A stretch of 63,786 nucleotides of DNA from positions 1 to 63,786 of the forward strand of contig JAKSBX010000092.1 in the NCBI GenBank assembly GCA_022360905.1, read 5' to 3'. How positions within the stretch are numbered: position 1 is the first letter of the stretch; each line of letters starts with the position of its first letter. This DNA comes from Chromatiales bacterium (lineage in GTDB: Bacteria > Pseudomonadota > Gammaproteobacteria > Chromatiales > Chromatiaceae). The position numbers and the translations under genes are program-made. Of the stretch, positions 1 to 63,786 are shown piece by piece. A model generated the notes under the pieces. That model ran no database searches. It was given only the letters and a program-made list of their open reading frames with translations, and was not told the origin of the DNA.

Positions 1-50
1 ATCATTGGTTACGCAGCAGAGTGTTGACGGGGAACCTCTGCCTGTTTTGA

Positions 51-737
51 CTAGGCCAGGCGTTTGTCGCGCTTGAAGAACCTCATCACAACCAGCCCGG
101 ACAGCAACAACAACAGAGCGGGAGGTGCCGGTACCGAGGTGACGTTACCATCTCTTACCGCCCAGACACGCAGCTCGTCACCGTCTACGCTTGTTGCCCC
201 TTGAATACCCAAATGAAAATGTAGGAAGTAGGCCATCTGATCGTTACCAGCCACGGTGGTTTCAGACCAGTAACCCCGGTATTGCAGATTTTGAAAGGGG
301 TTGTAGTTGCTGGAAGTTGGATTGGGGATCTCTGCAGGATCCTGCCCAGCCTCGGCCAAGATCGCCGGATAACCCAGATTGACGTAATACATATAGGCCA
401 ACTCACTGCTCTGGCCGGATTCGTCATACCAGGTACCATCACTGGGCGTGAAGGTGGTGGGCAGGCGCCAATCATCATAAAAGACACCACGTACGGTATC
501 TTCATAGACCAGGTTATCCACCCAGGCAGCAGCGTCATTGTAGTTCAGCTTTCCCGAGTCCTGTTCGCCGTTCTCGTAGGTAACTTTGTACGAGGAAGCG
601 TCCTGCAGCCAGGTAATATCCAGCACTGTATCGTAGATCAACCCACCACCTTGATCGATCAGAACCGCTTGTGAATGTGTCGCAAACAGGCTCATACAGA
701 GCAATGCAACAGAGAGATACCAGCTTCTATTACCCAT
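51..737 (-). CDS. DUF1566-like PEP-CTERM exported protein
   Basis: A 228-residue secreted protein. It has an N-terminal signal peptide (about residues 1-24, ending HSQA). The body carries Lcl/DUF1566-type motifs: an early DITWLQDAS segment, then DDWRLPT at about residue 89, a GYWSET segment, and a final RVWAVRDG. The C-terminus has the three parts of a PEP-CTERM sorting signal: a VPAPP variant of the PEP motif, a hydrophobic stretch (ALLLLLSGLVVM) and a basic end (KRDKR). Proteins of this class are recognised by exosortase and anchored or released at the cell surface. No exosortase is in the window. A sigma-54-like promoter lies just upstream (776-791), which supports membership in the PEP-CTERM regulon. 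The ligand or role of the DUF1566 domain is not known. Confidence 0.85.
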   Translation of the reverse strand: MGNRSWYLSVALLCMSLFATHSQAVLIDQGGGLIYDTVLDITWLQDASSYKVTYENGEQDSGKLNYNDAAAWVDNLVYEDTVRGVFYDDWRLPTTFTPSDGTWYDESGQSSELAYMYYVNLGYPAILAEAGQDPAEIPNPTSSNYNPFQNLQYRGYWSETTVAGNDQMAYFLHFHLGIQGATSVDGDELRVWAVRDGNVTSVPAPPALLLLLSGLVVMRFFKRDKRLA

Positions 738-775
738 CTAATCTAGACTCCGCCCAATAACTTTCCGTTAGCGTG

Positions 776-791
776 AGCAAATAGTGTGCCT
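776..791 (-). promoter_or_regulatory. sigma-54-like -24/-12 promoter for the PEP-CTERM gene
   Basis: Read on the minus strand the bases are AGGCAC-ACTAT-TTGCT. The sigma-54 consensus is TGGCAC-N5-TTGCW, so only the first base differs and the diagnostic GG-N10-GC spacing is exact. It points at the start codon at 737, giving a predicted leader of roughly 30 nt. RpoN control of PEP-CTERM genes is described for other bacteria; its use here is inferred. Confidence 0.65.
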
Positions 792-813
792 AAATCACTA
801 AAAGCAGTGATTT
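792..813. repeat. 8-bp inverted repeat abutting the -24 element
   Basis: AAATCACT and AGTGATTT are perfect inverted arms around a 6-base centre, ending one base from the sigma-54-like element at 776-791. It could be a regulator site or chance; it is unusually close to -24 for an enhancer-binding protein. Confidence 0.35.
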
Positions 814-1179
814 CAGCATGTTAAACCAACAATCCTTTAGTTCTTGTAAGGTTTTGTAAAATAAATCGACACCCCCAAGGCTGGAGCCGGGCACGCGCAA
901 CCGGCACGGCAATCGATAATCAATCCATGATGCTGCGCACACTGTTGAAGCGTCCCCAGCCGCAAAGCAATCCCTACCCTGTTAGCGCAACGACAAATCG
1001 TTCATACTTCGCCGCAAGTTCCAAACCACTCCGGATTCCCCGGTATCAGAATCAGCGCTATTGCACCGCGGAATGATTGCAATAAACTAATCGGCAAAAA
1101 ACAGATCACAAGGAAGACTGACCAATCAACTATTGGTCACTCAAATCCCACAACAATACCCAAGGGAGCATATACCCCA

Positions 1180-1890
1180 ATGAAAGCGTTTCGATTAACG
1201 ATCCTGACCCTGCTTTTTCTACCGATGCTTAGCCCGGCCCAGGAGAACAGCATGACTGAACCGCAAGCAAACCTGCTAATCACCGGCGCTTCATACGCCA
1301 AAGCCTGGCCGATCAGTCAGGTGGATTGTTTAAAAGTGATCAACACAGGGGTCAACGGTGCGGTTTCAACCGAAGTTCGTGATCGATTCGAACAGGATTT
1401 GTTAGCCGCCAAACCCAAAGCCGTAATCATCTGGGGTTACATCAACGATTTTTCGAATCACCCAAGAGAGGTCGCCGATCAGACCGGGGAGACCGCCTTT
1501 CAAAATGTCAAAGCGATGGCGGAAGCGGCACAACAGGCCGGTATCACACCGGTACTGGCAACAGAAATCACCATGGGGCTACCTGACTCAATCATGGATA
1601 CGCTGGTGAGATGGATCAACAATATCCGTGGGAAGCAGAGCTTCCAGGAATATATCAGCATCAATGTCATGGCGGTGAATGATCGAGTCAGGGCGTATGC
1701 AAAACAGATGGGATTCCCCCTTCTGGACATCGAAAAGGTGATGACCAATGAGGAGGGGAACAGAAAGGTCGGTTACTACACCGAGGACTACTCCCATATC
1801 ACCAAAACCGCCTACCAGGCACTGGATGCCCAAGCTCTGCCGGTCCTGCAGGAGAGCCTGATCAAATCCTTCAATTTATGCGGTAAGTAA
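1180..1890 (+). CDS. SGNH/GDSL-family hydrolase, secreted
   Basis: 236 residues with a signal peptide (about 1-20, ending LSPA). The fold blocks of SGNH esterases are visible: a TGAS version of block I with candidate nucleophile Ser38, an NTGVNG segment for block II, WGYIND for block III (catalytic Asn), and EDYSHIT near residue 206 for block V (Asp and His). Block I has GAS rather than GDS, so it is a divergent member. Such enzymes hydrolyse ester bonds in lipids or acylated polysaccharides; the substrate is not predictable here. It stands alone, convergent with the next gene, and is followed by a very stable hairpin (1909-1939). Confidence 0.75.
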   Translation: MKAFRLTILTLLFLPMLSPAQENSMTEPQANLLITGASYAKAWPISQVDCLKVINTGVNGAVSTEVRDRFEQDLLAAKPKAVIIWGYINDFSNHPREVADQTGETAFQNVKAMAEAAQQAGITPVLATEITMGLPDSIMDTLVRWINNIRGKQSFQEYISINVMAVNDRVRAYAKQMGFPLLDIEKVMTNEEGNRKVGYYTEDYSHITKTAYQALDAQALPVLQESLIKSFNLCGK

Positions 1891-1908
1891 GCCCACCTGA
1901 CAGCACAT

Positions 1909-1939
1909 CCGGCAGTCGACCGAAGCGGTCGACTGCCGG
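1909..1939. terminator. 14-bp perfect hairpin between convergent genes
   Basis: Arms 1909-1922 and 1926-1939 are perfect complements (CCGGCAGTCGACCG and its reverse complement) around a 3-base loop. It lies just after the SGNH gene and before the end of the minus-strand gene at 1983. No T-tract follows, so it is either a bidirectional terminator of weak type or an RNA 3'-end stabiliser. Confidence 0.6.
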
Positions 1940-1982
1940 AAACGGGGCTCTGCCGCATATCCCTAGCCCGCGGCTGATCTGA

Positions 1983-2450
1983 TCAGATGGACAGGTCGTT
2001 ACAGTTGGTGGTGTAGATTGCGGTTATCCGGTCTTTGGTAACCCTGAGATTCTCTACCGCCAAACGATAGGTCTCGGGGATACCCACCTCAGAACGCTCG
2101 GCTGGATAGGGCAGACTGTTTTTCCCCATCACAAAGACCCGATCAGCCAGCACCGCCTGCAGGGAGTGAAAACTGCCTTTCGATTTAATCCCGCGGGCAT
2201 TCAGGTCATGCACCACCTGATTGACATTGTCCAGCCGATAGACCCGCCCCTCCTCTTCCTGGTAGAGGGTATGGGACAGCCCATTGGCATCGATCGCGAT
2301 CACTTTCTCAACCATAACCAGGGTATCGGGCGCCTGGGAAACACCCTCGGCCTGCTTGGCGTTCAGAGTCTCCGCATAGAGAAAAGAGACTTGGGACATT
2401 CCGAATACAAGAACCAGAATACTCTGAATCAAAATCATGTAATGCTTCAT
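1983..2450 (-). CDS. Small exported protein of unknown function
   Basis: 155 residues from the chosen ATG at 2450, which follows a strong GGAGG ribosome-binding site with six-base spacing; a longer reading to 2513 has no such site. A signal peptide covers about residues 1-27 (ILVLVFGMSQVSFLYAE). The mature part includes a charged segment with SHTLYQEEEGRVYRL and an NARGIKSKG segment. It ends in TNCNDLSI with a single cysteine. I do not recognise a family. It is monocistronic and convergent with the SGNH hydrolase gene. Confidence 0.65.
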   Translation of the reverse strand: MKHYMILIQSILVLVFGMSQVSFLYAETLNAKQAEGVSQAPDTLVMVEKVIAIDANGLSHTLYQEEEGRVYRLDNVNQVVHDLNARGIKSKGSFHSLQAVLADRVFVMGKNSLPYPAERSEVGIPETYRLAVENLRVTKDRITAIYTTNCNDLSI

Positions 2451-2792
2451 AAATACCTCCAGACCCCGAGTCAACGGGCTCAACTTTAAATTGCCGAAAT
2501 GGCAATAGCGCACCAGGTCGATTTCATCTTCTGAACCTAAACTAGCCCCTGAAACTTAAACAAAACTTAATCCCAAGCACTCTTTTTTCAAAGTGTGAAC
2601 AGTAACTTAAGTGTTAATTAAGATTTAAGGAACAAAGCTTGTGAACAAGGACGGACTGCCAATCAGGCGAGCATGCTATATACTCATCGCGGTGAATGAC
2701 GGTTGCTGCGGCAAATTTGCAAGCTCAGCCGTTTAACGGACTGTCACGAATCATCATCAGAACAGACACAAAAAGGTCGATTGGATCTCCCT

Positions 2793-3374
2793 ATGCCAAA
2801 GCAATTATTCATCCGTTTGGCAGCGCCGATACTGCTGATCACTCAACTCCCGGCCTGCACCGGCATTGGCGGGGTATCCGGAGAGATGCCGTTGCGCGTC
2901 GAAACCCAACCGAGTGGCGCAACGGTCTATGTGATGGGCGAAGCCGTGGGTGTCACCCCACTGGAAATCACCCAGAATCAACTCTATCCCGCCGCCTACG
3001 ACGCGGGCAAAACCGAGCTTTACGGTAAAATCGTGATCCGCAAACCGGCCTGTGAGGCGTTCAGCCAGCGGATCAAGTATCAGGATTTCCCCAAGGGTTT
3101 GCAGGTCACACTGAAATGCGGTGATGGTGCTGAACAGAACAACGGATCAGCCGCAGCTGAGATCGCCCCGGTGCAACAACAAAGCAGACAACCCGTGACA
3201 CCGCAACTGCCTGAGCAGCCGGACAAACCGATGGAATCCACAGCAGCTGAAACCCAACCAGCCAATCCCAGCATCAAAGCACGCCTGCAGAGACTGGAAA
3301 ACCTGCGAACCGAAGCAGTGATCAGCGAAGAGGAGTATCGGGCGGCTAGAAAGAGGATACTCAACGACCTCTAA
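2793..3374 (+). CDS. PEGA-domain lipoprotein with C-terminal SHOCT-like helix
   Basis: 193 residues from ATG 2793; this start gives a clean lipoprotein signal with lipobox LPAC (Cys22). A longer reading from 2703 has no exported N-terminus. Residues about 35-60 form a PEGA-like beta domain (VETQPSGATVYV...VGVTPLEIT), common in surface-exposed proteins. A proline/glutamine-rich linker follows, and the last 30 residues (RLQRLENLRTEAVISEEEYRAARKRIL) resemble a SHOCT oligomerisation motif. Probably an outer-membrane-anchored scaffold; no enzymatic motif. Convergent with the cytochrome gene downstream. Confidence 0.75.
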   Translation: MPKQLFIRLAAPILLITQLPACTGIGGVSGEMPLRVETQPSGATVYVMGEAVGVTPLEITQNQLYPAAYDAGKTELYGKIVIRKPACEAFSQRIKYQDFPKGLQVTLKCGDGAEQNNGSAAAEIAPVQQQSRQPVTPQLPEQPDKPMESTAAETQPANPSIKARLQRLENLRTEAVISEEEYRAARKRILNDL

Positions 3375-3427
3375 GCGAGGTTAATTTCAACCTCTAGCCG
3401 GTGGCCCTAAGAAGAGAAGGATAATAA

Positions 3428-3461
3428 ACCGGCAACCTGCATACCGATGCAAGCTGCCGGT
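3428..3461 (-). terminator. Hairpin terminator of the cytochrome unit
   Basis: Arms ACCGGCA/TGCCGGT (3428-3434, 3455-3461) enclose inner arms TGCAT/ATGCA. On the minus strand the hairpin is followed by TTTATTATCC. It lies 20 bases beyond the stop of the diheme cytochrome gene and between convergent genes. Confidence 0.55.
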
Positions 3462-3481
3462 CAAGTTCGGATTAATACGGC

Positions 3482-4129
3482 TTACTTGGCCAGCAGACGG
3501 ACATAGCTGAGCACACCGGCTATCTCCTCTTCCGAAAGTATGCCTTTCCATCCGGGCATCAGGGTGTCGCCTGGGGTGCCATGGGTAATCACATTCATCA
3601 GCTCACTGTTCGGATGCTTGTTCAGCTCAGCGGCATCGGTGAGATTCTGGGCATTCATGGTCAGCAGCTCGGTCAACGGACCATCCCCCTTTCCACCACG
3701 CCCGTGACAGGCGACACAGCGTGACATATAAACATCATGACCCAACCCAGGATCCCCGGGCAGGGTGTGCTTACTATTCTGCAGGAAGCGGATATAGGCC
3801 ATCAGTGAACGGATCTGATTCTCCGGCATCGCCAGCCCCCACTTGGGCATTGCGCTGTTTTCACTACCGTGGGGGATGGTGCCTTTGATCAAACCGAACA
3901 ACCGATCGTCATCGGTCTTTCCATCGCTGGTGAGATCCGACGGTGAGGTCTTCAGCTTTCCGGCCAGCGGGCCATCCCCTTTGCCATTGGTGCCGTGACA
4001 AAGGAAACAGGTTTGATTGAATAGGGTATATCCTTCATAGGCACTCCCTGCGTAAGCCGTTGACAGGGTCAGACAAAACAGGCTGAACACCACGGCAATC
4101 TTGACCACTCTGGTAACAATTCTACTCAT
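3482..4129 (-). CDS. Periplasmic diheme cytochrome c (c4/Cyc1-like)
   Basis: 215 residues from ATG 4129, chosen for its GAGGAAA ribosome-binding site. A signal peptide ends about AYA (residue 27). There are two c-type heme sites, CFLCH (41-45) and CVACH (138-142), each in its own class-I-like lobe with GxNGKGDGPL / GRGGKGDGPL after the heme. Each lobe has a later candidate Met ligand (SAMPKW near 94; TLMPGW near the end). This tandem architecture is that of cytochrome c4 or Cyc1. It sits 91 bp downstream of the heme-bearing porin gene on the same strand, so it is the likely periplasmic electron acceptor of that protein. Terminal oxidases are not in the window. Confidence 0.85.
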   Translation of the reverse strand: MSRIVTRVVKIAVVFSLFCLTLSTAYAGSAYEGYTLFNQTCFLCHGTNGKGDGPLAGKLKTSPSDLTSDGKTDDDRLFGLIKGTIPHGSENSAMPKWGLAMPENQIRSLMAYIRFLQNSKHTLPGDPGLGHDVYMSRCVACHGRGGKGDGPLTELLTMNAQNLTDAAELNKHPNSELMNVITHGTPGDTLMPGWKGILSEEEIAGVLSYVRLLAK

Positions 4130-4220
4130 GAGTCTTTCCTCAATTATTTCTCTCACGCCACCTTATACGGCGGCGCTATCTGGGTATGGATTCTGCGACC
4201 GATTCAGCGTCAGCCAGCCA

Positions 4221-5483
4221 TTAATAACCGGCAAACAGCTGGAACAGCCACTTGCTGTCACGCTCATCGGGACGCGCATCGATACCGCTGCCACTCTCTT
4301 TGACATAGTAGAGTTCGAATCGGATGTTTTGCGAAAACATATAGTTGCCGCCAACGGTTGTGGCGTTGAACTTGTTGTCCTCATCCGACCCGTCATCCAC
4401 CGTCCGATAGGCAAGAAACACATTCGCTTTGTTCGGTAGCAGCCCCACTTGCCCAAGGATGGCAAACGACTCTGCATCATCCGCACCATTACAAAAACCG
4501 CTGTCGGCGAAATGGGTCTGCCCGGTATTGGCAGCATCCGTACCTTCACATTGACCATAGCTGCCATAGAGACCCAGCGGTATCTCACCCAGATTGCCCT
4601 GCATCTGTGCATCGACTACCCAACCATCGGTCGGAATGACGGTATCCTCACCGTGATTCCTGGTTTCCGCATCACCGGTCCAGAGCTGAACCCCGAAACC
4701 GGTATCCCAGCTACCAATGAAAGGGGTATAGGCGGCCCGGATATAGTGGGCCAGACCGGAAGGTTTCACCGTAGTATTGTTCTCTTCCCAACCCGGTGTC
4801 CAGGGGGTGTAGTTGACGAAGTAGTTGTGTCCGGATGCGACCAGGGCGATACCGGTCGCTTCGCCGCTTCCCAGACCGAGAGCTTGAGCGGCGCTGAAGC
4901 CTTTGCGCTCCTCGATTGGACGCTGTGAACGCTGAGCGCCTGTATTGAGCAGCTCAAATCCGTAAGCCGAGCCCAGTCCGTCCGTGGAAAAAGGAATCAC
5001 GCTCAACTGGGTTGCACCGGCCTTGGCTACATTGAAATGGACCTTGGTAGAGAGGAAGGAGTTGGCGTCGGTCAGCCCGAGTTCCATCAAAAAGCCTGCA
5101 TCCTTGGCCAGCTTGCCGCCGACCAGCAGGGCCGCCTCATCCGGCCACTCGATCTGACCATGATCGGTTCCTTCATCCGTGTTGCCGTTGGTCTTCTGGT
5201 ATCTGAGCTTGGTGATCACAGAGGCATTGAGCATCAAAGGCAGGGAGATATCGTCCCCTTCGATCATGCCTTGACCACCGGTAAGTGTATAACCGCCGGA
5301 CCTGAATGAGCGGCCAAACGAGTTCAGTGCCGGAAATTGCTGAAAATGACAGGCGGTGCAAGGCATGCTGGTCTGACGGGCAAAGGCCGGTACCGCCTCA
5401 GCTTGATTGCTGACTGAAAATCCCCCTACCAGCAGCAACAGACACATCGCATAACGATGCAGATTTACAAGATTCTGACTCAT
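4221..5483 (-). CDS. Cyc2-like outer-membrane porin-cytochrome c fusion
   Basis: 420 residues from ATG 5483, placed by a GGGAG ribosome-binding site. A signal peptide ends about AEA (residue 30). Directly after it comes a single heme site, CTACH (42-46), inside the pattern FARQT...C..CH...FPALNSFGRSFRSGGYT. The rest (about 70-420) is rich in alternating hydrophobic/polar strands with short turns, typical of a beta-barrel, and ends in an aromatic residue (LFAGY). One N-terminal heme plugging a barrel is the architecture of Cyc2 iron oxidases, and the heme-region pattern matches my memory of that family. Substrate is uncertain: relatives occur in sulfur oxidisers whose function is not shown. 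It precedes a diheme cytochrome gene, as cyc2 precedes cyc1 in Acidithiobacillus. Confidence 0.75.
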   Translation of the reverse strand: MSQNLVNLHRYAMCLLLLVGGFSVSNQAEAVPAFARQTSMPCTACHFQQFPALNSFGRSFRSGGYTLTGGQGMIEGDDISLPLMLNASVITKLRYQKTNGNTDEGTDHGQIEWPDEAALLVGGKLAKDAGFLMELGLTDANSFLSTKVHFNVAKAGATQLSVIPFSTDGLGSAYGFELLNTGAQRSQRPIEERKGFSAAQALGLGSGEATGIALVASGHNYFVNYTPWTPGWEENNTTVKPSGLAHYIRAAYTPFIGSWDTGFGVQLWTGDAETRNHGEDTVIPTDGWVVDAQMQGNLGEIPLGLYGSYGQCEGTDAANTGQTHFADSGFCNGADDAESFAILGQVGLLPNKANVFLAYRTVDDGSDEDNKFNATTVGGNYMFSQNIRFELYYVKESGSGIDARPDERDSKWLFQLFAGY

Positions 5484-6176
5484 CGAATTCTCCCGTAAGA
5501 AGGCTAAACGACCAGGCCTGATCTGTTGAGTACCATTGTAAAGCCCCCCCTCAGGGAACAATGATCAGCAACATGTCAAAAACAACCCGGCATTCACCGG
5601 CGACGAAATACCTGGTGCGGAGGTAATCGCTGCGGTCTCTATCAGATGGGGAGGAGAGCGTCTCTCGGCAAAGACAAACAGAGCACAAACGTGCCCTGTA
5701 TTTAAGATTACAGCTTGGTCAATTTGGTCGGGTTCTATGAGGCTAAACCAAACTGCTCATGCTGCAGGAGATGCCAGGGGAATTATCCGTGATCGACATA
5801 CATACTGCCTGAGAGTATGTCGATCACGCCAATCCCTTCTTATTGTTGTCTGTACGACACAGATCACCCCATCCATCCTCACTTGTCTCACCGCTTTCCC
5901 CCTGGGGCCATTGGTAGCTATTCACTACTTCGTCTAACCCCAAAGCGTATTTGTTACTTTTTGTGAAACAGTAATAAAACCCTATCAAGCCTCCTGTTAT
6001 TTTATTATGGGGTGATACCCTACTTTTGGAGGGTAGCAATACCCCTACACCCAAGCTGAAATCGTCAAGCGACCGGTGATACTCGACATATCACGACAAC
6101 CGAGAGAGTATTCAAGCTACAAGTCCAATCGACTGCCTTACATTCAATCACCTCCGCACAATTTCGGGTAACGCCT
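5484..6176. other. Long intergenic region upstream of the porin-cytochrome gene
   Basis: Nearly 700 bases between divergent genes without a convincing ORF. It contains a perfect 13-bp inverted repeat at 5789-5827 and a small GGGTA-GCAA-TACCC hairpin at 6031-6045. The size suggests complex regulation of the cytochrome unit, but no recognisable regulator site could be assigned. Confidence 0.5.
5789..5827. repeat. Perfect 13-bp inverted repeat
   Basis: GTGATCGACATAC at 5789-5801 and its exact reverse complement at 5815-5827, with a 13-base centre. There is no T-tract on either side, and it lies about 305 bases upstream of the porin-cytochrome start, so an operator is at least as likely as a terminator. 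Confidence 0.55.
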
Positions 6177-6401
6177 ATGCACTCGGTACCAATCATCGCT
6201 GCGATTCTCAAGTTTGCGGACCGGTTGCGCTTCCGCCAGCTGTTCCTGCTTACCGGCAGTCTGTTTTTACTCGACCTGGTGATCCCCGACCTGATCCCTT
6301 TTGCCGATGAACTGATACTCGGCCTGCTCACCCTGCTGTTCGCCGCCTGGCGTAAACCGAAGCAGGAGCAACCATCCATAGAAGACAAAAGTAGCGACTG
6401 A
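6177..6401 (+). CDS. Small membrane protein, DUF6116-like
   Basis: 74 residues. A basic N-terminus (KFADRLRFRQ) is followed by two hydrophobic segments (LFLLTGSLFLLDLVIPDLIPF and ELILGLLTLLFAAW) and a polar tail. The pattern RxxxLFLLT...LDLVIPDxIPFxDE resembles the small DUF6116 family of gammaproteobacteria, recalled rather than searched. Function unknown. It lies 35 bp upstream of the ABC transporter genes on the same strand and may be co-transcribed with them. Confidence 0.65.
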   Translation: MHSVPIIAAILKFADRLRFRQLFLLTGSLFLLDLVIPDLIPFADELILGLLTLLFAAWRKPKQEQPSIEDKSSD

Positions 6402-6436
6402 TTGCTGGGCTATACTTCCATGACATGGAGTAAGTT

Positions 6437-7168
6437 GTGTCTCAAACAGGTCCCAGCAAAATCCCGGAGATCACCCTGCAAGGTCAGGGGCTGACCAAGG
6501 TCTATCACACAGGCAGTGTTGATGTTCATGCCCTGCGTGGCGTCGATCTTGAATTGAGAGAGGGAGAACTGGTGGTGCTGCTGGGTCCGTCGGGCAGTGG
6601 TAAATCGACCCTGCTCAATATCCTCGGTGGTCTGGACCGTCCCAGTAGCGGAGAAGTGACGTTTCGCGAGATGCGAATCAGTGCCGATGACGAGTCCACC
6701 CTGACCCGTTATCGTCGTGACCATGTGGGCTTTGTATTTCAGTTCTATAACCTGATCCCCAGTCTCACAGCACGGGAAAACGTCTCTCTGGTTACCGAGA
6801 TCGCCAAGCGCGCCATGGATCCAGCCGAAGCCCTCGCGCTGGTCGGCCTGGCGGAACGCCTCGACCACTTTCCCGCCCAACTCTCCGGTGGTGAGCAACA
6901 GAGGGTGGCCATCGCCAGAGCGATCGCCAAACGACCGGACATCCTGCTTTGCGACGAACCCACTGGCGCTCTCGACAGCCAGACCGGCATCCTGGTACTG
7001 GAGGCGATCGAGCGGGTCAATCAGGAGATGGGAACCACCACCGCGGTGATCACCCACAACAGTGTCATCGGCGAGATGGCCGACCGGGTGCTGCACTTTG
7101 CTGACGGACATGTTGCGGATTACCAAGAAAACAGCCAGCGAATACGGGCACGTGAATTGAGTTGGTGA
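6437..7168 (+). CDS. ABC transporter ATPase of LolD/MacB type
   Basis: 243 residues; the GTG start at 6437 follows a GGAG site with six-base spacing. All ABC motifs are present: Walker [10 protein letters not shown] (50-58), signature LSGGEQQR (about residue 150), Walker [14 protein letters not shown] with the catalytic Glu, and H-loop VITHN. The sequence belongs to the MacB/LolD/FtsE group that works with FtsX-type permeases, which is exactly what follows 7 bp downstream. It energises export or mechanotransmission through the permease 7176-9539 and the adaptor 9536-10753. Confidence 0.92.
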
Positions 7169-7175
7169 AAGGATC

Positions 7176-9539
7176 ATGCGCGCCCTGAATCTAAAACTGA
7201 TACGCAACCTGTGGAAGCTGAGGGGACAGGTACTGGCGATTGCGGTGGTGATCGCTTCCGGTGTGGCGGTGCTGGTGATGTCCCTGTCAGCCCTGCAGGC
7301 ACTTCAACAGACCGCCACCGCCTACTACGAGAGACAGCGTTTTGCCGATGTTTTTGCCACAGTAAAGCGCGCCCCCCGCCGGCTGGTCAATCAGATCAGC
7401 ACACTACCCGGGGTCCGCTCGGTGGAGGACAGAATCAAGCAGATGGCTACCCTCTCCATCGAAGGATTCGAGGAGCCGGTGATCGGGCAACTGGTCTCCA
7501 TTCCAGAACAGGGAGAACCGCTACTCAACAATCTGGTGCTGAGATCGGGCCGGCTGGTCAGCCTGGACCACCCGGATGAAGTGGTACTCAACGAACCGTT
7601 TGCCGAAGCCCACGAACTGCAGCCGGGTGATCAATTCAAAGCCCTGATGAACGGCCACCAGAGAACCCTCACCGTAGTGGGTATCGCCCTGTCGCCTGAG
7701 TTCATCTACAGCATGGGCCCCGGCGCCTTGATACCGGACGACAAGCGCTTCGGTGTGATGTGGATGGGCCGGGAAGCCCTGGCGGCCGCTTACGATCTGG
7801 ACGGGGCCTTCAACGAAGTCAGCCTGGGGTTGCTGCATGACAGCAACCCGGAACAGATCATCGTCAAACTCGACCGACTCCTCGAGGCGTATGGCAGCCA
7901 CGGTGCAATCGCACGCAAAAACCAGATTTCAAACTGGTTTCTGATGAATGAGATCGAACAGTTAAAAACCATGTCGACCATTCTCCCCACCATCTTCCTG
8001 GCGGTCGCTGCATTTCTCGGCAATATGGTCATGAGCCGGCTGATCGCCACGGACCGGAGCGAAATCGGTCTGATGAAGGCCTTCGGTTACAGCAACTGGC
8101 AGGTGGCCTGGCACTACACCAAGATGGTAGTGGCCATGTGCGGCGTGGGGATCGTTCTGGGTTGGCTGCTGGGTGCCTGGCTGGGTCGGGTCAACACGGA
8201 AATCTATGCCGACCTGTTTCGTTTTCCGTTGCTGATTTTCCGCCCCGACCCCGGGGTCTTTGCGGTTGGTGCGGCGGTCAGCCTGATTGCCGCCCTGGCC
8301 GGCTCACTTGGCGCCGTCCGGCATGCGGCAACCCTGCCCCCGGCAGAAGCGATGAGCCCACCGGCCCCGCCCATGTATCGCAGTAGCCGCTTCTCGCAAA
8401 GCCGATTGGGATTGTGGCTCGATCAACCGACTCGCATCATACTGCGGCAGATAGCACGCTCCCCACTGAGGTCACTGCTGACCAGTATCGGCATCGCCCT
8501 GTCGGTATCCGTGATGGTGATGGCACTGCAATGGATCGACGCCATCGAACAGATTGTCGAGGTTCAGTTTCACCAGACTCAACGCCAGGACATGAGCGTT
8601 GGGCTGGTCGAGAGCCAGTCGGATCAGACACTGCGGGAGATCCGCCGTCTGCCCGGGGTGTTGGCAGCCGAGCCGATGAGGAGCAAGAGTGCCGACCTGA
8701 AGGCAGGACACCTCAGCCACCGAGGCGGCATCGAGGGGGTCACCGACAATCCACAACTGCAGCGGGTCTACGATGCTCAGGGAGAAGTCGTCACCATACC
8801 GCCGGAAGGCTTGATTCTCTCTACCAGGCTGGCCGAGAAGCTGGGTGTGAGTATCGGCGATTCCGTCTGGGTTGAAGTGCTGGAAGGGAAACAGCCCAAG
8901 GCATTGATACCGGTGGTAAGTCTGTTCGAGACCTATATGGGGATGCCTGCCTACATGCATATCCGGGCGTTCAACAGACTGATGGGAGAGCGCGCCAGTC
9001 TGGAAGCGATCAACCTGCTGGTGGATGAGAGCCAGCTGACTCAACTCTACCGCAGTTTAAAGTCGCTGCCCAAAGTCTCCTCGGTGACCCTGAAGGATGC
9101 CGCCGTTGAGGAGTTCAACCGAACCATGGCTGAAATGCTGCTGGTCTACATCTCCTTTTTCGCCGCCTTTGCCTGCGCCCTGGGCTTCGGAGTAGTTTAC
9201 AACAGCACCCGCATTGCCCTTTCGGAACGGGGCAGGGAGCTGGCCACACTGCGGGTATTGGGCTTCCACTCCGGCGAAATCTCCTACATTCTGTTGGGTG
9301 AGGCCGCATTGCTGATTCTGGTCGGACTGCCACTGGGCTGTCTGCTGGGGCATGGGCTCGGATGGTTGATGACCAATGCCATGAATACTGAACTGTTCCG
9401 AATTCCACTGGTCATCAAGGCCGCTACGGATGCAACGGCGGTACTGGTGACTCTTGGCGCAACCGCTTTCTCCGCTGCTGTGGTCAGAAGGCGACTCGAC
9501 CATCTCGACCTGATTGCCGTACTGAAAACTCGTGAGTGA
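7176..9539 (+). CDS. FtsX-family ABC permease, duplicated
   Basis: 787 residues, start preceded by GAAAGGATC. It has two FtsX/MacB-like halves: an N-terminal membrane segment (QVLAIAVVIASGVAVLVMSLSAL), a large periplasmic domain, a three-helix block (about 265-395), then a second copy starting at SLLTSIGIALSVSVMVM (about 430) with another periplasmic domain and three helices to the C-terminus. This is the layout of large DUF214/LolCE-like permeases that move lipophilic molecules or peptides away from the inner membrane. Substrate unknown. It overlaps the adaptor gene by four bases at its stop, indicating translational coupling. Confidence 0.9.
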   Translation: MRALNLKLIRNLWKLRGQVLAIAVVIASGVAVLVMSLSALQALQQTATAYYERQRFADVFATVKRAPRRLVNQISTLPGVRSVEDRIKQMATLSIEGFEEPVIGQLVSIPEQGEPLLNNLVLRSGRLVSLDHPDEVVLNEPFAEAHELQPGDQFKALMNGHQRTLTVVGIALSPEFIYSMGPGALIPDDKRFGVMWMGREALAAAYDLDGAFNEVSLGLLHDSNPEQIIVKLDRLLEAYGSHGAIARKNQISNWFLMNEIEQLKTMSTILPTIFLAVAAFLGNMVMSRLIATDRSEIGLMKAFGYSNWQVAWHYTKMVVAMCGVGIVLGWLLGAWLGRVNTEIYADLFRFPLLIFRPDPGVFAVGAAVSLIAALAGSLGAVRHAATLPPAEAMSPPAPPMYRSSRFSQSRLGLWLDQPTRIILRQIARSPLRSLLTSIGIALSVSVMVMALQWIDAIEQIVEVQFHQTQRQDMSVGLVESQSDQTLREIRRLPGVLAAEPMRSKSADLKAGHLSHRGGIEGVTDNPQLQRVYDAQGEVVTIPPEGLILSTRLAEKLGVSIGDSVWVEVLEGKQPKALIPVVSLFETYMGMPAYMHIRAFNRLMGERASLEAINLLVDESQLTQLYRSLKSLPKVSSVTLKDAAVEEFNRTMAEMLLVYISFFAAFACALGFGVVYNSTRIALSERGRELATLRVLGFHSGEISYILLGEAALLILVGLPLGCLLGHGLGWLMTNAMNTELFRIPLVIKAATDATAVLVTLGATAFSAAVVRRRLDHLDLIAVLKTRE

Positions 9540-10753
9540 TTGTAATGAGTGCACACTGGAAACGTATACTGATTTGGGGTGTGGTTAGCCTGGTTGTCCT
9601 GGCTTCCCTGATCTGGGCCTTCAGGCCGAAACCGATTGCGGTCGACCTGTTGACCCTGCAGCCGGGTGAACTCGTGGTGACCATCGATGAAGAGGGTGAA
9701 ACCCGGGTCAGGGATGTGTTTACCCTCTCCGCACCGATCAGTGGCCGGGCGATGCGTATCGAGGCCGAAGTCGGCGATAAGGTGATTGCCAATGAAACCC
9801 TGCTGGCCGAGATTGAACCCATCGATCCGACGCTGCTCGATCCGCGCAGCGAAGCCCAGGCCAGGGCCGATATCCGAGCGGCCGAAGCAAACCGAATTCT
9901 CGCGGAAGCCGCTGTGAAGGAGGCTCGGGTTGAACTCGATTTCGCCCTCAGTGAACTCAACAGATCGCGTCGATTACACCAGGAGGCAGTAATCTCAGCC
10001 CGTGAACTGGAATCCGTACAAAGGACCTATCAAACCCGCCAGGCGTCACTGGAGACCGCGGTCGCCAATCGTCAGGCCAGACAGGCGGAGCTTGATCGTG
10101 CCAACGCTCAACTGATCTCTCCCACCCAACCCCGCACTAACACCGAGGCGTGCCAGTGCGTGCCGATTCGAGCCCCGGTGAATGGACGGATCCTCAAAAT
10201 AGCGCATAAGAGTGAAGGTGTGGTAAGTGCCGGAGAAACCCTATTGGAGATCGGCGATCCAGGCAAACTGGAGATTGTCGCCGACCTGCTCTCTTCCGAT
10301 GCGGTTAAGGTGGAGGCCGGCCAACAGGTCTATATCGAAAACTGGGGTGGCGATCAAACCCTTAACGGCGTGGTAAGGCGGGTGGAACCCTTCGGCTTCA
10401 CAAAGGTATCGGCGCTTGGCATTGAAGAGCAGCGGGTCAATGTGATCATCGATTTCACCTCACCGCAAGCCGACTGGAATCGCATCGCTCACGGCTATCA
10501 GGTGGATGTACGAATCGTGCTATGGCGTGGCGAACAGGTAGTGAAATTACCACTCACCGCGCTGTTTCGGGATGGCAATCAGTGGTCTGTCTTTATCGAA
10601 AAACAGGGTATGGCAGAACAGCGAAGGGTCACCATCGGCTATCGTACAGGATTTGAAGCCGAGGTGACTGAGGGGCTAAACTCGGGGGAACGGATCGTTG
10701 TCCACCCGAGCGACAAAATCAAACAAGGTGTCTTGCTTGAAGGCAGAGAGTAG
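9536..10753 (+). CDS. HlyD/RND-type periplasmic adaptor of the ABC exporter
   Basis: 405 residues from GTG 9536, overlapping the permease stop; ATG 9545 is an equally possible start. A single N-terminal membrane anchor (ILIWGVVSLVVLASLIWAF) is followed by a barrel-sandwich half, a helical hairpin (about residues 110-195, rich in Ala/Glu/Arg), the second half (VPIRAPVNGRILKI...GVVSAGETLLEIGDP) and beta-barrel domains. It would bridge the permease to an outer-membrane TolC-like channel. No TolC gene is nearby, so a shared channel encoded elsewhere is implied. Confidence 0.9.
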   Translation: MIVMSAHWKRILIWGVVSLVVLASLIWAFRPKPIAVDLLTLQPGELVVTIDEEGETRVRDVFTLSAPISGRAMRIEAEVGDKVIANETLLAEIEPIDPTLLDPRSEAQARADIRAAEANRILAEAAVKEARVELDFALSELNRSRRLHQEAVISARELESVQRTYQTRQASLETAVANRQARQAELDRANAQLISPTQPRTNTEACQCVPIRAPVNGRILKIAHKSEGVVSAGETLLEIGDPGKLEIVADLLSSDAVKVEAGQQVYIENWGGDQTLNGVVRRVEPFGFTKVSALGIEEQRVNVIIDFTSPQADWNRIAHGYQVDVRIVLWRGEQVVKLPLTALFRDGNQWSVFIEKQGMAEQRRVTIGYRTGFEAEVTEGLNSGERIVVHPSDKIKQGVLLEGRE

Positions 10754-10764
10754 GCGGGAATGAT

Positions 10765-11967
10765 TCAAGCAGTGGCTGCCTCAGCCTCAGCCTGATCCTT
10801 ACCGGCCCAGAGCATGGCATTGCCATCGACACCGACGGATCTGGCCCGACCACTGGTCTTGGCAGTGTACATACGATGATCGGCCAGTTCGATCTGTGCC
10901 TTCCAGTCTTTCACCTCGTCTTCCTGAACCTCTGCCACACCAATACTGGCCGTCACCGGTCCGCCTTCCGGACGAACCCCGACACCGGCCGTCATGATTC
11001 GACTCACAACCTCATTCGCTTCCCGGGGGTCAGCGGTAGGCAATACCACAACAAACTCTTCACCACCCCAGCGAATCACGCTATCCCCTTTACGCACACA
11101 CTTACAGATCTGCTCTGATGCGGTCTTAAGCACCTTATCCCCGACATCGTGTCCGTAGGTATCGTTGACCGCTTTGAAATTATCCAGGTCGAAGTAGAGA
11201 ATCGACATCGACCCACCCCCCATGGAAGCCAGTCGAAACTGCAGATCGAGCACTTCTATGCCGGCGCGCCGGGTGAGCATACCGGTGAGCACGTCATAAC
11301 TGGCCCGACTGACCTGTGAGAGCATATAGCGCAACTGAGTCAAGGAGGAGAACAGCGCCACCCCGAGTATCAGGATCAGCAGCCACATAGTGGAAACCGC
11401 CTGGGGTATTTCCGCTTCGCTGCCGGGAAATGCAGACACCAACGTGACCAGAAACATGGGCACGGCATAGACCAGGAACTCAACCAGGGTCAAAGGAAAG
11501 AGGGTTAATCCGGCCACCATCACAAAGGGCAGCAAGCCATACAGCCCGGCGATAATCTGCTCCTGGCTGGTGAGTGGATAGTCAGCAATCCAATAGCCTG
11601 AAGCGAGATAGAAAAGTGGTGTTACCGCCAACATACCCGCCAACAGCAGGCGTGCCCGTTTCATGGTCGGTTCCCGACGGGATAACCAGGCCAGGAGAGC
11701 GAAAACCACTCCGGATATGGCTCTGATTGTCAGCAGGCCGCCCCAAAGGGCACTGGGCAGAAAAAGCAGATCGATGACAGACCAGGCAGGTACCAGAATT
11801 GCGAACACAACGCAAAAGAAAAAGACCCGACTTTGAATAATCGTAGCCCGATGCCTGGAGATTGGTAAACCGTGTTCCTTGGTGGTGAACAACTCGTAAA
11901 GTTGATCCTTCGTATATATCCCTAATGATTCGCTGATCGTAATATACATTTTCTGAAAGATGGTCAT
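10765..11967 (-). CDS. Membrane-bound diguanylate cyclase (GGDEF)
   Basis: 400 residues from ATG 11967 (a GTG five codons upstream is the alternative). The N-terminal half has about six hydrophobic segments (about residues 50-220), a membrane sensor module. The C-terminal GGDEF domain keeps the catalytic GGEEF motif and the metal-binding YFDLDNFK segment. An inhibitory I-site RKGD lies five residues before GGEEF, so product inhibition by c-di-GMP is expected. It makes cyclic-di-GMP from two GTP. It converges on the ABC exporter operon with an 11-bp gap and appears monocistronic. Confidence 0.9.
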   Translation of the reverse strand: MTIFQKMYITISESLGIYTKDQLYELFTTKEHGLPISRHRATIIQSRVFFFCVVFAILVPAWSVIDLLFLPSALWGGLLTIRAISGVVFALLAWLSRREPTMKRARLLLAGMLAVTPLFYLASGYWIADYPLTSQEQIIAGLYGLLPFVMVAGLTLFPLTLVEFLVYAVPMFLVTLVSAFPGSEAEIPQAVSTMWLLILILGVALFSSLTQLRYMLSQVSRASYDVLTGMLTRRAGIEVLDLQFRLASMGGGSMSILYFDLDNFKAVNDTYGHDVGDKVLKTASEQICKCVRKGDSVIRWGGEEFVVVLPTADPREANEVVSRIMTAGVGVRPEGGPVTASIGVAEVQEDEVKDWKAQIELADHRMYTAKTSGRARSVGVDGNAMLWAGKDQAEAEAATA

Positions 11968-12345
11968 TCCGTTTAGCCCCACAACATTGTGGACGTCACT
12001 ATAGCGCCTTTGTTCTGGATTTCTTAATTGTTAACCAAGCAACCAATGATCCAGATCAACAGACCTATCCATAGCGTCCACACAAACACCACCGATCAAT
12101 GTGCTCAACCGGCATGTCTAAACAATCGATTCCAGAAAGACAATAAAACCAACCCGTTATTCTACACGATTTTATTGATTCTTCCGCGAAGAAATCCGCA
12201 TTTTGGTCTATATTTCACTTAAACTGGATTGCATGGATTGTGGTCATCGATTCTCTGTCAGGACAAGGACAAGCAGGCAATAACAGAATATTAGAAATAT
12301 AGAATAATCGATAAAACGAAGATCAGGAAAGCTACGGAGAGACGC
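11968..12345. other. Intergenic region between divergent genes
   Basis: About 380 AT-rich bases holding the promoters of the diguanylate cyclase gene and of the acyltransferase gene. The latter has a clear GGAGAGACGC ribosome-binding site before ATG 12346. No gene and no strong repeat seen. Confidence 0.5.
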
Positions 12346-13119
12346 ATGGATAGGCTGGCGCAAAACTTCTTTCAGTTTTTCAACCCCCGCTATGCCGCTT
12401 CCCGACACCAAAAGCGTTTCAGTTACAGTATTCGCTATAAGGTATACGCGGAGGAGTTGGGCTGGGAACCGTCAAACAGCAGCAGACTTGAGACAGATGG
12501 CTGCGATGAGTATTCCCACCACTGCCTGCTTGAACATATACGCAGTGGCGATGTTGCAGGCTGTGTCCGATTGGTGGTCCCGACCAAAGGCAGACGCGGC
12601 ACCTACCTACCTTACCAGTTGCACGACATTCCCAATGTCGAAAGCGATCACCTGTCGCAATTCTCAGCCACGGATATGGGTGAAATATCCCGCCTGGCAG
12701 TACCGCTCCACTTTCGGCGCCGAGCCAACGAAGCGGGTAAACCTTTCATCCTGGAAGACCACAACACAAACAATATCTATACGGAAGAGGAGCGGCGAAA
12801 TTTCCCCAACATCGCGATCGGCCTCTATTTGTCGTCGATCGCCATGGTCGAACTCTGCCGGCTTGAATTGGTACTGGTGGTGATGGAACCCAGGCTGCAA
12901 CGCCACTTAATGCGCTACGGACTCCACTTTCACAAAATCAGTGATGAGTTTGAACTTCATGGGAAACGCGCACTGTTTGAACTGCCTCGCCGTGAGTTAA
13001 CCTGTAATATGCCTGAAGATATCAAGCAACTCTACGATCTGATCAAACACAATCTGTCACAACAACCCTGGCAACTCCCGAGTAACAATTTGCGATTGCA
13101 CTCCAATGAAAAAATTTGA
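12346..13119 (+). CDS. PEP-CTERM/exosortase-associated acyltransferase (GNAT fold)
   Basis: 257 residues. The N-terminus (FFQFFNPRYAASRHQ...YSIRYKVYAEELGWEP) and the later DxxSHHCLLEHIRSGDVAGCVRLVVP and MGEISRLAVP segments match the family of exosortase-system acyltransferases, relatives of acyl-homoserine-lactone synthases and N-acyl amino acid synthases. Expected reaction: transfer of an acyl chain from acyl-ACP or acyl-CoA to an amino group; the true substrate is unknown. It overlaps the ThiF-like gene by 14 bases, so the two are translationally coupled. Two PEP-CTERM proteins elsewhere in the window show that the host uses that system. Confidence 0.8.
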   Translation: MDRLAQNFFQFFNPRYAASRHQKRFSYSIRYKVYAEELGWEPSNSSRLETDGCDEYSHHCLLEHIRSGDVAGCVRLVVPTKGRRGTYLPYQLHDIPNVESDHLSQFSATDMGEISRLAVPLHFRRRANEAGKPFILEDHNTNNIYTEEERRNFPNIAIGLYLSSIAMVELCRLELVLVVMEPRLQRHLMRYGLHFHKISDEFELHGKRALFELPRRELTCNMPEDIKQLYDLIKHNLSQQPWQLPSNNLRLHSNEKI

Positions 13120-14014
13120 CTATCAGCTGGCGTTTTCAAGGAATATCGGTTGGGTCACTGAATCTGAGCAACAACGATTGAACAATGCCCGGGTCGCTAT
13201 TGCCGGCCTGGGCGGTGTCGGCGGCAGCCACTTGCTGACCCTGACCCGGCTGGGGGTCGGCCAGTTCAATCTGGCGGACTTCGACAGTTTTGCGATCGAA
13301 AACTTCAATCGTCAGTCAGGAGCCAATCTCACGACAGTCGGCAAGCCTAAGCTCGACACCATGATCAAGGCCGCCCTGGCGATCAATCCGCAGCTGGATA
13401 TCAAGCCTTTCCCCGATGGGGTGATCGCGGATCAGGCAGAAGATTTTTTACAGGGATGCGACCTCTACCTCGATGGCTTGGACTTCTTTGCCATGCCGGT
13501 AAGGCGAGCCGTGTTTACCGCCTGTTATGAGATGGGACTCCCTGCCGTCACGGCGGCACCTTTGGGAATGGGTTCCGCACTGCTCTGCTTCATGCCCGGT
13601 AAGATGAGTTTTGAATCCTATTTTCAACTGGAAGACGTCGATGAGTATCAACAATACCTGAGATTTCTGGTCGGCCTGGCGCCCGCAAGACTGCATCAGG
13701 GCTACCTGGTCGAGCCACAACGGATCGACCTGCTGGCAAAACGGGGACCGTCGACAGCGATGGGTTGTGAACTCTGCGCGGGTTTCGCTGCCAGTCAGGT
13801 ATTGAAACTGCTGCTCGGACGAGGCAGCGTTCCAGCGGCACCTTGGGCATTGCAATTCGATGCCTATCAGAATCAGCTGTCTAAAACCTGGAGACCCGGC
13901 GGGAATCGCCACCCTCTGCAACGTTTGGCTATCTGGCTCGGCAGCCGTCAGTTGATCGCGACTCAGCGGGAGAACGCACCATTGCCGCAAGGCGGAGAAT
14001 CCCAGCGCTCCTGA
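13106..14014 (+). CDS. ThiF/E1-like adenylyltransferase
   Basis: 302 residues. A Rossmann nucleotide-binding motif (AIAGLGGVGGSHLLTLTRLGVG, about 31-52) is followed by DFDSFAIENFNRQ, the Asp/Asn/Arg ATP-binding signature of ThiF, MoeB and ubiquitin-activating E1 proteins, and by KPKLDTM. One CELC pair is seen (about residue 222) rather than the two CxxC pairs of MoeB. Such enzymes adenylate the C-terminus of a small protein or a peptide or amino acid carboxylate. No ubiquitin-like or ThiS-like partner is encoded next to it. Its 14-base overlap with the acyltransferase gene suggests they act on the same metabolite or protein. Confidence 0.8.
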   Translation: MKKFDYQLAFSRNIGWVTESEQQRLNNARVAIAGLGGVGGSHLLTLTRLGVGQFNLADFDSFAIENFNRQSGANLTTVGKPKLDTMIKAALAINPQLDIKPFPDGVIADQAEDFLQGCDLYLDGLDFFAMPVRRAVFTACYEMGLPAVTAAPLGMGSALLCFMPGKMSFESYFQLEDVDEYQQYLRFLVGLAPARLHQGYLVEPQRIDLLAKRGPSTAMGCELCAGFAASQVLKLLLGRGSVPAAPWALQFDAYQNQLSKTWRPGGNRHPLQRLAIWLGSRQLIATQRENAPLPQGGESQRS

Positions 14015-14168
14015 AAAAACACCCATCGTTGCACGAGAAGCAAGGTTCGGTAGCTCCAAATGAACGACGAGTAACGCCTCGTGGCACTTTTTCAGGGGCT
14101 ACCCGATTCGCCGTAACACCACAACATCGGTCACTACAGGATTGGCCGAGTAACAGCCCGGAGGATTC

Positions 14169-14882
14169 ATGCACCATACAGGCTATCACCGGAGTTTAGG
14201 CCGGTTCTTGATCATTATGCTTACCTCACTCACACCACTCTATGCCGACCAGGAGCCAACGCTCCACTATAACCTGGTACAGCTAAACGCCTACGCCACC
14301 ATGGAGGTGGAGAACGATACCCAGATTGCCGTCATGTATGCGCAAAAGGAGGGTACCGACCTCAAGCAGCTCACCGATCAGATCAATAACCTGGTTACAC
14401 AAGCCGTAGCGACGGCAAAACAGCGCAGCGAAATCAAGGTCAGCACCCTCGGCTACCAAACCTCCCCCCGTTACCATCAACAGCAGCTGATCGGCTGGAG
14501 GGTTAGACAATCGATCCGGCTGGAGAGTGAAGCTAGCGACGCAATGAGCAGCCTAATAGGCAGCCTGCAATCCAAGCTGGCCTTGGAATCCATTAGTTAC
14601 ACCATCTCTGCAAAAAAACGTCAGGCGACTGAAGAGTCCCTCACCGCCCAGGCGATCGATGCTTTTCGCCGGCGGGCTGAGCAAGTCACCGAACAGATGG
14701 GACACAGCAGTTATCAACTGGTTGAGCTGACCCTGCAGACCATCGATCACTCACCAAGACCCTACCCCATGCGTGCCAATATGATGGCCATCGAGGGGCG
14801 AGCTTCTGCTCCCACCCTTGAAGGGGGCAGCCAAACCTTGAGAGTGGAAGTGAACGCAAAGATTGAACTGCAGCTCGAATAG
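14169..14882 (+). CDS. SIMPL-domain (DUF541) periplasmic protein
   Basis: 237 residues; start after a CGGAGGATTC ribosome-binding site. Signal peptide about residues 1-28 (ending LYA). The SIMPL/DUF541 pattern covers the mature part: LNAYATMEVENDTQIAVM near the start, a helical KQLTDQINNLVTQAVATAK segment, GYQTSPRY, GWRVRQSIRLES, and a late EESLTAQAIDAFRRRAEQV helix. Proteins of this family oligomerise in the periplasm or outer membrane; their role is poorly known. It lies 154 bp after the ThiF-like gene and may belong to the same transcript, but the gap allows its own promoter. Confidence 0.8.
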   Translation: MHHTGYHRSLGRFLIIMLTSLTPLYADQEPTLHYNLVQLNAYATMEVENDTQIAVMYAQKEGTDLKQLTDQINNLVTQAVATAKQRSEIKVSTLGYQTSPRYHQQQLIGWRVRQSIRLESEASDAMSSLIGSLQSKLALESISYTISAKKRQATEESLTAQAIDAFRRRAEQVTEQMGHSSYQLVELTLQTIDHSPRPYPMRANMMAIEGRASAPTLEGGSQTLRVEVNAKIELQLE

Positions 14883-15254
14883 TCACCGAGTTAACAAATG
14901 ATAGAACAAGCTTCAATCTGTCAGTAACGGATCTGCGCCAGAGCGTAATTCAGGATCCTAAAGCCGGAAACCTGTTGTGCAGATGGCTAAGCACCCGATC
15001 AACCCAGCGACCAAATAGGAACCACAATCACAGAGCACACCCTATCTGGTTAAAAATCTCTTAATAAAGACGATATATTATTCAGCAGCAAAACAAAGGG
15101 GCGCTTGGACGACCTTGTTGCCTGAGAGTTAGAAGGATCGACTCGCTTTGTTGTCATTGATTGAACGTTGCAGCCAAAATCGATCTCTCAATGAACCATT
15201 CGCTGCCAGCTAATCGATGGCAGACATAATTTTAGTGTATACAACCACTGCATA
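14883..15254. other. Intergenic region upstream of the sensor kinase
   Basis: About 370 AT-rich bases without a gene. A weak inverted repeat CTGCCA/TGGCAG (15203-15223) lies about 30 bases before the kinase start. Nothing else stands out. Confidence 0.45.
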
Positions 15255-17645
15255 ATGCTGTTTAAAATGTCTATGGGGCACTTATCCAAGGCACGGATGC
15301 TGTCATTACTGCTGATTGCGGTCTTTACCAGTCAATTCGCTGCTGCTGGGGTAGTGGCTGAGGGTCCAAACTATGCCATCGGTGTTTTGGCCAAGCGGGG
15401 GGAAGCCATCACCCTCAAACGCTGGTCGGCAACCGCAGACTACCTGACACAGCAGATAGCGGATGCCCAGTTCCACATCGTTCCCCTACCGTTCGAAGAG
15501 ATTGAGCCGGCTATCCGTGCCAAGCGGATCGATTTTTTACTCGCCAATTCCGGAATCTACATCAAAACCGAGCACGCTTTCCGGGCCTTCCGTATCGCCA
15601 CCTTAACCAACAAAGTCGGCGACCACGCGGTGAACCGTTTTGGCGGTGTCATTTTCACTCATCGCGACAATAACGCACTCCAGAGATTATCCGATCTGGA
15701 AGGAACTACATTCGGTGCGGTGAATCCCACCTCTCTCGGGGGATTTTTGATGGCCAAGAGAGAGCTGAAAACCCATGACATAGACGTAGACAACGATACA
15801 ACTCTGCGCTTTTTCAACACCCATGATGCTGTGGTCGATGCTGTCATCAACGGCGAAGTTGACGTCGGAACGGTTCGCAGCGATACGCTGGAACAGATGT
15901 CAGCCAGCGGATTGGTTCAATTGAATAAGATCAAGGTACTCAACTTACAGACCAAACAGGGCTTTCCCTATCGGCTGAGTACCCAGCTCTATCCGGAGTG
16001 GCCATTAGCGGCACTACCCCATACCTCTAAGTCGATTGGTGAAAAGGTTTCGATCGCCCTGTTAAAAATGCCACATGATCATCCTGCAGCCGTTAGCGGC
16101 GGTATTTTCGGCTGGACGGTACCGGCGAACTATGAACCCGTCCATGAACTCTACCGAACCTTAAATATCCCACCGCACAAGCGCGTCCCACCCACATTGA
16201 TCGAGTGGACCAGCCACCATCCGATTTCCGCGATCATGACACTGGCGTCTATCTTGTTGATCATAATTTCATCGGTGCTCCTTAGCGAGAACAATCGCCG
16301 GCTGCTTAACACTCAACGCAGGTTGTCCGAAACGATCGGCAAGCTAAAGTCCACTGAAGCGAAATTGAAAGACAATATCTCCCAGCTGCAAGAGAGTGAA
16401 AACAAGTTCATCCAGCTGGCCGAATCCGCGCTGGACGCGATCATCATGCTCGATCCACAGGGTAAAATCGAGTTCTGGAACCCTGCGGCGAGCAAGATTT
16501 TCGGCTACACATCGGAGCAGGCGAAAAACCTGGCCATTGAGCAATGGCTACCAAGCGACCAGCAGGCGAACCCGATTCTCGACTATGTCGGCAATAGCAA
16601 CAGCCCACTCACCGGCACCCTGCTGGAGCTCAATGCAATACGTCAATCCGGTGAACGCTTTCCAGTCGAAGCCGCCATCTCTTCGGTCACCCTGGACCGG
16701 GGTTGGCATGTAATCTGTCTGATACGAGACATCACCCAAAGAAAGATCATCGAAGCGGAACGGGAACAGCTCGCACTGCAGCGCACTCAACACCACAAAA
16801 TGACGGCTTTGGCCCAACTCGCCGACGGAATTGCGCACGAAATCAACACCCCAATACAGACTATTAACAACAATCTAACCTTTATTGAAGAGGCCCATCA
16901 GGACACCCATGATCTGATATCGACTTACCTGGCACTTACCGCGGCTATCGACAGTAAATCCGATCTGTCGACGAAGCTGGATGCCTGCAATGCGAAGCGG
17001 GAGGAGATCGACGTGGATTACCTCAACGAAGAGGTCACAACCACCATCCAGCAGTGCCGACAGGGTACCGAGCAGGTCTCCAGAATCGTTCGCTCAATGC
17101 GTATTTTCACTTCTGACAACTCAGCCCATGAGCCGACAGACCTGAATAAGCTGATCAGAGATATCGTGGACATCAGTCGCTATCAATGGGAACAGATTGC
17201 CGAGTTGCAGACGGACTTGGATGAAACCCTGCCACTGGTGACCTGTTCACCCAGCGAGATGCATCAAGCCCTGATCAATATCCTGATGAATGCTGTCCAG
17301 GCATTGGAGGAGAGTTCAAAACAGAATCGAGGAAAAATCACCGTCTCCAGCCAGCAGGACAGTGAGTATGTGCAAGTTGCGATCTCGGACAACGGCGATG
17401 GCATCCCTGAATCGGCACAGGAGCAGATCTTCAACCCGTTCTTCACCACGAGAGATGTGGGTAAAGGGACCGGACAGGGCCTCACACTCAGCCACGATAT
17501 CGTGGTGCGAAAACACAATGGAAAACTCGACTTCAACACAGAAGCCGGTATCGGAACGACCTTCTGCCTTCAATTGCCATTGGATACTCATTCAAAAGAC
17601 TCTCAAGCCACTGATGATCTTAAGTTAACTCAAGAGACTGCGTAG
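15255..17645 (+). CDS. Sensor histidine kinase with PhnD/TtrS-like periplasmic sensor
   Basis: 796 residues. A signal/anchor segment (about 10-32) precedes a PhnD-type periplasmic substrate-binding domain (about 38-300), as in the tetrathionate sensor TtrS. A membrane helix (about 325-347, IMTLASILLIIISSVLL) leads into a coiled coil, a PAS domain (about 378-500), and a histidine kinase core: H-box DGIAHEINTPIQ with His528, an N-box (INILMNAVQAL), and G-boxes (DNGDGIP, GKGTGQGLTL). It should sense a small oxyanion or organic ligand in the periplasm and autophosphorylate. No response regulator lies beside it, so it is an orphan kinase here. Start uncertain: internal ATGs lie at codons 5 and 7. 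Confidence 0.88.
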   Translation: MLFKMSMGHLSKARMLSLLLIAVFTSQFAAAGVVAEGPNYAIGVLAKRGEAITLKRWSATADYLTQQIADAQFHIVPLPFEEIEPAIRAKRIDFLLANSGIYIKTEHAFRAFRIATLTNKVGDHAVNRFGGVIFTHRDNNALQRLSDLEGTTFGAVNPTSLGGFLMAKRELKTHDIDVDNDTTLRFFNTHDAVVDAVINGEVDVGTVRSDTLEQMSASGLVQLNKIKVLNLQTKQGFPYRLSTQLYPEWPLAALPHTSKSIGEKVSIALLKMPHDHPAAVSGGIFGWTVPANYEPVHELYRTLNIPPHKRVPPTLIEWTSHHPISAIMTLASILLIIISSVLLSENNRRLLNTQRRLSETIGKLKSTEAKLKDNISQLQESENKFIQLAESALDAIIMLDPQGKIEFWNPAASKIFGYTSEQAKNLAIEQWLPSDQQANPILDYVGNSNSPLTGTLLELNAIRQSGERFPVEAAISSVTLDRGWHVICLIRDITQRKIIEAEREQLALQRTQHHKMTALAQLADGIAHEINTPIQTINNNLTFIEEAHQDTHDLISTYLALTAAIDSKSDLSTKLDACNAKREEIDVDYLNEEVTTTIQQCRQGTEQVSRIVRSMRIFTSDNSAHEPTDLNKLIRDIVDISRYQWEQIAELQTDLDETLPLVTCSPSEMHQALINILMNAVQALEESSKQNRGKITVSSQQDSEYVQVAISDNGDGIPESAQEQIFNPFFTTRDVGKGTGQGLTLSHDIVVRKHNGKLDFNTEAGIGTTFCLQLPLDTHSKDSQATDDLKLTQETA

Positions 17646-17796
17646 TAACCAAGCAATATGCTCTGAATAGAGCAATTCCGATATCCTCTGTACCAGCGAG
17701 CGGTAACAACCACACCGGCGATCGCTTTTCGGCAGAACCGGCTGGTCGAATATTAACCCGCTGGTGGCATTGGCCGGTGGGTTATTCCAAGCATCA

Positions 17797-18237
17797 CTAC
17801 TGACCATTCACCAGGGTTGTAGCACGTTCAACCATTTTATCGACTATGGCGTAGATCCCCACATGCCGGTTGGGACTGAGATGCTCTTCCAGTCGCAGAC
17901 GCTTGAACAGACTGTCCACATCCATATTGCGGATTTCTTCCAGACTGCGATAGGAGAGCAGATCGATCAGCACCGCCAACACACCTTTGATGATTGCGGT
18001 ATCACAGTCGCCCTGAAAAACAATCAAGCCTGACTGACGGTGATCCAACTGAGCCGCCACGTGCACGGTACTCATGCAGGGCTTGACCCAGTTCTCCTCT
18101 GTTTTAAGCACCTCCGGCATCGGCGGCAGGTTTTCACCCAATTCGATCAGATATTGATAACGGGCATCCCAATCATCAAGAAACTCGAAAGTTTCCACGA
18201 TTCGATCAATGCTCTCGGCTTCAGCCACCATGGTCAT
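17797..18237 (-). CDS. sufE: SufE-like sulfur acceptor
   Basis: 146 residues; start after a GAGGAA site. The SufE pattern is present: ETFEFLDDWDARYQYLIELGENLPPMP near the N-terminus, then ENWVKPCMSTVHVAA, where the Cys corresponds to the sulfur-accepting cysteine (usually in a KVxGCxSxVW context, here somewhat divergent), and FQGDCDTAIIKGVLAVL. SufE takes sulfane sulfur from the cysteine desulfurase SufS and passes it to SufB. It is the last gene of the suf run; no sufS follows, so the desulfurase must be encoded elsewhere. Confidence 0.88.
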   Translation of the reverse strand: MTMVAEAESIDRIVETFEFLDDWDARYQYLIELGENLPPMPEVLKTEENWVKPCMSTVHVAAQLDHRQSGLIVFQGDCDTAIIKGVLAVLIDLLSYRSLEEIRNMDVDSLFKRLRLEEHLSPNRHVGIYAIVDKMVERATTLVNGQ

Positions 18238-18340
18238 ATCCGTTCCTCTGCATGGTCAGTATTCAGTCGGCGCCCAGATGGTTCAGTACCGAATTTCAAG
18301 CAGGCTGCCGATCGAGGCGGGGCTGGTCGGGTTGAAAATT

Positions 18341-18667
18341 TTAAACGCTGAATGATTCGCCACAACCACAACTCTGTTTTACATTGGGATTGATAAACTC
18401 AAACCCTTCATTGAGCATATTCTCTCTCACAAAGTCGACGGTCATACCGTCCAACATTGGCAGGCTCTGGTGATTCACCACAATCTTCACCCCATGGCTT
18501 TCAAATACATGGTCGTCTTCGTCGACCTGCTCCGCATAATCCACCACATAAGCAAAACCGGAACAGCCACTTTTTTTCGTCGCCAGGCGCAGCCCGATAC
18601 CCGAGCCGTGACCGGACAACATTTTGCTGACATGTTCTGCCGCTCTGTCAGTCAACTCTATGGACAT
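18341..18667 (-). CDS. sufA: A-type Fe-S carrier (SufA/IscA/ErpA family)
   Basis: 108 residues; start after AGAGGTG. The three conserved cysteines of A-type carriers are seen: GCSGFAYV near residue 35 and the C-terminal SCGCGE. It accepts an iron-sulfur cluster from the SufBCD scaffold and transfers it to target enzymes. It sits between sufT and sufE on the same strand. SufA, IscA and ErpA are hard to separate by sequence alone; the position in the suf operon favours SufA. Confidence 0.88.
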   Translation of the reverse strand: MSIELTDRAAEHVSKMLSGHGSGIGLRLATKKSGCSGFAYVVDYAEQVDEDDHVFESHGVKIVVNHQSLPMLDGMTVDFVRENMLNEGFEFINPNVKQSCGCGESFSV

Positions 18668-18744
18668 CTCAACACCTCTTCTGTCCTGAAATGAGCCTCA
18701 TCTAACACGCTTGATCCCATCCAGGATTAACAACACCAAAAACA

Positions 18745-19104
18745 CTACAGCAGTCCTAACTGCAACTGCGCCTCTTCACTCATTCGCTCTTTGCTCCAGG
18801 CTGGAGTCCAGACCAGATGAACGACGGTATCCTCAACACCAGGCACCGCGTCGATCACCCGCCCCACCTCATGGGGCAGAGTTCCTGCCACCGGGCAGGC
18901 CGGCGCGGTCAGGGTCATATCGATCTCCACCCGGCCATGATCGTCGACCTCCAGCCGATAGATCAAACCCAGGTCATAAATGTTCACCGGAATCTCCGGG
19001 TCGTAAACCGTACGCAGGGCTTCGATCAATTGATCCCTGGTCGGGGCACGACCCTTCCCCGGATCGGGCAGTAGTGACTTTACAACTTCAACCAACCGAC
19101 TCAT
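18745..19104 (-). CDS. sufT: SufT-like DUF59/MIP18 Fe-S maturation factor
   Basis: 119 residues from ATG 19104, which overlaps the end of sufD by 17 bases; a longer reading would need a TTG start. The MIP18/DUF59 signature DPEIPVNIYDLGLIY is present, followed by the TLTAPACPVA motif with its conserved Cys, and by a final WTPAWSKERMSEEAQLQLGL segment. SufT proteins help deliver Fe-S clusters when demand is high. Its coupling to sufD makes it part of the operon. Confidence 0.88.
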   Translation of the reverse strand: MSRLVEVVKSLLPDPGKGRAPTRDQLIEALRTVYDPEIPVNIYDLGLIYRLEVDDHGRVEIDMTLTAPACPVAGTLPHEVGRVIDAVPGVEDTVVHLVWTPAWSKERMSEEAQLQLGLL

Positions 19105-20425
19105 GACTCGACTCAGTCTCTGTCGACACGACAAAGTTCATGTGATTGTTGAGCGATTCGATCAAGGCCTGGTGCTCAAACTTTTCCACAATCTCTGCCA
19201 GGAACCCCTGGCACAACAGCGCCCGGGCCTGCTGCTCATCGAGCCCCCGTGAGCGCAGATAGAAGATCGCCTGATCGTCCAACTGGCCAACCGAGGTGCC
19301 ATGACTGCAAACCACATCATCGGCCAGGATCATCAGCTGGGGTTTGGTATCGACTTCGGCCTGTCTCGACAACATCAGATTGGCATTATGCAGATGGGCC
19401 TCACTCTTTTGCGCCCCCTTACCAACTTGTATCAGGCCATCGAAAACCGCTCTGCCGGAACCCCGTAAGATCCCTTTGAAAGTCTCCCCGCTGCTGCAAT
19501 TGGGTACCTGGTGATCAACATCGAGATGAAAATCGGCCAGCTGCCCATCATCCACGAGATAGAGACCATCCAGCTCACAATGGGCATCGGGTTGTTTAAA
19601 ACGATTGGTTATGAAAGTGCGCGACCAACAACCACCCATCGATGCCATCACCCCGGAATACTCGGCCTTGCTCTGCAGGGCGATATGCAGATCGCTCAGA
19701 TGATAGGCCTGACGACTCTCCATCTGGATGCGTTTGTGACTCAGGCTAGCCTGCTCAGCCAGGCTGATCTCCACCACCTGGTGGTTGAAATAGCGACTCT
19801 GCCGATCCTCGGAGACGAAGCGCTCGATTAACTCAGCCTTACTGCCACGCCCCATCAGGATCAGCTGACGAGTAGGTAATTTACGCCCTTCAGCCCCGGC
19901 CGTGCTCAAGTGAAGCAACTCCATCGGAGCATCCAGTCGGATATCCGGATCGATTTGTATCACGGCACCATCGTAAAAACCGGCCAGATTCAGCGCGGCG
20001 AAACCGTCATCACCCAAACCGGACAGACTGCCCACCGCTTCCAATACCTGACGATCCCCGTTTGCCATAGCCGCTCTAAGGCTGGTTACCCTGACACCTT
20101 CCGAGGGATAAACAGAGAGTTCCGCCATGAACTGGCCGTCGATGAACACCAAGCGTCCCACCGCGGCAAGCTCGAGCAGATGGCGCTGAATCTCATGATC
20201 TCGATCCCTTTGCTGCGCTTTGGCCGGGGCAACAAAGCCCTGCTCAAGCAAGGCCTCCACGCTGGTGTAACGCCAGGCTTCCGAACGTCGATCGGGAAAA
20301 CCCAGGGTTTCGAATCGTTGCAGAGCGGCCAGACGCCGGTCGATCATCCAATCCCCGGAACTCATCGGCAGAGTTTCGATACCCTGCAGTTCCTGTGTCT
20401 TGTAGTCACTCAGGGTAGGGTTCAT
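19088..20425 (-). CDS. sufD: SufD, Fe-S scaffold subunit
   Basis: 445 residues. The C-terminal half forms the SufB/SufD beta-helix: conserved LHIALQSKAEYSG..., DHQVPNCSSGETFKGIL and a late DDVVCSHGTSVGQLDDQAIFYLRSRGL with the conserved His that contributes to cluster assembly. It pairs with SufB and SufC to build clusters. Its start overlaps the stop of sufC by four bases (ATGA), and its end overlaps sufT. Confidence 0.93.
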   Translation of the reverse strand: MNPTLSDYKTQELQGIETLPMSSGDWMIDRRLAALQRFETLGFPDRRSEAWRYTSVEALLEQGFVAPAKAQQRDRDHEIQRHLLELAAVGRLVFIDGQFMAELSVYPSEGVRVTSLRAAMANGDRQVLEAVGSLSGLGDDGFAALNLAGFYDGAVIQIDPDIRLDAPMELLHLSTAGAEGRKLPTRQLILMGRGSKAELIERFVSEDRQSRYFNHQVVEISLAEQASLSHKRIQMESRQAYHLSDLHIALQSKAEYSGVMASMGGCWSRTFITNRFKQPDAHCELDGLYLVDDGQLADFHLDVDHQVPNCSSGETFKGILRGSGRAVFDGLIQVGKGAQKSEAHLHNANLMLSRQAEVDTKPQLMILADDVVCSHGTSVGQLDDQAIFYLRSRGLDEQQARALLCQGFLAEIVEKFEHQALIESLNNHMNFVVSTETESSHESVG

Positions 20426-21174
20426 GCCGCGGCCTCCTCAAGCAGCCAGCCATAGCCCCTGGCTTCAAGCTGCAACGCCAGATCCTTACCGCCACTGCGC
20501 ACAATGCGCCCGTTGGCCAACACATGAACCTTATCCGGGTGTATATAGTCGAGCAGCCGTTGATAGTGAGTCACCACGATCATGCCCCGCTCCTTGGAGC
20601 GCAACCGATTGACACCGTCCGCCACGGTCCGCAAGGCATCGATATCGAGTCCCGAATCGGTCTCATCGAGGATCGCCAGTTTTGGCTCAAGCATCGCCAT
20701 CTGAAGAATTTCGTTGCGCTTCTTTTCACCGCCGGAGAAACCGGCATTGACCGATCGTTTCAGCAGTTTCTCATCGAGTTTCACTTGCCGGGCCTTCTCT
20801 TTTACCTGCTTCATGAAACTGAGGGTATCGATCTCCGGCTCACCCCGGGCTTTGCGCATGGCATTCATCGCTTCGCGCAGAAAGCTCATGTTATTCACCC
20901 CGGGCAACTCCACCGGGTACTGCATGGCGAGAAACAGACCTTTCTGTGCCCGCTCCTCCACTTCCAGCTGCAGCAGATCCTCACCCAGATAGCGGACCTC
21001 TCCACTGCTGACCGTATAACCGTCACGACCGGCCAGAATGTGCGCCAAAGTACTCTTGCCTGAACCGTTCGGCCCCATGATGGCATGCACCTCTCCCGGC
21101 TCTACCTGAAGATCCACGCCTCTGAGGATCTCTTTTCCATCCACGCTGGCTGTTAAATTCTTAATGGCTAACAT
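20422..21174 (-). CDS. sufC: SufC, Fe-S assembly ATPase
   Basis: 250 residues; start after a GAGG site. ABC-type ATPase: Walker A GPNGSGKST (35-43), signature FSGGEKKRNE, Walker B LAILDETDSGLDIDAL, H-loop VVTHYQR. The YLGEDLL and EKLLKRSVNAGFSGGEKKR segments are typical of SufC rather than of transporters. It binds SufB and SufD, and ATP hydrolysis drives the scaffold conformational change. Separated from sufB by 66 bp, overlapping sufD. Confidence 0.95.
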   Translation of the reverse strand: MLAIKNLTASVDGKEILRGVDLQVEPGEVHAIMGPNGSGKSTLAHILAGRDGYTVSSGEVRYLGEDLLQLEVEERAQKGLFLAMQYPVELPGVNNMSFLREAMNAMRKARGEPEIDTLSFMKQVKEKARQVKLDEKLLKRSVNAGFSGGEKKRNEILQMAMLEPKLAILDETDSGLDIDALRTVADGVNRLRSKERGMIVVTHYQRLLDYIHPDKVHVLANGRIVRSGGKDLALQLEARGYGWLLEEAAA

Positions 21175-21240
21175 CGTTCTTACCTCGTAAATGCCGCAGT
21201 AACTCTCATCATCTGCCGCTCAATTGACGGCACCGCAAAC

Positions 21241-22686
21241 CTAGCCGACCGCCCCTTCAAGACTCACTGCGAGCAGTTTCTGGGCCTCGACGGCAAACTC
21301 CATCGGCAGTTCCTGGAAAACCTCTTTACAAAATCCATTGATAATCATCGATACCGCATCCTCTTCCGTGAGCCCCCTCTGCCGACAATAGAAGAGCTGG
21401 TCTTCACTGACCTTCGACGTGGTGGCTTCATGTTCCACCTTGGCGGTTGGATTCTTCACCTCGATATAGGGAAAGGTATGGGCGGCACAACGATCACCGA
21501 TCAACAGGGAGTCGCAGCGGGTGTGGTTACGCGCGTTCTCCGCCTTACCGGCAATCCTGACCAGACCTCGATAGGCGTTACTGCCCTGCATTGCAGAGAT
21601 ACCCTTGGAAACAATCGTGCTGCGACTGTTTTCGCCGATATGGATCATCTTAGTGCCGGTATCGGCCTGCTGATAACCCTTGGTTACGGCAACCGAGTAA
21701 AACTCGCCCACGCTGTCCCGGCCGCGCAGAATGCAGCTGGGATATTTCCAGGTAACGGCGGATCCTGTCTCCACCTGAGTCCATGAGATGTGGGAGCGAT
21801 CCCCCCGACAGTCCCCCCGCTTGGTGACAAAATTGTAGATCCCACCCTTGCCCTCATGATCCCCCGGATACCAGTTCTGTACGGTTGAGTATTTGATCTT
21901 CGCGTCTTCCATCGCCACCAGCTCAACCACGGCGGCATGCAGCTGGTTTTCATCCCGCATCGGCGCGGTACAACCTTCCAGATAACTCACCTCACTGCCC
22001 GCTTCAGCGACGATCAGGGTACGTTCGAACTGACCGGTTTTCGCTTCATTGATGCGAAAATAGGTGGAGAGCTCCATCGGACATTTCACCCCTTTCGGTA
22101 CATAGACAAAGGTTCCATCGCTGAACACGGCACTGTTGAGCGCGGCAAAAAAATTATCCTTATGGGGCACCACCGAGGACATGTATTGACGCACCAGTTC
22201 CGGATAGTCGCGCAACGCTTCGGAGATGGCACAGAAGATCACTCCGGCTTCGGCGAGACGCTCACGAAAGGTGGTAGCCACAGAGACACTGTCGAATACC
22301 GCATCCACCGCAACCCCGGCCAGCGCCTTTTGCTCCTCGATGGAGATACCGAGCTTTTCGTAGGTGGCGAGAATTTCCGGATCGACCTGATCCAGACTCT
22401 CAAGCTTCGGCGACTGTTTCGGCGAGGAGTAGTAGGAGATCTGCTGAAAATCGATTGGCGGATGTTTGATTTTAGCCCAATCGGGTTGATCCATTGTCAA
22501 CCAGTGGCGATAGGCCTCGAGACGTTTTTGCAACATCCAGTCCGGCTCGCCTTTGTGTTCGGAGATGGCGCGCACCACCGCTTCGTCCAAACCGGGTGGA
22601 AAGGTATCCGAGTCGATCTGCGTGATGAATCCCTGGGCATATTCACCCGCAATCAAAGCTTCCATTTCACTGTTTGTCTGACTCAT
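21241..22686 (-). CDS. sufB: SufB, Fe-S scaffold subunit
   Basis: 481 residues from ATG 22686, which has a GGAG site eight bases upstream; an in-frame extension to 22848 lacks SufB sequence and runs into another ORF. Conserved SufB segments are seen: [50 protein letters not shown], and a C-terminal [24 protein letters not shown]. It is the core scaffold of the SufBCD complex. It lies 13 bp after a small membrane-protein ORF that shares the predicted promoter. Confidence 0.95.
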
Positions 22687-22699
22687 ATCGCGACTCCGT

Positions 22700-22927
22700 T
22701 TAATGCTGACCGGGAAGTGAACGCTTGTTACACACAGCGCCACAACGACTACTGCCGAGATAGAGACAGGAGAGCAACGCAATGCTACCGGCCAGGATGA
22801 AAACCACAGCCAACTCTGTAGCGGAGAGCAACAGAAACAGCAGACCAAAACCGATACTGATCAGGGTTAAAAAAACCACGGGCCCACCACAACACCGGAC
22901 CGAAAAAAGACGAAAAAGTGTAACCAT
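22700..22927 (-). CDS. Small cysteine-rich membrane protein leading the suf operon (putative)
   Basis: 75 residues. A short N-terminus with a Cys-Cys pair ([10 protein letters not shown]) is followed by two membrane segments ([17 protein letters not shown] and [20 protein letters not shown]) and a basic tail with two further cysteines (RCGAVCNKR). It starts about 40 bp after the predicted suf promoter and stops 13 bp before sufB, so it would be the first gene of the transcript, where many operons carry iscR or sufR. The ribosome-binding site is weak. I do not recognise the family; it could be a spurious ORF in a long leader, but the hydrophobic pattern is coherent. Confidence 0.5.
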
Positions 22928-22969
22928 CCCAACACATCCCAGCCTTTCAAAATCAAGGCGACCAAAGTA

Positions 22970-22994
22970 ATAACTTAGTAATATAGTCAGGTAT
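22970..22994 (-). promoter_or_regulatory. IscR type-1-like operator overlapping the suf promoter
   Basis: On the minus strand the 25 bases begin ATACCTGACTATATTACT and end AAGTTAT. Against the E. coli IscR type-1 consensus (left half ATASYYGACT, spacer RWWW, right half YAGTCRRSTAT) 22 of 25 positions fit; the left half is perfect. A TATATT -10 hexamer (22980-22985) lies inside it, with CTTGCA 16 bases upstream as a weak -35. This predicts repression by [2Fe-2S]-IscR. The regulator gene is not in the window. Confidence 0.65.
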
Positions 22995-23063
22995 TATGGT
23001 TTGCAAGAGCTAAACACAATCCAATTTCAGGGGAATAGTGGGACCGGTAGCCCCAAAACCTAT

Positions 23064-23078
23064 TTATTAACTTAATAA
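23064..23078. repeat. AT-rich palindrome upstream of suf
   Basis: TTATTAA-C-TTAATAA is a perfect 7-bp inverted repeat, flanked by an outer CCTATT/AATAGG pair. It lies about 70 bp upstream of the IscR-like site and could be a second regulator site. Function is not assigned. Confidence 0.35.
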
Positions 23079-23170
23079 TCAATAGGATAGAAAGATAGTA
23101 ACCAACAGAAAGGGTGGCTATACCTTAGTAGCTTAAGGGTTACACAGAGATGCGGACGGGGACCCTGACC

Positions 23171-23899
23171 CTAATCTTCAAGGATCGATTTGACACCCTT
23201 TGATATCAGGCGCTCATAGAGAAATTTCTTTTTGCCGTCCACATCGACCCCCAAACCATCCAGCATGGTAAACAGATCGTCAATTATAATTTCGGAGATA
23301 TGCTGACCGTCACGCAGAGACTCTTCAAGGTCATTGTTCATCGCCAGCATGCAGGCCAGTGCGCCAATCAGATTCAACTCATCCAGTGTGCTTTCAGACG
23401 AATCCAGCGGCTGACTGTCTGCGGATGGCGTCAGTGGTTGACTGTCGGGGGATAGATCGACAGGGGTACCTGGCTTGATGCCGATTCTGTTGCACATATC
23501 GTGCAGATCTTCATGATAAAAACTGATATCCGATGGGTAGTTGTAGGCACTCTCACCTTTATCGACAGAGAGGCCGATGAGCAATTCATCGTCGAACACC
23601 AAAAACTTCTGAAACAGCTCTTCTCTGACGACCCCATTGATACTCATGTGGTGATCGATCAGAGCGCTGTTACAGGTCACCGGCAGACCTCGTTTCAATT
23701 CGTTGACATCCGTTGGATAGAGTCTGAGGTAACCATCCACGTAGACCCGCTCGTAAGAGCGCTCCTGCACCTCGACTGAGGCAAATCCGGCAAAATGGAG
23801 ATAGAGTTCATCGATCTCACGCAGAATCTTTTCATCGCCAACAAAACGGCAGGCATCGTCCCAAGATAGAAAACTCTCATCATCGTTGGCAATGGTCAT
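23171..23899 (-). CDS. Conserved-looking protein of unknown function
   Basis: 242 residues; start after a GAAGGA site. It has no signal peptide or membrane segment and is acidic. The N-terminal 130 residues alternate short strands and helices (SWDDACRFVGDEKILREIDELYLHFAG, ERVYVDGYLRLYPTDVNELKRGLPV). A short duplicated linker (DSQPLTPSADSQPLDSS) joins a helical C-terminal domain (LNLIGALACMLAMNNDLEESL... MLDGLGVDVDGKKKFLYERLI). I do not recognise a family. It is separated from suf by the operator region and from serine dehydratase by 130 bp. Confidence 0.7.
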   Translation of the reverse strand: MTIANDDESFLSWDDACRFVGDEKILREIDELYLHFAGFASVEVQERSYERVYVDGYLRLYPTDVNELKRGLPVTCNSALIDHHMSINGVVREELFQKFLVFDDELLIGLSVDKGESAYNYPSDISFYHEDLHDMCNRIGIKPGTPVDLSPDSQPLTPSADSQPLDSSESTLDELNLIGALACMLAMNNDLEESLRDGQHISEIIIDDLFTMLDGLGVDVDGKKKFLYERLISKGVKSILED

Positions 23900-24032
23900 G
23901 GTGCATCCTTCTCCTCTCCGTCTGCAGACCCGGCAGCAGAACCTCTGATTCTAATCGCTTATCAGAACCAAGCAAAATCAGATTTTGTTAACCCGGCAAC
24001 GAATCCTGCAACACATAACGGCTGGATCTCGA

Positions 24033-25409
24033 TCAGCACTCAACCAGGTTCACCGCCAAACCGCCCCTTGAGGTCTCTTTGTATTTGGTCTGCATATCGG
24101 CACCGGTCTCCTGCATGGTCTTGATCACCTTGTCGAGGGAGACAAAATGGGAACCGTCCCCTCTCAAGGCCATTCGGGCCGCATTGATCGCCTTCACCGC
24201 ACCCATCGCATTGCGCTCGATACAAGGCACCTGCACCAAGCCACCTACCGGGTCGCAGGTCAGGCCCAGATTGTGCTCCATACCGATCTCGGCCGCATTC
24301 TCAACCTGCTGGGGAGTACCTCCAAGAACCTCGGTCAGGGCTCCGGCCGCCATAGAACAGGCCGAACCGACCTCCCCCTGACAACCCACCTCGGCACCGG
24401 ATATGGAGGCGTTCTCCTTGTAGAGAATACCGATCGCACCGGCACACAACAGAAAACGCACCACCCCCTCTTCATTGGCCCCCGGGGAGTATCGCCAGTA
24501 GTAGTGGAGCACGGCTGGGATTATCCCGGCCGCCCCATTGGTCGGCGCTGTGACGACTCTACCACCGGCAGCATTCTCTTCATTCACCGCCAGGGCAAAC
24601 AGGTTGACCCAGTCCATGGTGCCCAGGGGTACGGTATTCAGCTCGGCATCATTGCTCAGTTGCCGAAAAAGTCTTGGCGCCCTGCGTTTGACCTTAAGAC
24701 CACCGGGCAACAGCCCTTCTGTTTCACAGCCCTTCTCGACACACTGCTGCATCACCTGCCAAATTCTCAACAGCTGCTGGTTGATCTCGGTTTTATCCCG
24801 CCAGGCCAACTCGTTTTCCAGCATCAGCTGACTGATCGAGAGGCCATTGGCCTCGCACTGATCAAGCAACTCCCGCCCACTGTGGAAAGGATACTTCAGT
24901 TCAGTCTGCTGCTCGACAATCTGCGGTTCACCCTGCTCATCGGTCTGCACTACAAATCCACCACCCACCGAGTAGAACTCGCCACGCTTCACAGGCTCAC
25001 CCGCCTCATCCAGCGCCGTGAACAACATGCCGTTGGGATGCAGACCCAGCTGTTTGCGGCGATAGAAGACCAGATCGCGATCGGGATCCAACGCGATCAC
25101 CCGCCCCCCATGGAGTTCGATCTGCCGCTCCACCCGTACCCGATCCATGCGCAGCGGGATCGCATCCACCTCAACCTCTTCCGGTGTCTCACCCTGCAGC
25201 CCGAGAATCACCGCTTTATCCGTTCCATGCCCCTTGCCGGTTGCCCCCAGGGAGCCGTAGAGTTCGATCTTCAGCCGGCTTGTGCCGGCCAACAGAGCGG
25301 CCTCATCGAGTTGCTCGATAAAACGTTTTGCGGCCAGCATCGGTCCTACCGTGTGGGAACTCGATGGTCCGATGCCGATTTTAAATAGATCGAACACACT
25401 GACCGACAT
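24033..25409 (-). CDS. sdaA: L-serine ammonia-lyase (serine dehydratase), Fe-S type
   Basis: 458 residues, the usual length of single-chain SdaA; start after AAAGGAG. N-terminal beta domain begins [24 protein letters not shown]. Cysteines expected to bind the catalytic [4Fe-4S] cluster lie in the C-terminal domain ([32 protein letters not shown]). It converts L-serine to pyruvate and ammonia; the cluster acts as the Lewis acid. Lying 1.3 kb from the suf operon is probably coincidental but fits an Fe-S theme. Confidence 0.95.
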
Positions 25410-25470
25410 GATAAATCTCCTTTCACCCCAAGCGTCGAGGGGTACTTACAGGTAATTCGTGTTTGTGGCT

Positions 25471-25496
25471 GTTAGGGCCTGTTAACGGGCCCTAAC
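25471..25496. repeat. 9-bp perfect hairpin sharing AGGGCCTGT
   Basis: GTTAGGGCC and GGCCCTAAC (25471-25479, 25488-25496) around TGTTAACG. It lies 60 bp upstream of the sdaA start. The 9-mer AGGGCCTGT recurs in the hairpins at 40401 and 41044. It has no T-tract, so it may be a leader hairpin or a dispersed repeat. Confidence 0.5.
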
Positions 25497-25730
25497 ATCT
25501 CATAATCAACTCAGACAATATACCTACACTGTACGCAGTTTGACGACATTACCCGCTAACAATTTCATACCACCAGCTGCCCTGGGGCGATATTCAACCA
25601 CCCCTCTCGTAGATAAATCTCACCCACCGATTTGATTAAAGCCACCACACTTCAATCCGTGTAACCATCATGGCATGAAGGTAAGATAGACCATCAGATG
25701 CACATACCTCTCTTACCTACGTGCTGAAAA

Positions 25731-26426
25731 ATGAAACCTACCTATAAGACTATACTGTTCGACCTTTTCGGCACCCTGCTGAGTGTCTCCAAGGCGGCAA
25801 AGGGGCAAGGGCAGTATACAGCCGACATACTCGGGCTGGATCGCCAGGCCTGGAATCAGGCCTGTTTCGGTAAACACCATGACATTGTCAGCAGAACCGA
25901 TCACCTGGAGAGTGTCAGGCGCATCGCCCACAGTCTCGATCCGACAATCCCGCTGGATAGAGTCCGTCAGGCCGCCGAGGCGCGACAGTTGCGTTTCGAT
26001 AACGCATTGACCGACATCGAACCCGGCATTCTGGATATTCTGCAGCGCTTGAAACAACGGGGCTTCATCCTGGGGCTGATCTCAAACGCCTCCACCGGGG
26101 AGGTCAGAGCCTGGTCAGACTCCCCCCTGGCCCCCCTGTTCACAACTGTCTACTTCAGCTGGCAACATGGCGTGCAGAAACCGGATCCGGCCATCTATCG
26201 GATGGCACTGGCCGAACTGGCCATCGATCCCCAGGCGGCCCTGTTTGTCGGTGATGGCAGCAGCGAGGAACACCTGGGTGCCGAAGCGTGTAACATCGAC
26301 AGCCTGCTGGTGACCTATTTTCTCGACAGTAGCAATGAGCAGGAGCTGAAGAGAAGAGGAGAGGGATCCAAAGGCCGCATTGGGCATATTCGGGAATTGT
26401 TGAAAATGGTATCCCCCGAAGTCTGA
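25731..26426 (+). CDS. HAD-superfamily hydrolase
   Basis: 231 residues. HAD motif I is FDLFGTLL (residues about 8-15, the DxFGT variant of haloacid-dehalogenase-like phosphatases), motif II is LISNAS, the motif III lysine is in QKPDPAIY, and motif IV is FVGDGSSEEHLGA. A helical cap lies between motifs I and II. It probably dephosphorylates a small metabolite; substrate unknown. Monocistronic, with a weak ribosome-binding site. Confidence 0.85.
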   Translation: MKPTYKTILFDLFGTLLSVSKAAKGQGQYTADILGLDRQAWNQACFGKHHDIVSRTDHLESVRRIAHSLDPTIPLDRVRQAAEARQLRFDNALTDIEPGILDILQRLKQRGFILGLISNASTGEVRAWSDSPLAPLFTTVYFSWQHGVQKPDPAIYRMALAELAIDPQAALFVGDGSSEEHLGAEACNIDSLLVTYFLDSSNEQELKRRGEGSKGRIGHIRELLKMVSPEV

Positions 26427-26748
26427 TTGAAAAACACCTACTCCCAGGTCCAGGTCACACACAGCCACTTCGAACTGCTGCAGTAGATACTCTTCAAACC
26501 ATACAATTTCATAACCTCGAGTGATTTCACCAGAGGGTTTTGCCGCCCGGTTTATCCATATTTAGGCTGTGGTATTTAACCACCTCAACAGTCAATACAA
26601 CTTCTCCAGAGCTATACTAACTTAAAGATTCATTGACTTACTCGAGAGCAGTGAGGTGTAACAAAAAGGGTATTTCTTAATGAGGTAAATCGATCCACTC
26701 AGCTTGACCGTGGATATTGGCCTGCCGACAGATTCGGGAGCTCTCCTC

Positions 26749-29700
26749 ATGACGAAAATCATCTTGTCAGCCGCACGCTATCCAGCCTGGGTGATCGGGG
26801 CACTTTTCTGTGTTACGGCACTAGCCGTCAGCCATCTACCTGAACTGCGTGTGGAAATCACCGCCGAAGGCATGATGATCAATAACCCCCCTGCACTCGC
26901 CGACTATCAACGTACCATGGATACCTTCGGTAGCGAGAACGTCACCATCGTCTACCTGGAAGATCCAAATCTGTTTGAAGCTGAAAACCTCAAAGCGATC
27001 CAGCAGGCTTTGGGGGTGATTGAGAAGATTCCACAGGTATCGCGTACGGTCAGCCTGTTCTCAGTACGCTATCTGCGTACCGTTGATGGTTATGTTCATA
27101 CCAACCCCTATTTAAAACCCATACCGGAAAACCGCGAAACCCTACAACCCCTGATTGAGGCTGCACTCCTCAACCCGCTGATAGAAAGAAACCTGCTCTC
27201 CCAGAGCGGCACTGTCATGGCGATCAATCTCTTTTTCGATCTGGAGAACTACCACCGCGGTTTCGATGAGCAGGTTTCGCTGGCCCTGGATGAAGCCATT
27301 GAGCCACTACAGAAACGTTTTCGCAGAGTCTTTCACCTGGGAGACCCTTCGGTTCGTTCAGCCATCTCAGAGCAGATCCGCTCCGACCAGCTGCTGATTC
27401 TACCACTTGCCCTGGCGATGCTGATTTTTACCCTGGCGATCACTCTGGGTAACTGGAAAGCGCCTTTGATACCGCTGTTCACGGCAGGCATGAGTGTGAT
27501 CTGGACCCTGGGCTTGATGGCCGCCATCGACATACCCGTGAACGTGATGACCTCAATTGTACCGGCCCTGCTGATCATCGTGGGTTCAACCGAGGATATT
27601 CATCTGCTCTCCGAGTATCAGGCGGCCATTCGCAAAGGCAAAAGCAACCAACTGGCACTCAGTCTAATGGCTAAATACATGGGCATGGCCATCCTTTTGA
27701 CCTTCGCCACAACGGCACTGGGATTTCTTTCAATCTCGATCAATCGAATCGACCTGTTACAACAGTTCGGCCTGATCAGTGCCATGGGGCTGGCGATGAA
27801 CTTTGTGATTACCACTACCCTGGTTCCCGCCTCCCTGCAGCTGGCCAGACATTACGGCCTCAACATTCTGTCAACCACCCAACGCCCATACGCGCAGTTC
27901 TCCACCCATCTCTATCAACAGCTCTCCCGCTATCCCAAAACCATCATCAGCTCGATTCTGCTGTTGATGTCGGTCTGTCTTATCTGGGCAAGCCAGATCA
28001 ACATCAACAACAATGTCATGGACTACTTCGACCAATCGTCGGAGTTGCCCGAACAGGCCGACCTGTTACATCAAAATCTATCCGGCATGCAGGCCCTCTC
28101 AATTGTGTTGAGTGGCACCCAGGGTACCTTCCTCCAAGTACCCTATCTTGAGGAACTGCAGAGACTCCAGGACTACCTGCAAGAGACGGAGCGGTTCGAC
28201 AAAAGCTTCTCCTTTGCCGACTTCATTGCTGTGGTTCACAGCGGTATCGACAATGAATGGCCCGGCACCATCTATCTGCCGGCGCGTAACGAAGTCGTCA
28301 AGGAGTACATGTCCCTGCTGGATCACGTCAACGCCGAAAGCTTTGTCTCTTCCGACTACAGCCAGGCGCGTATTCTGGTACGCCATGCCATCAGCTCTTC
28401 CCATGAACTGAATCGGGTGGTTGAAGAGATCAAGAGCTACGCAGAAACCTGGATGGACCCCACGCTGAAGATGATGATCACCGGAGGCAGTTACCTCAAC
28501 AGCCAGGCCGTGGATTACATGGCGGATGGCCAGGCAAAATCCCTGTTGCTGATGCTGCTGGTAATCTTTCTGCTGATCACACTGCTGTTCATGAACTTGA
28601 AAGCCGGCTTGATCGCTGTGATCGCCAATGTATTTCCCATTGTGGTGTTGTTCGGCGTCATGGGCATGACCGGCATTGCCCTGGATACCGGTACCACCAT
28701 GGTTGGTGCCATCGCCCTGGGTATCTGTGTCGATCACACCATGCATTTCATGGTGCGCTACCAACGTTTGGCGACCAACTTCCGCTCTGAATCGGATGCC
28801 CTGCTGCAAGTCATCCAACAGGAGTCGACACCGATCATAGCCACAGCACTCGCTCTGGCCGCAGGCTTTCTCACATTAACCTTTTCCAACTTCCCACCGG
28901 TATCTTTATTTGGAGTATTGAGTGGCTTGGTCATGTGCCTGGCCCTGGTTGGAACCTTCGTCCTGATTCCGCTGATGCTGCGCAACACGCGCCTGATTTC
29001 GGTGTGGAGCGTACTCTCCCTTCACTTAAGGCGAGATGTACTCGACAAGTGTCCGCTATTCAAAGGTATGCGACCCTGGCAGGTGAGACAACTGGTAGCC
29101 CTGAGCCGTATCAGAGAGTATCAGGCGGATGAAGCGATTCTGCTGCAAGGCATGAAATACGACACCATGCTGGTACTGCTCAAGGGGCAGGCTGAAGCCT
29201 GGCATACCCGCGCCGACGGCTCCACCTTTCAGCTCACCACTTATCAGCCCGGTGGCGTATTCGGGGTAACATCGCTGGTTTCCAACCGGGAGCGTCAGGC
29301 CGATGTGGTGGCCGTCGGTAAGGTGCAGGCCCTGTCATTCAGGTGGGACGGTATTCACCGGATTGCCCGACTGTTTCCCCGTATCGCTTCCCGCTTTCAC
29401 GAAAACCTCTCCACAACCATTGCCCATCGGCTGCTGCATGAGCCTTACGATCTATCCTATCAGGATGATATGTCCGGCCTCTACAGCGCCACATTCATTG
29501 AAAAACTGTTGGCCTTTACGGCCGAGAAAGCACACCGATACGAAGAACCGCTCTGCCTGATCATCCTCAAAATCGAAGGCGAGGATTTCATCATTGAAAA
29601 CCACGGCAGACAAGTGCTGAGATGGCTGCTTCATGAGTTCACTCAAGCGATCAATCAGGTATTACGGAAAGTCGATCTGCTCTCCCGTTGGGGAACAGGA

Positions 29701-29934
29701 GAGTTCATCATCATATTACCAAGAACAGATCACAGCACGCTGAATGAGATTGCCTGGCGCTTGAAGCAGAGTCTTAACGAGATGAATTTCGGGGTAACCA
29801 AAGGTGTGACCCTAGAGGCCCGCTGCGCTCACCTGAAGCGAGGTGATACAGCGGAATCACTGATCAAACGCGCAAAATCGAGTCAACCGATCTGGCAATT
29901 GACCCAACTGAAGAACAAGGAAAAGCGCGCTTAA
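26749..29934 (+). CDS. RND/MMPL transporter fused to cNMP-binding and degenerate GGDEF domains
   Basis: 1061 residues from ATG 26749 (GGGAG site eight bases upstream; a TTG 45 bases earlier is weaker). Residues 1-750 form an MMPL/RND-superfamily transporter: a first membrane helix (about 10-30), a periplasmic domain, five to six helices (about 210-390) with GSTEDIHLL, a second periplasmic domain, and another helix block (about 595-745) with GICVDHTMHFMVRY. Residues about 763-885 are a cyclic-nucleotide-binding-like domain (CPLFKGMRPWQVRQL; PGGVFGVTSLVSNRERQADV), but the usual phosphate-binding Glu is Val840. Residues about 895-1050 resemble a GGDEF domain with GTGEF (982-986) instead of GGDEF and a lost metal-binding Asp (LKIEGEDF), so cyclase activity is unlikely. 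It stands alone. Domain limits are by eye. Confidence 0.85.
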   Translation: MTKIILSAARYPAWVIGALFCVTALAVSHLPELRVEITAEGMMINNPPALADYQRTMDTFGSENVTIVYLEDPNLFEAENLKAIQQALGVIEKIPQVSRTVSLFSVRYLRTVDGYVHTNPYLKPIPENRETLQPLIEAALLNPLIERNLLSQSGTVMAINLFFDLENYHRGFDEQVSLALDEAIEPLQKRFRRVFHLGDPSVRSAISEQIRSDQLLILPLALAMLIFTLAITLGNWKAPLIPLFTAGMSVIWTLGLMAAIDIPVNVMTSIVPALLIIVGSTEDIHLLSEYQAAIRKGKSNQLALSLMAKYMGMAILLTFATTALGFLSISINRIDLLQQFGLISAMGLAMNFVITTTLVPASLQLARHYGLNILSTTQRPYAQFSTHLYQQLSRYPKTIISSILLLMSVCLIWASQININNNVMDYFDQSSELPEQADLLHQNLSGMQALSIVLSGTQGTFLQVPYLEELQRLQDYLQETERFDKSFSFADFIAVVHSGIDNEWPGTIYLPARNEVVKEYMSLLDHVNAESFVSSDYSQARILVRHAISSSHELNRVVEEIKSYAETWMDPTLKMMITGGSYLNSQAVDYMADGQAKSLLLMLLVIFLLITLLFMNLKAGLIAVIANVFPIVVLFGVMGMTGIALDTGTTMVGAIALGICVDHTMHFMVRYQRLATNFRSESDALLQVIQQESTPIIATALALAAGFLTLTFSNFPPVSLFGVLSGLVMCLALVGTFVLIPLMLRNTRLISVWSVLSLHLRRDVLDKCPLFKGMRPWQVRQLVALSRIREYQADEAILLQGMKYDTMLVLLKGQAEAWHTRADGSTFQLTTYQPGGVFGVTSLVSNRERQADVVAVGKVQALSFRWDGIHRIARLFPRIASRFHENLSTTIAHRLLHEPYDLSYQDDMSGLYSATFIEKLLAFTAEKAHRYEEPLCLIILKIEGEDFIIENHGRQVLRWLLHEFTQAINQVLRKVDLLSRWGTGEFIIILPRTDHSTLNEIAWRLKQSLNEMNFGVTKGVTLEARCAHLKRGDTAESLIKRAKSSQPIWQLTQLKNKEKRA

Positions 29935-29997
29935 TGAGCCCAAGTGATATCGCGGCCGTTGCTGGCTACCTCGGCAGATTCAGTTCGACATCGCTGC

Positions 29998-30024
29998 AAA
30001 AAAAAAGGCAGCCCTCAGGCTGCC
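29998..30024 (-). terminator. Rho-independent terminator
   Basis: On the minus strand GGCAGCC-TGAG-GGCTGCC (30007-30024) is followed by nine T residues. It ends the transcript of the Spy-like gene at 30048-30485 and could also act on the fusion gene arriving from the other side, though its T-tract is only on the minus side. Confidence 0.85.
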
Positions 30025-30047
30025 TATTCAAGTGTTTTTTCGATGCC

Positions 30048-30485
30048 TTACTTGGCTGCCACCAGGGCGGTCAACTTACCCCACTGCGCATCATCGAGAA
30101 TTTCCATCATCCGATCACGACAACGGGTCTTACCGGCAATGATCTCCATGCGGGTTTTATGTACCGCCTCCGCCATGCTTTTGATCTCGTCCGCACTAAC
30201 ACCATCCATCGACGCCTGGGCCATCTTCTTTTCGCCTTCGATGACAGACATCACCATGCCGTGCATTTTGGACCGGTTTTGCTTATTCCAGTCCATGACC
30301 TGCGCCATCTGAGCATCACTGATTTTCAATTCCTGAGAGTTTCTCCTAATGAAAGCGACATAGTTCGGTACTGGGTTGACATGGGCCATATATTTCATGA
30401 ATTGCCCTCTAGCCATGTTTTCGGCCTGTACTCCAGAAACGCTAAAAAGCAGGGCGGCGAGTAACAAAATGGTAATTTTTTTCAT
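30048..30485 (-). CDS. Spy/CpxP-like periplasmic helical protein
   Basis: 145 residues from ATG 30485; the ATG two codons upstream abuts its ribosome-binding site and is less likely. Signal peptide about 1-21 (ending VQA). The mature part is almost all helix, with LKISDAQMAQVMDWNKQNR and a late CRDRMMEILDDAQWGKLTALV. These resemble the two L-T-x-x-Q-like repeats of Spy/CpxP chaperones (ISDAQ and LDDAQW). The likely role is as a periplasmic chaperone or stress-sensing accessory; the match is weak. Confidence 0.6.
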   Translation of the reverse strand: MKKITILLLAALLFSVSGVQAENMARGQFMKYMAHVNPVPNYVAFIRRNSQELKISDAQMAQVMDWNKQNRSKMHGMVMSVIEGEKKMAQASMDGVSADEIKSMAEAVHKTRMEIIAGKTRCRDRMMEILDDAQWGKLTALVAAK

Positions 30486-30719
30486 TGACATCCTCTCATA
30501 AAAAAAACAGAAACAGAGTTACCGCCTATCAACACTATCGTCTAAAAACCTCCAGAGCATTGTCATTTATCAATCATCCGGCAAACTGTCCCCCTACGGC
30601 AAAACCGAGCTTTGCCGAGTTGCAGCCATGAGTTACTACTCCGAATCGCGCCACATGCCCCCGCCCCGTTTTTTGTAGCCTAAAGTTATCCTTTACGATG
30701 GATTCTCAACTATCAGCGA

Positions 30720-31130
30720 TCAGTCCGGCACTCCCTGCCACAACATCTCGTAGCCGACTTCATAGGTATCGTCGCTAAAATCGGCCAAGGCGGAAAACTT
30801 CTCCTTAAACAATCGATCCGCATGGGAACGCTCGTGCTGGTCGAAAGACTGCCAGAAGGTAACAATCACAATATCGCCCATGTTCTGATTGACCCGTTTG
30901 TTCTTATGGCTGTCATCCGAACCGACACTACCCTCTTCGGAGACAAAACCGGCATTGCGGTAGACCTGGCCACCAATGAATCCACCGTTATCATCGCCGT
31001 AGTTGTTCTTAACCACATTACACATCTCCCCAAGCAACAGCTCCACATCTTCAACGCTGACACCGGGCTTGAGATCAACCACATTGAACAACATGACACA
31101 ACCGAACGGAATTTCTATTGGATGAAACAT
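30720..31130 (-). CDS. Small cytosolic protein, ABM-like fold suspected
   Basis: 136 residues; start after AGAGGA. Pattern: a beta strand (CVMLFNVVDLKPGVSVEDVELLLGEMCNVVK), a glycine-rich middle (GGFIGGQVYRN), and an end IVIVTFWQSFDQHERSHADRLFKEKFSALADF. The VTFWxSxxxHExxHAxxxFxxKF arrangement resembles the dimeric alpha/beta-barrel (antibiotic biosynthesis monooxygenase-like) fold. No catalytic assignment is possible. Monocistronic. Confidence 0.6.
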   Translation of the reverse strand: MFHPIEIPFGCVMLFNVVDLKPGVSVEDVELLLGEMCNVVKNNYGDDNGGFIGGQVYRNAGFVSEEGSVGSDDSHKNKRVNQNMGDIVIVTFWQSFDQHERSHADRLFKEKFSALADFSDDTYEVGYEMLWQGVPD

Positions 31131-31364
31131 CTGTAATCCTCTCTCTGCATACGCTTAGGAACAAGCAGCATAAGCGACTCTCCGTCGATAATTAACACCG
31201 CTATGGGTAAGTTAACTAACTTTCACTTTGTCCTACTGAACAGATCACGCCTGATCAATCCCAAGATCATACTTTCAGATTCTGACTTGAAAGCACGGAC
31301 TGCAAACAGACCAGGCCCCTTCTATACTTCTGAAATATCCCTATTTGTTGTCGCGGAGAAACAG

Positions 31365-32168
31365 ATGGATGCCACCCTAAAAAGGCTGATCAAGTATGGC
31401 TCAAGAGGTGATGATGTCGTACAGGTTCAGCAGTGCCTGAATCGTGCTGTTTCAACAAAACCGGAATTGACTACCGATGGTATCTTTGGTGCCAAATCTA
31501 CCGCCAGAGCCGAACAATTCCAACGTAGCAATCAGCTGGCGGCTGATGGGATCATCGGTCCAAAGACCTGGGAAAAGCTGATCGCTTTCCTGAAAAACAT
31601 CATCGACACACCGCCAACCGATAAAGACAAGCATAAAGAGATTCGTCAACGAGTCCTGTTGGAAGCCGGAAAGCTGGTTGGCAGTGTGGATTTCACGCAG
31701 CTGATCGGTGGCAGACCGAAAGGTATCGATATTGTCAAAACCATCTTTAAGGAAGCCGCAAATGTAACCCTGCAGGATGAGAACTTCAAAGATCCATTCA
31801 GCAAAGCCTGGAGCCCCCAGCCTTTCATCAGCGGCCAGAAAAAGAGCTGGTGCGGGATATTCTGTGTCTACTGTTATCGCAAGGCGAGCATAACAACCGT
31901 CAGGTGGAACCTGAATATCGGCGCCCCGGTCGGCAACATCGGCTTGAACAGTTGGAGCACACAATTCGTCCAGGCGATCAAACTGGCGGACATCGGGGCT
32001 GTCGCCACTCGCCAGCACCATTTCCTTATCGAAAAGGTCGATCCGGGCAACCCATTCACACCGCGGCTCAACACCATTGACGGCAATCTATTGGGAGGCA
32101 AAATCCAGCGACGCAGCGGATATCACCAGGTGGAAAAAGACAATTTCAATTATTACTCATTGAAATAG
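31365..32168 (+). CDS. Peptidoglycan-binding protein with CHAP/NlpC-like domain
   Basis: 267 residues from ATG 31365, preceded by GGAGAAACAG; the longer reading from 31203 has no ribosome-binding site. No signal peptide is seen. Residues about 8-75 are a PG_binding_1 domain (LIKYGSRGDDVVQVQQCLN... TDGIFGAKSTARAEQFQRSNQLAADGIIGPKTWEKL). The rest carries KSWCGIFCVYCYRKA with a candidate catalytic Cys and a later ATRQHHFLIEKV with His, the Cys-His layout of CHAP/NlpC amidases. Lack of a secretion signal is odd for a wall enzyme; it could be a spore-less lysis enzyme, a toxin-like effector or phage-derived. Confidence 0.7.
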   Translation: MDATLKRLIKYGSRGDDVVQVQQCLNRAVSTKPELTTDGIFGAKSTARAEQFQRSNQLAADGIIGPKTWEKLIAFLKNIIDTPPTDKDKHKEIRQRVLLEAGKLVGSVDFTQLIGGRPKGIDIVKTIFKEAANVTLQDENFKDPFSKAWSPQPFISGQKKSWCGIFCVYCYRKASITTVRWNLNIGAPVGNIGLNSWSTQFVQAIKLADIGAVATRQHHFLIEKVDPGNPFTPRLNTIDGNLLGGKIQRRSGYHQVEKDNFNYYSLK

Positions 32169-32528
32169 GGCGACTATTGAACATCGAGCCTCAAAAATAC
32201 CTGCACTAATCAACACTACAATCAATAAGTTACAGCCAAGCTAAAGAGGCCACCCGACAGCAATTCGTCAACCTACCCGCTAAAGACGGATAGCTTGAAA
32301 ACAGCTCAAACAAGCCGAAATTCCAATTATTCAAAACAGTGTCGAAATAATTTACAGACAACCGGTAATTTTACCTTGCTTTCTCACACCAACATGGACA
32401 ACTGATTGTAATTCTTAAAAAAATAAAATTTTGGCATCAATCATGCAATCAAGACCACCGTACAAGAAATGATCTTGTAACACTTTTTTCTAGCGCTTAT
32501 TTAACAACTATCCATAAAGGATGTTCCG
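32169..32528. other. Promoter region of the second PEP-CTERM gene
   Basis: AT-rich and gene-free; contains the sigma-54-like element at 32431-32449 and an AAAGGATG ribosome-binding site before ATG 32529. Nothing else is evident. Confidence 0.5.
32431..32449 (+). promoter_or_regulatory. sigma-54-like -24/-12 promoter
   Basis: TTGGCAT-CAATC-ATGCAAT. GG (32433-32434) and GC (32445-32446) are exactly ten bases apart. The -24 block is TGGCAT (consensus TGGCAC) and the -12 block ATGC (consensus TTGC), two mismatches in the core. It would give a leader of about 70 nt for the gene at 32529. Together with 776-791 it links both PEP-CTERM genes to RpoN. Confidence 0.6.
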
Positions 32529-33056
32529 ATGAAGAAATCACTCTTTTTTCTGGCCTGTTTAGTGATGCTTCTGCCCTTGAATAGTCAGGCAAATGTAATC
32601 AGGACCACGGGTTCCATTACGGATGGGGGACCTGGTTCGGTGTCTTATGTACTATTCGATCAAGATGCCGCTGCAAGAACCAGAATTGCCGTTAACTCGG
32701 ATGATTTCGACACAGAGATCTTTCTGTTCGAAAACGACGGCACATTAAACAGAAATGACCGGATTGCGCACAATGACGACCGCAACTTTCCGATCAATCT
32801 GAATTCGTTGATCAACAGAGTATTACAGGCAGGGAGCTATATCGTAGCCATCTCGGCTTACGATCTGACCCGAGGTGAGGCCGTCAGGGGGGTAAACCGA
32901 GGCGGCGACCAGTCCGGCTATGGTGACTACAGCATCAGAATTGCATCTAATGCCAACGTCAGATTCAGCAACGTCCCGGAACCTGCCACGCTCTCTCTGC
33001 TTGGCCTCGGTTTAGTAGGCCTGGGTTTTGCGAGACGTGCCAAACAAAAAGCCTAA
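32529..33056 (+). CDS. PEP-CTERM protein, DVUA0089-like
   Basis: 175 residues; signal peptide about 1-21 (ending SQA). The mature part resembles the pre-peptidase/DVUA0089 beta-sandwich: GSVSYVLFDQDAAARTRIAVNSDDFDTEIFLFENDG... LQAGSYIVAISAYDLTRGEA. The C-terminus is a textbook PEP-CTERM signal: VPEPATLSLLGLGLVGLGFARRAKQ. It should be cleaved by an exosortase after export. A strong terminator follows at 33075. Confidence 0.88.
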   Translation: MKKSLFFLACLVMLLPLNSQANVIRTTGSITDGGPGSVSYVLFDQDAAARTRIAVNSDDFDTEIFLFENDGTLNRNDRIAHNDDRNFPINLNSLINRVLQAGSYIVAISAYDLTRGEAVRGVNRGGDQSGYGDYSIRIASNANVRFSNVPEPATLSLLGLGLVGLGFARRAKQKA

Positions 33057-33074
33057 AAGCAAAGCCACTTGTTA

Positions 33075-33110
33075 AACACCAGGGGATTGAATATCTCCTG
33101 GTGTTTTTTT
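33075..33110 (+). terminator. Rho-independent terminator of the PEP-CTERM gene
   Basis: AACACCAGGGGA and TCTCCTGGTGTT pair with one wobble around ATTGAATA, followed by a run of seven T residues. It lies 20 bases after the stop codon. Confidence 0.88.
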
Positions 33111-33383
33111 ATTGCCGCCCCCAAAACGCTGACCTGTGACTGAACAATAATGGATCAGACAATCCTATAGCTGCTCATGTCTTAAGCCGGCACTCCAGAC
33201 TCTCATTGTCAAAACCCGACCACAAACTATCTTGGGTATGAACCAGAGAGTGAGCCAACAGGATTCTCGGTACCCCTTCAGCTCACCCACCCATTATTTC
33301 CGATTAAAGATCGAGTTATACACAGCAGAACCACCTCTCAGAACACTCTTATATTAAAAAAGATCATTGCAAAAAAACTACCG
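33111..33383. other. Gene-free spacer
   Basis: Short spacer downstream of the PEP-CTERM terminator and beyond the end of the ankyrin gene. No gene or clear repeat. Confidence 0.4.
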
Positions 33384-34307
33384 TTAGTCTGCCAGAATAG
33401 ATGGTTCGTTATTTTGCTCTTGCTCTACCTCATCTGAGGCGGTGTCAGTTTCAGTAAATGGCTCAAGGAGAGCAACCACAGTATCGCGATTGTTCTGTTT
33501 GGCACAATCCAAAGGCGTCTCCATCGCACCATTTTTGCCGATGAGATTTGCCCCATGATAAACCAGCTGTTCAGCAACCATTCTCCTGCCGTTGATAGCA
33601 GCAACATGCAGTGGACTGTTGTTTTCCTGGTTAACTTGATTTACATCTGGATTTTTCATCAACAGATAAGTGGCTACATCAATCCTCCCGTAAAGAGAAG
33701 CAAAATGGAGAGCGCTATTCCCGGATTCATCCCTTGCATTAATATCAGCTCCGTTGTTCAGCAAGACTTTTACAGCTTCCAAATTTCCATATTTAGTAGC
33801 ATGTATCAATGGAGTACCAATTTTTGTACCCGTTCCACTATCTACATTAGCGCCTTTGGCAAGAAGAATCTTCAAAAGATCACCACTGTTGACTATTCCA
33901 AATGCAGCACTGTGAAGTGGAGTAGCTCCCTCTTCATTGCTCGCATTCACATAGGCTCCCCTTGAAATAAGCAGCTTTGCCACTTGCGGCATTCCATTAT
34001 ACGCAGCCAAATGCAAGGGAGTTCTTCCAAGCTTTCCCTTTTCATTTACGTTTGCTCCACCCTTGATGAGATAGAGTGCAACATCTTTATGACCATTGTT
34101 GATTGCCATATGAAGTGGAGTAAATCCTTCGTAGACACCAGCCGCACTGTTTTTTTCATTGATAGAACCACCTTTACGTGACAAATCACGAACCTCAGCC
34201 AGGTTCCCCTCAAGCGCAGCAACATGGATGGATCCCATAGAGTTACATCCAGCTTGCAAAAACGTACTAAGAAGCAAAACAATAGACGTAAAAACAGATA
34301 GTTTCAT
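33384..34307 (-). CDS. Ankyrin-repeat lipoprotein
   Basis: 307 residues; start after GGGAGAG. Lipoprotein-like signal with Cys21 (FLQAGC). About seven ankyrin repeats follow, with clear TPLHxAxxxGxxxVAxxLxxxGAxVN units (for example GFTPLHMAINNGHKDVALYL, GRTPLHLAAYNGMPQVAKLL). The C-terminus is an acidic tail. Ankyrin repeats bind proteins; exported to the envelope it could be a scaffold or an interaction factor. It is the second gene of a pair with 34326-35351 (18-bp gap). The pair is AT-rich relative to its surroundings, suggesting transfer. Confidence 0.85.
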   Translation of the reverse strand: MKLSVFTSIVLLLSTFLQAGCNSMGSIHVAALEGNLAEVRDLSRKGGSINEKNSAAGVYEGFTPLHMAINNGHKDVALYLIKGGANVNEKGKLGRTPLHLAAYNGMPQVAKLLISRGAYVNASNEEGATPLHSAAFGIVNSGDLLKILLAKGANVDSGTGTKIGTPLIHATKYGNLEAVKVLLNNGADINARDESGNSALHFASLYGRIDVATYLLMKNPDVNQVNQENNSPLHVAAINGRRMVAEQLVYHGANLIGKNGAMETPLDCAKQNNRDTVVALLEPFTETDTASDEVEQEQNNEPSILAD

Positions 34308-34325
34308 TTAATCTCTCCCTGATCT

Positions 34326-35351
34326 TCAGTAGGATTGAGCAACGATGCCAGTTGGATTGTTACCCGGACATGAAACGATCATTCTTGCCCGGTCTGTCAT
34401 TTTGCAACTCTGGGAAAAAGTCTGTCCCGCATCAGGCAGACTTTGAATGGCCTTATTGTAAAAGGCGTCTACGAAACTATTATCGCTATTACTACCTATC
34501 ATATCTGTATCAGCAAGAGACTGATTTTTTTCTTCGCCACCTACCTCATTAATGGATTTATGTTTTACACCACCTATTGGGTCTTCAAACGAAGTGTGAG
34601 TATTATGCCAGACAAGATGTTTTGTCTTCACATTGGAGCAGATAAGATTCATCGTTTTTTCTTCCTGAAGCCCTCCGGTTGGCGCTCCACCAAGCATGAC
34701 AACCAGCACTTTCAAAGCCACATCCCCTGCTATCCTGCCTGCAGAGTAGCGCTTGCCCCATATCCTGGCAAAACAAACCGTATCTGCACCTGTAGTTTTC
34801 GCTATTGTGGAAACATTTTTAAATTCAGGAAAGTACACTAACAAACGATTCATACTTATATAGTCATTCAGCCTCTCAAACTCCTCTCTGACTGCAGCAC
34901 TAACCTTAGCATTCGATTTAATAACAGGATATTCAAAAACAGGCGCCGTACTTTCAACACGCCATTTATCAGCACCGGGATCTTTTGCGTCAAAATCGTA
35001 GACCCAATAGTCATCCGGACCACGCCAGTAATAGCCTACCCCAGCTGGATCCGCATGCACGACCTCATAACCTTTGCTTTCAAAAGCGCTTTTAAGCTTC
35101 GGTAGCGCATCTTCCAACAGGAGTTTGCTTGATGAGAGGCTAAGAGCAGCGTCTTTACCCCCCATTCTAGGCCGCATAACTTTTGCTTCACCAACAATTG
35201 CGATCTTTTTGATTGGGTTTTTGTGTAGAAGCGTATCCGATGCTCTGTAATGCACTCGCGTATCTTGAGTGGCACAACCGATAAGATTGGATAGAAGAAA
35301 GGGAGTTAAAATGAGAAAGATAAAATGATTACACAGTTTTCCTGAATCCAT
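34326..35351 (-). CDS. Lipoprotein of unknown function, paired with ankyrin protein
   Basis: 341 residues; start after a strong GGAGGATTG site. Signal with lipobox LIGC (Cys26). The mature part starts TQDTRVHYRASDTLLHKNPIKKIAIVGEAKVMRP, then has a SKLLLEDALPKLKSAFESKGYEV helix, and an FARIWGKRYSAGRIAGDVALKVLVVMLGG segment that may be a short hydrophobic insert. The KIAIV...L...LEsKGY arrangement recalls curli-type or DUF799-like lipoproteins that compute a periplasmic alpha/beta domain, but I cannot name the family. Upstream gene of the ankyrin pair. Confidence 0.75.
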   Translation of the reverse strand: MDSGKLCNHFIFLILTPFLLSNLIGCATQDTRVHYRASDTLLHKNPIKKIAIVGEAKVMRPRMGGKDAALSLSSSKLLLEDALPKLKSAFESKGYEVVHADPAGVGYYWRGPDDYWVYDFDAKDPGADKWRVESTAPVFEYPVIKSNAKVSAAVREEFERLNDYISMNRLLVYFPEFKNVSTIAKTTGADTVCFARIWGKRYSAGRIAGDVALKVLVVMLGGAPTGGLQEEKTMNLICSNVKTKHLVWHNTHTSFEDPIGGVKHKSINEVGGEEKNQSLADTDMIGSNSDNSFVDAFYNKAIQSLPDAGQTFSQSCKMTDRARMIVSCPGNNPTGIVAQSY

Positions 35352-35859
35352 AACAATCCTCCATATTCCTTGATGTTACGGTAAATCGATAATGACACAC
35401 CACCTTTGAGAACTCAATAAGCTTAAAATCCTAATTATTGATTTTCTGGTTTTTAAGACTCCTTATTAATGGGCATACCCAAATTTTATTCATATTAAAT
35501 CCACTTCGGCCAATCCTCTGCTGCTTTAACTAATCCATATCAGGTGATTGATTCGTAAACCCCAAAACCTCAGTGCATTAATGATACTGATGGAAATACA
35601 AGTCGGGTGTTTTACTAGTTCGCCAGATCCGTTCAACCAATTCGCTCCTTTTTACCACATCTCTTCCGTGCACTTGAAAGACTATATCGTCAGGCAGCAG
35701 AAAAAATTTATACTCAATCTTAAACAGATTTCGTAAGGGATTTGCCTCGACCGCGGATAAATGGACCTAGACATAACCCGCTGCATTTACTCAATAGAGG
35801 AATCCACACGCAGATCAAGGAAGCAACTTCACAAACTATCGATAACAATTCTTTCCATC
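35352..35859. other. AT-rich gene-free region
   Basis: About 500 bases of low-GC DNA upstream of the lipoprotein pair and beyond the end of metR. It contains no convincing ORF on either strand and no strong repeat. Its composition matches the lipoprotein pair, as if all were one acquired segment. Confidence 0.5.
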
Positions 35860-36762
35860 CTACTGATGCCGACCGGTTTGAGACATACTCCCAACTACTG
35901 AAATGAAGGCCTGCTGATAACTCAACTGCCGGTCCTCCGACCGATAGGCCGCATAGAGTTTACGCTGCAACCCCTGACGCCCCAAACGTAAACTCTTCAA
36001 GGGCAACAAACCGCAAGCCCGATCGACCAACCAGTGCGGAATCACCGTTACCCCACGGGATAGAGCCACCAATTGCAGCATGATCTCTATCGATTCAATC
36101 TGTTTGTGCTGTTGCGGCCGGAACCCGGTAGGCCAGAGAAAGCCATTCAGCACATCCAGGCGCTCTTCCGCAACCGGGAAGGTGATCAAAACCTCCCTGG
36201 CCAGCTGTTCCGGGGTTACCCAACCCCTGTCAGCCAATGGGTGGGTCCGCGGCACCAGCAACATCAGCTCGTACTCAAACAGAGCTTCATAACTCAATCC
36301 CGGGTGGTCAGCACGATCCGGGGTTATCAGCATATCGATATGAAAGTTCAACACACCCTCAAAACCGCTGAATGGGAAACGCTGAAAGATATCTACATCC
36401 ACATCCGGATTAGATTCCAGGTAAGCAGCCATTACCCCGGTCAGCCACTCATAGCAGGGATAACACTCCACCCCGAGGCGCAACACACCCCTCTGGCCAT
36501 CCGCATAGGCTTTGAGGGTCCGTTCAGTTTGCTGCAAGCGGGGCAGAACCTTTGACCCAGTCTCCAGCAATAGCTTGCCTGCCCTGGTCAGACGCAATCT
36601 GCGCCCCTCTTTGACCCAGATATCAACACCCAGTTTCTGTTCCAGATAGCGTATCTGATGGGAGAGCGCCGACTGACTCAAACAGAGTGCATTGGCGGCT
36701 TTGGTCAGGGTACCGTGTTGTTGCAAGGCGGCAACGATCTTGAGATGGGTAAGCTCAATCAT
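35860..36762 (-). CDS. metR: MetR, LysR-type regulator of methionine genes
   Basis: 300 residues. N-terminal winged helix-turn-helix typical of LysR proteins (LKIVAALQQHGTLTKAANALCLSQSALSHQIRYLEQKLG), followed by the effector-binding fold. It is divergent from metE across a 103-bp spacer, the standard metR-metE arrangement. In relatives MetR activates metE with homocysteine as co-inducer and represses itself. Confidence 0.93.
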   Translation of the reverse strand: MIELTHLKIVAALQQHGTLTKAANALCLSQSALSHQIRYLEQKLGVDIWVKEGRRLRLTRAGKLLLETGSKVLPRLQQTERTLKAYADGQRGVLRLGVECYPCYEWLTGVMAAYLESNPDVDVDIFQRFPFSGFEGVLNFHIDMLITPDRADHPGLSYEALFEYELMLLVPRTHPLADRGWVTPEQLAREVLITFPVAEERLDVLNGFLWPTGFRPQQHKQIESIEIMLQLVALSRGVTVIPHWLVDRACGLLPLKSLRLGRQGLQRKLYAAYRSEDRQLSYQQAFISVVGSMSQTGRHQ

Positions 36763-36774
36763 CTATGCATTTTT

Positions 36775-36813
36775 TTCATGAATTAAGAGATAACGATCAT
36801 TATATCTTCATGA
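36775..36813. promoter_or_regulatory. Candidate MetR operator region
   Basis: Two exact TTCATGA copies (36775-36781 and 36807-36813), 32 bp apart or about three helical turns, lie in the metR-metE spacer. The MetR half-sites known from enterics are TGAA/TTCA. The placement between divergent genes fits dual control; the binding is inferred. Confidence 0.55.
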
Positions 36814-36865
36814 TTTACAAGCCTACAATCCCGACCTCAGATTCACAACACAAAGGTCAGGGGTC

Positions 36866-39160
36866 ATGGTAACCACTCACAATCTCGGCCTGCCGCGCAT
36901 CGGCGGCAGACGCCAACTCAAATTCAGCCTGGAAGCCTATTGGCGGGGTGAAATCGATGCCCAGCAACTGACCACCACCGGGCAGCAGATCCGTGCACAG
37001 AACTCCGAGCACCAACAGGCTCTGGACTGGGCCTGCGTCGGGGACTTCTCCCTCTACGATCATGTGCTCGATACCAGCATCATGCTGGGAAACCTGCCGC
37101 GCCGATTTGCCCAGCAGCAGCTCACCCCCCTGGACCGCTACTTCCAGGTCGCCCGCGGACGCTCGACGGAAGCCAGCACACCGTTGGCCGCAGCCGAAAT
37201 GACCAAGTGGTTCGATACCAACTACCACTATCTGGTACCTGAATTTGAGCGGGAGACCCAGTTCGAGCTGAATGCAGAGCAACTGTTGATGCAGATTGAA
37301 GAGAGCCAGTCGAAAAACCTCAAACCGGTGATCATCGGTCCGGTCACCTACCTATGGCTTGGCAAAAGCAAGGACGGCAGCAATCCCCTCGATCTACTGG
37401 AGCGCCTTCTACCGGTCTACCAGCAACTGCTGCAACAGCTGGCTGACGCGGGGATCGAATGGCTGCAGATTGATGAGCCCATTCTGGTCACTGAACTGGA
37501 TCAGACCTGGCGCCATGCCCTGAGAAATGCCTATTTTCGACTGCAGACAAAAACCATCAAGCTACTGCTGACAACCTATTTCGGCAGCCTGAAAGAGAAC
37601 CTGCAACTGGCGTGCGAACTGCCGGTGGCTGGTCTGCATATCGACGCCACCCGGGCCAGGGATGAAGTTGAGCGGATCATCGACTGGCTGCCACAGCACA
37701 AGATACTCTCGCTTGGGGTTATCGACGGACGGAATATCTGGAAATGCCACCTCAATAGCCTGCTGGATTGGTTGGAACCGATTCATCAGCGGCTTGGTGA
37801 CAGACTCTGGCTGGCACCTTCCTGCTCCCTGCTCCATGTGCCGGTGGATCTCGAGAGCGAAACCGATCTCGATGACGAGATAAAATCCTGGCTCAGTTTC
37901 GCCCTGCAGAAGTTGTCGGAGCTCGAGACATTAGCCAGCGCACTCAACCACGGCCGGCAGGCGGTAGCCCGCCAATTGAGTGACAATGCCCAGGCCATCC
38001 AGCGGCGCTCCGAATCACCACAGATCCACATCCCGGCGGTTGTAGATCGGATCGCCAAAATCACCGAAGCGATGAGCCAGCGCCGACACCCATTCGCAAC
38101 CCGCCGAACCATTCAGCAGCAGAGATTGAATCTACCGCTCTTTCCGACCACAACCATCGGCTCATTTCCGCAGACCAATGAGATTCGGCAGGCCAGAAAA
38201 GCCCATCGCGAAGGCAGACTCAGCAGCGCCGACTATCGCAACGCGATGGAGAAAGAGATCGCACAGGCGATCAGGTTGCAGGAGGATGTCGGCCTGGATG
38301 TACTGGTACACGGTGAGGCGGAGCGTAATGACATGGTCGAGTACTTCGCTGAATTTCTCTCAGGCTTTGCCTTCACCCGTTTCGGCTGGGTTCAGTCTTA
38401 TGGATCCCGTTGTGTCAAACCGCCGATCATCTATGGTGACGTACAACGGCAAACTGATATCACCACCCAATGGACCAGCTATGCTCAGTCGCTCACCAAT
38501 AAACCGGTAAAAGGCATGTTGACCGGGCCGGTCACCATGCTCAACTGGTCATTCGTAAGGGACGACCAACCCCTGGCCCTGACCTGCAATCAGCTGGCCC
38601 TCGCCCTGCGTGACGAGGTACTGGCACTGGAACAGGCGGGAACGGCGATTATCCAGATCGACGAGGCGGCGCTGCGCGAAGGCCTGCCGCTCCGGCGCAA
38701 ACAGTGGCCCGACTACCTCGAGTGGGCTTTGAAGGCCTTCCGCCTGACCGCCAACGGGGTACAGGACGATACCCAGATTCACACCCACATGTGTTATTCG
38801 GAATTCAACGATATCATCGAATCGATCGCTGCCATGGATGCGGATGTCATCACCATCGAGACCTCCCGCTCTGACATGGAGCTGCTCGATGTATTCGAGT
38901 CGTACGAGTACCCCAACGAGATCGGCCCCGGCGTGTACGACATCCACTCCCCCAACATACCGAGCATGGCGAGTATGGTTAAACTGATTCAACTGGCCCA
39001 ATTGCGCATACCTGCTGAGCGGCTGTGGATCAATCCGGATTGTGGTCTCAAGACCCGACAATGGCAGGAGGTCATTCCGGCACTGAAGAACATGCAACAG
39101 GCGGCACGAAGACTACGTGAGGAGGCGCGCCTCGACAGCCAACAGACCACGACGGCCTGA
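36866..39160 (+). CDS. metE: Cobalamin-independent methionine synthase
   Basis: 764 residues, full length for MetE. N-terminal half starts [27 protein letters not shown]-terminal catalytic half includes [17 protein letters not shown] and the zinc ligands in THMCYSEF (His and Cys) and NPDCGLKTR (Cys). It methylates homocysteine using 5-methyltetrahydropteroyl-triglutamate in the cytoplasm. Start after AGGGGTC. Control by MetR is expected from the divergent neighbour. Confidence 0.97.
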
Positions 39161-39191
39161 TGCGAACAACCCGGTGAAGAAATCTTTCCCT

Positions 39192-39226
39192 TTCAGCTGG
39201 CAGGAGAGTCTCGCTTGCCAGCTGAA
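39192..39226. terminator. 11-bp perfect hairpin after metE
   Basis: TTCAGCTGGCA (39192-39202) and its reverse complement (39216-39226) around 13 bases, about 30 bases beyond the metE stop. No T-tract; likely the metE 3' end. Confidence 0.6.
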
Positions 39227-39425
39227 TCGGCCATGGTGCGGCGCTTCGGCCCTATGGGAAAACTCATGCCAAATCGATAGGCTGAGTGAATTGTGGCAAC
39301 GGATACCGTGAGATGACAAATACAAACTATAGATAAATTCATGCTTATTTATGCCAACCAACCATAGTTCACCCTGGAGCTATCCGCTAAAATTGAGGAT
39401 TTAACCCGCCCACGAGGAATCCGAC

Positions 39426-40385
39426 GTGTTTCGCAAAGAGCTCAAAGTCCTGGACTGCACCATTCGCGATGGTGGACTGATCAACAACTTCCATTTCACC
39501 GATGATTTCGTGAAGTCGGTCTACCGGGCGGCTTGCGATTCCGGTGTGGATGTCATCGAGCTGGGCAAGAAGCTGATGGTCAGCGAAGAGTATACCCGCG
39601 AGGCCTATGGCAAATGGAACTTCTGCGATGACGACGATCTGAAGATGGTCATCGACTCCCATGAGTGTGAGAATCGGCCGCTGGTGGCGGTGATGTTCGA
39701 TATCGGCCGGGTGGACGTCAACAGTCTGCAGCCGCGGGATCAGAGCCCCTTCGATATGGCCCGGGTCGCCTGCTATGTGCCGGACATCGACAAGGGTCTG
39801 GATCTGGTGAAACGCTCCAAGGATCTGGGCTATGAAACCACCATCAACATCATGGCCTGCTCCGCCGCCATTCGTACCGATCTGATCGAGGCCCTCAATC
39901 AGGTTGAAGAGACCAAGGAGCTGGACTACCTCTATCTGGTGGACAGTTATGGCGCCTTCTACTCGGAACAGGTCACCGACTACCTTGAGCTCTATAAGAA
40001 GCATGCACCGAGCAAGGAGTTGGGTTTCCACGCCCACAACAATCAGCAGCTTGCTTTTGCCAATACCCAGCAGGCGATTATCGACGGGGTCAATCTGCTC
40101 GACGCCACCATCAACGGCATCGGCCGGGGTGCCGGCAACTGCAATCTGGAGCTGTTACTCAACTTCCTGAAGAACCCGAAGTTCGATGTGCGCCCCATCT
40201 ACAAAGTAATCCAGGAGCAATTCGTACCACTGCGTGAAGAGATCGAGTGGGGCTTCAACGATATCTATGGCATCAGTGGCCATCTCAACCAACATCCCCG
40301 CGCCGCCATGAAGTGCCGTTCGGATAAAGAGGTTCGTGACCTCTGCTATGACTTCCTTATCGAACAGACCCAGATCAACGCTTAA
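39426..40385 (+). CDS. DRE-TIM metallolyase (aldolase catalytic domain)
   Basis: 319 residues; the GTG start follows GAGGAATCC. The metal-binding pattern of DRE-TIM aldolases/HMG-CoA lyase relatives is seen: LDCTIRDGG near the N-terminus, and GFHAHNNQQLA with the two-His metal site at about residue 200, then GIGRGAGNCNLE. The closest group by memory is 4-hydroxy-2-oxovalerate-aldolase-like proteins often found in polysaccharide or lipid loci. Substrate unknown. It lies 265 bp after metE and probably has its own promoter. Confidence 0.85.
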   Translation: MFRKELKVLDCTIRDGGLINNFHFTDDFVKSVYRAACDSGVDVIELGKKLMVSEEYTREAYGKWNFCDDDDLKMVIDSHECENRPLVAVMFDIGRVDVNSLQPRDQSPFDMARVACYVPDIDKGLDLVKRSKDLGYETTINIMACSAAIRTDLIEALNQVEETKELDYLYLVDSYGAFYSEQVTDYLELYKKHAPSKELGFHAHNNQQLAFANTQQAIIDGVNLLDATINGIGRGAGNCNLELLLNFLKNPKFDVRPIYKVIQEQFVPLREEIEWGFNDIYGISGHLNQHPRAAMKCRSDKEVRDLCYDFLIEQTQINA

Positions 40386-40400
40386 AGCCTCTATGCCGAC

Positions 40401-40419
40401 AGGGCCTGTTGCAGGCCCT
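40401..40419. terminator. Convergent hairpin between the aldolase and DUF2057 genes
   Basis: AGGGCCTG (40401-40408) and CAGGCCCT (40412-40419) around TTG. Its right arm touches the stop codon of the minus-strand gene. No T-tract. The 9-mer AGGGCCTGT is shared with hairpins at 25471 and 41044. Confidence 0.55.
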
Positions 40420-40990
40420 ATTGGCTGACGATCCAGCTCATGAATGACTGGCGGGTATCCTGATCCGCCTTGAGCCACCAGTAGCGCAACCGCTCCCCCG
40501 CATCCTTAGGCAGCTTGTCCGCTTGCGCTTCCGTTTTGACAGCCACCGGTTGCATCCGCGATGACGTTTTGACATCACCCGTCTCAACAAGCTTCGGCTT
40601 GGGCTCCAGTTCACTGCTGATGGTGACCTGAGGATTTTTTGCATAGGCCTGTTTATCCTCAAAGGCGGCAGGCTCCGGGGCCAGTCGATAGTGGACCCCG
40701 GGTTTGGCATCCAGGCTTACCACAAAGGGTTTCGAATTGATGACCGCCTCATAACCCAGATCCGGATCGATGATCACATCCTTATAGCGCAAGGTAATCT
40801 GGCGCTTACCTTCCGGCAGCTCAAGTTGCGCCTGATGAGAAAGCAGGGAACCGCTCACGGCCTGACCATCCAGGGCGAGAAACTCGAAACTGTCGGGAAT
40901 GGTAATCCGCGCCGCCTGCACCGAGCAGCCAGTCAGGCTCAGCCAGATCAACAGCACACCAGAGACCACCATCTTCGCATAAAACGCCAT
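40418..40990 (-). CDS. DUF2057 (YccT-like) exported protein
   Basis: 190 residues from ATG 40990, set by an AGGAG site. The N-terminus has a signal with LTGC, so it may be a lipoprotein, or be cut later at VQA. DUF2057 features follow: ARITIPDSFEFLALDGQAV, LELPEGKRQITLRYKDVI, and SKPFVVSLDAKPGVHYRL. The C-terminal 60 residues are a low-complexity charged linker ending in a helix (RLRYWWLKADQDTRQSFMSWIV). Function unknown; YccT is linked to biofilm control in enterics. It lies downstream of the porin gene but is separated from it by a terminator. Confidence 0.75.
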   Translation of the reverse strand: MAFYAKMVVSGVLLIWLSLTGCSVQAARITIPDSFEFLALDGQAVSGSLLSHQAQLELPEGKRQITLRYKDVIIDPDLGYEAVINSKPFVVSLDAKPGVHYRLAPEPAAFEDKQAYAKNPQVTISSELEPKPKLVETGDVKTSSRMQPVAVKTEAQADKLPKDAGERLRYWWLKADQDTRQSFMSWIVSQ

Positions 40991-41039
40991 CACATCTTCT
41001 CCTGTCAGAGCCGATTGAAAAACTCTTAGTCCGTTACAC

Positions 41040-41075
41040 AAAAACAGGCCCTGCAGAGTAGACTGCAAGGCCTGT
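41040..41075 (-). terminator. Rho-independent terminator of the porin gene
   Basis: On the minus strand a 13-bp stem with one G-U pair (41044-41056 and 41063-41075) surrounds TCTACT and is followed by a run of T. It sits 20 bases after the porin stop, so the DUF2057 gene is likely transcribed separately. Confidence 0.75.
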
Positions 41076-41095
41076 CAATGGATGGAAGGTTCTGA

Positions 41096-42259
41096 TCAGA
41101 AGGCGTATTTAGCGGCAAATTGCAGCCGATCCAGCTCACCCTCGTCACCACTCTCTTTCTCCAACTGGCCATGCAGATACATGACCCCGAGGGTAACCGG
41201 TTTGATCGGGTTGTACATCAGGTTGACCTGGATGCTGTTGGCGCTCTCATTGAGACTGCCCGGAGCGAAGGAGGGGTTATCCACCTCAACCATACTCAGA
41301 ATCACGTTCGAGCGCCACTTGCTGTTCCACATGTGCCGATAGGCGACAAAGCCGGCGAGGGATTCCACCGCCTCAAGACTGCCATCACCCGGATCGACCA
41401 CCGCATCTCTGACCACACCCAGACTGGTGTAGCGGCCCATGCCGTCACCGTAGTTGACCGCGAAGCGGATATCATCCGTATCGAGGATTTTGATCTTGCC
41501 GCTGACGCCAAGTCCCCAGCCGGTGGTGGTCTCTTCCGAGCCGCCATCCTCGACCTTCAGTTGACGCAGCAGACCGTTGACCCGCACGTGTCCCCAGCCC
41601 ATTTTCATGCTGTAGTTGGCCGCCAGATCAGGCAGTGCATTGTCGTCACTCAGGCCGGTATCGGCAAAAGTTTCCGGATTCTCCAAAGCCAGCTGGACAT
41701 TACCCAGGCTATAGCGAATCATCGGCTGCCTGACAAACACCGTACCTTCCGGGGCACCCAGAAAGTCCAACGCATCGGGCAGTGCCCCGGTATCCATGAA
41801 GGTCGACCAGGTTTGGCCGAACAGCCAGTTGTCGAAGGTGAAGAGGTAGTGTCTCAGGCGTGGGGAGTAACTGTTACTCACCGCCTCGTTACCGAATCCG
41901 GTGGTCAAGAAATCCATCTCCATCACCACGCCAAGCGAGTGATCACCAGCTTTTGTCTTGGCCTTGAAATTGATGCGGGACTCACGGGCAGTCATGTCAT
42001 ACACCGCATCACCGTCATCACCACCCGTCGGGATGGACGAGGGCAGATAGAAAGTCCTGCCCGCACCACCGGCTCCGCCAGCGATGGTTCCGCTGTCGGT
42101 ATCGGTCCACATGGCACTCAATTTTGCATAGCCACCGATGCTGACATCCACGTCACCACCGAAAACCTGACTGAAGTTGTAGGCGGATGCGGTGGCTGGC
42201 AGCATCATGCAGGCACCGATCAGAGCTATCCCTGGCAGCTTCTGTTTCATTTGACTCAT
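41096..42259 (-). CDS. DcaP-like outer-membrane porin
   Basis: 387 residues from ATG 42259 (GGAG nine bases upstream; a GTG start five codons earlier is the site itself). Signal peptide ends about ASA (residue 27). A DcaP-type opening follows: VFGGDVDVSIGGYAKLSAMWTDTDSG and SRINFKAKTKAGDHSLGVVMEMDF... NSYSPRLRHYLFTFDNWLFGQTWSTFMD. It has many amphipathic strands and ends in Phe (FAAKYAF), as outer-membrane barrels do. Members take up small negatively charged molecules such as dicarboxylates. Substrate here is unknown. Confidence 0.85.
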   Translation of the reverse strand: MSQMKQKLPGIALIGACMMLPATASAYNFSQVFGGDVDVSIGGYAKLSAMWTDTDSGTIAGGAGGAGRTFYLPSSIPTGGDDGDAVYDMTARESRINFKAKTKAGDHSLGVVMEMDFLTTGFGNEAVSNSYSPRLRHYLFTFDNWLFGQTWSTFMDTGALPDALDFLGAPEGTVFVRQPMIRYSLGNVQLALENPETFADTGLSDDNALPDLAANYSMKMGWGHVRVNGLLRQLKVEDGGSEETTTGWGLGVSGKIKILDTDDIRFAVNYGDGMGRYTSLGVVRDAVVDPGDGSLEAVESLAGFVAYRHMWNSKWRSNVILSMVEVDNPSFAPGSLNESANSIQVNLMYNPIKPVTLGVMYLHGQLEKESGDEGELDRLQFAAKYAF

Positions 42260-42855
42260 CGTGCGATTCTCCACAGTATCAATTGAATTCAGCTTTTATG
42301 GTTTTTTAGAGCTGAGTTGTTTTATTGCCGATATGGCTACTGCCCTACGTGAAATCTTTTTAAATTAACCCCACTCACGACGGCTGAGGAGGGATCGCCA
42401 GACCTCATCGAGCCCCTCTGGTTCGATGACTGACCGGAATCTGAAAACCGGGATACAGATTTTTATTACATATTTATGAACGTATCCTCTGATTGCAGAT
42501 ACTACACCATTATCCGCAGAAAGAAACCGTTCACATGCAGCTTGGGTGAGCGAGCATTTCTTCCTACTGCCCCTGAGATAGATACCGATTGCCGACAATG
42601 GCTCATCTTTAGTCGAGAACCGCAACACCGAGCTGTGCCACGCTTGTAGCCCCTGACCTTTTGATCTTGAATAGCAGGCCGATGCTTGTCTGCGCAACAT
42701 CCGGCTATCGCATCAGTTGCCGGCCAGGTTGCAGCGGTGGTCCGGTGTGACGCAGTCGCATGATTGGCGCGACTTCCGAATCGCACCATTCAGCAACAAC
42801 AAAGACCCCATACCTCACTGAATTTATTGATGTTTTAAGTTACAAAGCACCAGCT
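42260..42855. other. Gene-free region upstream of the porin
   Basis: About 600 bases between the porin start and the end of the minus-strand sensor gene. A 111-codon minus-strand ORF at 42365-42700 looks non-coding (no ribosome-binding site, no coherent composition). It presumably contains the porin promoter. No strong repeats. Confidence 0.5.
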
Positions 42856-45675
42856 TTAGCTCTGCGCAACACAGTAGTTATTTTTGCTTTCCCGCTTCAC
42901 CTCATACATAGCCCTATCGGCAACCCGCACCAGGGTTTCCCTAGAATCGCCATGATCGGGGTAGAGCGCGACGCCCACACTGATGCTGACTTTCAGCGCA
43001 TGACCTTCGTACATATAGGGGCGTCTCACTGACTCGACGATCTGTTCCGAAACACGTTTGATATCGGATAAGATCTTAATGGAATTCAATATAATCAGGA
43101 ACTCATCTCCGCCCATGCGCGCAACGGTATCGACTTCTCTCACATTGCTATTCAGTCGAGCCGCCACTTCTTTTAGCAAGGCATCACCCGCATCGTGACC
43201 ATACTCATCGTTAATCATCTTGAATCCGTCGAGATCGATAAACAGCACGGCCATTTTGCACTTCTCCCGTTTCGCCTCGGCAATCGCCATCTCGATACGG
43301 TCTTCCGCCAAACGCAGGCTGGCGAGACCGGTGAGAGCGTCATGGGAAGCCAGGCGCTGGATCTCCAAAGCGGCTGCTTTACGCTCGGTAATGTCATTCC
43401 ACATACAGAATATGGCTGCGTGGCCGCGGTATGGAATACGCGTCAGGGAAACCTCGACAGGAAAGGTCGTACCATCGTATTTGATATGCTCCCACTCAAA
43501 ACGGTTATAACCGTATTTCATCGCCTGATCTATCATTGCCCTGGCCTTCGCATCGGAGGAGATCCCATCGGGCTGGAATTGCGGCGACAACTCCCAAGGC
43601 GGCGTATTGATCAGTTGTTGCGGACTCGCGTAACCCAGCAGACGGGATGCCGCCTGGTTGGTCATGACGAACTGATTGTCCTCAATCAGCCACATTGGAT
43701 CTTCCGAAGTTTCAAAGATCAAACGGTATTTCTCTTCACTCTCGCCCAACTGCTTGTTGGCCTCATTCAGCCGCTCATTGATCCTGGCCAGATCGACTGT
43801 CCGCTCTCTGACGCGACGCCGCAGGATCATATTCCAGGCCAGAATGGTAGCTATCGCAAACACCGCAGTCGCAGTCAGTAGAACGATCCACTGTTCACGT
43901 GACAGTTGCCACCATGCCCGACCCGCCATGTCGAAACGCACCCATCGATTCATGATGGCACGCCGCTCTTGCTCAGTGATCAACCTCAGCCCTTTATCGA
44001 GAATATGGCGCAGCATCGGCCAGTCTTTGCGCACCGCCAATGACCAGCGATAACGGTAACCGGACTCGCCGGCCACTTTCAGGTTGCTGATCCCCTCCCG
44101 TTCCATGAAATAGGTGGAGGTGGCCATGTTGCCGATCATGGCATCTACCTCACCGAAAGAGACCTTACGTAAGGCACTGCGTATATCGGGGGCCACGTCG
44201 AGCTGAATTTCCGGATAGTTCTCTAACAGAAAGTCATGCGCGGCATACCCCGAGACAACGGTTACCCGTTTTCCGATCAGGTCCGGCATGCCCTGCACTC
44301 CCGTCTCTTCACGCCGCGTCATGATGACGGCGGGCACATCGATCATGGGCTGGGTGAAAGCCATATAGGCCAGCCGCTGTTCCGTGGGGCTGGCCGCTGC
44401 CCACATGTCCACCTCGCGACTTTGTGCCTGGGCGACCGCCTGATCCCAGTTTTCCAGACGCACAATGTCAAAACGGAATCCGATCTTATTTTCCAGTTTT
44501 CGTATGTAGTCAGCAGCCAGCCCATGATAAGCGCCGCTTTCATCAAAATATTCGATCGGGGGAAAGTCGGGATCCGGGGCGATCCGTATCACGGGGTGCT
44601 GCTCCAGCCAGATTCTCTCCTGTTGTGTAAACAGGGCCCGGTTATGATTGACCTGGGAACTGCCCAAGGGGAGATGGGCGGGATCGATTCCAAAACGGTC
44701 CAACTGGATACTGTCGAACATCAACCGATTCACGACGGTCTTGATGACCGGCATCTCCAATACCGGCTTTTCATTGAGAATCTCCGCCACCAAACTCCCG
44801 GCGGTGCGCCCCTGGCGATAACCGCTGACGACATAGCCACCGACCACACCCTGACCGACACGAAACTCCTGCATGCTATAGACGGGTGCCCTGCTCGTGC
44901 TGGAGATCAAACGGGAACTCTCTTTGGGAGGGATGAAGAGGTCCAGACCGTCCCGGTAGTAGTTACCGAGAAGGACGATGCTGTCCGCCGGTAGCGCAGC
45001 CAATTGCGCCTCAAGCTCGGCAATCGGCATCTTTTCCGCATAACGGACTGGAACCTTGAGATCCAGGCCATTGAGCTGCTGACGTATATCCGCTTCGGTG
45101 GCCAGTCCGGTCGGTAAGTGATCATTGATCACCAATACCTGTTGGGTATTGGGATGCAGTTGCAGCGCCAGCGATAAGGTACCTTTGGCATCGTAGGTCC
45201 CTGTCACCCCGGTATAATTTGAATACCCCTCAAGTTGTTCGTCCTTGAAGAAATTAATACCGCAGAATACCACCGGCACACCGGGAAAAAGCACCTCGCC
45301 GTGACGGCGCATAAAGTCAAAGGCATTGTTATCCGTGACGACTATGGTTGCGAACCGGTTTCCTGCGTATTTGCCGCGTAGAAAGTCATGGATCTGCTGT
45401 TCATATTTCGACGTAAATGGAATGCGCTTGGTGTCCATGAACTCCGAAAAGATTTCGATCTCATCGGTTTCACCTCGCAGCATATCTCGCACACCCCGTT
45501 CAATATCAGCGACCCAAGCCATGCTTGAATGGTATGAGTTGAGAATCAATACCTGGCGGGACTGCTCCTGTTCCGCCGCAGAGAGTACAGGAAAAAGCAA
45601 CATAAAACAGAGCAGCAGCCGGGGCATGAGTACCCAATTAAATAGACAGGCCCCATCAGAATAATCACTTTGCAT
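42856..45675 (-). CDS. Double periplasmic-sensor PAS-GGDEF diguanylate cyclase
   Basis: 939 residues. After an N-terminal export segment (about 10-34) comes an ABC_sub_bind-like domain (about 38-320, RQVLILNSYHSSMAWV... VVFCGINFF). A second, SBP_bac_3-type domain (about 345-575, VIRIAPDPDFPPIEYF... GAYHGLAADYIRKLENKIG) is followed by a membrane helix (WIVLLTATAVFAIATILAW, about 590-610), a PAS domain (about 640-760) and a GGDEF domain with intact MGGDEF and an I-site REVD five residues before it. It should couple two periplasmic ligand sensors to c-di-GMP synthesis. The start at 45675 has only a weak ribosome-binding site; MPRLLLCF, 16 codons in, is an alternative. Monocistronic. Confidence 0.88.
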   Translation of the reverse strand: MQSDYSDGACLFNWVLMPRLLLCFMLLFPVLSAAEQEQSRQVLILNSYHSSMAWVADIERGVRDMLRGETDEIEIFSEFMDTKRIPFTSKYEQQIHDFLRGKYAGNRFATIVVTDNNAFDFMRRHGEVLFPGVPVVFCGINFFKDEQLEGYSNYTGVTGTYDAKGTLSLALQLHPNTQQVLVINDHLPTGLATEADIRQQLNGLDLKVPVRYAEKMPIAELEAQLAALPADSIVLLGNYYRDGLDLFIPPKESSRLISSTSRAPVYSMQEFRVGQGVVGGYVVSGYRQGRTAGSLVAEILNEKPVLEMPVIKTVVNRLMFDSIQLDRFGIDPAHLPLGSSQVNHNRALFTQQERIWLEQHPVIRIAPDPDFPPIEYFDESGAYHGLAADYIRKLENKIGFRFDIVRLENWDQAVAQAQSREVDMWAAASPTEQRLAYMAFTQPMIDVPAVIMTRREETGVQGMPDLIGKRVTVVSGYAAHDFLLENYPEIQLDVAPDIRSALRKVSFGEVDAMIGNMATSTYFMEREGISNLKVAGESGYRYRWSLAVRKDWPMLRHILDKGLRLITEQERRAIMNRWVRFDMAGRAWWQLSREQWIVLLTATAVFAIATILAWNMILRRRVRERTVDLARINERLNEANKQLGESEEKYRLIFETSEDPMWLIEDNQFVMTNQAASRLLGYASPQQLINTPPWELSPQFQPDGISSDAKARAMIDQAMKYGYNRFEWEHIKYDGTTFPVEVSLTRIPYRGHAAIFCMWNDITERKAAALEIQRLASHDALTGLASLRLAEDRIEMAIAEAKREKCKMAVLFIDLDGFKMINDEYGHDAGDALLKEVAARLNSNVREVDTVARMGGDEFLIILNSIKILSDIKRVSEQIVESVRRPYMYEGHALKVSISVGVALYPDHGDSRETLVRVADRAMYEVKRESKNNYCVAQS

Positions 45676-46003
45676 ATTCTTCTTGGTGGTGTTTTTCTGT
45701 AATCTGAAAAATCCTCAGGACGGCAACGCTCGCGCTTATTAACCTTGCTCAACATGAAGTATAGAGAGTGAACGGAAGATGACACAAGCACACCTGACGG
45801 ACCCGTATCGACAATCAGCAGCCCGTCAGTACACCCTATATCCGCGATATTCCGTCTCGCCACACGCTCAACCCTGAAACAATCAAAGGCTGTTGAGGTT
45901 TTGCCTCTCAAAACTATTTTGAATCCAACCCATATTACCCTGCGTATAGGTAATTGAACGCAACAATTACTGCGAATTCAAACCAAAACACAGGAATAAC
46001 ACC
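45676..46003. other. Intergenic region between divergent genes
   Basis: No gene. Contains an inverted repeat ATTACC/GGTAAT (45934-45954) upstream of the small secreted-protein gene and a TTGAGG/CCTCTCAA pair near 45893. Either might be an operator. Confidence 0.4.
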
Positions 46004-46276
46004 ATGAAAAAAATCGTACTCACAGCAGCCATGATCCTTTCAACCAATCTGTACGCCGGCGCATTTGACGTCACGGGCCAAAACCCCGATCTTTATGCTG
46101 GAACAGCAGATTCAACCCAACTCGCAACAGCCGTACAGCCGGGCATTGGCGACTCTTACGGCAGCTCTATCCTTCACTCTGGCGGATATGCCAAGACACG
46201 TCACACTGTACAAAATGGACTCGATGAAGGTTATGGCAGCATCCTGATCGATGTGGGTGCACCGCTTAACTGGTAA
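46004..46276 (+). CDS. Small secreted protein of unknown function
   Basis: 90 residues; ribosome-binding site CAGGA eight bases before ATG. Signal peptide about 1-18 (ending YAG), mature part of about 70 residues with repeated GYG/DxYGS-like segments (GIGDSYGSSILHSGGY, GLDEGYGSILIDVG). No cysteines. The two similar SYGSSIL and GYGSILI stretches suggest an internal repeat. No family recognised. A hairpin follows at 46290. Confidence 0.65.
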   Translation: MKKIVLTAAMILSTNLYAGAFDVTGQNPDLYAGTADSTQLATAVQPGIGDSYGSSILHSGGYAKTRHTVQNGLDEGYGSILIDVGAPLNW

Positions 46277-46289
46277 GTCATACTAAGCC

Positions 46290-46312
46290 TAGGTGGAGCT
46301 TGTCTCCACCTA
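46290..46312 (+). terminator. Hairpin after the small secreted-protein gene
   Basis: TAGGTGGAG (46290-46298) and CTCCACCTA (46304-46312) around CTTGT, 13 bases after the stop codon. Only a weak T-rich tail follows. Confidence 0.6.
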
Positions 46313-46631
46313 TCTGGCATTGCCACTCATCCCTAGTCTCGAAACCCTATCCAGCCCTTGTTACTATGAGAGCCTGTTTCCGGTGCTGCCCCTTAGCTCG
46401 GTGGGCCTTGTTTTCATCGACCAATCCGGTCTTCAACAGTTGATCCTGAAGTGTACTTTCCTCATCTATAGGTCCCGTGCCATCAGCGTGCAGTATGTTG
46501 GGAGAGACAATACCCAAATCGGGCGAAGATTTTCAACCAGCCAAGGAGAGACAGCGGAATCAGGATTCAGCATCGTTCATTTTGTCTGATTTAAAAGCTA
46601 AGCTGAATGTGAATGGATTGAGAATCGCCTC
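46313..46631. other. Gene-free spacer
   Basis: About 320 bases before the acyltransferase gene. A 98-codon plus-strand ORF here lacks a ribosome-binding site and coding character. No notable structure. Confidence 0.4.
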
Positions 46632-48005
46632 ATGGGACGTGAAACTTTGACAATATCCGGAGTTACAAAGCTGAGCTGGTTTGAAAAACTCTGGCAGACC
46701 TTCTGTCGATGGGTGGTCAAGATCTTTTATCGCAGATTTGAGGTCTCGGGGCTGGAAAATCTGCCTGAGGATCAGGGCATTGTGCTCTGCGCCAACCATG
46801 TCAATGCCCTCGCCGATCCGCTGGTGTTACAGGCAGCGACCCCAAAGGCCATTCGCCCGCTGGCGCGCAGCGGCTTATTCGATAACCCCCTGCTAAGACC
46901 GGTTCTGCGACAGATGGGGGCCGTGCCGATCTATCGTCGAGCGGACCCGGGGGTCGATGTCAGTAAAAACAGGGACACTTTCGAGAAATGTTACGGACTG
47001 CTTGCAAAAGGTGAAACCCTGATCATCTTTCCCGAGGGACAGAGTCACGATGACTCTCAGTTAACCGAGTTGAAAACAGGCGCGGCACGTCTGGCTTTAG
47101 GCACGATTGAAGCGACCGGTGTCGAGCCTGCGGTCATTCCCGTAGGCCTGACATTTCCGCAAAAGGGGCAATTCAGAAGTGCCGTATTGGTGCAGTTTGG
47201 CAAGCCGATCGAGCTCTGCTTTCCTACAGGACATACCGATGAGCAGAAAGTGTATGAACTCACCGAAAGAATCAGACAGGGTCTGGCATCACTCACGTTG
47301 AATGCCGAGAGCTGGGAAGAGATTCATCTCGTCAACAGGGTCGAGCAATTTTTCGCCTTACGTCACGGAAGATATCATCGGCGAAATCTGCAACAAAGGT
47401 TTCGCGCTCAGCAACGCATCATCGATGCGCAAAAGCTGCTTAGAAACTATGAGCCTGACCGAGTGAGGGCGCTGATTATCCAGCTCAAGCATTTCGAACG
47501 GATCTGCCACTATTGCGGTGTCAAAGACTATCAACTTTCGATCGATTACAAGCCGACTCTGATCGTACTCTATCTTCTACGAACGATAGGGATGCTTTTA
47601 GTCGTATTCCCTATCGCGCTTTGGGGCTTTATCAACAGCTATATCCCGTATCAAATCACAAAACAACTAACACACCATTTCGCCAGGGGAACCAATCAGT
47701 ACGATACCACCCAAATGGTATTGGGACTGGTCTCTTTTTCAGCCTTTTGGGGGCTGCAGATTTTCCTGGTATATCAATATTTCGGTTGGCAATGGATGTT
47801 TGCCTATATTGCCACACTGATTATCAGCAGTGCAGTCCTATTGATGGTGCGCGGAGAAAAGCAGAGGATTGTCGAAAATATCCGGGTATTTTTTCTGTTC
47901 CTGAAAAAACGTGACCTCAAGAGCTACCTGCAAAAAAAACGGCAGGCACTGGAAAAGGAGTTGGCCAAAATGGTGAGGATAGCCAATCGACTCTCAAACC
48001 ACTGA
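46632..48005 (+). CDS. Lysophospholipid acyltransferase (PlsC family)
   Basis: 457 residues. Block I is NHVNALADPLVL (the Hx5D variant seen in GPAT-like LPLATs, about residues 56-67), block III is FPEGQSHDDSQL (about 136), and block IV lies in AVIPVGLTFP. The last 200 residues contain membrane segments (YLLRTIGMLLVVFPIALWGF, LGLVSFSAFWGLQIFLVYQ, IATLIISSAVLLMV). It acylates a glycerol-phosphate or lysophospholipid at the inner membrane. The gene for a predicted lipase starts 20 bp downstream on the same strand, so the two may form a lipid-remodelling unit. Confidence 0.85.
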   Translation: MGRETLTISGVTKLSWFEKLWQTFCRWVVKIFYRRFEVSGLENLPEDQGIVLCANHVNALADPLVLQAATPKAIRPLARSGLFDNPLLRPVLRQMGAVPIYRRADPGVDVSKNRDTFEKCYGLLAKGETLIIFPEGQSHDDSQLTELKTGAARLALGTIEATGVEPAVIPVGLTFPQKGQFRSAVLVQFGKPIELCFPTGHTDEQKVYELTERIRQGLASLTLNAESWEEIHLVNRVEQFFALRHGRYHRRNLQQRFRAQQRIIDAQKLLRNYEPDRVRALIIQLKHFERICHYCGVKDYQLSIDYKPTLIVLYLLRTIGMLLVVFPIALWGFINSYIPYQITKQLTHHFARGTNQYDTTQMVLGLVSFSAFWGLQIFLVYQYFGWQWMFAYIATLIISSAVLLMVRGEKQRIVENIRVFFLFLKKRDLKSYLQKKRQALEKELAKMVRIANRLSNH

Positions 48006-48025
48006 ACGATATCCGTGACGATCAG

Positions 48026-48742
48026 ATGAAAAGAAAGACAGTTTTTGTTGCTGCACTACTTTTACTAATACCTACGCTCACACCGGCAGACCAGAACGAG
48101 GGTGATTGCGCTATTCTTCTGCACGGTATGGGCCGCACTGCCATGTCGATGAGTTTAATCGAGGATGCCTTGATAGCCCAGGGATATACGGTATGGAATG
48201 AAAGTTACCCGAGCTTGAGCCAGAGCCTGGAGGCGTTCACCGCGCCAATGATGGAGTCGGCCATAACATACTGTCGCGATAAGCGGGCTGCATCGATCCA
48301 CTTCGTCACACACTCCCTCGGCGGTATTATCGTGCGCTATTACCTGCAGGATCATCAGATAGACAACCTGGGCCGCATTGTGATGTTGGCGCCACCCAAC
48401 AAAGGCAGCGAAGTGGCAGACGGGATGAAAGACGATTTTTTCTATCAGACAATCATGGGGCCCAATGCCCAGATGCTGGGTACGGATGAGCACAGCCTGC
48501 CTAACCGTCTTAAGCCGATTGCCGGTGAAATCGGAATCATCGCAGGAGAGTCAGATGGAGAACCCTGGTTTCTACCGGAAATACCCGGCGCCGATGACGG
48601 CAAAGTCGCTGTTGAGCGTACCAAACTGCCGGAAATGAGGGATTTTCTCAGGGTAAAATCCGGGCATACATTTATTATGCGGGACGATGCAGTGATCTCT
48701 CAGATCGTCTATTTTCTAGAGAATGGACATTTTGACGATTAG
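48026..48742 (+). CDS. Secreted alpha/beta-hydrolase (lipase-like)
   Basis: 238 residues; signal peptide about 1-21 (ending PADQ). The oxyanion region CAILLHGMGR is followed by the nucleophile elbow THSLGG (Ser in GxSxG-like HSLGG, about residue 98), an acid in PGADDGKV (about 194), and the catalytic His in SGHTF near residue 214. This is a lipase/esterase of the LipA/PGAP1-like class, active outside the cytoplasm. It follows the acyltransferase gene by 20 bp, probably one operon. Confidence 0.85.
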   Translation: MKRKTVFVAALLLLIPTLTPADQNEGDCAILLHGMGRTAMSMSLIEDALIAQGYTVWNESYPSLSQSLEAFTAPMMESAITYCRDKRAASIHFVTHSLGGIIVRYYLQDHQIDNLGRIVMLAPPNKGSEVADGMKDDFFYQTIMGPNAQMLGTDEHSLPNRLKPIAGEIGIIAGESDGEPWFLPEIPGADDGKVAVERTKLPEMRDFLRVKSGHTFIMRDDAVISQIVYFLENGHFDD

Positions 48743-48799
48743 CAACTGTGTCGGGTAAAGATGTAACAAGCCGCCCGAAAGACGGCTGTTGCATTGACC

Positions 48800-49198
48800 C
48801 TAGCGATAACAATTCAGTTCCGCAGCGATTTCTGCATCTGCTCGAGTGACGCCTTTGGCTTTCAGGATACCGCCATACCCCGGAATCGTGATCTGTCCAT
48901 TGTTCTCAATAAAGTGCTGTGTAGAAGCCAATGCAAAGACATGATCCTGGGCTTGCGCAAAGAGTATGTGTCCACACCAGGCATGATATCCACTGGATGG
49001 ATAAAATGTCGAAAATGTTTGTGCGGCCCGGTTGAAGCATGCAGCAGGGTCGGATACACCCTTGTTTAAATAGGAGCCGGTAACGCCACCATCGGTAGTT
49101 GTAAAGTAGTAACTGCAGTCACCCTTCAGGAGACCCGCATGTGCGAATGTAGCACCAAGTAATCCCATAGAAAGCAATATATATCTAATGTATTTCAT
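48800..49198 (-). CDS. Small exported cysteine-containing protein
   Basis: 132 residues from ATG 49198 (GGAG site, six-base spacing); the longer reading to 49324 lacks one. Signal peptide about 1-21 (ending AHA). The mature part carries four cysteines (GDCSYYF, AACFNRA, AWCGHIL, LNCYR), likely two disulfides, and the segments GVTGSYLNKGVSD and ADAEIAAELNCY. No family recognised. Convergent with the lipase gene with a weak hairpin at about 48766-48790. Confidence 0.65.
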   Translation of the reverse strand: MKYIRYILLSMGLLGATFAHAGLLKGDCSYYFTTTDGGVTGSYLNKGVSDPAACFNRAAQTFSTFYPSSGYHAWCGHILFAQAQDHVFALASTQHFIENNGQITIPGYGGILKAKGVTRADAEIAAELNCYR

Positions 49199-49671
49199 AA
49201 TCATCTCCAATCTTAAATCAACATTCCTGATAACAACGGACGCTAAATCCGTTACAGCTTTATACGGAGAATAACTACACAAAGATTCAACTTCAGACAG
49301 GGGACTGGAGATGAGCGAAAACACTTTTCATTACTGAAATCTCAACAACAGACAGAGTAACAACTTCGATCGTAAATCTTGTTAGCCGGATGCTCGATCC
49401 TGCCTCCGGTCAACTTGAATTCGATCGTACACCGGTGGTTATTAAGGCTTATCATCCAGCCGGTACGGTTTTCTGCTGCCCCGGGACCAGCAACTGGAAA
49501 GAACGGATACGATTGGCGGAAACCAATTGGGGTTCATGTGTCTCAAAATTATGTGCTTGATAAAGAAAAATCAGACAAAAATCACATTATAATCTTGCGC
49601 TATCAACAATATCGGATATCTGCCGATAGCTGCGTCTATCATCAGGATTAAAGGATCATAGGATCAAGATC
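49199..49671. other. Gene-free region between divergent genes
   Basis: About 470 AT-rich bases containing the promoters of two exported-protein genes. A 90-codon TTG-started ORF at 49379-49651 is not convincing. No strong repeats. Confidence 0.45.
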
Positions 49672-51090
49672 GTGTCCATTCCCCATTCAGCAAGTTTCAA
49701 ACGGATTCTGCTTTCAACCCTTCTCGTGACGCTCTTCGCCTGTGGCGGAGGGGGCGGTGGCGACGAAGATGAGACACTACCGCCCTCCGGCGACGCCGAC
49801 GGCGATGGACTGACCAACCAGGAAGAGGCTACGGCAGGCACGGAACCACTGAACGCGGACAGCGACGGAGACCGGCTCTGGGATGGTGCGGAAATCGAGA
49901 TGTACAACACCAATCCCCTGTTGCGTGATACAGACGGCGATAACCTTGTAGATGGCGCAGATCCACAACCCACCCAACCGAATCAAGACCCCACGGACCC
50001 GACGAGCGGTCTGTCAGTGGAATACGGCGTGTTTACCGATAACGCAACCGGCAGTAACAGGCAACAGATCTCATCAACTCGATACGAACAGAATCACGTT
50101 GTCTATGCGCCTGAAAGCGCTGCAAACGCCCCTTTTCTTATCTACCAGACCTATATCGAGGACGTTAACTCCGACACCCTCTATAACGAAGCAGACCTGA
50201 GCGGCAGTGCGATCGCGATCATGAATGCGGACGGCGAAAACCCGCGATTTCTCACCGACCTCGACCCCGTCACGGGGTTCGTCTCATCCAACAACGCCGT
50301 AGACGCAACACCCGAGCCATCGCCGGACGGACAACATATTATCTTTGTCAGCGATCGGCACAATCCAGGCAGTTTTCAACTCAGGCTCTACGTCATGGAT
50401 ATCGACGGAGGCAACCAAGTCCCGCTGAGCTACGATTCGAATCCACCCGATATCGCCAATGGGGAGATCGATGCGGATCCTTACTGGGGAACAGGTAACC
50501 TTATCACCTTCAAAAGACAGAGATTCAATAACGGCCAGGAGTTCAGCCGGGTCTATACGGCCACCATCGACCCCACAACCAAGACCCTGTCCAATCTTGT
50601 CGAACGGACTACCGGCTCAAACACGGTTCTGAGCACACCCAACGGTCCCGGTGATTTCGACCCCAAGCTCTCTCCGGACGGCACACTGATCGCCAGCTAC
50701 AGACACCTTTCCGATAACGTTGCGCTGTTTGGCGATTACGACATTTGGATTGGTCCTCATACCGACCCCGAACAACCGACAGATGCATCGATTAGCTTCA
50801 TCGACGCAGACCCCAATGTGGCGGGTCTCTTTCCCAGATGGAATCTGACCGGAGACAAGCTGGCCGCATGGCAGTTGGACGGAAACGCCGTGACGTCAGG
50901 AGAAGATCCCCTGGATATCGTGATCTACGACTTGACGATCGAAACAGCCCCATTCTCAGTGACTGCTACCAAGTTGAATATCACATCCGACAACGATGGC
51001 TGGTTTGAGACCATGCCGTCCTGGCATACAGATCCTACTCAAGCGGACGCCCTGGTCTACTCAGGATCTAAACTTTCTGAGCAGCCATGA
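49672..51090 (+). CDS. Lipoprotein with thrombospondin-3-like calcium repeats and PD40 beta-propeller
   Basis: 472 residues from GTG 49672. Lipobox-like FAC with Cys24, then poly-Gly. Residues about 36-108 hold acidic DxDGDGL repeats (GDADGDGLTNQEEA, DSDGDRLWDGAE, DTDGDNLVDGADPQ), the thrombospondin type-3/dockerin-like calcium-binding pattern. The rest has TolB/WD40-like PD40 units (EPSPDGQHIIFVSDRH, DPKLSPDGTLIASYRH, LFPRWNLTGDKLAAW). It is probably surface-anchored and calcium-stabilised. Substrate or partner is unknown. Monocistronic. Confidence 0.82.
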   Translation: MSIPHSASFKRILLSTLLVTLFACGGGGGGDEDETLPPSGDADGDGLTNQEEATAGTEPLNADSDGDRLWDGAEIEMYNTNPLLRDTDGDNLVDGADPQPTQPNQDPTDPTSGLSVEYGVFTDNATGSNRQQISSTRYEQNHVVYAPESAANAPFLIYQTYIEDVNSDTLYNEADLSGSAIAIMNADGENPRFLTDLDPVTGFVSSNNAVDATPEPSPDGQHIIFVSDRHNPGSFQLRLYVMDIDGGNQVPLSYDSNPPDIANGEIDADPYWGTGNLITFKRQRFNNGQEFSRVYTATIDPTTKTLSNLVERTTGSNTVLSTPNGPGDFDPKLSPDGTLIASYRHLSDNVALFGDYDIWIGPHTDPEQPTDASISFIDADPNVAGLFPRWNLTGDKLAAWQLDGNAVTSGEDPLDIVIYDLTIETAPFSVTATKLNITSDNDGWFETMPSWHTDPTQADALVYSGSKLSEQP

Positions 51091-51401
51091 AAGCGAGCGA
51101 TTTGGCCGCCAGACACGGCAGCATCATCACCAGGGGATGCATCCAACTGGGGAGTGTCAATTCACACCAGGGCTCGAAAGCGTGCATAGGGGATTCGATA
51201 TGTTAGGGCAGGTCTGCTCTCACCCCCCCTAAGTAAGGATGTCTTGGGAAAACCGGACTATCAAATCAAGAATAAAAATCCTATAGCTTACTGTAATTCC
51301 TTGATGTTTAAAGTTACTGAGCCCCTGCCCGATAACTTTATAATAAATATGGCTATTTACCATTTCACTGATTGTAATTGCTGGTCTTCGAGGTAGATGC
51401 T
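51091..51401. other. Gene-free spacer upstream of the response regulator
   Basis: No gene, no strong repeat. An AT-rich stretch (51280-51375) likely holds the promoter of the following gene. Confidence 0.4.
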
Positions 51402-53993
51402 TTGCCGAGAGTTTTACTGATAGAGCACTCGCCAACCATCCGCCATATCCAGAGAAATCTCTTGATAAAGGCGGGTTACGAGGTTGAGGGCGATGCCGAC
51501 CACAAATCCGCCATTACACGCATCCGAGCCAGCTCAGATGACGGCGTGGTTTTTGATGCGGTTATGGTGGGCTGGCCCGCCGATTCCTCCATCGATGCAT
51601 CATCGCTCTGCTTAATGCTGGAGAGGCAAGCCCATGCCTCCCAGGTAATCATCGCCTTTGCCCATGAAGAGCATGAGCAGGTCGATGAGTGGGCGAAAAA
51701 AAGACCCAACTCGGCCTTCATGCTTTGGTCAGACTACAAGCACAGTGCCGATCGGCTCGCTAGCTTGCTGGCAGAAGCCAACAAGATGAAGACAAACCAG
51801 GCGGAGAGCCTGCCGGCGGTTCAGCCAATACGCGTGCTGTTTGTTGATGATTCCAGAACCGTCAGGGTCAAGTATAAGCGTCTCTTGAATGCCAATGGCT
51901 ATGAGACTGAAATTGCCGGCAATGTCGGCGAAGGCTTCAAAAAGGCCCTGGCGTCTCCCTTCGATATCGCGATCATAGATTACTTCATGCCGGACGCCAC
52001 AGGTGATGTGCTTTGTCAGAAACTCCGCGAAAACGAGACCACCGCATCCATCACTACCGCGATCATCACCGGCACCTATCTCGACAGGGCGATCAAGGAC
52101 TCTCTTGAAGCCGGCGCCGTCGAGTGTATGTTCAAGAATGAGAGCGATGACCTGTTTCTTACCCGTATCGATGCGATGAGCCGCCATATTCGTGCGCATA
52201 AATCGATCGAGATGGAACGTAAAAGGCTTGGCGGTATTCTCAGGTCGGTAGGGGATGGGGTCTACGGGGTCGATCCCAACGGCCATATCTCATTCGTCAA
52301 TCCCGCCTGCCGTCAGATATTGGGCTATGACTCTGAGGCGTTGTTAATCGGAAAATCGGCCTATGAACTGTTCCACTTCTCCGCTGACGAGGGCAGTCTC
52401 ATCGCACCGGAGCACTGTTTTCTTCAGAAGAGCTATGCAGATGGTGACAAGGTTCAGGCTAGGGAGACCATCTTCTGGCACAAATCCGGGCAGCCTATCC
52501 CGGTGGAGTGTACCGTCTACCCACTCACCATTGAGGGTAAGCGTGAGGGTTCGGTTGTCGCGTTTCGAGACATCTCGGAACATAAACAGCTTGAAGAAGA
52601 GCTACGTTGGCAGGCCGGCCATGATGTGCTGACCAAGCTACACAACCGGCGCTATTTCGAAGAGCAATTGACTCAGGAGGTAGAGCGGCTCAAGCGCAGT
52701 AATGAGGTCAGTGCATTGCTCTATCTCGACCTGGATCGTTTTAAGTATATCAACGACACAGCGGGCCATACTGCAGGAGACCATCTGCTGGTGGAGATCG
52801 CTCAGCAGATGAACCAGCGTCTACGCAAATCGGACATGCTCGCCCGCTTGGGCGGTGACGAGTTCGCCGTCATCCTGAGGAACGTTTCGAAGAACAGTGT
52901 TGAAGTCGTCGCTGAAGACTATCGTGAAATGCTCGATCAATATATGTTTATCTACAACGGCAAACAGTACAAGATCAACGGCACCATCGGTATCGCCTTA
53001 ATCGACAAGGATACAGCCTCTTCCAGTGAAGTATTGGCCAATGCGGATATTGCCTGTCATATCGCGAAGGGTGAGGGCCGAAATCGCACCCATCTGTTCA
53101 TTCCCGAGAACGATAACAAACAGGCGATGGACAAAGATTTGGGCTGGTCGTCACGGCTGCACAATGCGTTGGAGTCAGACCACTTGGCACTACACTTCCA
53201 GCCGATTATTCCGGTTGAACATATCCCTACTGCACTGATGTCAGATGCTAATGGACCGATCTATGAACAGCTCCTTCCTGTGGTACCCGAGGCATCGATA
53301 ATCAATGAGGTCTTACTGCGGTTGAACGATCCCTCCTGGGGTATGGTCTTCCCCGGTGCCTTTCTGCCGACCGCAGAACGCTTCAATATGATGGACAAGA
53401 TCGATGGTTGGGTGGTGAATGCCGCCCTTAGGAAACTCGCACAGTTACAAGAGCAGGGATATCCCGGTACATTCACCATTAATCTATCGGGACAGACGAT
53501 CACCAATATGGCGCTGATCGAGACGATCGAGGAGCTGGTCATTTCCCTTGCGATCGATTCCAGTAGGGTGATCTTTGAGATTACCGAGACTTCGGCGGTC
53601 TCCAATCTGGTCTCGGCCAATCAATTGATTTCGAGACTCAATACCCTGGGCTGTCGCTTTGCGCTGGACGATTTCGGCAGTGGCTTCTCCTCCTTCTCCC
53701 ATCTGAAAAATCTGCCGGTGGATTACGTCAAGATCGATGGTCTGTTCGTCAGAGGCGTGGCTTCGGATGCCGGGGACAGAGCGATCGTCCAGTCGATCAA
53801 CGATATCGCTCATTCACTGGGCAAGATGACGGTGGCGGAGTATGTGGAGAATGTTGAAATACTGAGTTTTCTGCACGAGATCGGCGTAGATTATGTGCAA
53901 GGACACCATCTGGCCCGTCCAATGGATATCTCTGAATTAAGCTCGAGTGCCGACTCCACTCGGCATCGCAATCCGTCACAGTCGCAAGCCTAG
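51402..53993 (+). CDS. REC-REC-PAS-GGDEF-EAL cyclic-di-GMP signalling protein
   Basis: 863 residues from TTG 51402, which has GAGG eight bases upstream; TTG 51378 is the longer choice. The first receiver (about 1-125) is degenerate: EH replaces the acidic pair and no phospho-Asp is evident (VMVGWP). The second (about 145-265) is canonical: FVDDS, phosphorylatable Asp in IIDYFMP, TG and FK. Then PAS (about 280-400), GGDEF with intact LGGDEF and I-site RKSD, and an EAL-like domain in which the EAL signature reads EVL but downstream NLS, DDFGSG and EITET motifs are kept. Whether synthesis or hydrolysis dominates cannot be told. Its stop codon lies inside the 66-bp palindromic element 53990-54055. 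Confidence 0.9.
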   Translation: MPRVLLIEHSPTIRHIQRNLLIKAGYEVEGDADHKSAITRIRASSDDGVVFDAVMVGWPADSSIDASSLCLMLERQAHASQVIIAFAHEEHEQVDEWAKKRPNSAFMLWSDYKHSADRLASLLAEANKMKTNQAESLPAVQPIRVLFVDDSRTVRVKYKRLLNANGYETEIAGNVGEGFKKALASPFDIAIIDYFMPDATGDVLCQKLRENETTASITTAIITGTYLDRAIKDSLEAGAVECMFKNESDDLFLTRIDAMSRHIRAHKSIEMERKRLGGILRSVGDGVYGVDPNGHISFVNPACRQILGYDSEALLIGKSAYELFHFSADEGSLIAPEHCFLQKSYADGDKVQARETIFWHKSGQPIPVECTVYPLTIEGKREGSVVAFRDISEHKQLEEELRWQAGHDVLTKLHNRRYFEEQLTQEVERLKRSNEVSALLYLDLDRFKYINDTAGHTAGDHLLVEIAQQMNQRLRKSDMLARLGGDEFAVILRNVSKNSVEVVAEDYREMLDQYMFIYNGKQYKINGTIGIALIDKDTASSSEVLANADIACHIAKGEGRNRTHLFIPENDNKQAMDKDLGWSSRLHNALESDHLALHFQPIIPVEHIPTALMSDANGPIYEQLLPVVPEASIINEVLLRLNDPSWGMVFPGAFLPTAERFNMMDKIDGWVVNAALRKLAQLQEQGYPGTFTINLSGQTITNMALIETIEELVISLAIDSSRVIFEITETSAVSNLVSANQLISRLNTLGCRFALDDFGSGFSSFSHLKNLPVDYVKIDGLFVRGVASDAGDRAIVQSINDIAHSLGKMTVAEYVENVEILSFLHEIGVDYVQGHHLARPMDISELSSSADSTRHRNPSQSQA

Positions 53994-54055
53994 TGCACTG
54001 TCTCATACTAATGCGTCACGCTGATATCACGCATTAGTATGAGACAGTACACTAG
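53990..54055. mobile_element. MITE-like 66-bp palindrome
   Basis: Arms 53990-54016 and 54029-54055 are 27-base inverted repeats with one mismatch, starting CTAGTG and ending CACTAG, around a 12-base centre. The element contains the stop codon of the upstream gene and ends 30 bp before the stop of the efflux permease. A partial copy (half element) lies at 58466-58502. No transposase is seen, so it is either a MITE or a paired IS end. Confidence 0.65.
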
Positions 54056-54084
54056 CGGTCTAACCTGCCATGACGAAACCGGAC

Positions 54085-57000
54085 TCAGGGAGCACGGTCG
54101 TTTGCCTGCGCCCGATCCGGCTGCAGCTGCATCTCTTGTTTCAGTTGTTGACCACGTTGCAGCGGTGAACCTGTATGACGAGCCAGCAGATGGTAGGCAA
54201 CCGGTACGATATAGAGAGTAAACAGGGTTGCCGCGATCACACCCGCCAGGATCACGGTACCGATCACTGTCCTGGTTTCCGCACCAGCCCCTGAGGAGAG
54301 CAGCAGCGGAATGGACCCTGCAGCTGTGGTTATGCCGGTCATGATGATCGGGCGGAAACGTACATCTGCCGCCTCGATCAGTGCCTCATTGAAACCACGC
54401 CCCCGGTCTCTCAGCTGATTGGCAAACTCGACGATCAAGATGCCGTTCTTCGCCGCCAGGCCGACCAGCATGATCAGACCGATCTGACTGTAGATATTCA
54501 GGGTCTGATCAGTCAGATAGAGTCCGCACAACGCCCCGGCCATCGCCAGCGGAACCGTCAGCATGATCACCAGCGGATGCATCCAGCTCTCAAACTGCGC
54601 CGCCAGTACCAGATAGACCACCACCACGCCGAGAATCAATACGAATAATATCGACCCACCGGCACTTCGGTAGTCCCGGGACTGGCCTTTGTAATCGACC
54701 GCCGCATGAGCGGGCAGATGCTCCTTGACCAGATTTTCCAGATAGTCGAGCGCATCACCCAGTGCCAGACCATCCTGCAGATTGGCCTCGATGGTAATCG
54801 CCCGCAAGCGGTTGTAGCGATTGAGCTTGATGGAGTCGGCCATCTCCTGCAGCCTGACCAGATTGGAGAGCTGGATCAGCTCGCCGTTGTTGGCGGAACG
54901 CACATAGAGGTGACTCAGGTCGCTGGGGGTGCGTTGATCTTTTCGGTCTCCTTCCAGGATCACATCGTACTCCTCGCCCTCTTCGATATAGGTCGTCACC
55001 CGTCGCGATCCCAGCATGGTCTCCAGCGTGCGCCCGATACTCTCAACCGTCACCCCGAGCTGGGCCGCCCGGTCATAGTCGATAACCACCTTGAGCTGGG
55101 GTTTGGTCTCTTTGTAGTCCCAGTCGATACCCTGCAGTCCCGGATTCTGTTTATCGATCTCCTGCAACAGAATATCCCGCCAACGCGCCAGCTCTTCATA
55201 GGTACCGCCGCCGATGACAAACTGCACCGGTTTCTGAATTCGCCGACCAAAACCCTGCCGCATCACCGGAAAGGCCTTGACCCCCGGCAGGTCGGAGAGC
55301 TTTTTGCGCAGTTCGGCCATGATCTCCCAGGCCGAACGGCGGGCGTCCCAGTCATTCAGCACATTGATCACGATACCGCCGTTGAAAATGGCGAAGTTAC
55401 TGAAGGTCCGCGGCGCCCTGACCAGCAGGCGGGTGATCTCTCCCGACTCCACATAGGGCATCATGCGCCGCTCGATCTCATCCATGTAGGTCTTCATATA
55501 GTCGTAGGAAGCACCCTCCGGACCATTCACCAGCAGATAGAAGGCACCCCGATCCTCTTTGGGGGCATATTCATCGGGTATCTGCTCAAACAACCAGTAG
55601 GCAACGCCGATGATGCCGGCAAACAGCAGCAACACGATCCAGCTATGCTGCATCACCCCCTTCAGGCTGCGGATATAGACGCTCCTGATGCGCTTGAACA
55701 GACCATCTACCCGTTGACTCAGACGATTTCTATCGTGCTGCCCTTGCGGCAGAATCTGCGAAGCGAGCATAGGGGAGAGCGAGAGCGCCACCAGGCTGGA
55801 GAAGAACACAGCGGCGGCCATGGTCAGGGCAAACTCGGCAAACAGTCGACCGATATCCCCGCCGAGAAAGGCGATCGGGGTGAACACCGCCACCAAGACG
55901 AGGGTGGTGGAGACCACCGCGAAGGCTACCTGCCGGGCACCACGAAAGGCCGCCACCAGCCGGCTCTCCTGATAACTCTCCATACGGCGGTGGATGTTCT
56001 CCAGCATGACGATCGCATCATCCACCACCAACCCAATCGCCAACACCAGCGCCAGCAGGGTGAGGATGTTGATGGTAAAGCCCAGCACCAGCAGGACCAG
56101 GAAAGTGGCAATCAGAGAGACCGGTACGGCAACCGCAGGAACGATCATCGCCCGCAGACTACCGAGAAACAGAAAGATCACCGTGACCACCAGACCGGTG
56201 GCGATGAACAGGGTTTTATAGACCTCGTCTATGGCCTCTTTGATGAACACCGAGCTATCGAAGCTCTGCTTGATCTCCATCCCCTCCGGCAGCGACCGGT
56301 TGATGATCAGCCGTTCCGCCTTGGCCGCTTCGGCAACGGTCAGGGTATTGGCGGTGGATTGCTTGATGATGCCGATACCGACCATCGGCACGCCGTTACC
56401 ACGAAAAAAGGTACGGGTCTCCTCGGCGCCCTTCTCCACCCGGGCCACCTCACCCAATCGAACCAGGTAGCCGTCATCGCCACGAGCCAGTACCAGTTGG
56501 GAGAAATCCTCTTCGGTATAAAAACTGCGATCGACCCGTACCGTGAAGGCCCGATCGACCGAGTCGATACTGCCGGCAGGCAGCTCCAGGTTACCGCTGC
56601 GCAGGGCCTGTTCCACATCGGACACCGTCAGATTGCGAGCCGCCAGGGCTTGTCGGTCGATCCAGACGCGCATCGCAAAGGTCTGACCTCCCCCCACCCG
56701 CACCCGGGCCACCCCATCCAACACCGAGAACCTGTCCACCAGGTAACGCCGGGCATAGTCCGACAACTCCGGTACGGTCATCCGGTCACTCACCAGATTG
56801 AGCCACATGATCACCGTTTCATTGCTGTCCACCTTCTGGATCTCGGGCGGATCAGCCTCCAGGGGCAGATTGTCGAGTATCGCCGACACCCGATCACGGA
56901 CATCGTTGGCGGCCGCATCGATATCCCGGGCGACATCGAACTCGATAGTCACCACGGAACGACCGTCTTCACTCACAGAGGAGATGAAGCGAATCCCCTC

Positions 57001-57222
57001 GATACCGGAGATCCTGTCCTCGATCAGCTGCGTAATACGGGTCTCGACCACGTTGGCCGCAGCCCCTGGATAGAGGGTCTCCACCGATACCACCGGTGAA
57101 TCGATATTGGGGTACTCACGCAACGGTAACTGATTGAACGCCACCAGGCCGAATGCGATCAGCAACAGTGAGATAACCGCCGCGAAGACCGGCCTTTTAA
57201 CCGAAATATCTGAGAGAATCAT
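54085..57222 (-). CDS. RND efflux permease (HAE-1 family)
   Basis: 1045 residues, full length for an AcrB-like pump. It opens MILSDISVKRPVFAAVISLLLIAFGLVAF, the typical first helix, and contains the helix-4 proton-relay pair in GLVVDDAIVMLENIHRRM, the SPMLAS motif, and the second helix block (GLAAKNGILIVEFANQLRDRG). It uses proton motive force to export hydrophobic compounds. The start overlaps the stop of the adaptor gene by four bases (ATGA), so they are coupled. A very long antisense ORF overlies it but is a shadow. Confidence 0.95.
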   Translation of the reverse strand: MILSDISVKRPVFAAVISLLLIAFGLVAFNQLPLREYPNIDSPVVSVETLYPGAAANVVETRITQLIEDRISGIEGIRFISSVSEDGRSVVTIEFDVARDIDAAANDVRDRVSAILDNLPLEADPPEIQKVDSNETVIMWLNLVSDRMTVPELSDYARRYLVDRFSVLDGVARVRVGGGQTFAMRVWIDRQALAARNLTVSDVEQALRSGNLELPAGSIDSVDRAFTVRVDRSFYTEEDFSQLVLARGDDGYLVRLGEVARVEKGAEETRTFFRGNGVPMVGIGIIKQSTANTLTVAEAAKAERLIINRSLPEGMEIKQSFDSSVFIKEAIDEVYKTLFIATGLVVTVIFLFLGSLRAMIVPAVAVPVSLIATFLVLLVLGFTINILTLLALVLAIGLVVDDAIVMLENIHRRMESYQESRLVAAFRGARQVAFAVVSTTLVLVAVFTPIAFLGGDIGRLFAEFALTMAAAVFFSSLVALSLSPMLASQILPQGQHDRNRLSQRVDGLFKRIRSVYIRSLKGVMQHSWIVLLLFAGIIGVAYWLFEQIPDEYAPKEDRGAFYLLVNGPEGASYDYMKTYMDEIERRMMPYVESGEITRLLVRAPRTFSNFAIFNGGIVINVLNDWDARRSAWEIMAELRKKLSDLPGVKAFPVMRQGFGRRIQKPVQFVIGGGTYEELARWRDILLQEIDKQNPGLQGIDWDYKETKPQLKVVIDYDRAAQLGVTVESIGRTLETMLGSRRVTTYIEEGEEYDVILEGDRKDQRTPSDLSHLYVRSANNGELIQLSNLVRLQEMADSIKLNRYNRLRAITIEANLQDGLALGDALDYLENLVKEHLPAHAAVDYKGQSRDYRSAGGSILFVLILGVVVVYLVLAAQFESWMHPLVIMLTVPLAMAGALCGLYLTDQTLNIYSQIGLIMLVGLAAKNGILIVEFANQLRDRGRGFNEALIEAADVRFRPIIMTGITTAAGSIPLLLSSGAGAETRTVIGTVILAGVIAATLFTLYIVPVAYHLLARHTGSPLQRGQQLKQEMQLQPDRAQANDRAP

Positions 57223-58301
57223 GTTCGACCGGCCGCTTTCTCAGGCTTGGCCTGCAGAATCCTATCCACCGACTGACTACCATCCTCCACGCCCTTAATG
57301 CGTACCGGAGCATCGACCCGCGCCTTATCCGTACCATGGGTAATGACCCGGTCACCAGCCTTCAGGCCATCCAGTACTTCTACCGTACCCGGCTGGCGAG
57401 AGCCGATTTTGATCTCCACCTTTTCCACCAGATTCTCTTCCCCATGCACACGCATCACGAACTGCTGCCGGCCTTTCGGCATCAATGCCGCCTCCGGTAT
57501 CAACAAGGTTCGGCGGGGTTTATGCAGCAGCTCGACGGTCATCAGCATGCCCGGTTTCAGCCTCCCCTCCGAATTGGGCAGCATGGCGCGGACCAACACG
57601 GAACGGTTGACCGGATCCACCCGGCTATCGACCACCTTCACCCGTCCTTCGAAGACAACCTGCTGATAGGCCCGGGTGCGAGCAACTATCGTTAAACCGG
57701 GCTGCAGGTCCGCCAGGTAGGAGGAAGGTACGGCGAACTCCAGTTTCATCACCCGCACATCATCCAGGCTGGTGATCATATCCCCAGGCTCGACCAGGGC
57801 GCCGACACTGATATTGCGTAAGCCAACCACGCCGGGGAAAGGGGCTGTGATCAACCGGTCGGCCAGTCGGGACTCGATTGCCGCCAGCCTGGCCTTGGCG
57901 GTATCCAGCTCACGCTGTCGCTGATCGAGCAGGGACTGGGCTTCGATACCCCTCGATTCGAGACTTCTTACCCGCTTGAACTGTCGCTTGGCTTCATTCA
58001 GATTGGCGCGTGCCTCTTCCAGCAGGGCGTGCTCTTCGCGACTGGTCATCTCCACCAACACCTGCCCCTGGCTGACCCGTTGACCATCGTCGAAATGGAT
58101 CGCCGTTACGCTCTCGGTCACATTCACCGTCAACACAACGGACTCATTGGCTTTCAGTGTCCCCAAGGCTTCGATCTTCTCGACAAAATCATCCTCCCTG
58201 ACTTCAGCAAGAATCACCCAGGGCGGTGGCTTTCCGGCCGCCAGGGCATTGGCGGTGAAGAGCACTAGAAAAATCAAAAACAGGCAGCCTTTGGTACGCA
58301 T
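57219..58301 (-). CDS. RND efflux periplasmic adaptor
   Basis: 360 residues from ATG 58301, which gives a clean signal peptide (ending ALAAG); upstream ATGs at 58325 and 58367 are possible. Features: barrel-sandwich half (IEALGTLKANESVVLTVNVTESVTAIHFDDGQRVSQGQVLVEM), a helical hairpin (about 95-145), the second half (LITAPFPGVVGLRNISVGALVEPGDMI) and C-terminal beta domains. It links the permease 54085-57222 to a TolC-type channel, which is not encoded here. Confidence 0.92.
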   Translation of the reverse strand: MRTKGCLFLIFLVLFTANALAAGKPPPWVILAEVREDDFVEKIEALGTLKANESVVLTVNVTESVTAIHFDDGQRVSQGQVLVEMTSREEHALLEEARANLNEAKRQFKRVRSLESRGIEAQSLLDQRQRELDTAKARLAAIESRLADRLITAPFPGVVGLRNISVGALVEPGDMITSLDDVRVMKLEFAVPSSYLADLQPGLTIVARTRAYQQVVFEGRVKVVDSRVDPVNRSVLVRAMLPNSEGRLKPGMLMTVELLHKPRRTLLIPEAALMPKGRQQFVMRVHGEENLVEKVEIKIGSRQPGTVEVLDGLKAGDRVITHGTDKARVDAPVRIKGVEDGSQSVDRILQAKPEKAAGRT

Positions 58302-58861
58302 CTTTTTGAATCCATTGTTTTGCATATTCAACCAACAACCGGAGCTATTCTCTGTCAGCCCTATCATGGCGCGGGATAGGTTAGCCTGCCACCATCATGC
58401 ACCATTTTGGAGCGTCACCCCCCGGTGAGAATAATCAGCCCGACTTTGTGTGGCTGAAACCAACCCGCTGATTTCACGCATCAGCATGAGACAGTACACT
58501 AGTATGACCCGCTAATTGCGTTAAAGTCCTTCGACTCTGTAGATCCCGAGCCAATTGACCCTGGCAAACCGCACCAGAGGCCCTGTCCGCAGGGAACTTC
58601 AACCTAACCAACAACCCGGGTTTGGCACAGAACCTGCTCTTAGATTGCAACGTTAGCAGATCATGCCAGAACATCGGTGCAATGAAAAAACAGACCGTTT
58701 CAGGAAAGAGAGATCAAATCCCAAACATCGACAACCACAGTTGCCTGCGCCATGAGCGAAAATTCATCTTACAAAATCATGATTCGACCTGCCTCAGATC
58801 ATTCTGTTTTGGCCACACAGCGCTATGCTGATCTATCAGATCAATATTGCTGGAACTTCTC
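58302..58861. other. Gene-free region with half MITE-like element
   Basis: About 560 bases upstream of the efflux operon and of the HAD phosphatase gene. It contains the 37-bp repeat at 58466-58502. Short ORFs here have no coding character. Confidence 0.5.
58466..58502. repeat. Second copy of the 37-bp repeat
   Basis: It matches 54019-54055 with three mismatches in the same orientation and ends in ACAGTACACTAG. The left half of the palindrome is absent. With 53990-54055 it brackets the whole RND efflux operon, a 4.4-kb interval. Confidence 0.7.
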
Positions 58862-59686
58862 GTGTCGATCATACCTATATCTGGACATAAAAGAGCGCAG
58901 AATCCACTCAACGGATGGCTGGTCTTCACCGATCTCGACGGTACCTTGCTGGACCACCACAGCTACGACTTCAGTCCGGCGTTGCCTGCACTGCAGTTAC
59001 TCAGAAAAAAGCGTATCCCGGTGATCCCCGTCTCAAGCAAAACCCATGCGGAGCTGAACGTCCACAAAGCGCAACTTGAGCTGGATGGACCGATGGTGGC
59101 TGAGAACGGTGCCGTCATCATCTACCCGAATGAAGAACCTCAGGTTGCCCCACCCGGCTATCTGATGATGCGTGACTTTTTAGTGGAAAGCCGCACCAAC
59201 CCTGAGTTTGACTTTATCGGTTTCGGAGACATGAGTAATGAGCAGGTGATGGAGGAGACCGGCCTGAATCGAGAGTCCGCGCAACTGGCACGACAGCGAC
59301 TGGCATCGGAACCTCTGCTCTGGCACGGCGATCAGGAGAGCCTGAGACGGTTTCAACGTAAGGCTGAAACGGCCGGCATGAGACTTCTGCAGGGTGGACG
59401 TTTTCTTCACCTGTTGAGCGATACCGACAAAGGCCGGGCGGTCATCCATATCGTCAAACATCTGCGCAGCAGAGGTAAGCTGATCAACCGAACCATCGCC
59501 TTGGGTGACAGCGACAACGATCGAGCGATGTTACTGGCGGCAGACATCCCGATCATTGTACGCAAGCATGATGGCAGCCATATGACGCTGCCGGAACGAC
59601 CCGATACCAAAGTAACCGAGGAACCGGGACCAGCCGGATGGAATCAGGCGCTTCTGGATCTGATACAACAATACGAGGAGCGATAA
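58862..59686 (+). CDS. HAD-IIB phosphatase, glucosyl/mannosyl-3-phosphoglycerate phosphatase-like
   Basis: 274 residues from GTG 58862 (GGAA seven bases upstream). Motif I is FTDLDGTLLD at about residue 22, motif II VSSKT, and motif IV GDSDNDRAML. The cap carries VAENGAVI, typical of mannosyl-3-phosphoglycerate phosphatases. The next gene, overlapping by one base (TAATG), encodes a glucosyl-3-phosphoglycerate synthase-like protein, so the likely step is removal of the phosphate from glucosyl-3-phosphoglycerate to give glucosylglycerate, a compatible solute. Confidence 0.85.
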   Translation: MSIIPISGHKRAQNPLNGWLVFTDLDGTLLDHHSYDFSPALPALQLLRKKRIPVIPVSSKTHAELNVHKAQLELDGPMVAENGAVIIYPNEEPQVAPPGYLMMRDFLVESRTNPEFDFIGFGDMSNEQVMEETGLNRESAQLARQRLASEPLLWHGDQESLRRFQRKAETAGMRLLQGGRFLHLLSDTDKGRAVIHIVKHLRSRGKLINRTIALGDSDNDRAMLLAADIPIIVRKHDGSHMTLPERPDTKVTEEPGPAGWNQALLDLIQQYEER

Positions 59687-60897
59687 TGGCCGACTTTTTC
59701 CAGCATGGGGATATCACAACGCTACACAAACTCACCGAGCGTCCCCTCGAAGCGATGGAGCAGGAGCTCTCCAACTTTGCCAGCAAGAAGCCGATCGGAC
59801 TGATTCTTCCCAGTCTCTATTCAGAACTCACCGGCCCCGCTCTCAGCCATATCATCGATGAGCTGCAACATGCCAGCTACATCTCACACATCATCATTGG
59901 TCTTGATCGGGCCACTGAGAGTGAATTCAAACAGGCCCAGGATTTTTTTGCCCGCCTGCCCCAACGCACCCACCTGCTGTGGCAGGATGGAGCAAGATTG
60001 AGAGGCCTGGATGCGGAACTTCAGGAGCGGGAACTCTCCCCCCCTGAACCGGGCAAGGGACGCAATGTCTGGTTCTGTATGGGCTATGCCCTGGCGATCG
60101 AAGAGCTACAGGCGATCGGACTGCACGATTGCGATATCGTCACTTACTCAAGGGAACTGCCGGCCCGACTGCTCTATCCCCTGGCCCATCCCAACTTCAG
60201 TTTTGAATATGCCAAGGGCTACTACGCCCGGGTCAATGAGAACAAGCTCAGCGGACGGGTCACCCGTCTGTTTGTCACACCGCTGTTAAGAGCCCTGAGA
60301 CTGATGGTCGGACCACTCGACTATCTGGAGTATATGGACAGCTTTCGTTATCCCCTCTCAGGTGAGTTTGCCATGAGCCGGGATCTCGCCTCCCAGGTAC
60401 GCATCCCCAGCGACTGGGGGTTGGAAGTGGGCCTGTTATCGGAGGTCTACCGCAACATCTCCCACCATCAAATCTGCCAGGTCGATATCGCCGACCATTA
60501 CGATCACAAACATCAGGACCTCTCCGCCGAAGACCGTACCAGCGGCTTGGCGAAGATGAGCCGGGATATCGCCAAATCCTTCTACCGCAAACTGGCCACC
60601 GAAGGCATTCAGATGAACCAGGCCTTCTTCCGCAGCCTGAAGGCCGCCTATCTGCGCAAGGCGCTCGACATGGTGGAGATGTACTATCACGACGCCAAAC
60701 TCAACGCCTTAGCGTTCAACCGTCACGCCGAAGAGGAAGCTATCGAGGTTTTTCAGCAAAGCATCGTCGAGGCCGGGCAGGCGTTTCTAGACAATCCCCT
60801 GGAGGCGCCCTTTATCCCCAACTGGAAGCGGGTACTCTCTGCCATGCCCGATTTCACCGATCGGCTTTTTCAGGCTGTGGCGGAGGATAATCGTTGA
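59686..60897 (+). CDS. gpgS: Glucosyl-3-phosphoglycerate synthase-like glycosyltransferase
   Basis: 403 residues from ATG 59686, overlapping the phosphatase stop and preceded by GAGGAG. The donor-binding region GKGRNVWFCMGYALA (about 123) and the HDCDIVTYSRELPARLLYP segment (about 148, DCD in place of DxD) resemble the GT81 glucosyl-3-phosphoglycerate synthases. It would join glucose from NDP-glucose to 3-phosphoglycerate. The coupling to a HAD-IIB phosphatase supports a glucosylglycerate pathway. A sugar phosphorylase gene near the window end could recycle the product. Confidence 0.82.
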   Translation: MADFFQHGDITTLHKLTERPLEAMEQELSNFASKKPIGLILPSLYSELTGPALSHIIDELQHASYISHIIIGLDRATESEFKQAQDFFARLPQRTHLLWQDGARLRGLDAELQERELSPPEPGKGRNVWFCMGYALAIEELQAIGLHDCDIVTYSRELPARLLYPLAHPNFSFEYAKGYYARVNENKLSGRVTRLFVTPLLRALRLMVGPLDYLEYMDSFRYPLSGEFAMSRDLASQVRIPSDWGLEVGLLSEVYRNISHHQICQVDIADHYDHKHQDLSAEDRTSGLAKMSRDIAKSFYRKLATEGIQMNQAFFRSLKAAYLRKALDMVEMYYHDAKLNALAFNRHAEEEAIEVFQQSIVEAGQAFLDNPLEAPFIPNWKRVLSAMPDFTDRLFQAVAEDNR

Positions 60898-60989
60898 ACC
60901 TTCGGATTCTTTATAACAATCAGGCTCCCTGATAGGTAACACCCCCTAGACGAACCGATTTTATTTGAATAGATGGAGTCATATAGACG

Positions 60990-63296
60990 CTATACCTTAC
61001 CACTATCACATGGATAAATATGCACGGGCACATATTTGTGATAAGGAGTTTTTGAGATTGGGTCACAATGATCTGAATCGGTAAGCATATTTATTTTCGG
61101 ACCGTTTTGCTTGATATGGCTTGACGTCGATGAGTCGGTATACTCGAAGCCATAACCATGAGGAAGGGAGACAAACCCTGGTTGCATTGCACGATCAATT
61201 TGAATGATTACCTTAATTTCGCCATTGGCAGATTTACACAAAGCAGGATCATTACTCTCCACACCAATTTTCGCAGCATCATCAGGATGAATTCTGAGAG
61301 CACCATCAAGATCCTTTTTTCTCCAATCCGGTGTTCGATAGATTTGATTGGCGTTATAAGCTCTTCGCTCTCCGGCGGCCAAAATAAATGGGTAACCTTC
61401 ATCAAGGTTGCTTTCATTAGCCAGACCCTGAAGGTCAGAATGCAATTCAGAAATATTTAAGATAATTTTCTTATTAGGCGTTCTCACCAAACCCCACACT
61501 TCTTCATATTTGTGTGCACTGATTTCCATCCCTGATCTTCTTTCTATGATCCGTTTGAATAGTCTTTCTCCCAGCATAAAGCGATTACCGGTTAATCCAG
61601 TACGTTTTATGGCGCTACGATACTTTTTTGCATACAGGTGCGCCACACCCCATAATGCAGCGGCATTTTGTGCTCCATCATGCATTGCTTTTCCAATGGT
61701 TGCGTACAGAACCATCAGTAAACTTTTCTTGTATTTTGGGAATAAAGCTAGATACCCAAACAAAAACAGAGGAAAGAGAAAAAGCTGGGGGTAACGTAGG
61801 TGAATTCCGGCTATGCGTTGTAGTATTGGAAATGATTTCGGAAACAGGCCCATAGCAACGAGAATGCGTCGGTATATTTCTGGCTCAGATAGAGTACTGC
61901 CCCCTTGCTCTACAATTGGCGCTCTCAATTGGAAATAGTTTGTAGGAAAATCCAGCGTAAAGAATGACGCTTCCCACTTTTCGAACTGCGATTGAGCTGG
62001 AAGTATGTAATGAGCCAGCTTGGCTGTCTCCGTATTGGCAACGTCTATCACTACCAGTAGTTCAAGCTTTTTAAAAGCGTTGATGTAGGCATTGCTGTCG
62101 GCTGCGGTCAGTATTGGATTTGCACTGTCAACAATCAGCGCACGTACTCTGTCCGGATGATCGGTATCAATTTCTGCAGGCAATATGTTGGGCGGGAAAA
62201 AGTGACTAATTGCGCTCATACCGGTTACTTTCGTGGTAATCCTGCTTTTATTCGAATCGTCGGAATGCCCAACAATCGGGACAAATTGTGTGTGCAGATT
62301 GTTGCCCCCTTTTATTGCAAAATTTCCGGTAACAAGAAAAAGTAGTTTTTCCAACCAGGAGTTAAGAGTACTGTGAATACTCTGCTGGATACCTAAATCG
62401 ACCCTAACACAGGCTTTTTCGGCGCTGGCGAAATCTCGGGCTATTTTTTGCACCGTGTTTTGATCTAGGCCTGTTTTATCGATGTACTCTTTTATAGGAA
62501 TCGTGTTAAACAGTGCCTTTATTTCATCAAACCCTTCTGTGTGCTCTTCTATAAATTCACGATCTTCCAAGCCTTCCTGAATAATCGTCCCCAACATCGC
62601 TGACATCAATAGTGCGTCAGTGCCGGGTTTGAGCTGCAAATGAATATCCGCTTTTTTGGCCGTTTCAGTTACTACCGGATCAATTACAACGATGGTTCTG
62701 TCGGGAGCTTTAACGATTTCATCAAGTACCCTACGCGCACGCGGGAAACCGTGAGACTGATAAGGGTTGGTTCCAATAAAAAGGATATAGTCGGCATGAT
62801 CTATATCTTCAGTAACATGACAGGATTGCTTACCAAATAGTTTTCCATTTACCCAGAAGTCACCAGTTTTCTCCTGTGCCAGAGCGGTATAGAGATAGGG
62901 CGTGCCAAGGCTGGAACGTAAGGATGAGCTGTAGATTTGGCATAGATGGTTTCCTTGGCCACCACCGCCATAATAGGCAATAGAATGGGAACCGTAGCTG
63001 TTATGAATATGCGCTAACTTGTCTGCAACCTCGCTGATAGCATCATCCCAACTTATTTTCCGGAATCCACCATCTTCCTTTTTTGATAGGGGCTGGGCGA
63101 GACGCCCTGAATGACTTTGATAATAATTCAACCGGGCCGCTTTCTGACAGATATAACCTTTGGATTTGGGGTTTTCCCTATCACCCTTGATTTTTTTTAG
63201 TTGGCCACCATCAACTTCCACTCTAATGCCACAATTGATACTGCATAATATGCAGGCTGTTGGCCAGGACGGCGTTTCGTTATCTATTTTTGTCAT
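60990..63296 (-). CDS. Molybdopterin-dependent oxidoreductase, AT-rich
   Basis: 768 residues, DMSO-reductase superfamily. An N-terminal cluster (TACILCSINCG, Cys-x2-Cys-x3-Cys, with a fourth Cys in KGYICQKA) would hold a [4Fe-4S] cluster. Next come AQEKTGDFWVNGKLFGKQSCHVTED (candidate Mo region; ligand not certain), IGTNPYQSHGFPRARR, and a C-terminal cofactor-binding domain (LAAGERRAYNANQIYRT). No signal peptide; a hydrophobic stretch (LFLFPLFLFGYLALF) lies at about residue 500. Sampled lines are about 40% GC versus about 55% for the neighbours, suggesting acquisition. It lacks adjacent Fe-S or membrane subunits, so it may work with a ferredoxin. Substrate unknown. Confidence 0.8.
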   Translation of the reverse strand: MTKIDNETPSWPTACILCSINCGIRVEVDGGQLKKIKGDRENPKSKGYICQKAARLNYYQSHSGRLAQPLSKKEDGGFRKISWDDAISEVADKLAHIHNSYGSHSIAYYGGGGQGNHLCQIYSSSLRSSLGTPYLYTALAQEKTGDFWVNGKLFGKQSCHVTEDIDHADYILFIGTNPYQSHGFPRARRVLDEIVKAPDRTIVVIDPVVTETAKKADIHLQLKPGTDALLMSAMLGTIIQEGLEDREFIEEHTEGFDEIKALFNTIPIKEYIDKTGLDQNTVQKIARDFASAEKACVRVDLGIQQSIHSTLNSWLEKLLFLVTGNFAIKGGNNLHTQFVPIVGHSDDSNKSRITTKVTGMSAISHFFPPNILPAEIDTDHPDRVRALIVDSANPILTAADSNAYINAFKKLELLVVIDVANTETAKLAHYILPAQSQFEKWEASFFTLDFPTNYFQLRAPIVEQGGSTLSEPEIYRRILVAMGLFPKSFPILQRIAGIHLRYPQLFLFPLFLFGYLALFPKYKKSLLMVLYATIGKAMHDGAQNAAALWGVAHLYAKKYRSAIKRTGLTGNRFMLGERLFKRIIERRSGMEISAHKYEEVWGLVRTPNKKIILNISELHSDLQGLANESNLDEGYPFILAAGERRAYNANQIYRTPDWRKKDLDGALRIHPDDAAKIGVESNDPALCKSANGEIKVIIQIDRAMQPGFVSLPHGYGFEYTDSSTSSHIKQNGPKINMLTDSDHCDPISKTPYHKYVPVHIYPCDSGKV

Positions 63297-63467
63297 TTCC
63301 TGTAAGGCACAACGACCAAGCTGTGTGAATGGAATTTTAGTAGTACCGCCTTGTTATACATTGATTTCATTCGCCTCTAATGACAGATCGAATGCAATAC
63401 CATTTTTCGGGAAGTCCCCGAACAAATCACTCACGTTGCAATTGAGTAAAATACAAAGCCCCTCGAT

Positions 63468-63786
63468 TCACTCCTTGGCCATCAGCCACACTGTCTGATA
63501 AGGGCGGAAACGCACACCATGCTCATCCATATCCGGCACCACCTGATGCAGGGCATCGAACCAACGGGTGTCAGACCCCCCGAGTGAGGAGACATCGACA
63601 GAGTTCAATTCGCCGGTCATATTATGGATGGCGAACACACGCTGTTCCCCATCCAAACTGACTCGCTCCAGGCCGAGCACCCCGTCAGGCATGTCGAGCA
63701 CCCGTTGCGGCGCATCGGGATGAAACGCCTTGATCCCGCTACGGATGCGCAAACGGCGGATATACTCCGGAAACACCTGACCCGCA
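63468..63786 (-). CDS. Sugar phosphorylase (GH13_18) C-terminal fragment, cut by the window
   Basis: 106 residues of the C-terminal end, open to the window edge; the true start lies beyond 63786. The visible part (FPEYIRRLRIRSGIKAFHPDAPQRVL, GVLGLERVS, RFRPYQTVWLMAKE) matches the C-terminal beta domain of sucrose-phosphorylase-like enzymes. With a glucosylglycerate synthase and phosphatase 2.6 kb away, glucosylglycerate phosphorylase is the favoured reading. Confidence 0.7.
   Translation of the reverse strand, partial: AGQVFPEYIRRLRIRSGIKAFHPDAPQRVLDMPDGVLGLERVSLDGEQRVFAIHNMTGELNSVDVSSLGGSDTRWFDALHQVVPDMDEHGVRFRPYQTVWLMAKE

Follow-up and report, generated by a model that had tools for sequence, protein, structure and literature searches.

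RND pumps are mostly thought to be controlled through their expression. A gene that joins such a pump to two domains of signalling type raises the question of what this tail senses, if anything. The gene lies at 26749..29934 on the forward strand of the window, by which we mean the whole stretch of 63,786 nucleotides that was analysed. The initial annotation had described it as a single gene of 1061 residues with an RND transporter, a cyclic-nucleotide-binding-like domain and a GGDEF-like domain, and our results agree: the frame is open throughout from the ATG at 26749 to a stop codon ending at 29934 (with the alternative TTG start at 26704 the protein would be 1076 residues long) and all three domains pass their Pfam cut-offs. 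The RND part (residues 1–751, 26749..29001, + strand) comprises two MMPL repeats, seen as two stretches matching PF03176 (E = 9.7e-36, 123.8 bits versus a cut-off of 20.5); the final peak of the hydropathy profile ends at residue 752. The cyclic-nucleotide-binding-like domain (cNBD; residues 758–886, 29020..29406, + strand) matches PF00027 at residues 789–872 of the full protein (E = 6.1e-14, 52.2 bits versus 27.5; E = 2.5e-15 when residues 758–886 are searched alone), as well as chains of PKA regulatory subunits and of the CRP family. A degenerate GGDEF domain follows (residues 904–1044, 29458..29880, + strand; PF00990, E = 7.1e-16, 58.8 bits versus 23.8). The same three models scored above cut-off in all 13 tailed proteins scanned, namely that of the window and 12 relatives.

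Could the fusion have originated in a frameshift or an assembly artefact? Full-length copies, 91–92% identical, are present in three other species in separate assemblies, and the RND–cNBD–GGDEF order is seen again in relatives at identities as low as 36–42%, which rules out an artefact. Since the tailed proteins were picked as open frames, their open frames alone are no evidence on this point. The nearest relatives belong to Candidatus Thiodiazotropha clam symbionts. A search of the open-licence PubMed Central literature returned no paper describing this domain order or the RND–cNBD family, in line with the earlier statement that no named system has this order.

The RND part carries putative proton-relay acids in a helix of each repeat: Glu282-Asp283 in the first (motif GSTEDIHLL; 27592..27597, + strand), each conserved in 90% or more of the 59 sequences compared, and Asp662 in the second (GICVDHTMH; 28732..28734, + strand), which is invariant across the same 59. 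Its best NCBIfam model is HAE3 (TIGR00921, E = 1.3e-64), a group with the same two MMPL repeats whose characterised members are HpnN, for hopanoids, and AmeD, for monoterpenes; the score of 218.6 bits is, however, below the model's cut-off of 351.9. The fusion protein scores far below the cut-offs of both HpnN models (TIGR03480, 103.5 versus 751.85 bits; NF052374, 47.9 versus 1100 bits), so the hopanoid-type substrate suggested in the initial annotation is unsupported, and HpnN has, to our knowledge, no such tail. AmeD has 787 residues, and is thus too short for a tail of the window's type, and is encoded with AmeB of the LolA superfamily (PMC6394551). This pairing resembles the LolA-like gene found upstream of 19 distant RND–cNBD members; no such partner stands beside the window's gene.

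Sequence comparison places the fusion protein in a wide family of RND–cNBD transporters, with the GGDEF domain added in a subset; the counts of both kinds come from samples rather than from a full census. A ligand-binding cNBD is expected to carry a Glu and an Arg in its phosphate cassette, and both are present in 50 of the 100 RND–cNBD relatives compared, in an alignment that left out six duplicate loci and three fragments; loss of the pocket is thus not general. A class III nucleotidyl cyclase is the immediate neighbour in seven loci from three lineages, where about 0.25 would be expected (P of three or more, 0.002); this estimate, based on the mean density of 308 matches in 76 genomes and an assumed 0.95 genes per kb, was made for 96 loci, and the final count covers 103 loci and the G026 case. 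All six cyclase-adjoining loci in the alignment have both the Glu and the Arg. The intact half of the family and the excess of cyclase neighbours together argue for a cNMP origin of the tail.

No operon partner was found in the window; a gene for a HAD-type hydrolase lies upstream and an LTXXQ gene downstream, an arrangement common only to the closest species. Other tailed members have different neighbours; conservation of the genes around the fusion ends with the closest species. Linkage to c-di-GMP genes is slight, which, like the lack of common neighbours, counts against the c-di-GMP reading given below: a GGDEF gene occurs within 6 kb at one of 17 tailed loci (one of them a duplicate and some with cut flanks). 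Among the 97 other loci, counted with duplicates, 10 have such a gene, and seven of these belong to a single genus. In the cNBD itself, Val840 (29266..29268, + strand) stands where the cassette Glu is expected, as noted earlier and as the family alignment agrees, and Arg849 (29293..29295, + strand) stands at the Arg column; the Glu and Arg pair of a ligand-binding cNBD was therefore not found in this protein. All seven Thiodiazotropha-type tailed copies have Val in the Glu column, as do two sister lineages; three of these have Gln or Ser in place of the Arg. On these residues, the cNMP pocket is broken in the window's clade.

The GGDEF domain is likewise predicted to be catalytically dead. GTGEF replaces GG[DE]EF at residues 982–986 (29692..29706, + strand), a reading on which annotation and alignment coincide, and Lys941 sits at the aligned position of the metal-binding Asp; these residues rule out an active diguanylate cyclase. 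None of the 24 tailed proteins keeps the signature intact (GTGEF, GVGEF, SRGRF, SDKQY, QEHVF, PDSSY, HNGRM and others). The residues of the c-di-GMP inhibitory site (I-site) persist: an RxxD motif, Arg973-Lys-Val-Asp976 (RKVD; 29665..29676, + strand), aligns with RAID of PleD, and Arg1004 (29758..29760, + strand) aligns with the Arg of PleD IAERIR. The initial annotation made no mention of the RxxD motif. PleD is a product-inhibited diguanylate cyclase, and its I-site residues, R359, D362 and R390, align with Arg973, Asp976 and Arg1004; PleD is catalytically active, whereas the window protein has neither the signature nor, with Lys941 in its place, the metal-binding Asp.

The complete R-D-R triad was present in 16 of 24 tailed proteins and in nine of ten lineages under 60% identity, counts that exclude L142, whose tail ends at a contig edge. 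One genus has lost it: five proteins lack the first Arg, two have Lys at the third place and one is cut there. Mean pairwise identity across the GGDEF domain is 24%, and of its 151 columns the three of the triad fall within the six best conserved. As a control we used the organism's own genome, which has 78 GGDEF matches: the triad occurs there in 3 of 14 signature-broken domains (Fisher p = 0.003), and among the domains with an intact signature 18 of 60 have it (p = 0.0005). The control excludes three pieces, L312 and L317, whose triad columns are incomplete, and L313, whose signature and RxxD are intact and in which no third Arg was seen by eye; counting L313 gives 18 of 61 intact. RxxD by itself is kept widely in this genome (55 of 60 intact domains and 6 of 10 broken ones), and it was therefore dropped as proof of c-di-GMP binding. 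One of the 13 tailed proteins scanned also matched the PelD_GGDEF model (E = 2.8e-4). The initial annotation had taken both signalling domains to be degenerate and suggested a structural or receptor role rather than a catalytic one. The dead signature and the lost Glu agree with a receptor in place of an enzyme, but Arg849 is kept, and the degeneracy of the GGDEF domain is partial: it has lost its active site and kept the residues of the inhibitory site.

No tailed protein lacks both pockets: the 11 with a broken cNBD all have the triad, the eight with an incomplete triad all have the cNBD pocket, and five have both. On the tree this amounts to one change of each kind, so the reciprocal pattern gives no statistical support and was dropped as evidence. 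The window's clade is of the first type, with the cNBD pocket broken and the triad intact.

Degenerate GGDEF domains act as c-di-GMP receptors in CdgA, PelD and PopA, and receptors of this type are not known to be fused to an RND transporter. CdgA of Bdellovibrio is reported to have GVNEF with an RxxD motif, to lack cyclase activity and to bind c-di-GMP with an apparent Kd of about 2 µM (PMC3271064), and we count it as precedent. Like CdgA, the window protein has an RxxD motif lying five residues ahead of a broken signature, and it combines GTGEF with intact R973, D976 and R1004; binding is here a prediction. Membrane channels such as PDB 5v4s, which the cNBD matched, join a membrane protein to a cNBD as seen here, and fusions of cNBDs with c-di-GMP proteins also occur (PMC8846402), for example Bd1971 (cNBD–EAL). 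In these cases the output is a channel or a phosphodiesterase, not an RND pump.

Judged against its relatives, one of the two worn-down signal domains may still read c-di-GMP to control the pump. Our preferred reading starts from what can be read in the sequence, that is, three domains, a broken GGDEF active site, a retained triad, a cNMP pocket broken in the clade, and purifying selection on the tail. The pump would be an RND exporter resembling HAE3/HpnN, driven by protons, with a hydrophobic or lipid substrate and a cytoplasmic regulatory tail. In the wider family, cAMP or cGMP would bind the cNBD and alter how the pump works, the messenger coming from an adjacent class III cyclase at those loci that have one. 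The window's branch would have lost the sensing of cNMPs, and its appended GGDEF domain would serve as the c-di-GMP receptor: c-di-GMP bound at Arg973, Asp976 and Arg1004 would shift the cNBD–GGDEF tail against the last transmembrane helix and so switch the pump on or off. We give close to an even chance that c-di-GMP, through a dead GGDEF domain, has in this way replaced cyclic-nucleotide control of the exporter.

A serious, if somewhat unlikely, alternative is that both tail domains are ligand-free scaffolds through which the pump dimerises or is docked to another protein (for instance a working diguanylate cyclase or phosphodiesterase), regulation coming from protein contact. A GGDEF domain without its catalytic signature and a cNBD without its pocket Glu would fit this, as would the genus that keeps its GGDEF domain without the triad. 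In comparisons among the window protein, L033, L034 and L035, moreover, the cNBD is the most conserved part (96–100% identity, dN/dS 0.025–0.061) although its pocket Glu is lost. A scaffold, however, would have no need of the three inhibitory-site residues, which persist at 24% domain identity.

It appears improbable that, with Val at position 840, the cNBD remains a sensor of a cNMP or some other small molecule and the GGDEF domain only relays the signal. Arg849 is present, purifying selection acts on the cNBD, and the family includes intact-looking cNBDs with cyclase neighbours; yet the Val shared by the clade and its sister lineages, and the changed Arg, fit an unused pocket, and the four PF00211 matches in the organism's own genome all lie off the window's contig.

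There is a slim chance that the tail is a functionless remnant in decay. RND-only paralogs that lost the tail nest inside the tailed clade, which indicates that the pump can do without it, and the GGDEF part has changed faster than the RND part, both at larger distances (63% versus 79% identity between the window and L036) and between L037 and L038 (84% versus 97%). The tail is nevertheless under purifying selection, with dN/dS of 0.04–0.12, close to that of the RND part; in the GGDEF part the values are 0.044–0.117 in seven of eight pairs (the eighth is saturated) versus 0.074–0.106 in the RND part. For L037 and L038, dS in the GGDEF part is also ten times higher (1.49 versus 0.15), so their faster change there looks like recombination, not decay. 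Very improbable is a GTP sensor like FimX, whose degenerate GGDEF motif is reported to mediate GTP stimulation of its phosphodiesterase (PMC8846402), as the signature varies between lineages from GTGEF to HNGRM.

More broadly, and more tentatively than for c-di-GMP control in the window's branch, these proteins could represent a widespread and so far undescribed family of RND exporters gated by second messengers, in which cAMP or cGMP from a neighbouring cyclase would directly switch pumps for outer-membrane lipids or hydrophobes, and within which the window's branch would have changed over to c-di-GMP through a dead GGDEF domain behind a broken cNMP domain. The natural variants of the family (intact cNBD with adjoining cyclase, both pockets, broken cNBD with I-site, tail lost) allow a direct test of such an exchange of messengers. 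If true, the pump would carry a built-in second-messenger receptor and be controlled after its synthesis, and export of lipids or hydrophobes at the envelope would be tied directly to the cAMP/cGMP and c-di-GMP signals by which bacteria, symbiotic and free-living, set their lifestyle.

The fusion gene, at 26749-29934 on the forward strand, is one open frame of 1061 codons. As the initial annotation had proposed, it joins an RND transporter, a cNMP-like domain and a GGDEF-like domain, and all three score above their Pfam cut-offs: MMPL in two stretches (E 9.7e-36), cNMP_binding at residues 789-872 (E 6.1e-14) and GGDEF at residues 904-1044 (E 7.1e-16). The top curated transporter model was HAE3 (TIGR00921, E 1.3e-64), whose cut-off of 351.9 bits the protein missed at 218.6 bits, and scores against the HpnN models were far below their cut-offs. 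Acids in both repeats (Glu282/Asp283 and Asp662) are kept across 59 relatives, which is consistent with proton-driven transport. Hydropathy peaks stop at residue 752, and the tail should therefore, given the RND fold, be cytoplasmic.

The nearest relatives belong to Candidatus Thiodiazotropha and gamma proteobacterium symbionts of clams, and separate assemblies hold full-length copies 76-92% identical to the window protein. The three-domain order recurs in other Gammaproteobacteria at 36-59% identity, and a Pfam scan matched MMPL, cNMP_binding and GGDEF in 13 of 13 tailed proteins, the window's included. Full-length copies elsewhere and the same order in distant relatives rule out that the fusion is an assembly artefact. 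With the window protein as query, 21 of 56 relatives (E 1e-60) and 17 of 369 genomes from the class (1e-100) gave matches; with a relative as query, 55 of 210 genomes from the order (1e-120) and 20 of 299 from the phylum (1e-90) did so. The own genome is counted in all four figures. In another order, the window protein matched in 9 of 41 genomes (1e-160). Many of these matches are RND-cNBD proteins of ~900-960 aa and some are RND only. A readable GGDEF tail was present in 24 of 114 aligned family proteins, and the tail of L142, a probable 25th tailed protein, is cut by a contig end. In a tree built on the RND part, two Thiodiazotropha paralogs without a tail (L216, L217) are nested in the tailed clade and have thus apparently lost theirs. 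In several Thiodiazotropha genomes the pump is present a second time in a tail-less form, giving pairs with and without the sensor tail. Another pump relative, L305, contains twelve in-frame stops and is apparently a decayed copy.

The catalytic signature is broken in all 24 tailed proteins, in a form that varies by lineage. Alignment confirmed the annotated GTGEF in the window protein, where Lys occupies the aligned metal Asp position. Against PleD, the window's RKVD (residues 973-976) lies over RAID and Arg1004 over the Arg of IAERIR, positions which we take to be the PleD I-site residues R359, D362 and R390. With one protein taken per lineage (<60% identity), the R-D-R triad was found in nine of ten lineages, and all three of its columns fall within the top six of 151 by conservation, in a domain whose mean pairwise identity is 24%. 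Over all tailed proteins the triad is present in 16 of 24, one genus having lost it; five of the other eight are missing the first Arg, in two the third position is Lys and one sequence is cut at that position.

As a control, we used the 78 GGDEF matches of the own genome, keeping the window's own apart, aligning 70 by model and reading the remaining seven by eye. In the model-aligned set, the triad occurs in 18 of 60 signature-intact and 2 of 10 signature-broken domains. Three of the seven read by eye are partial pieces and were excluded; the other four are signature-broken, one of them with the triad (weak match, E 0.008), so that the broken total is 3/14. The 9/10 of the tailed lineages differs from both the broken (3/14, Fisher p 0.003) and the intact (18/60, p 0.0005) domains, also with all 24 tailed rows (p 0.017 and 0.003, respectively), in tests that take rows as independent, which is true only in part. 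RxxD alone (55/60 intact, 6/10 broken) does not discriminate without the third residue. A direct precedent for a c-di-GMP receptor combining a broken signature with RxxD is CdgA, which has GVNEF, RxxD five residues ahead, no cyclase activity and an apparent c-di-GMP Kd of ~2 uM (PMC3271064).

Across eight pairs of Thiodiazotropha-type copies, dN/dS was 0.074-0.106 for the RND part, 0.025-0.094 for the cNBD and 0.044-0.117 for the GGDEF part (one GGDEF value saturated). Judged from these coding sequences, the tail is maintained by selection in such copies. The dS of the L037/L038 pair differs strongly between gene parts (RND 0.15, cNBD 1.13, GGDEF 1.49), which suggests intragenic recombination.

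In the family alignment (105 rows, cNBD present in 100), the cassette columns hold Glu and Arg in 50 cNBDs, Asp and Arg in 26, and another combination in 24, to which the window's clade belongs. Every one of the seven Thiodiazotropha-type copies has Val at the pocket-Glu column, as do the homologs L129 and L136, and L049 has Ala; L133 retains the Glu and its Arg is gone. On the tree, pocket loss among tailed proteins is one change. None of the 24 tailed proteins misses both pockets (cNBD pocket absent in 11, triad incomplete in eight, both present in five). As each loss is a single event, this reciprocal retention is only suggestive.

The neighbourhood scan covered 103 distinct RND-cNBD loci, among them fragments, and five RND-only loci; flanks reached up to 6 kb and in some cases were shortened by the end of a contig. 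At six RND-cNBD loci a directly adjacent gene encodes a class III nucleotidyl cyclase. At L121, L122 and L123 it lies upstream on the same strand, with gap 0 or overlapping, and its product, a membrane cyclase, matches PF00211 (~1e-64) and, weakly, MASE6; this pair is a candidate cyclase-gated pump operon. The RND-cNBD pocket is intact at these three loci, whose hosts are a Chromatiales MAG and tubeworm symbionts. L138 and L141 have a divergent Cache-HAMP-cyclase neighbour (Cache below its cut-off), and at L190 the cyclase is upstream on the same strand with a gap of 91. By coordinates, a seventh adjoins an RND fragment in genome G026. The seven cases represent three lineages, G026 being assigned to the first by 65% identity. 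PF00211 gave 308 matches in 76 genomes, a density at which ~0.25 adjacent cyclases are expected among 96 loci (P of 3 or more, 0.002). All six cyclase-adjoined cNBDs present in the alignment have Glu and Arg. No RND-only locus had a cyclase neighbour (0/5), a sample too small for comparison.

An intact-GGDEF gene is divergent from the tail-less pump at ~320-360 bases in L041, L042 and L043, three of the eight RND-only loci in the initial set of neighbourhoods. At seven loci of one genus (L146, L148, L151, L152, L153, L155, L158), ~1.1-1.6 kb upstream of the RND-cNBD gene is a divergent GGDEF gene that includes an EAL-like motif; the RND-cNBD pocket here has Asp in place of Glu (FGDVAL). The window encodes three further GGDEF proteins at 10768-11982 (reverse), 42859-45675 (reverse) and 51378-53990 (forward), one with SBP_bac_3 and PAS and one REC-PAS-GGDEF-EAL. 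An AcrB-type RND pump with a HlyD-type adaptor occupies 54088-58367 (reverse), and 31203-35351 encodes a PG_binding_1 protein, a PEP-CTERM protein, an ankyrin-repeat protein and a 341-aa protein with no Pfam match at E 0.001.

A LolA-like gene (PF17131) stands directly upstream on the same strand, with a gap of up to 130, at 19 of 32 loci in which the RND protein shares <33% identity with that of the window (the 32 include one RND-only locus and one fragment), and at none of the 82 remaining loci (six duplicates included). The window gene has no LolA-like gene beside it, and the own genome holds eight PF17131 matches away from it. The HAE3 pump AmeD is encoded together with the LolA-superfamily protein AmeB (PMC6394551), and distant RND-cNBD members resemble AmeD in having a LolA-type partner gene alongside. 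By this analogy, the LolA-like neighbours support a putative role of the family in lipid or hydrophobe export.

No description of RND/MMPL joined to cNMP-binding or GGDEF domains was found in open-licence PubMed Central literature, and no NCBIfam model covers RND and cNBD as one unit among the matches listed for four members (for one, the best 25 of 37). RND exporters are known; on these grounds, the form with a putative second-messenger sensor tail is apparently undescribed. The window protein is most likely a hydrophobe/lipid exporter with a cytoplasmic receptor tail. In the ancestral state a cNMP would act on the cNBD, supplied in some lineages by a dedicated cyclase. In the branch of the window protein the pocket of the cNBD is lost and the GGDEF domain could bind c-di-GMP at its I-site, the induced change being relayed by the cNBD to the final transmembrane helix.
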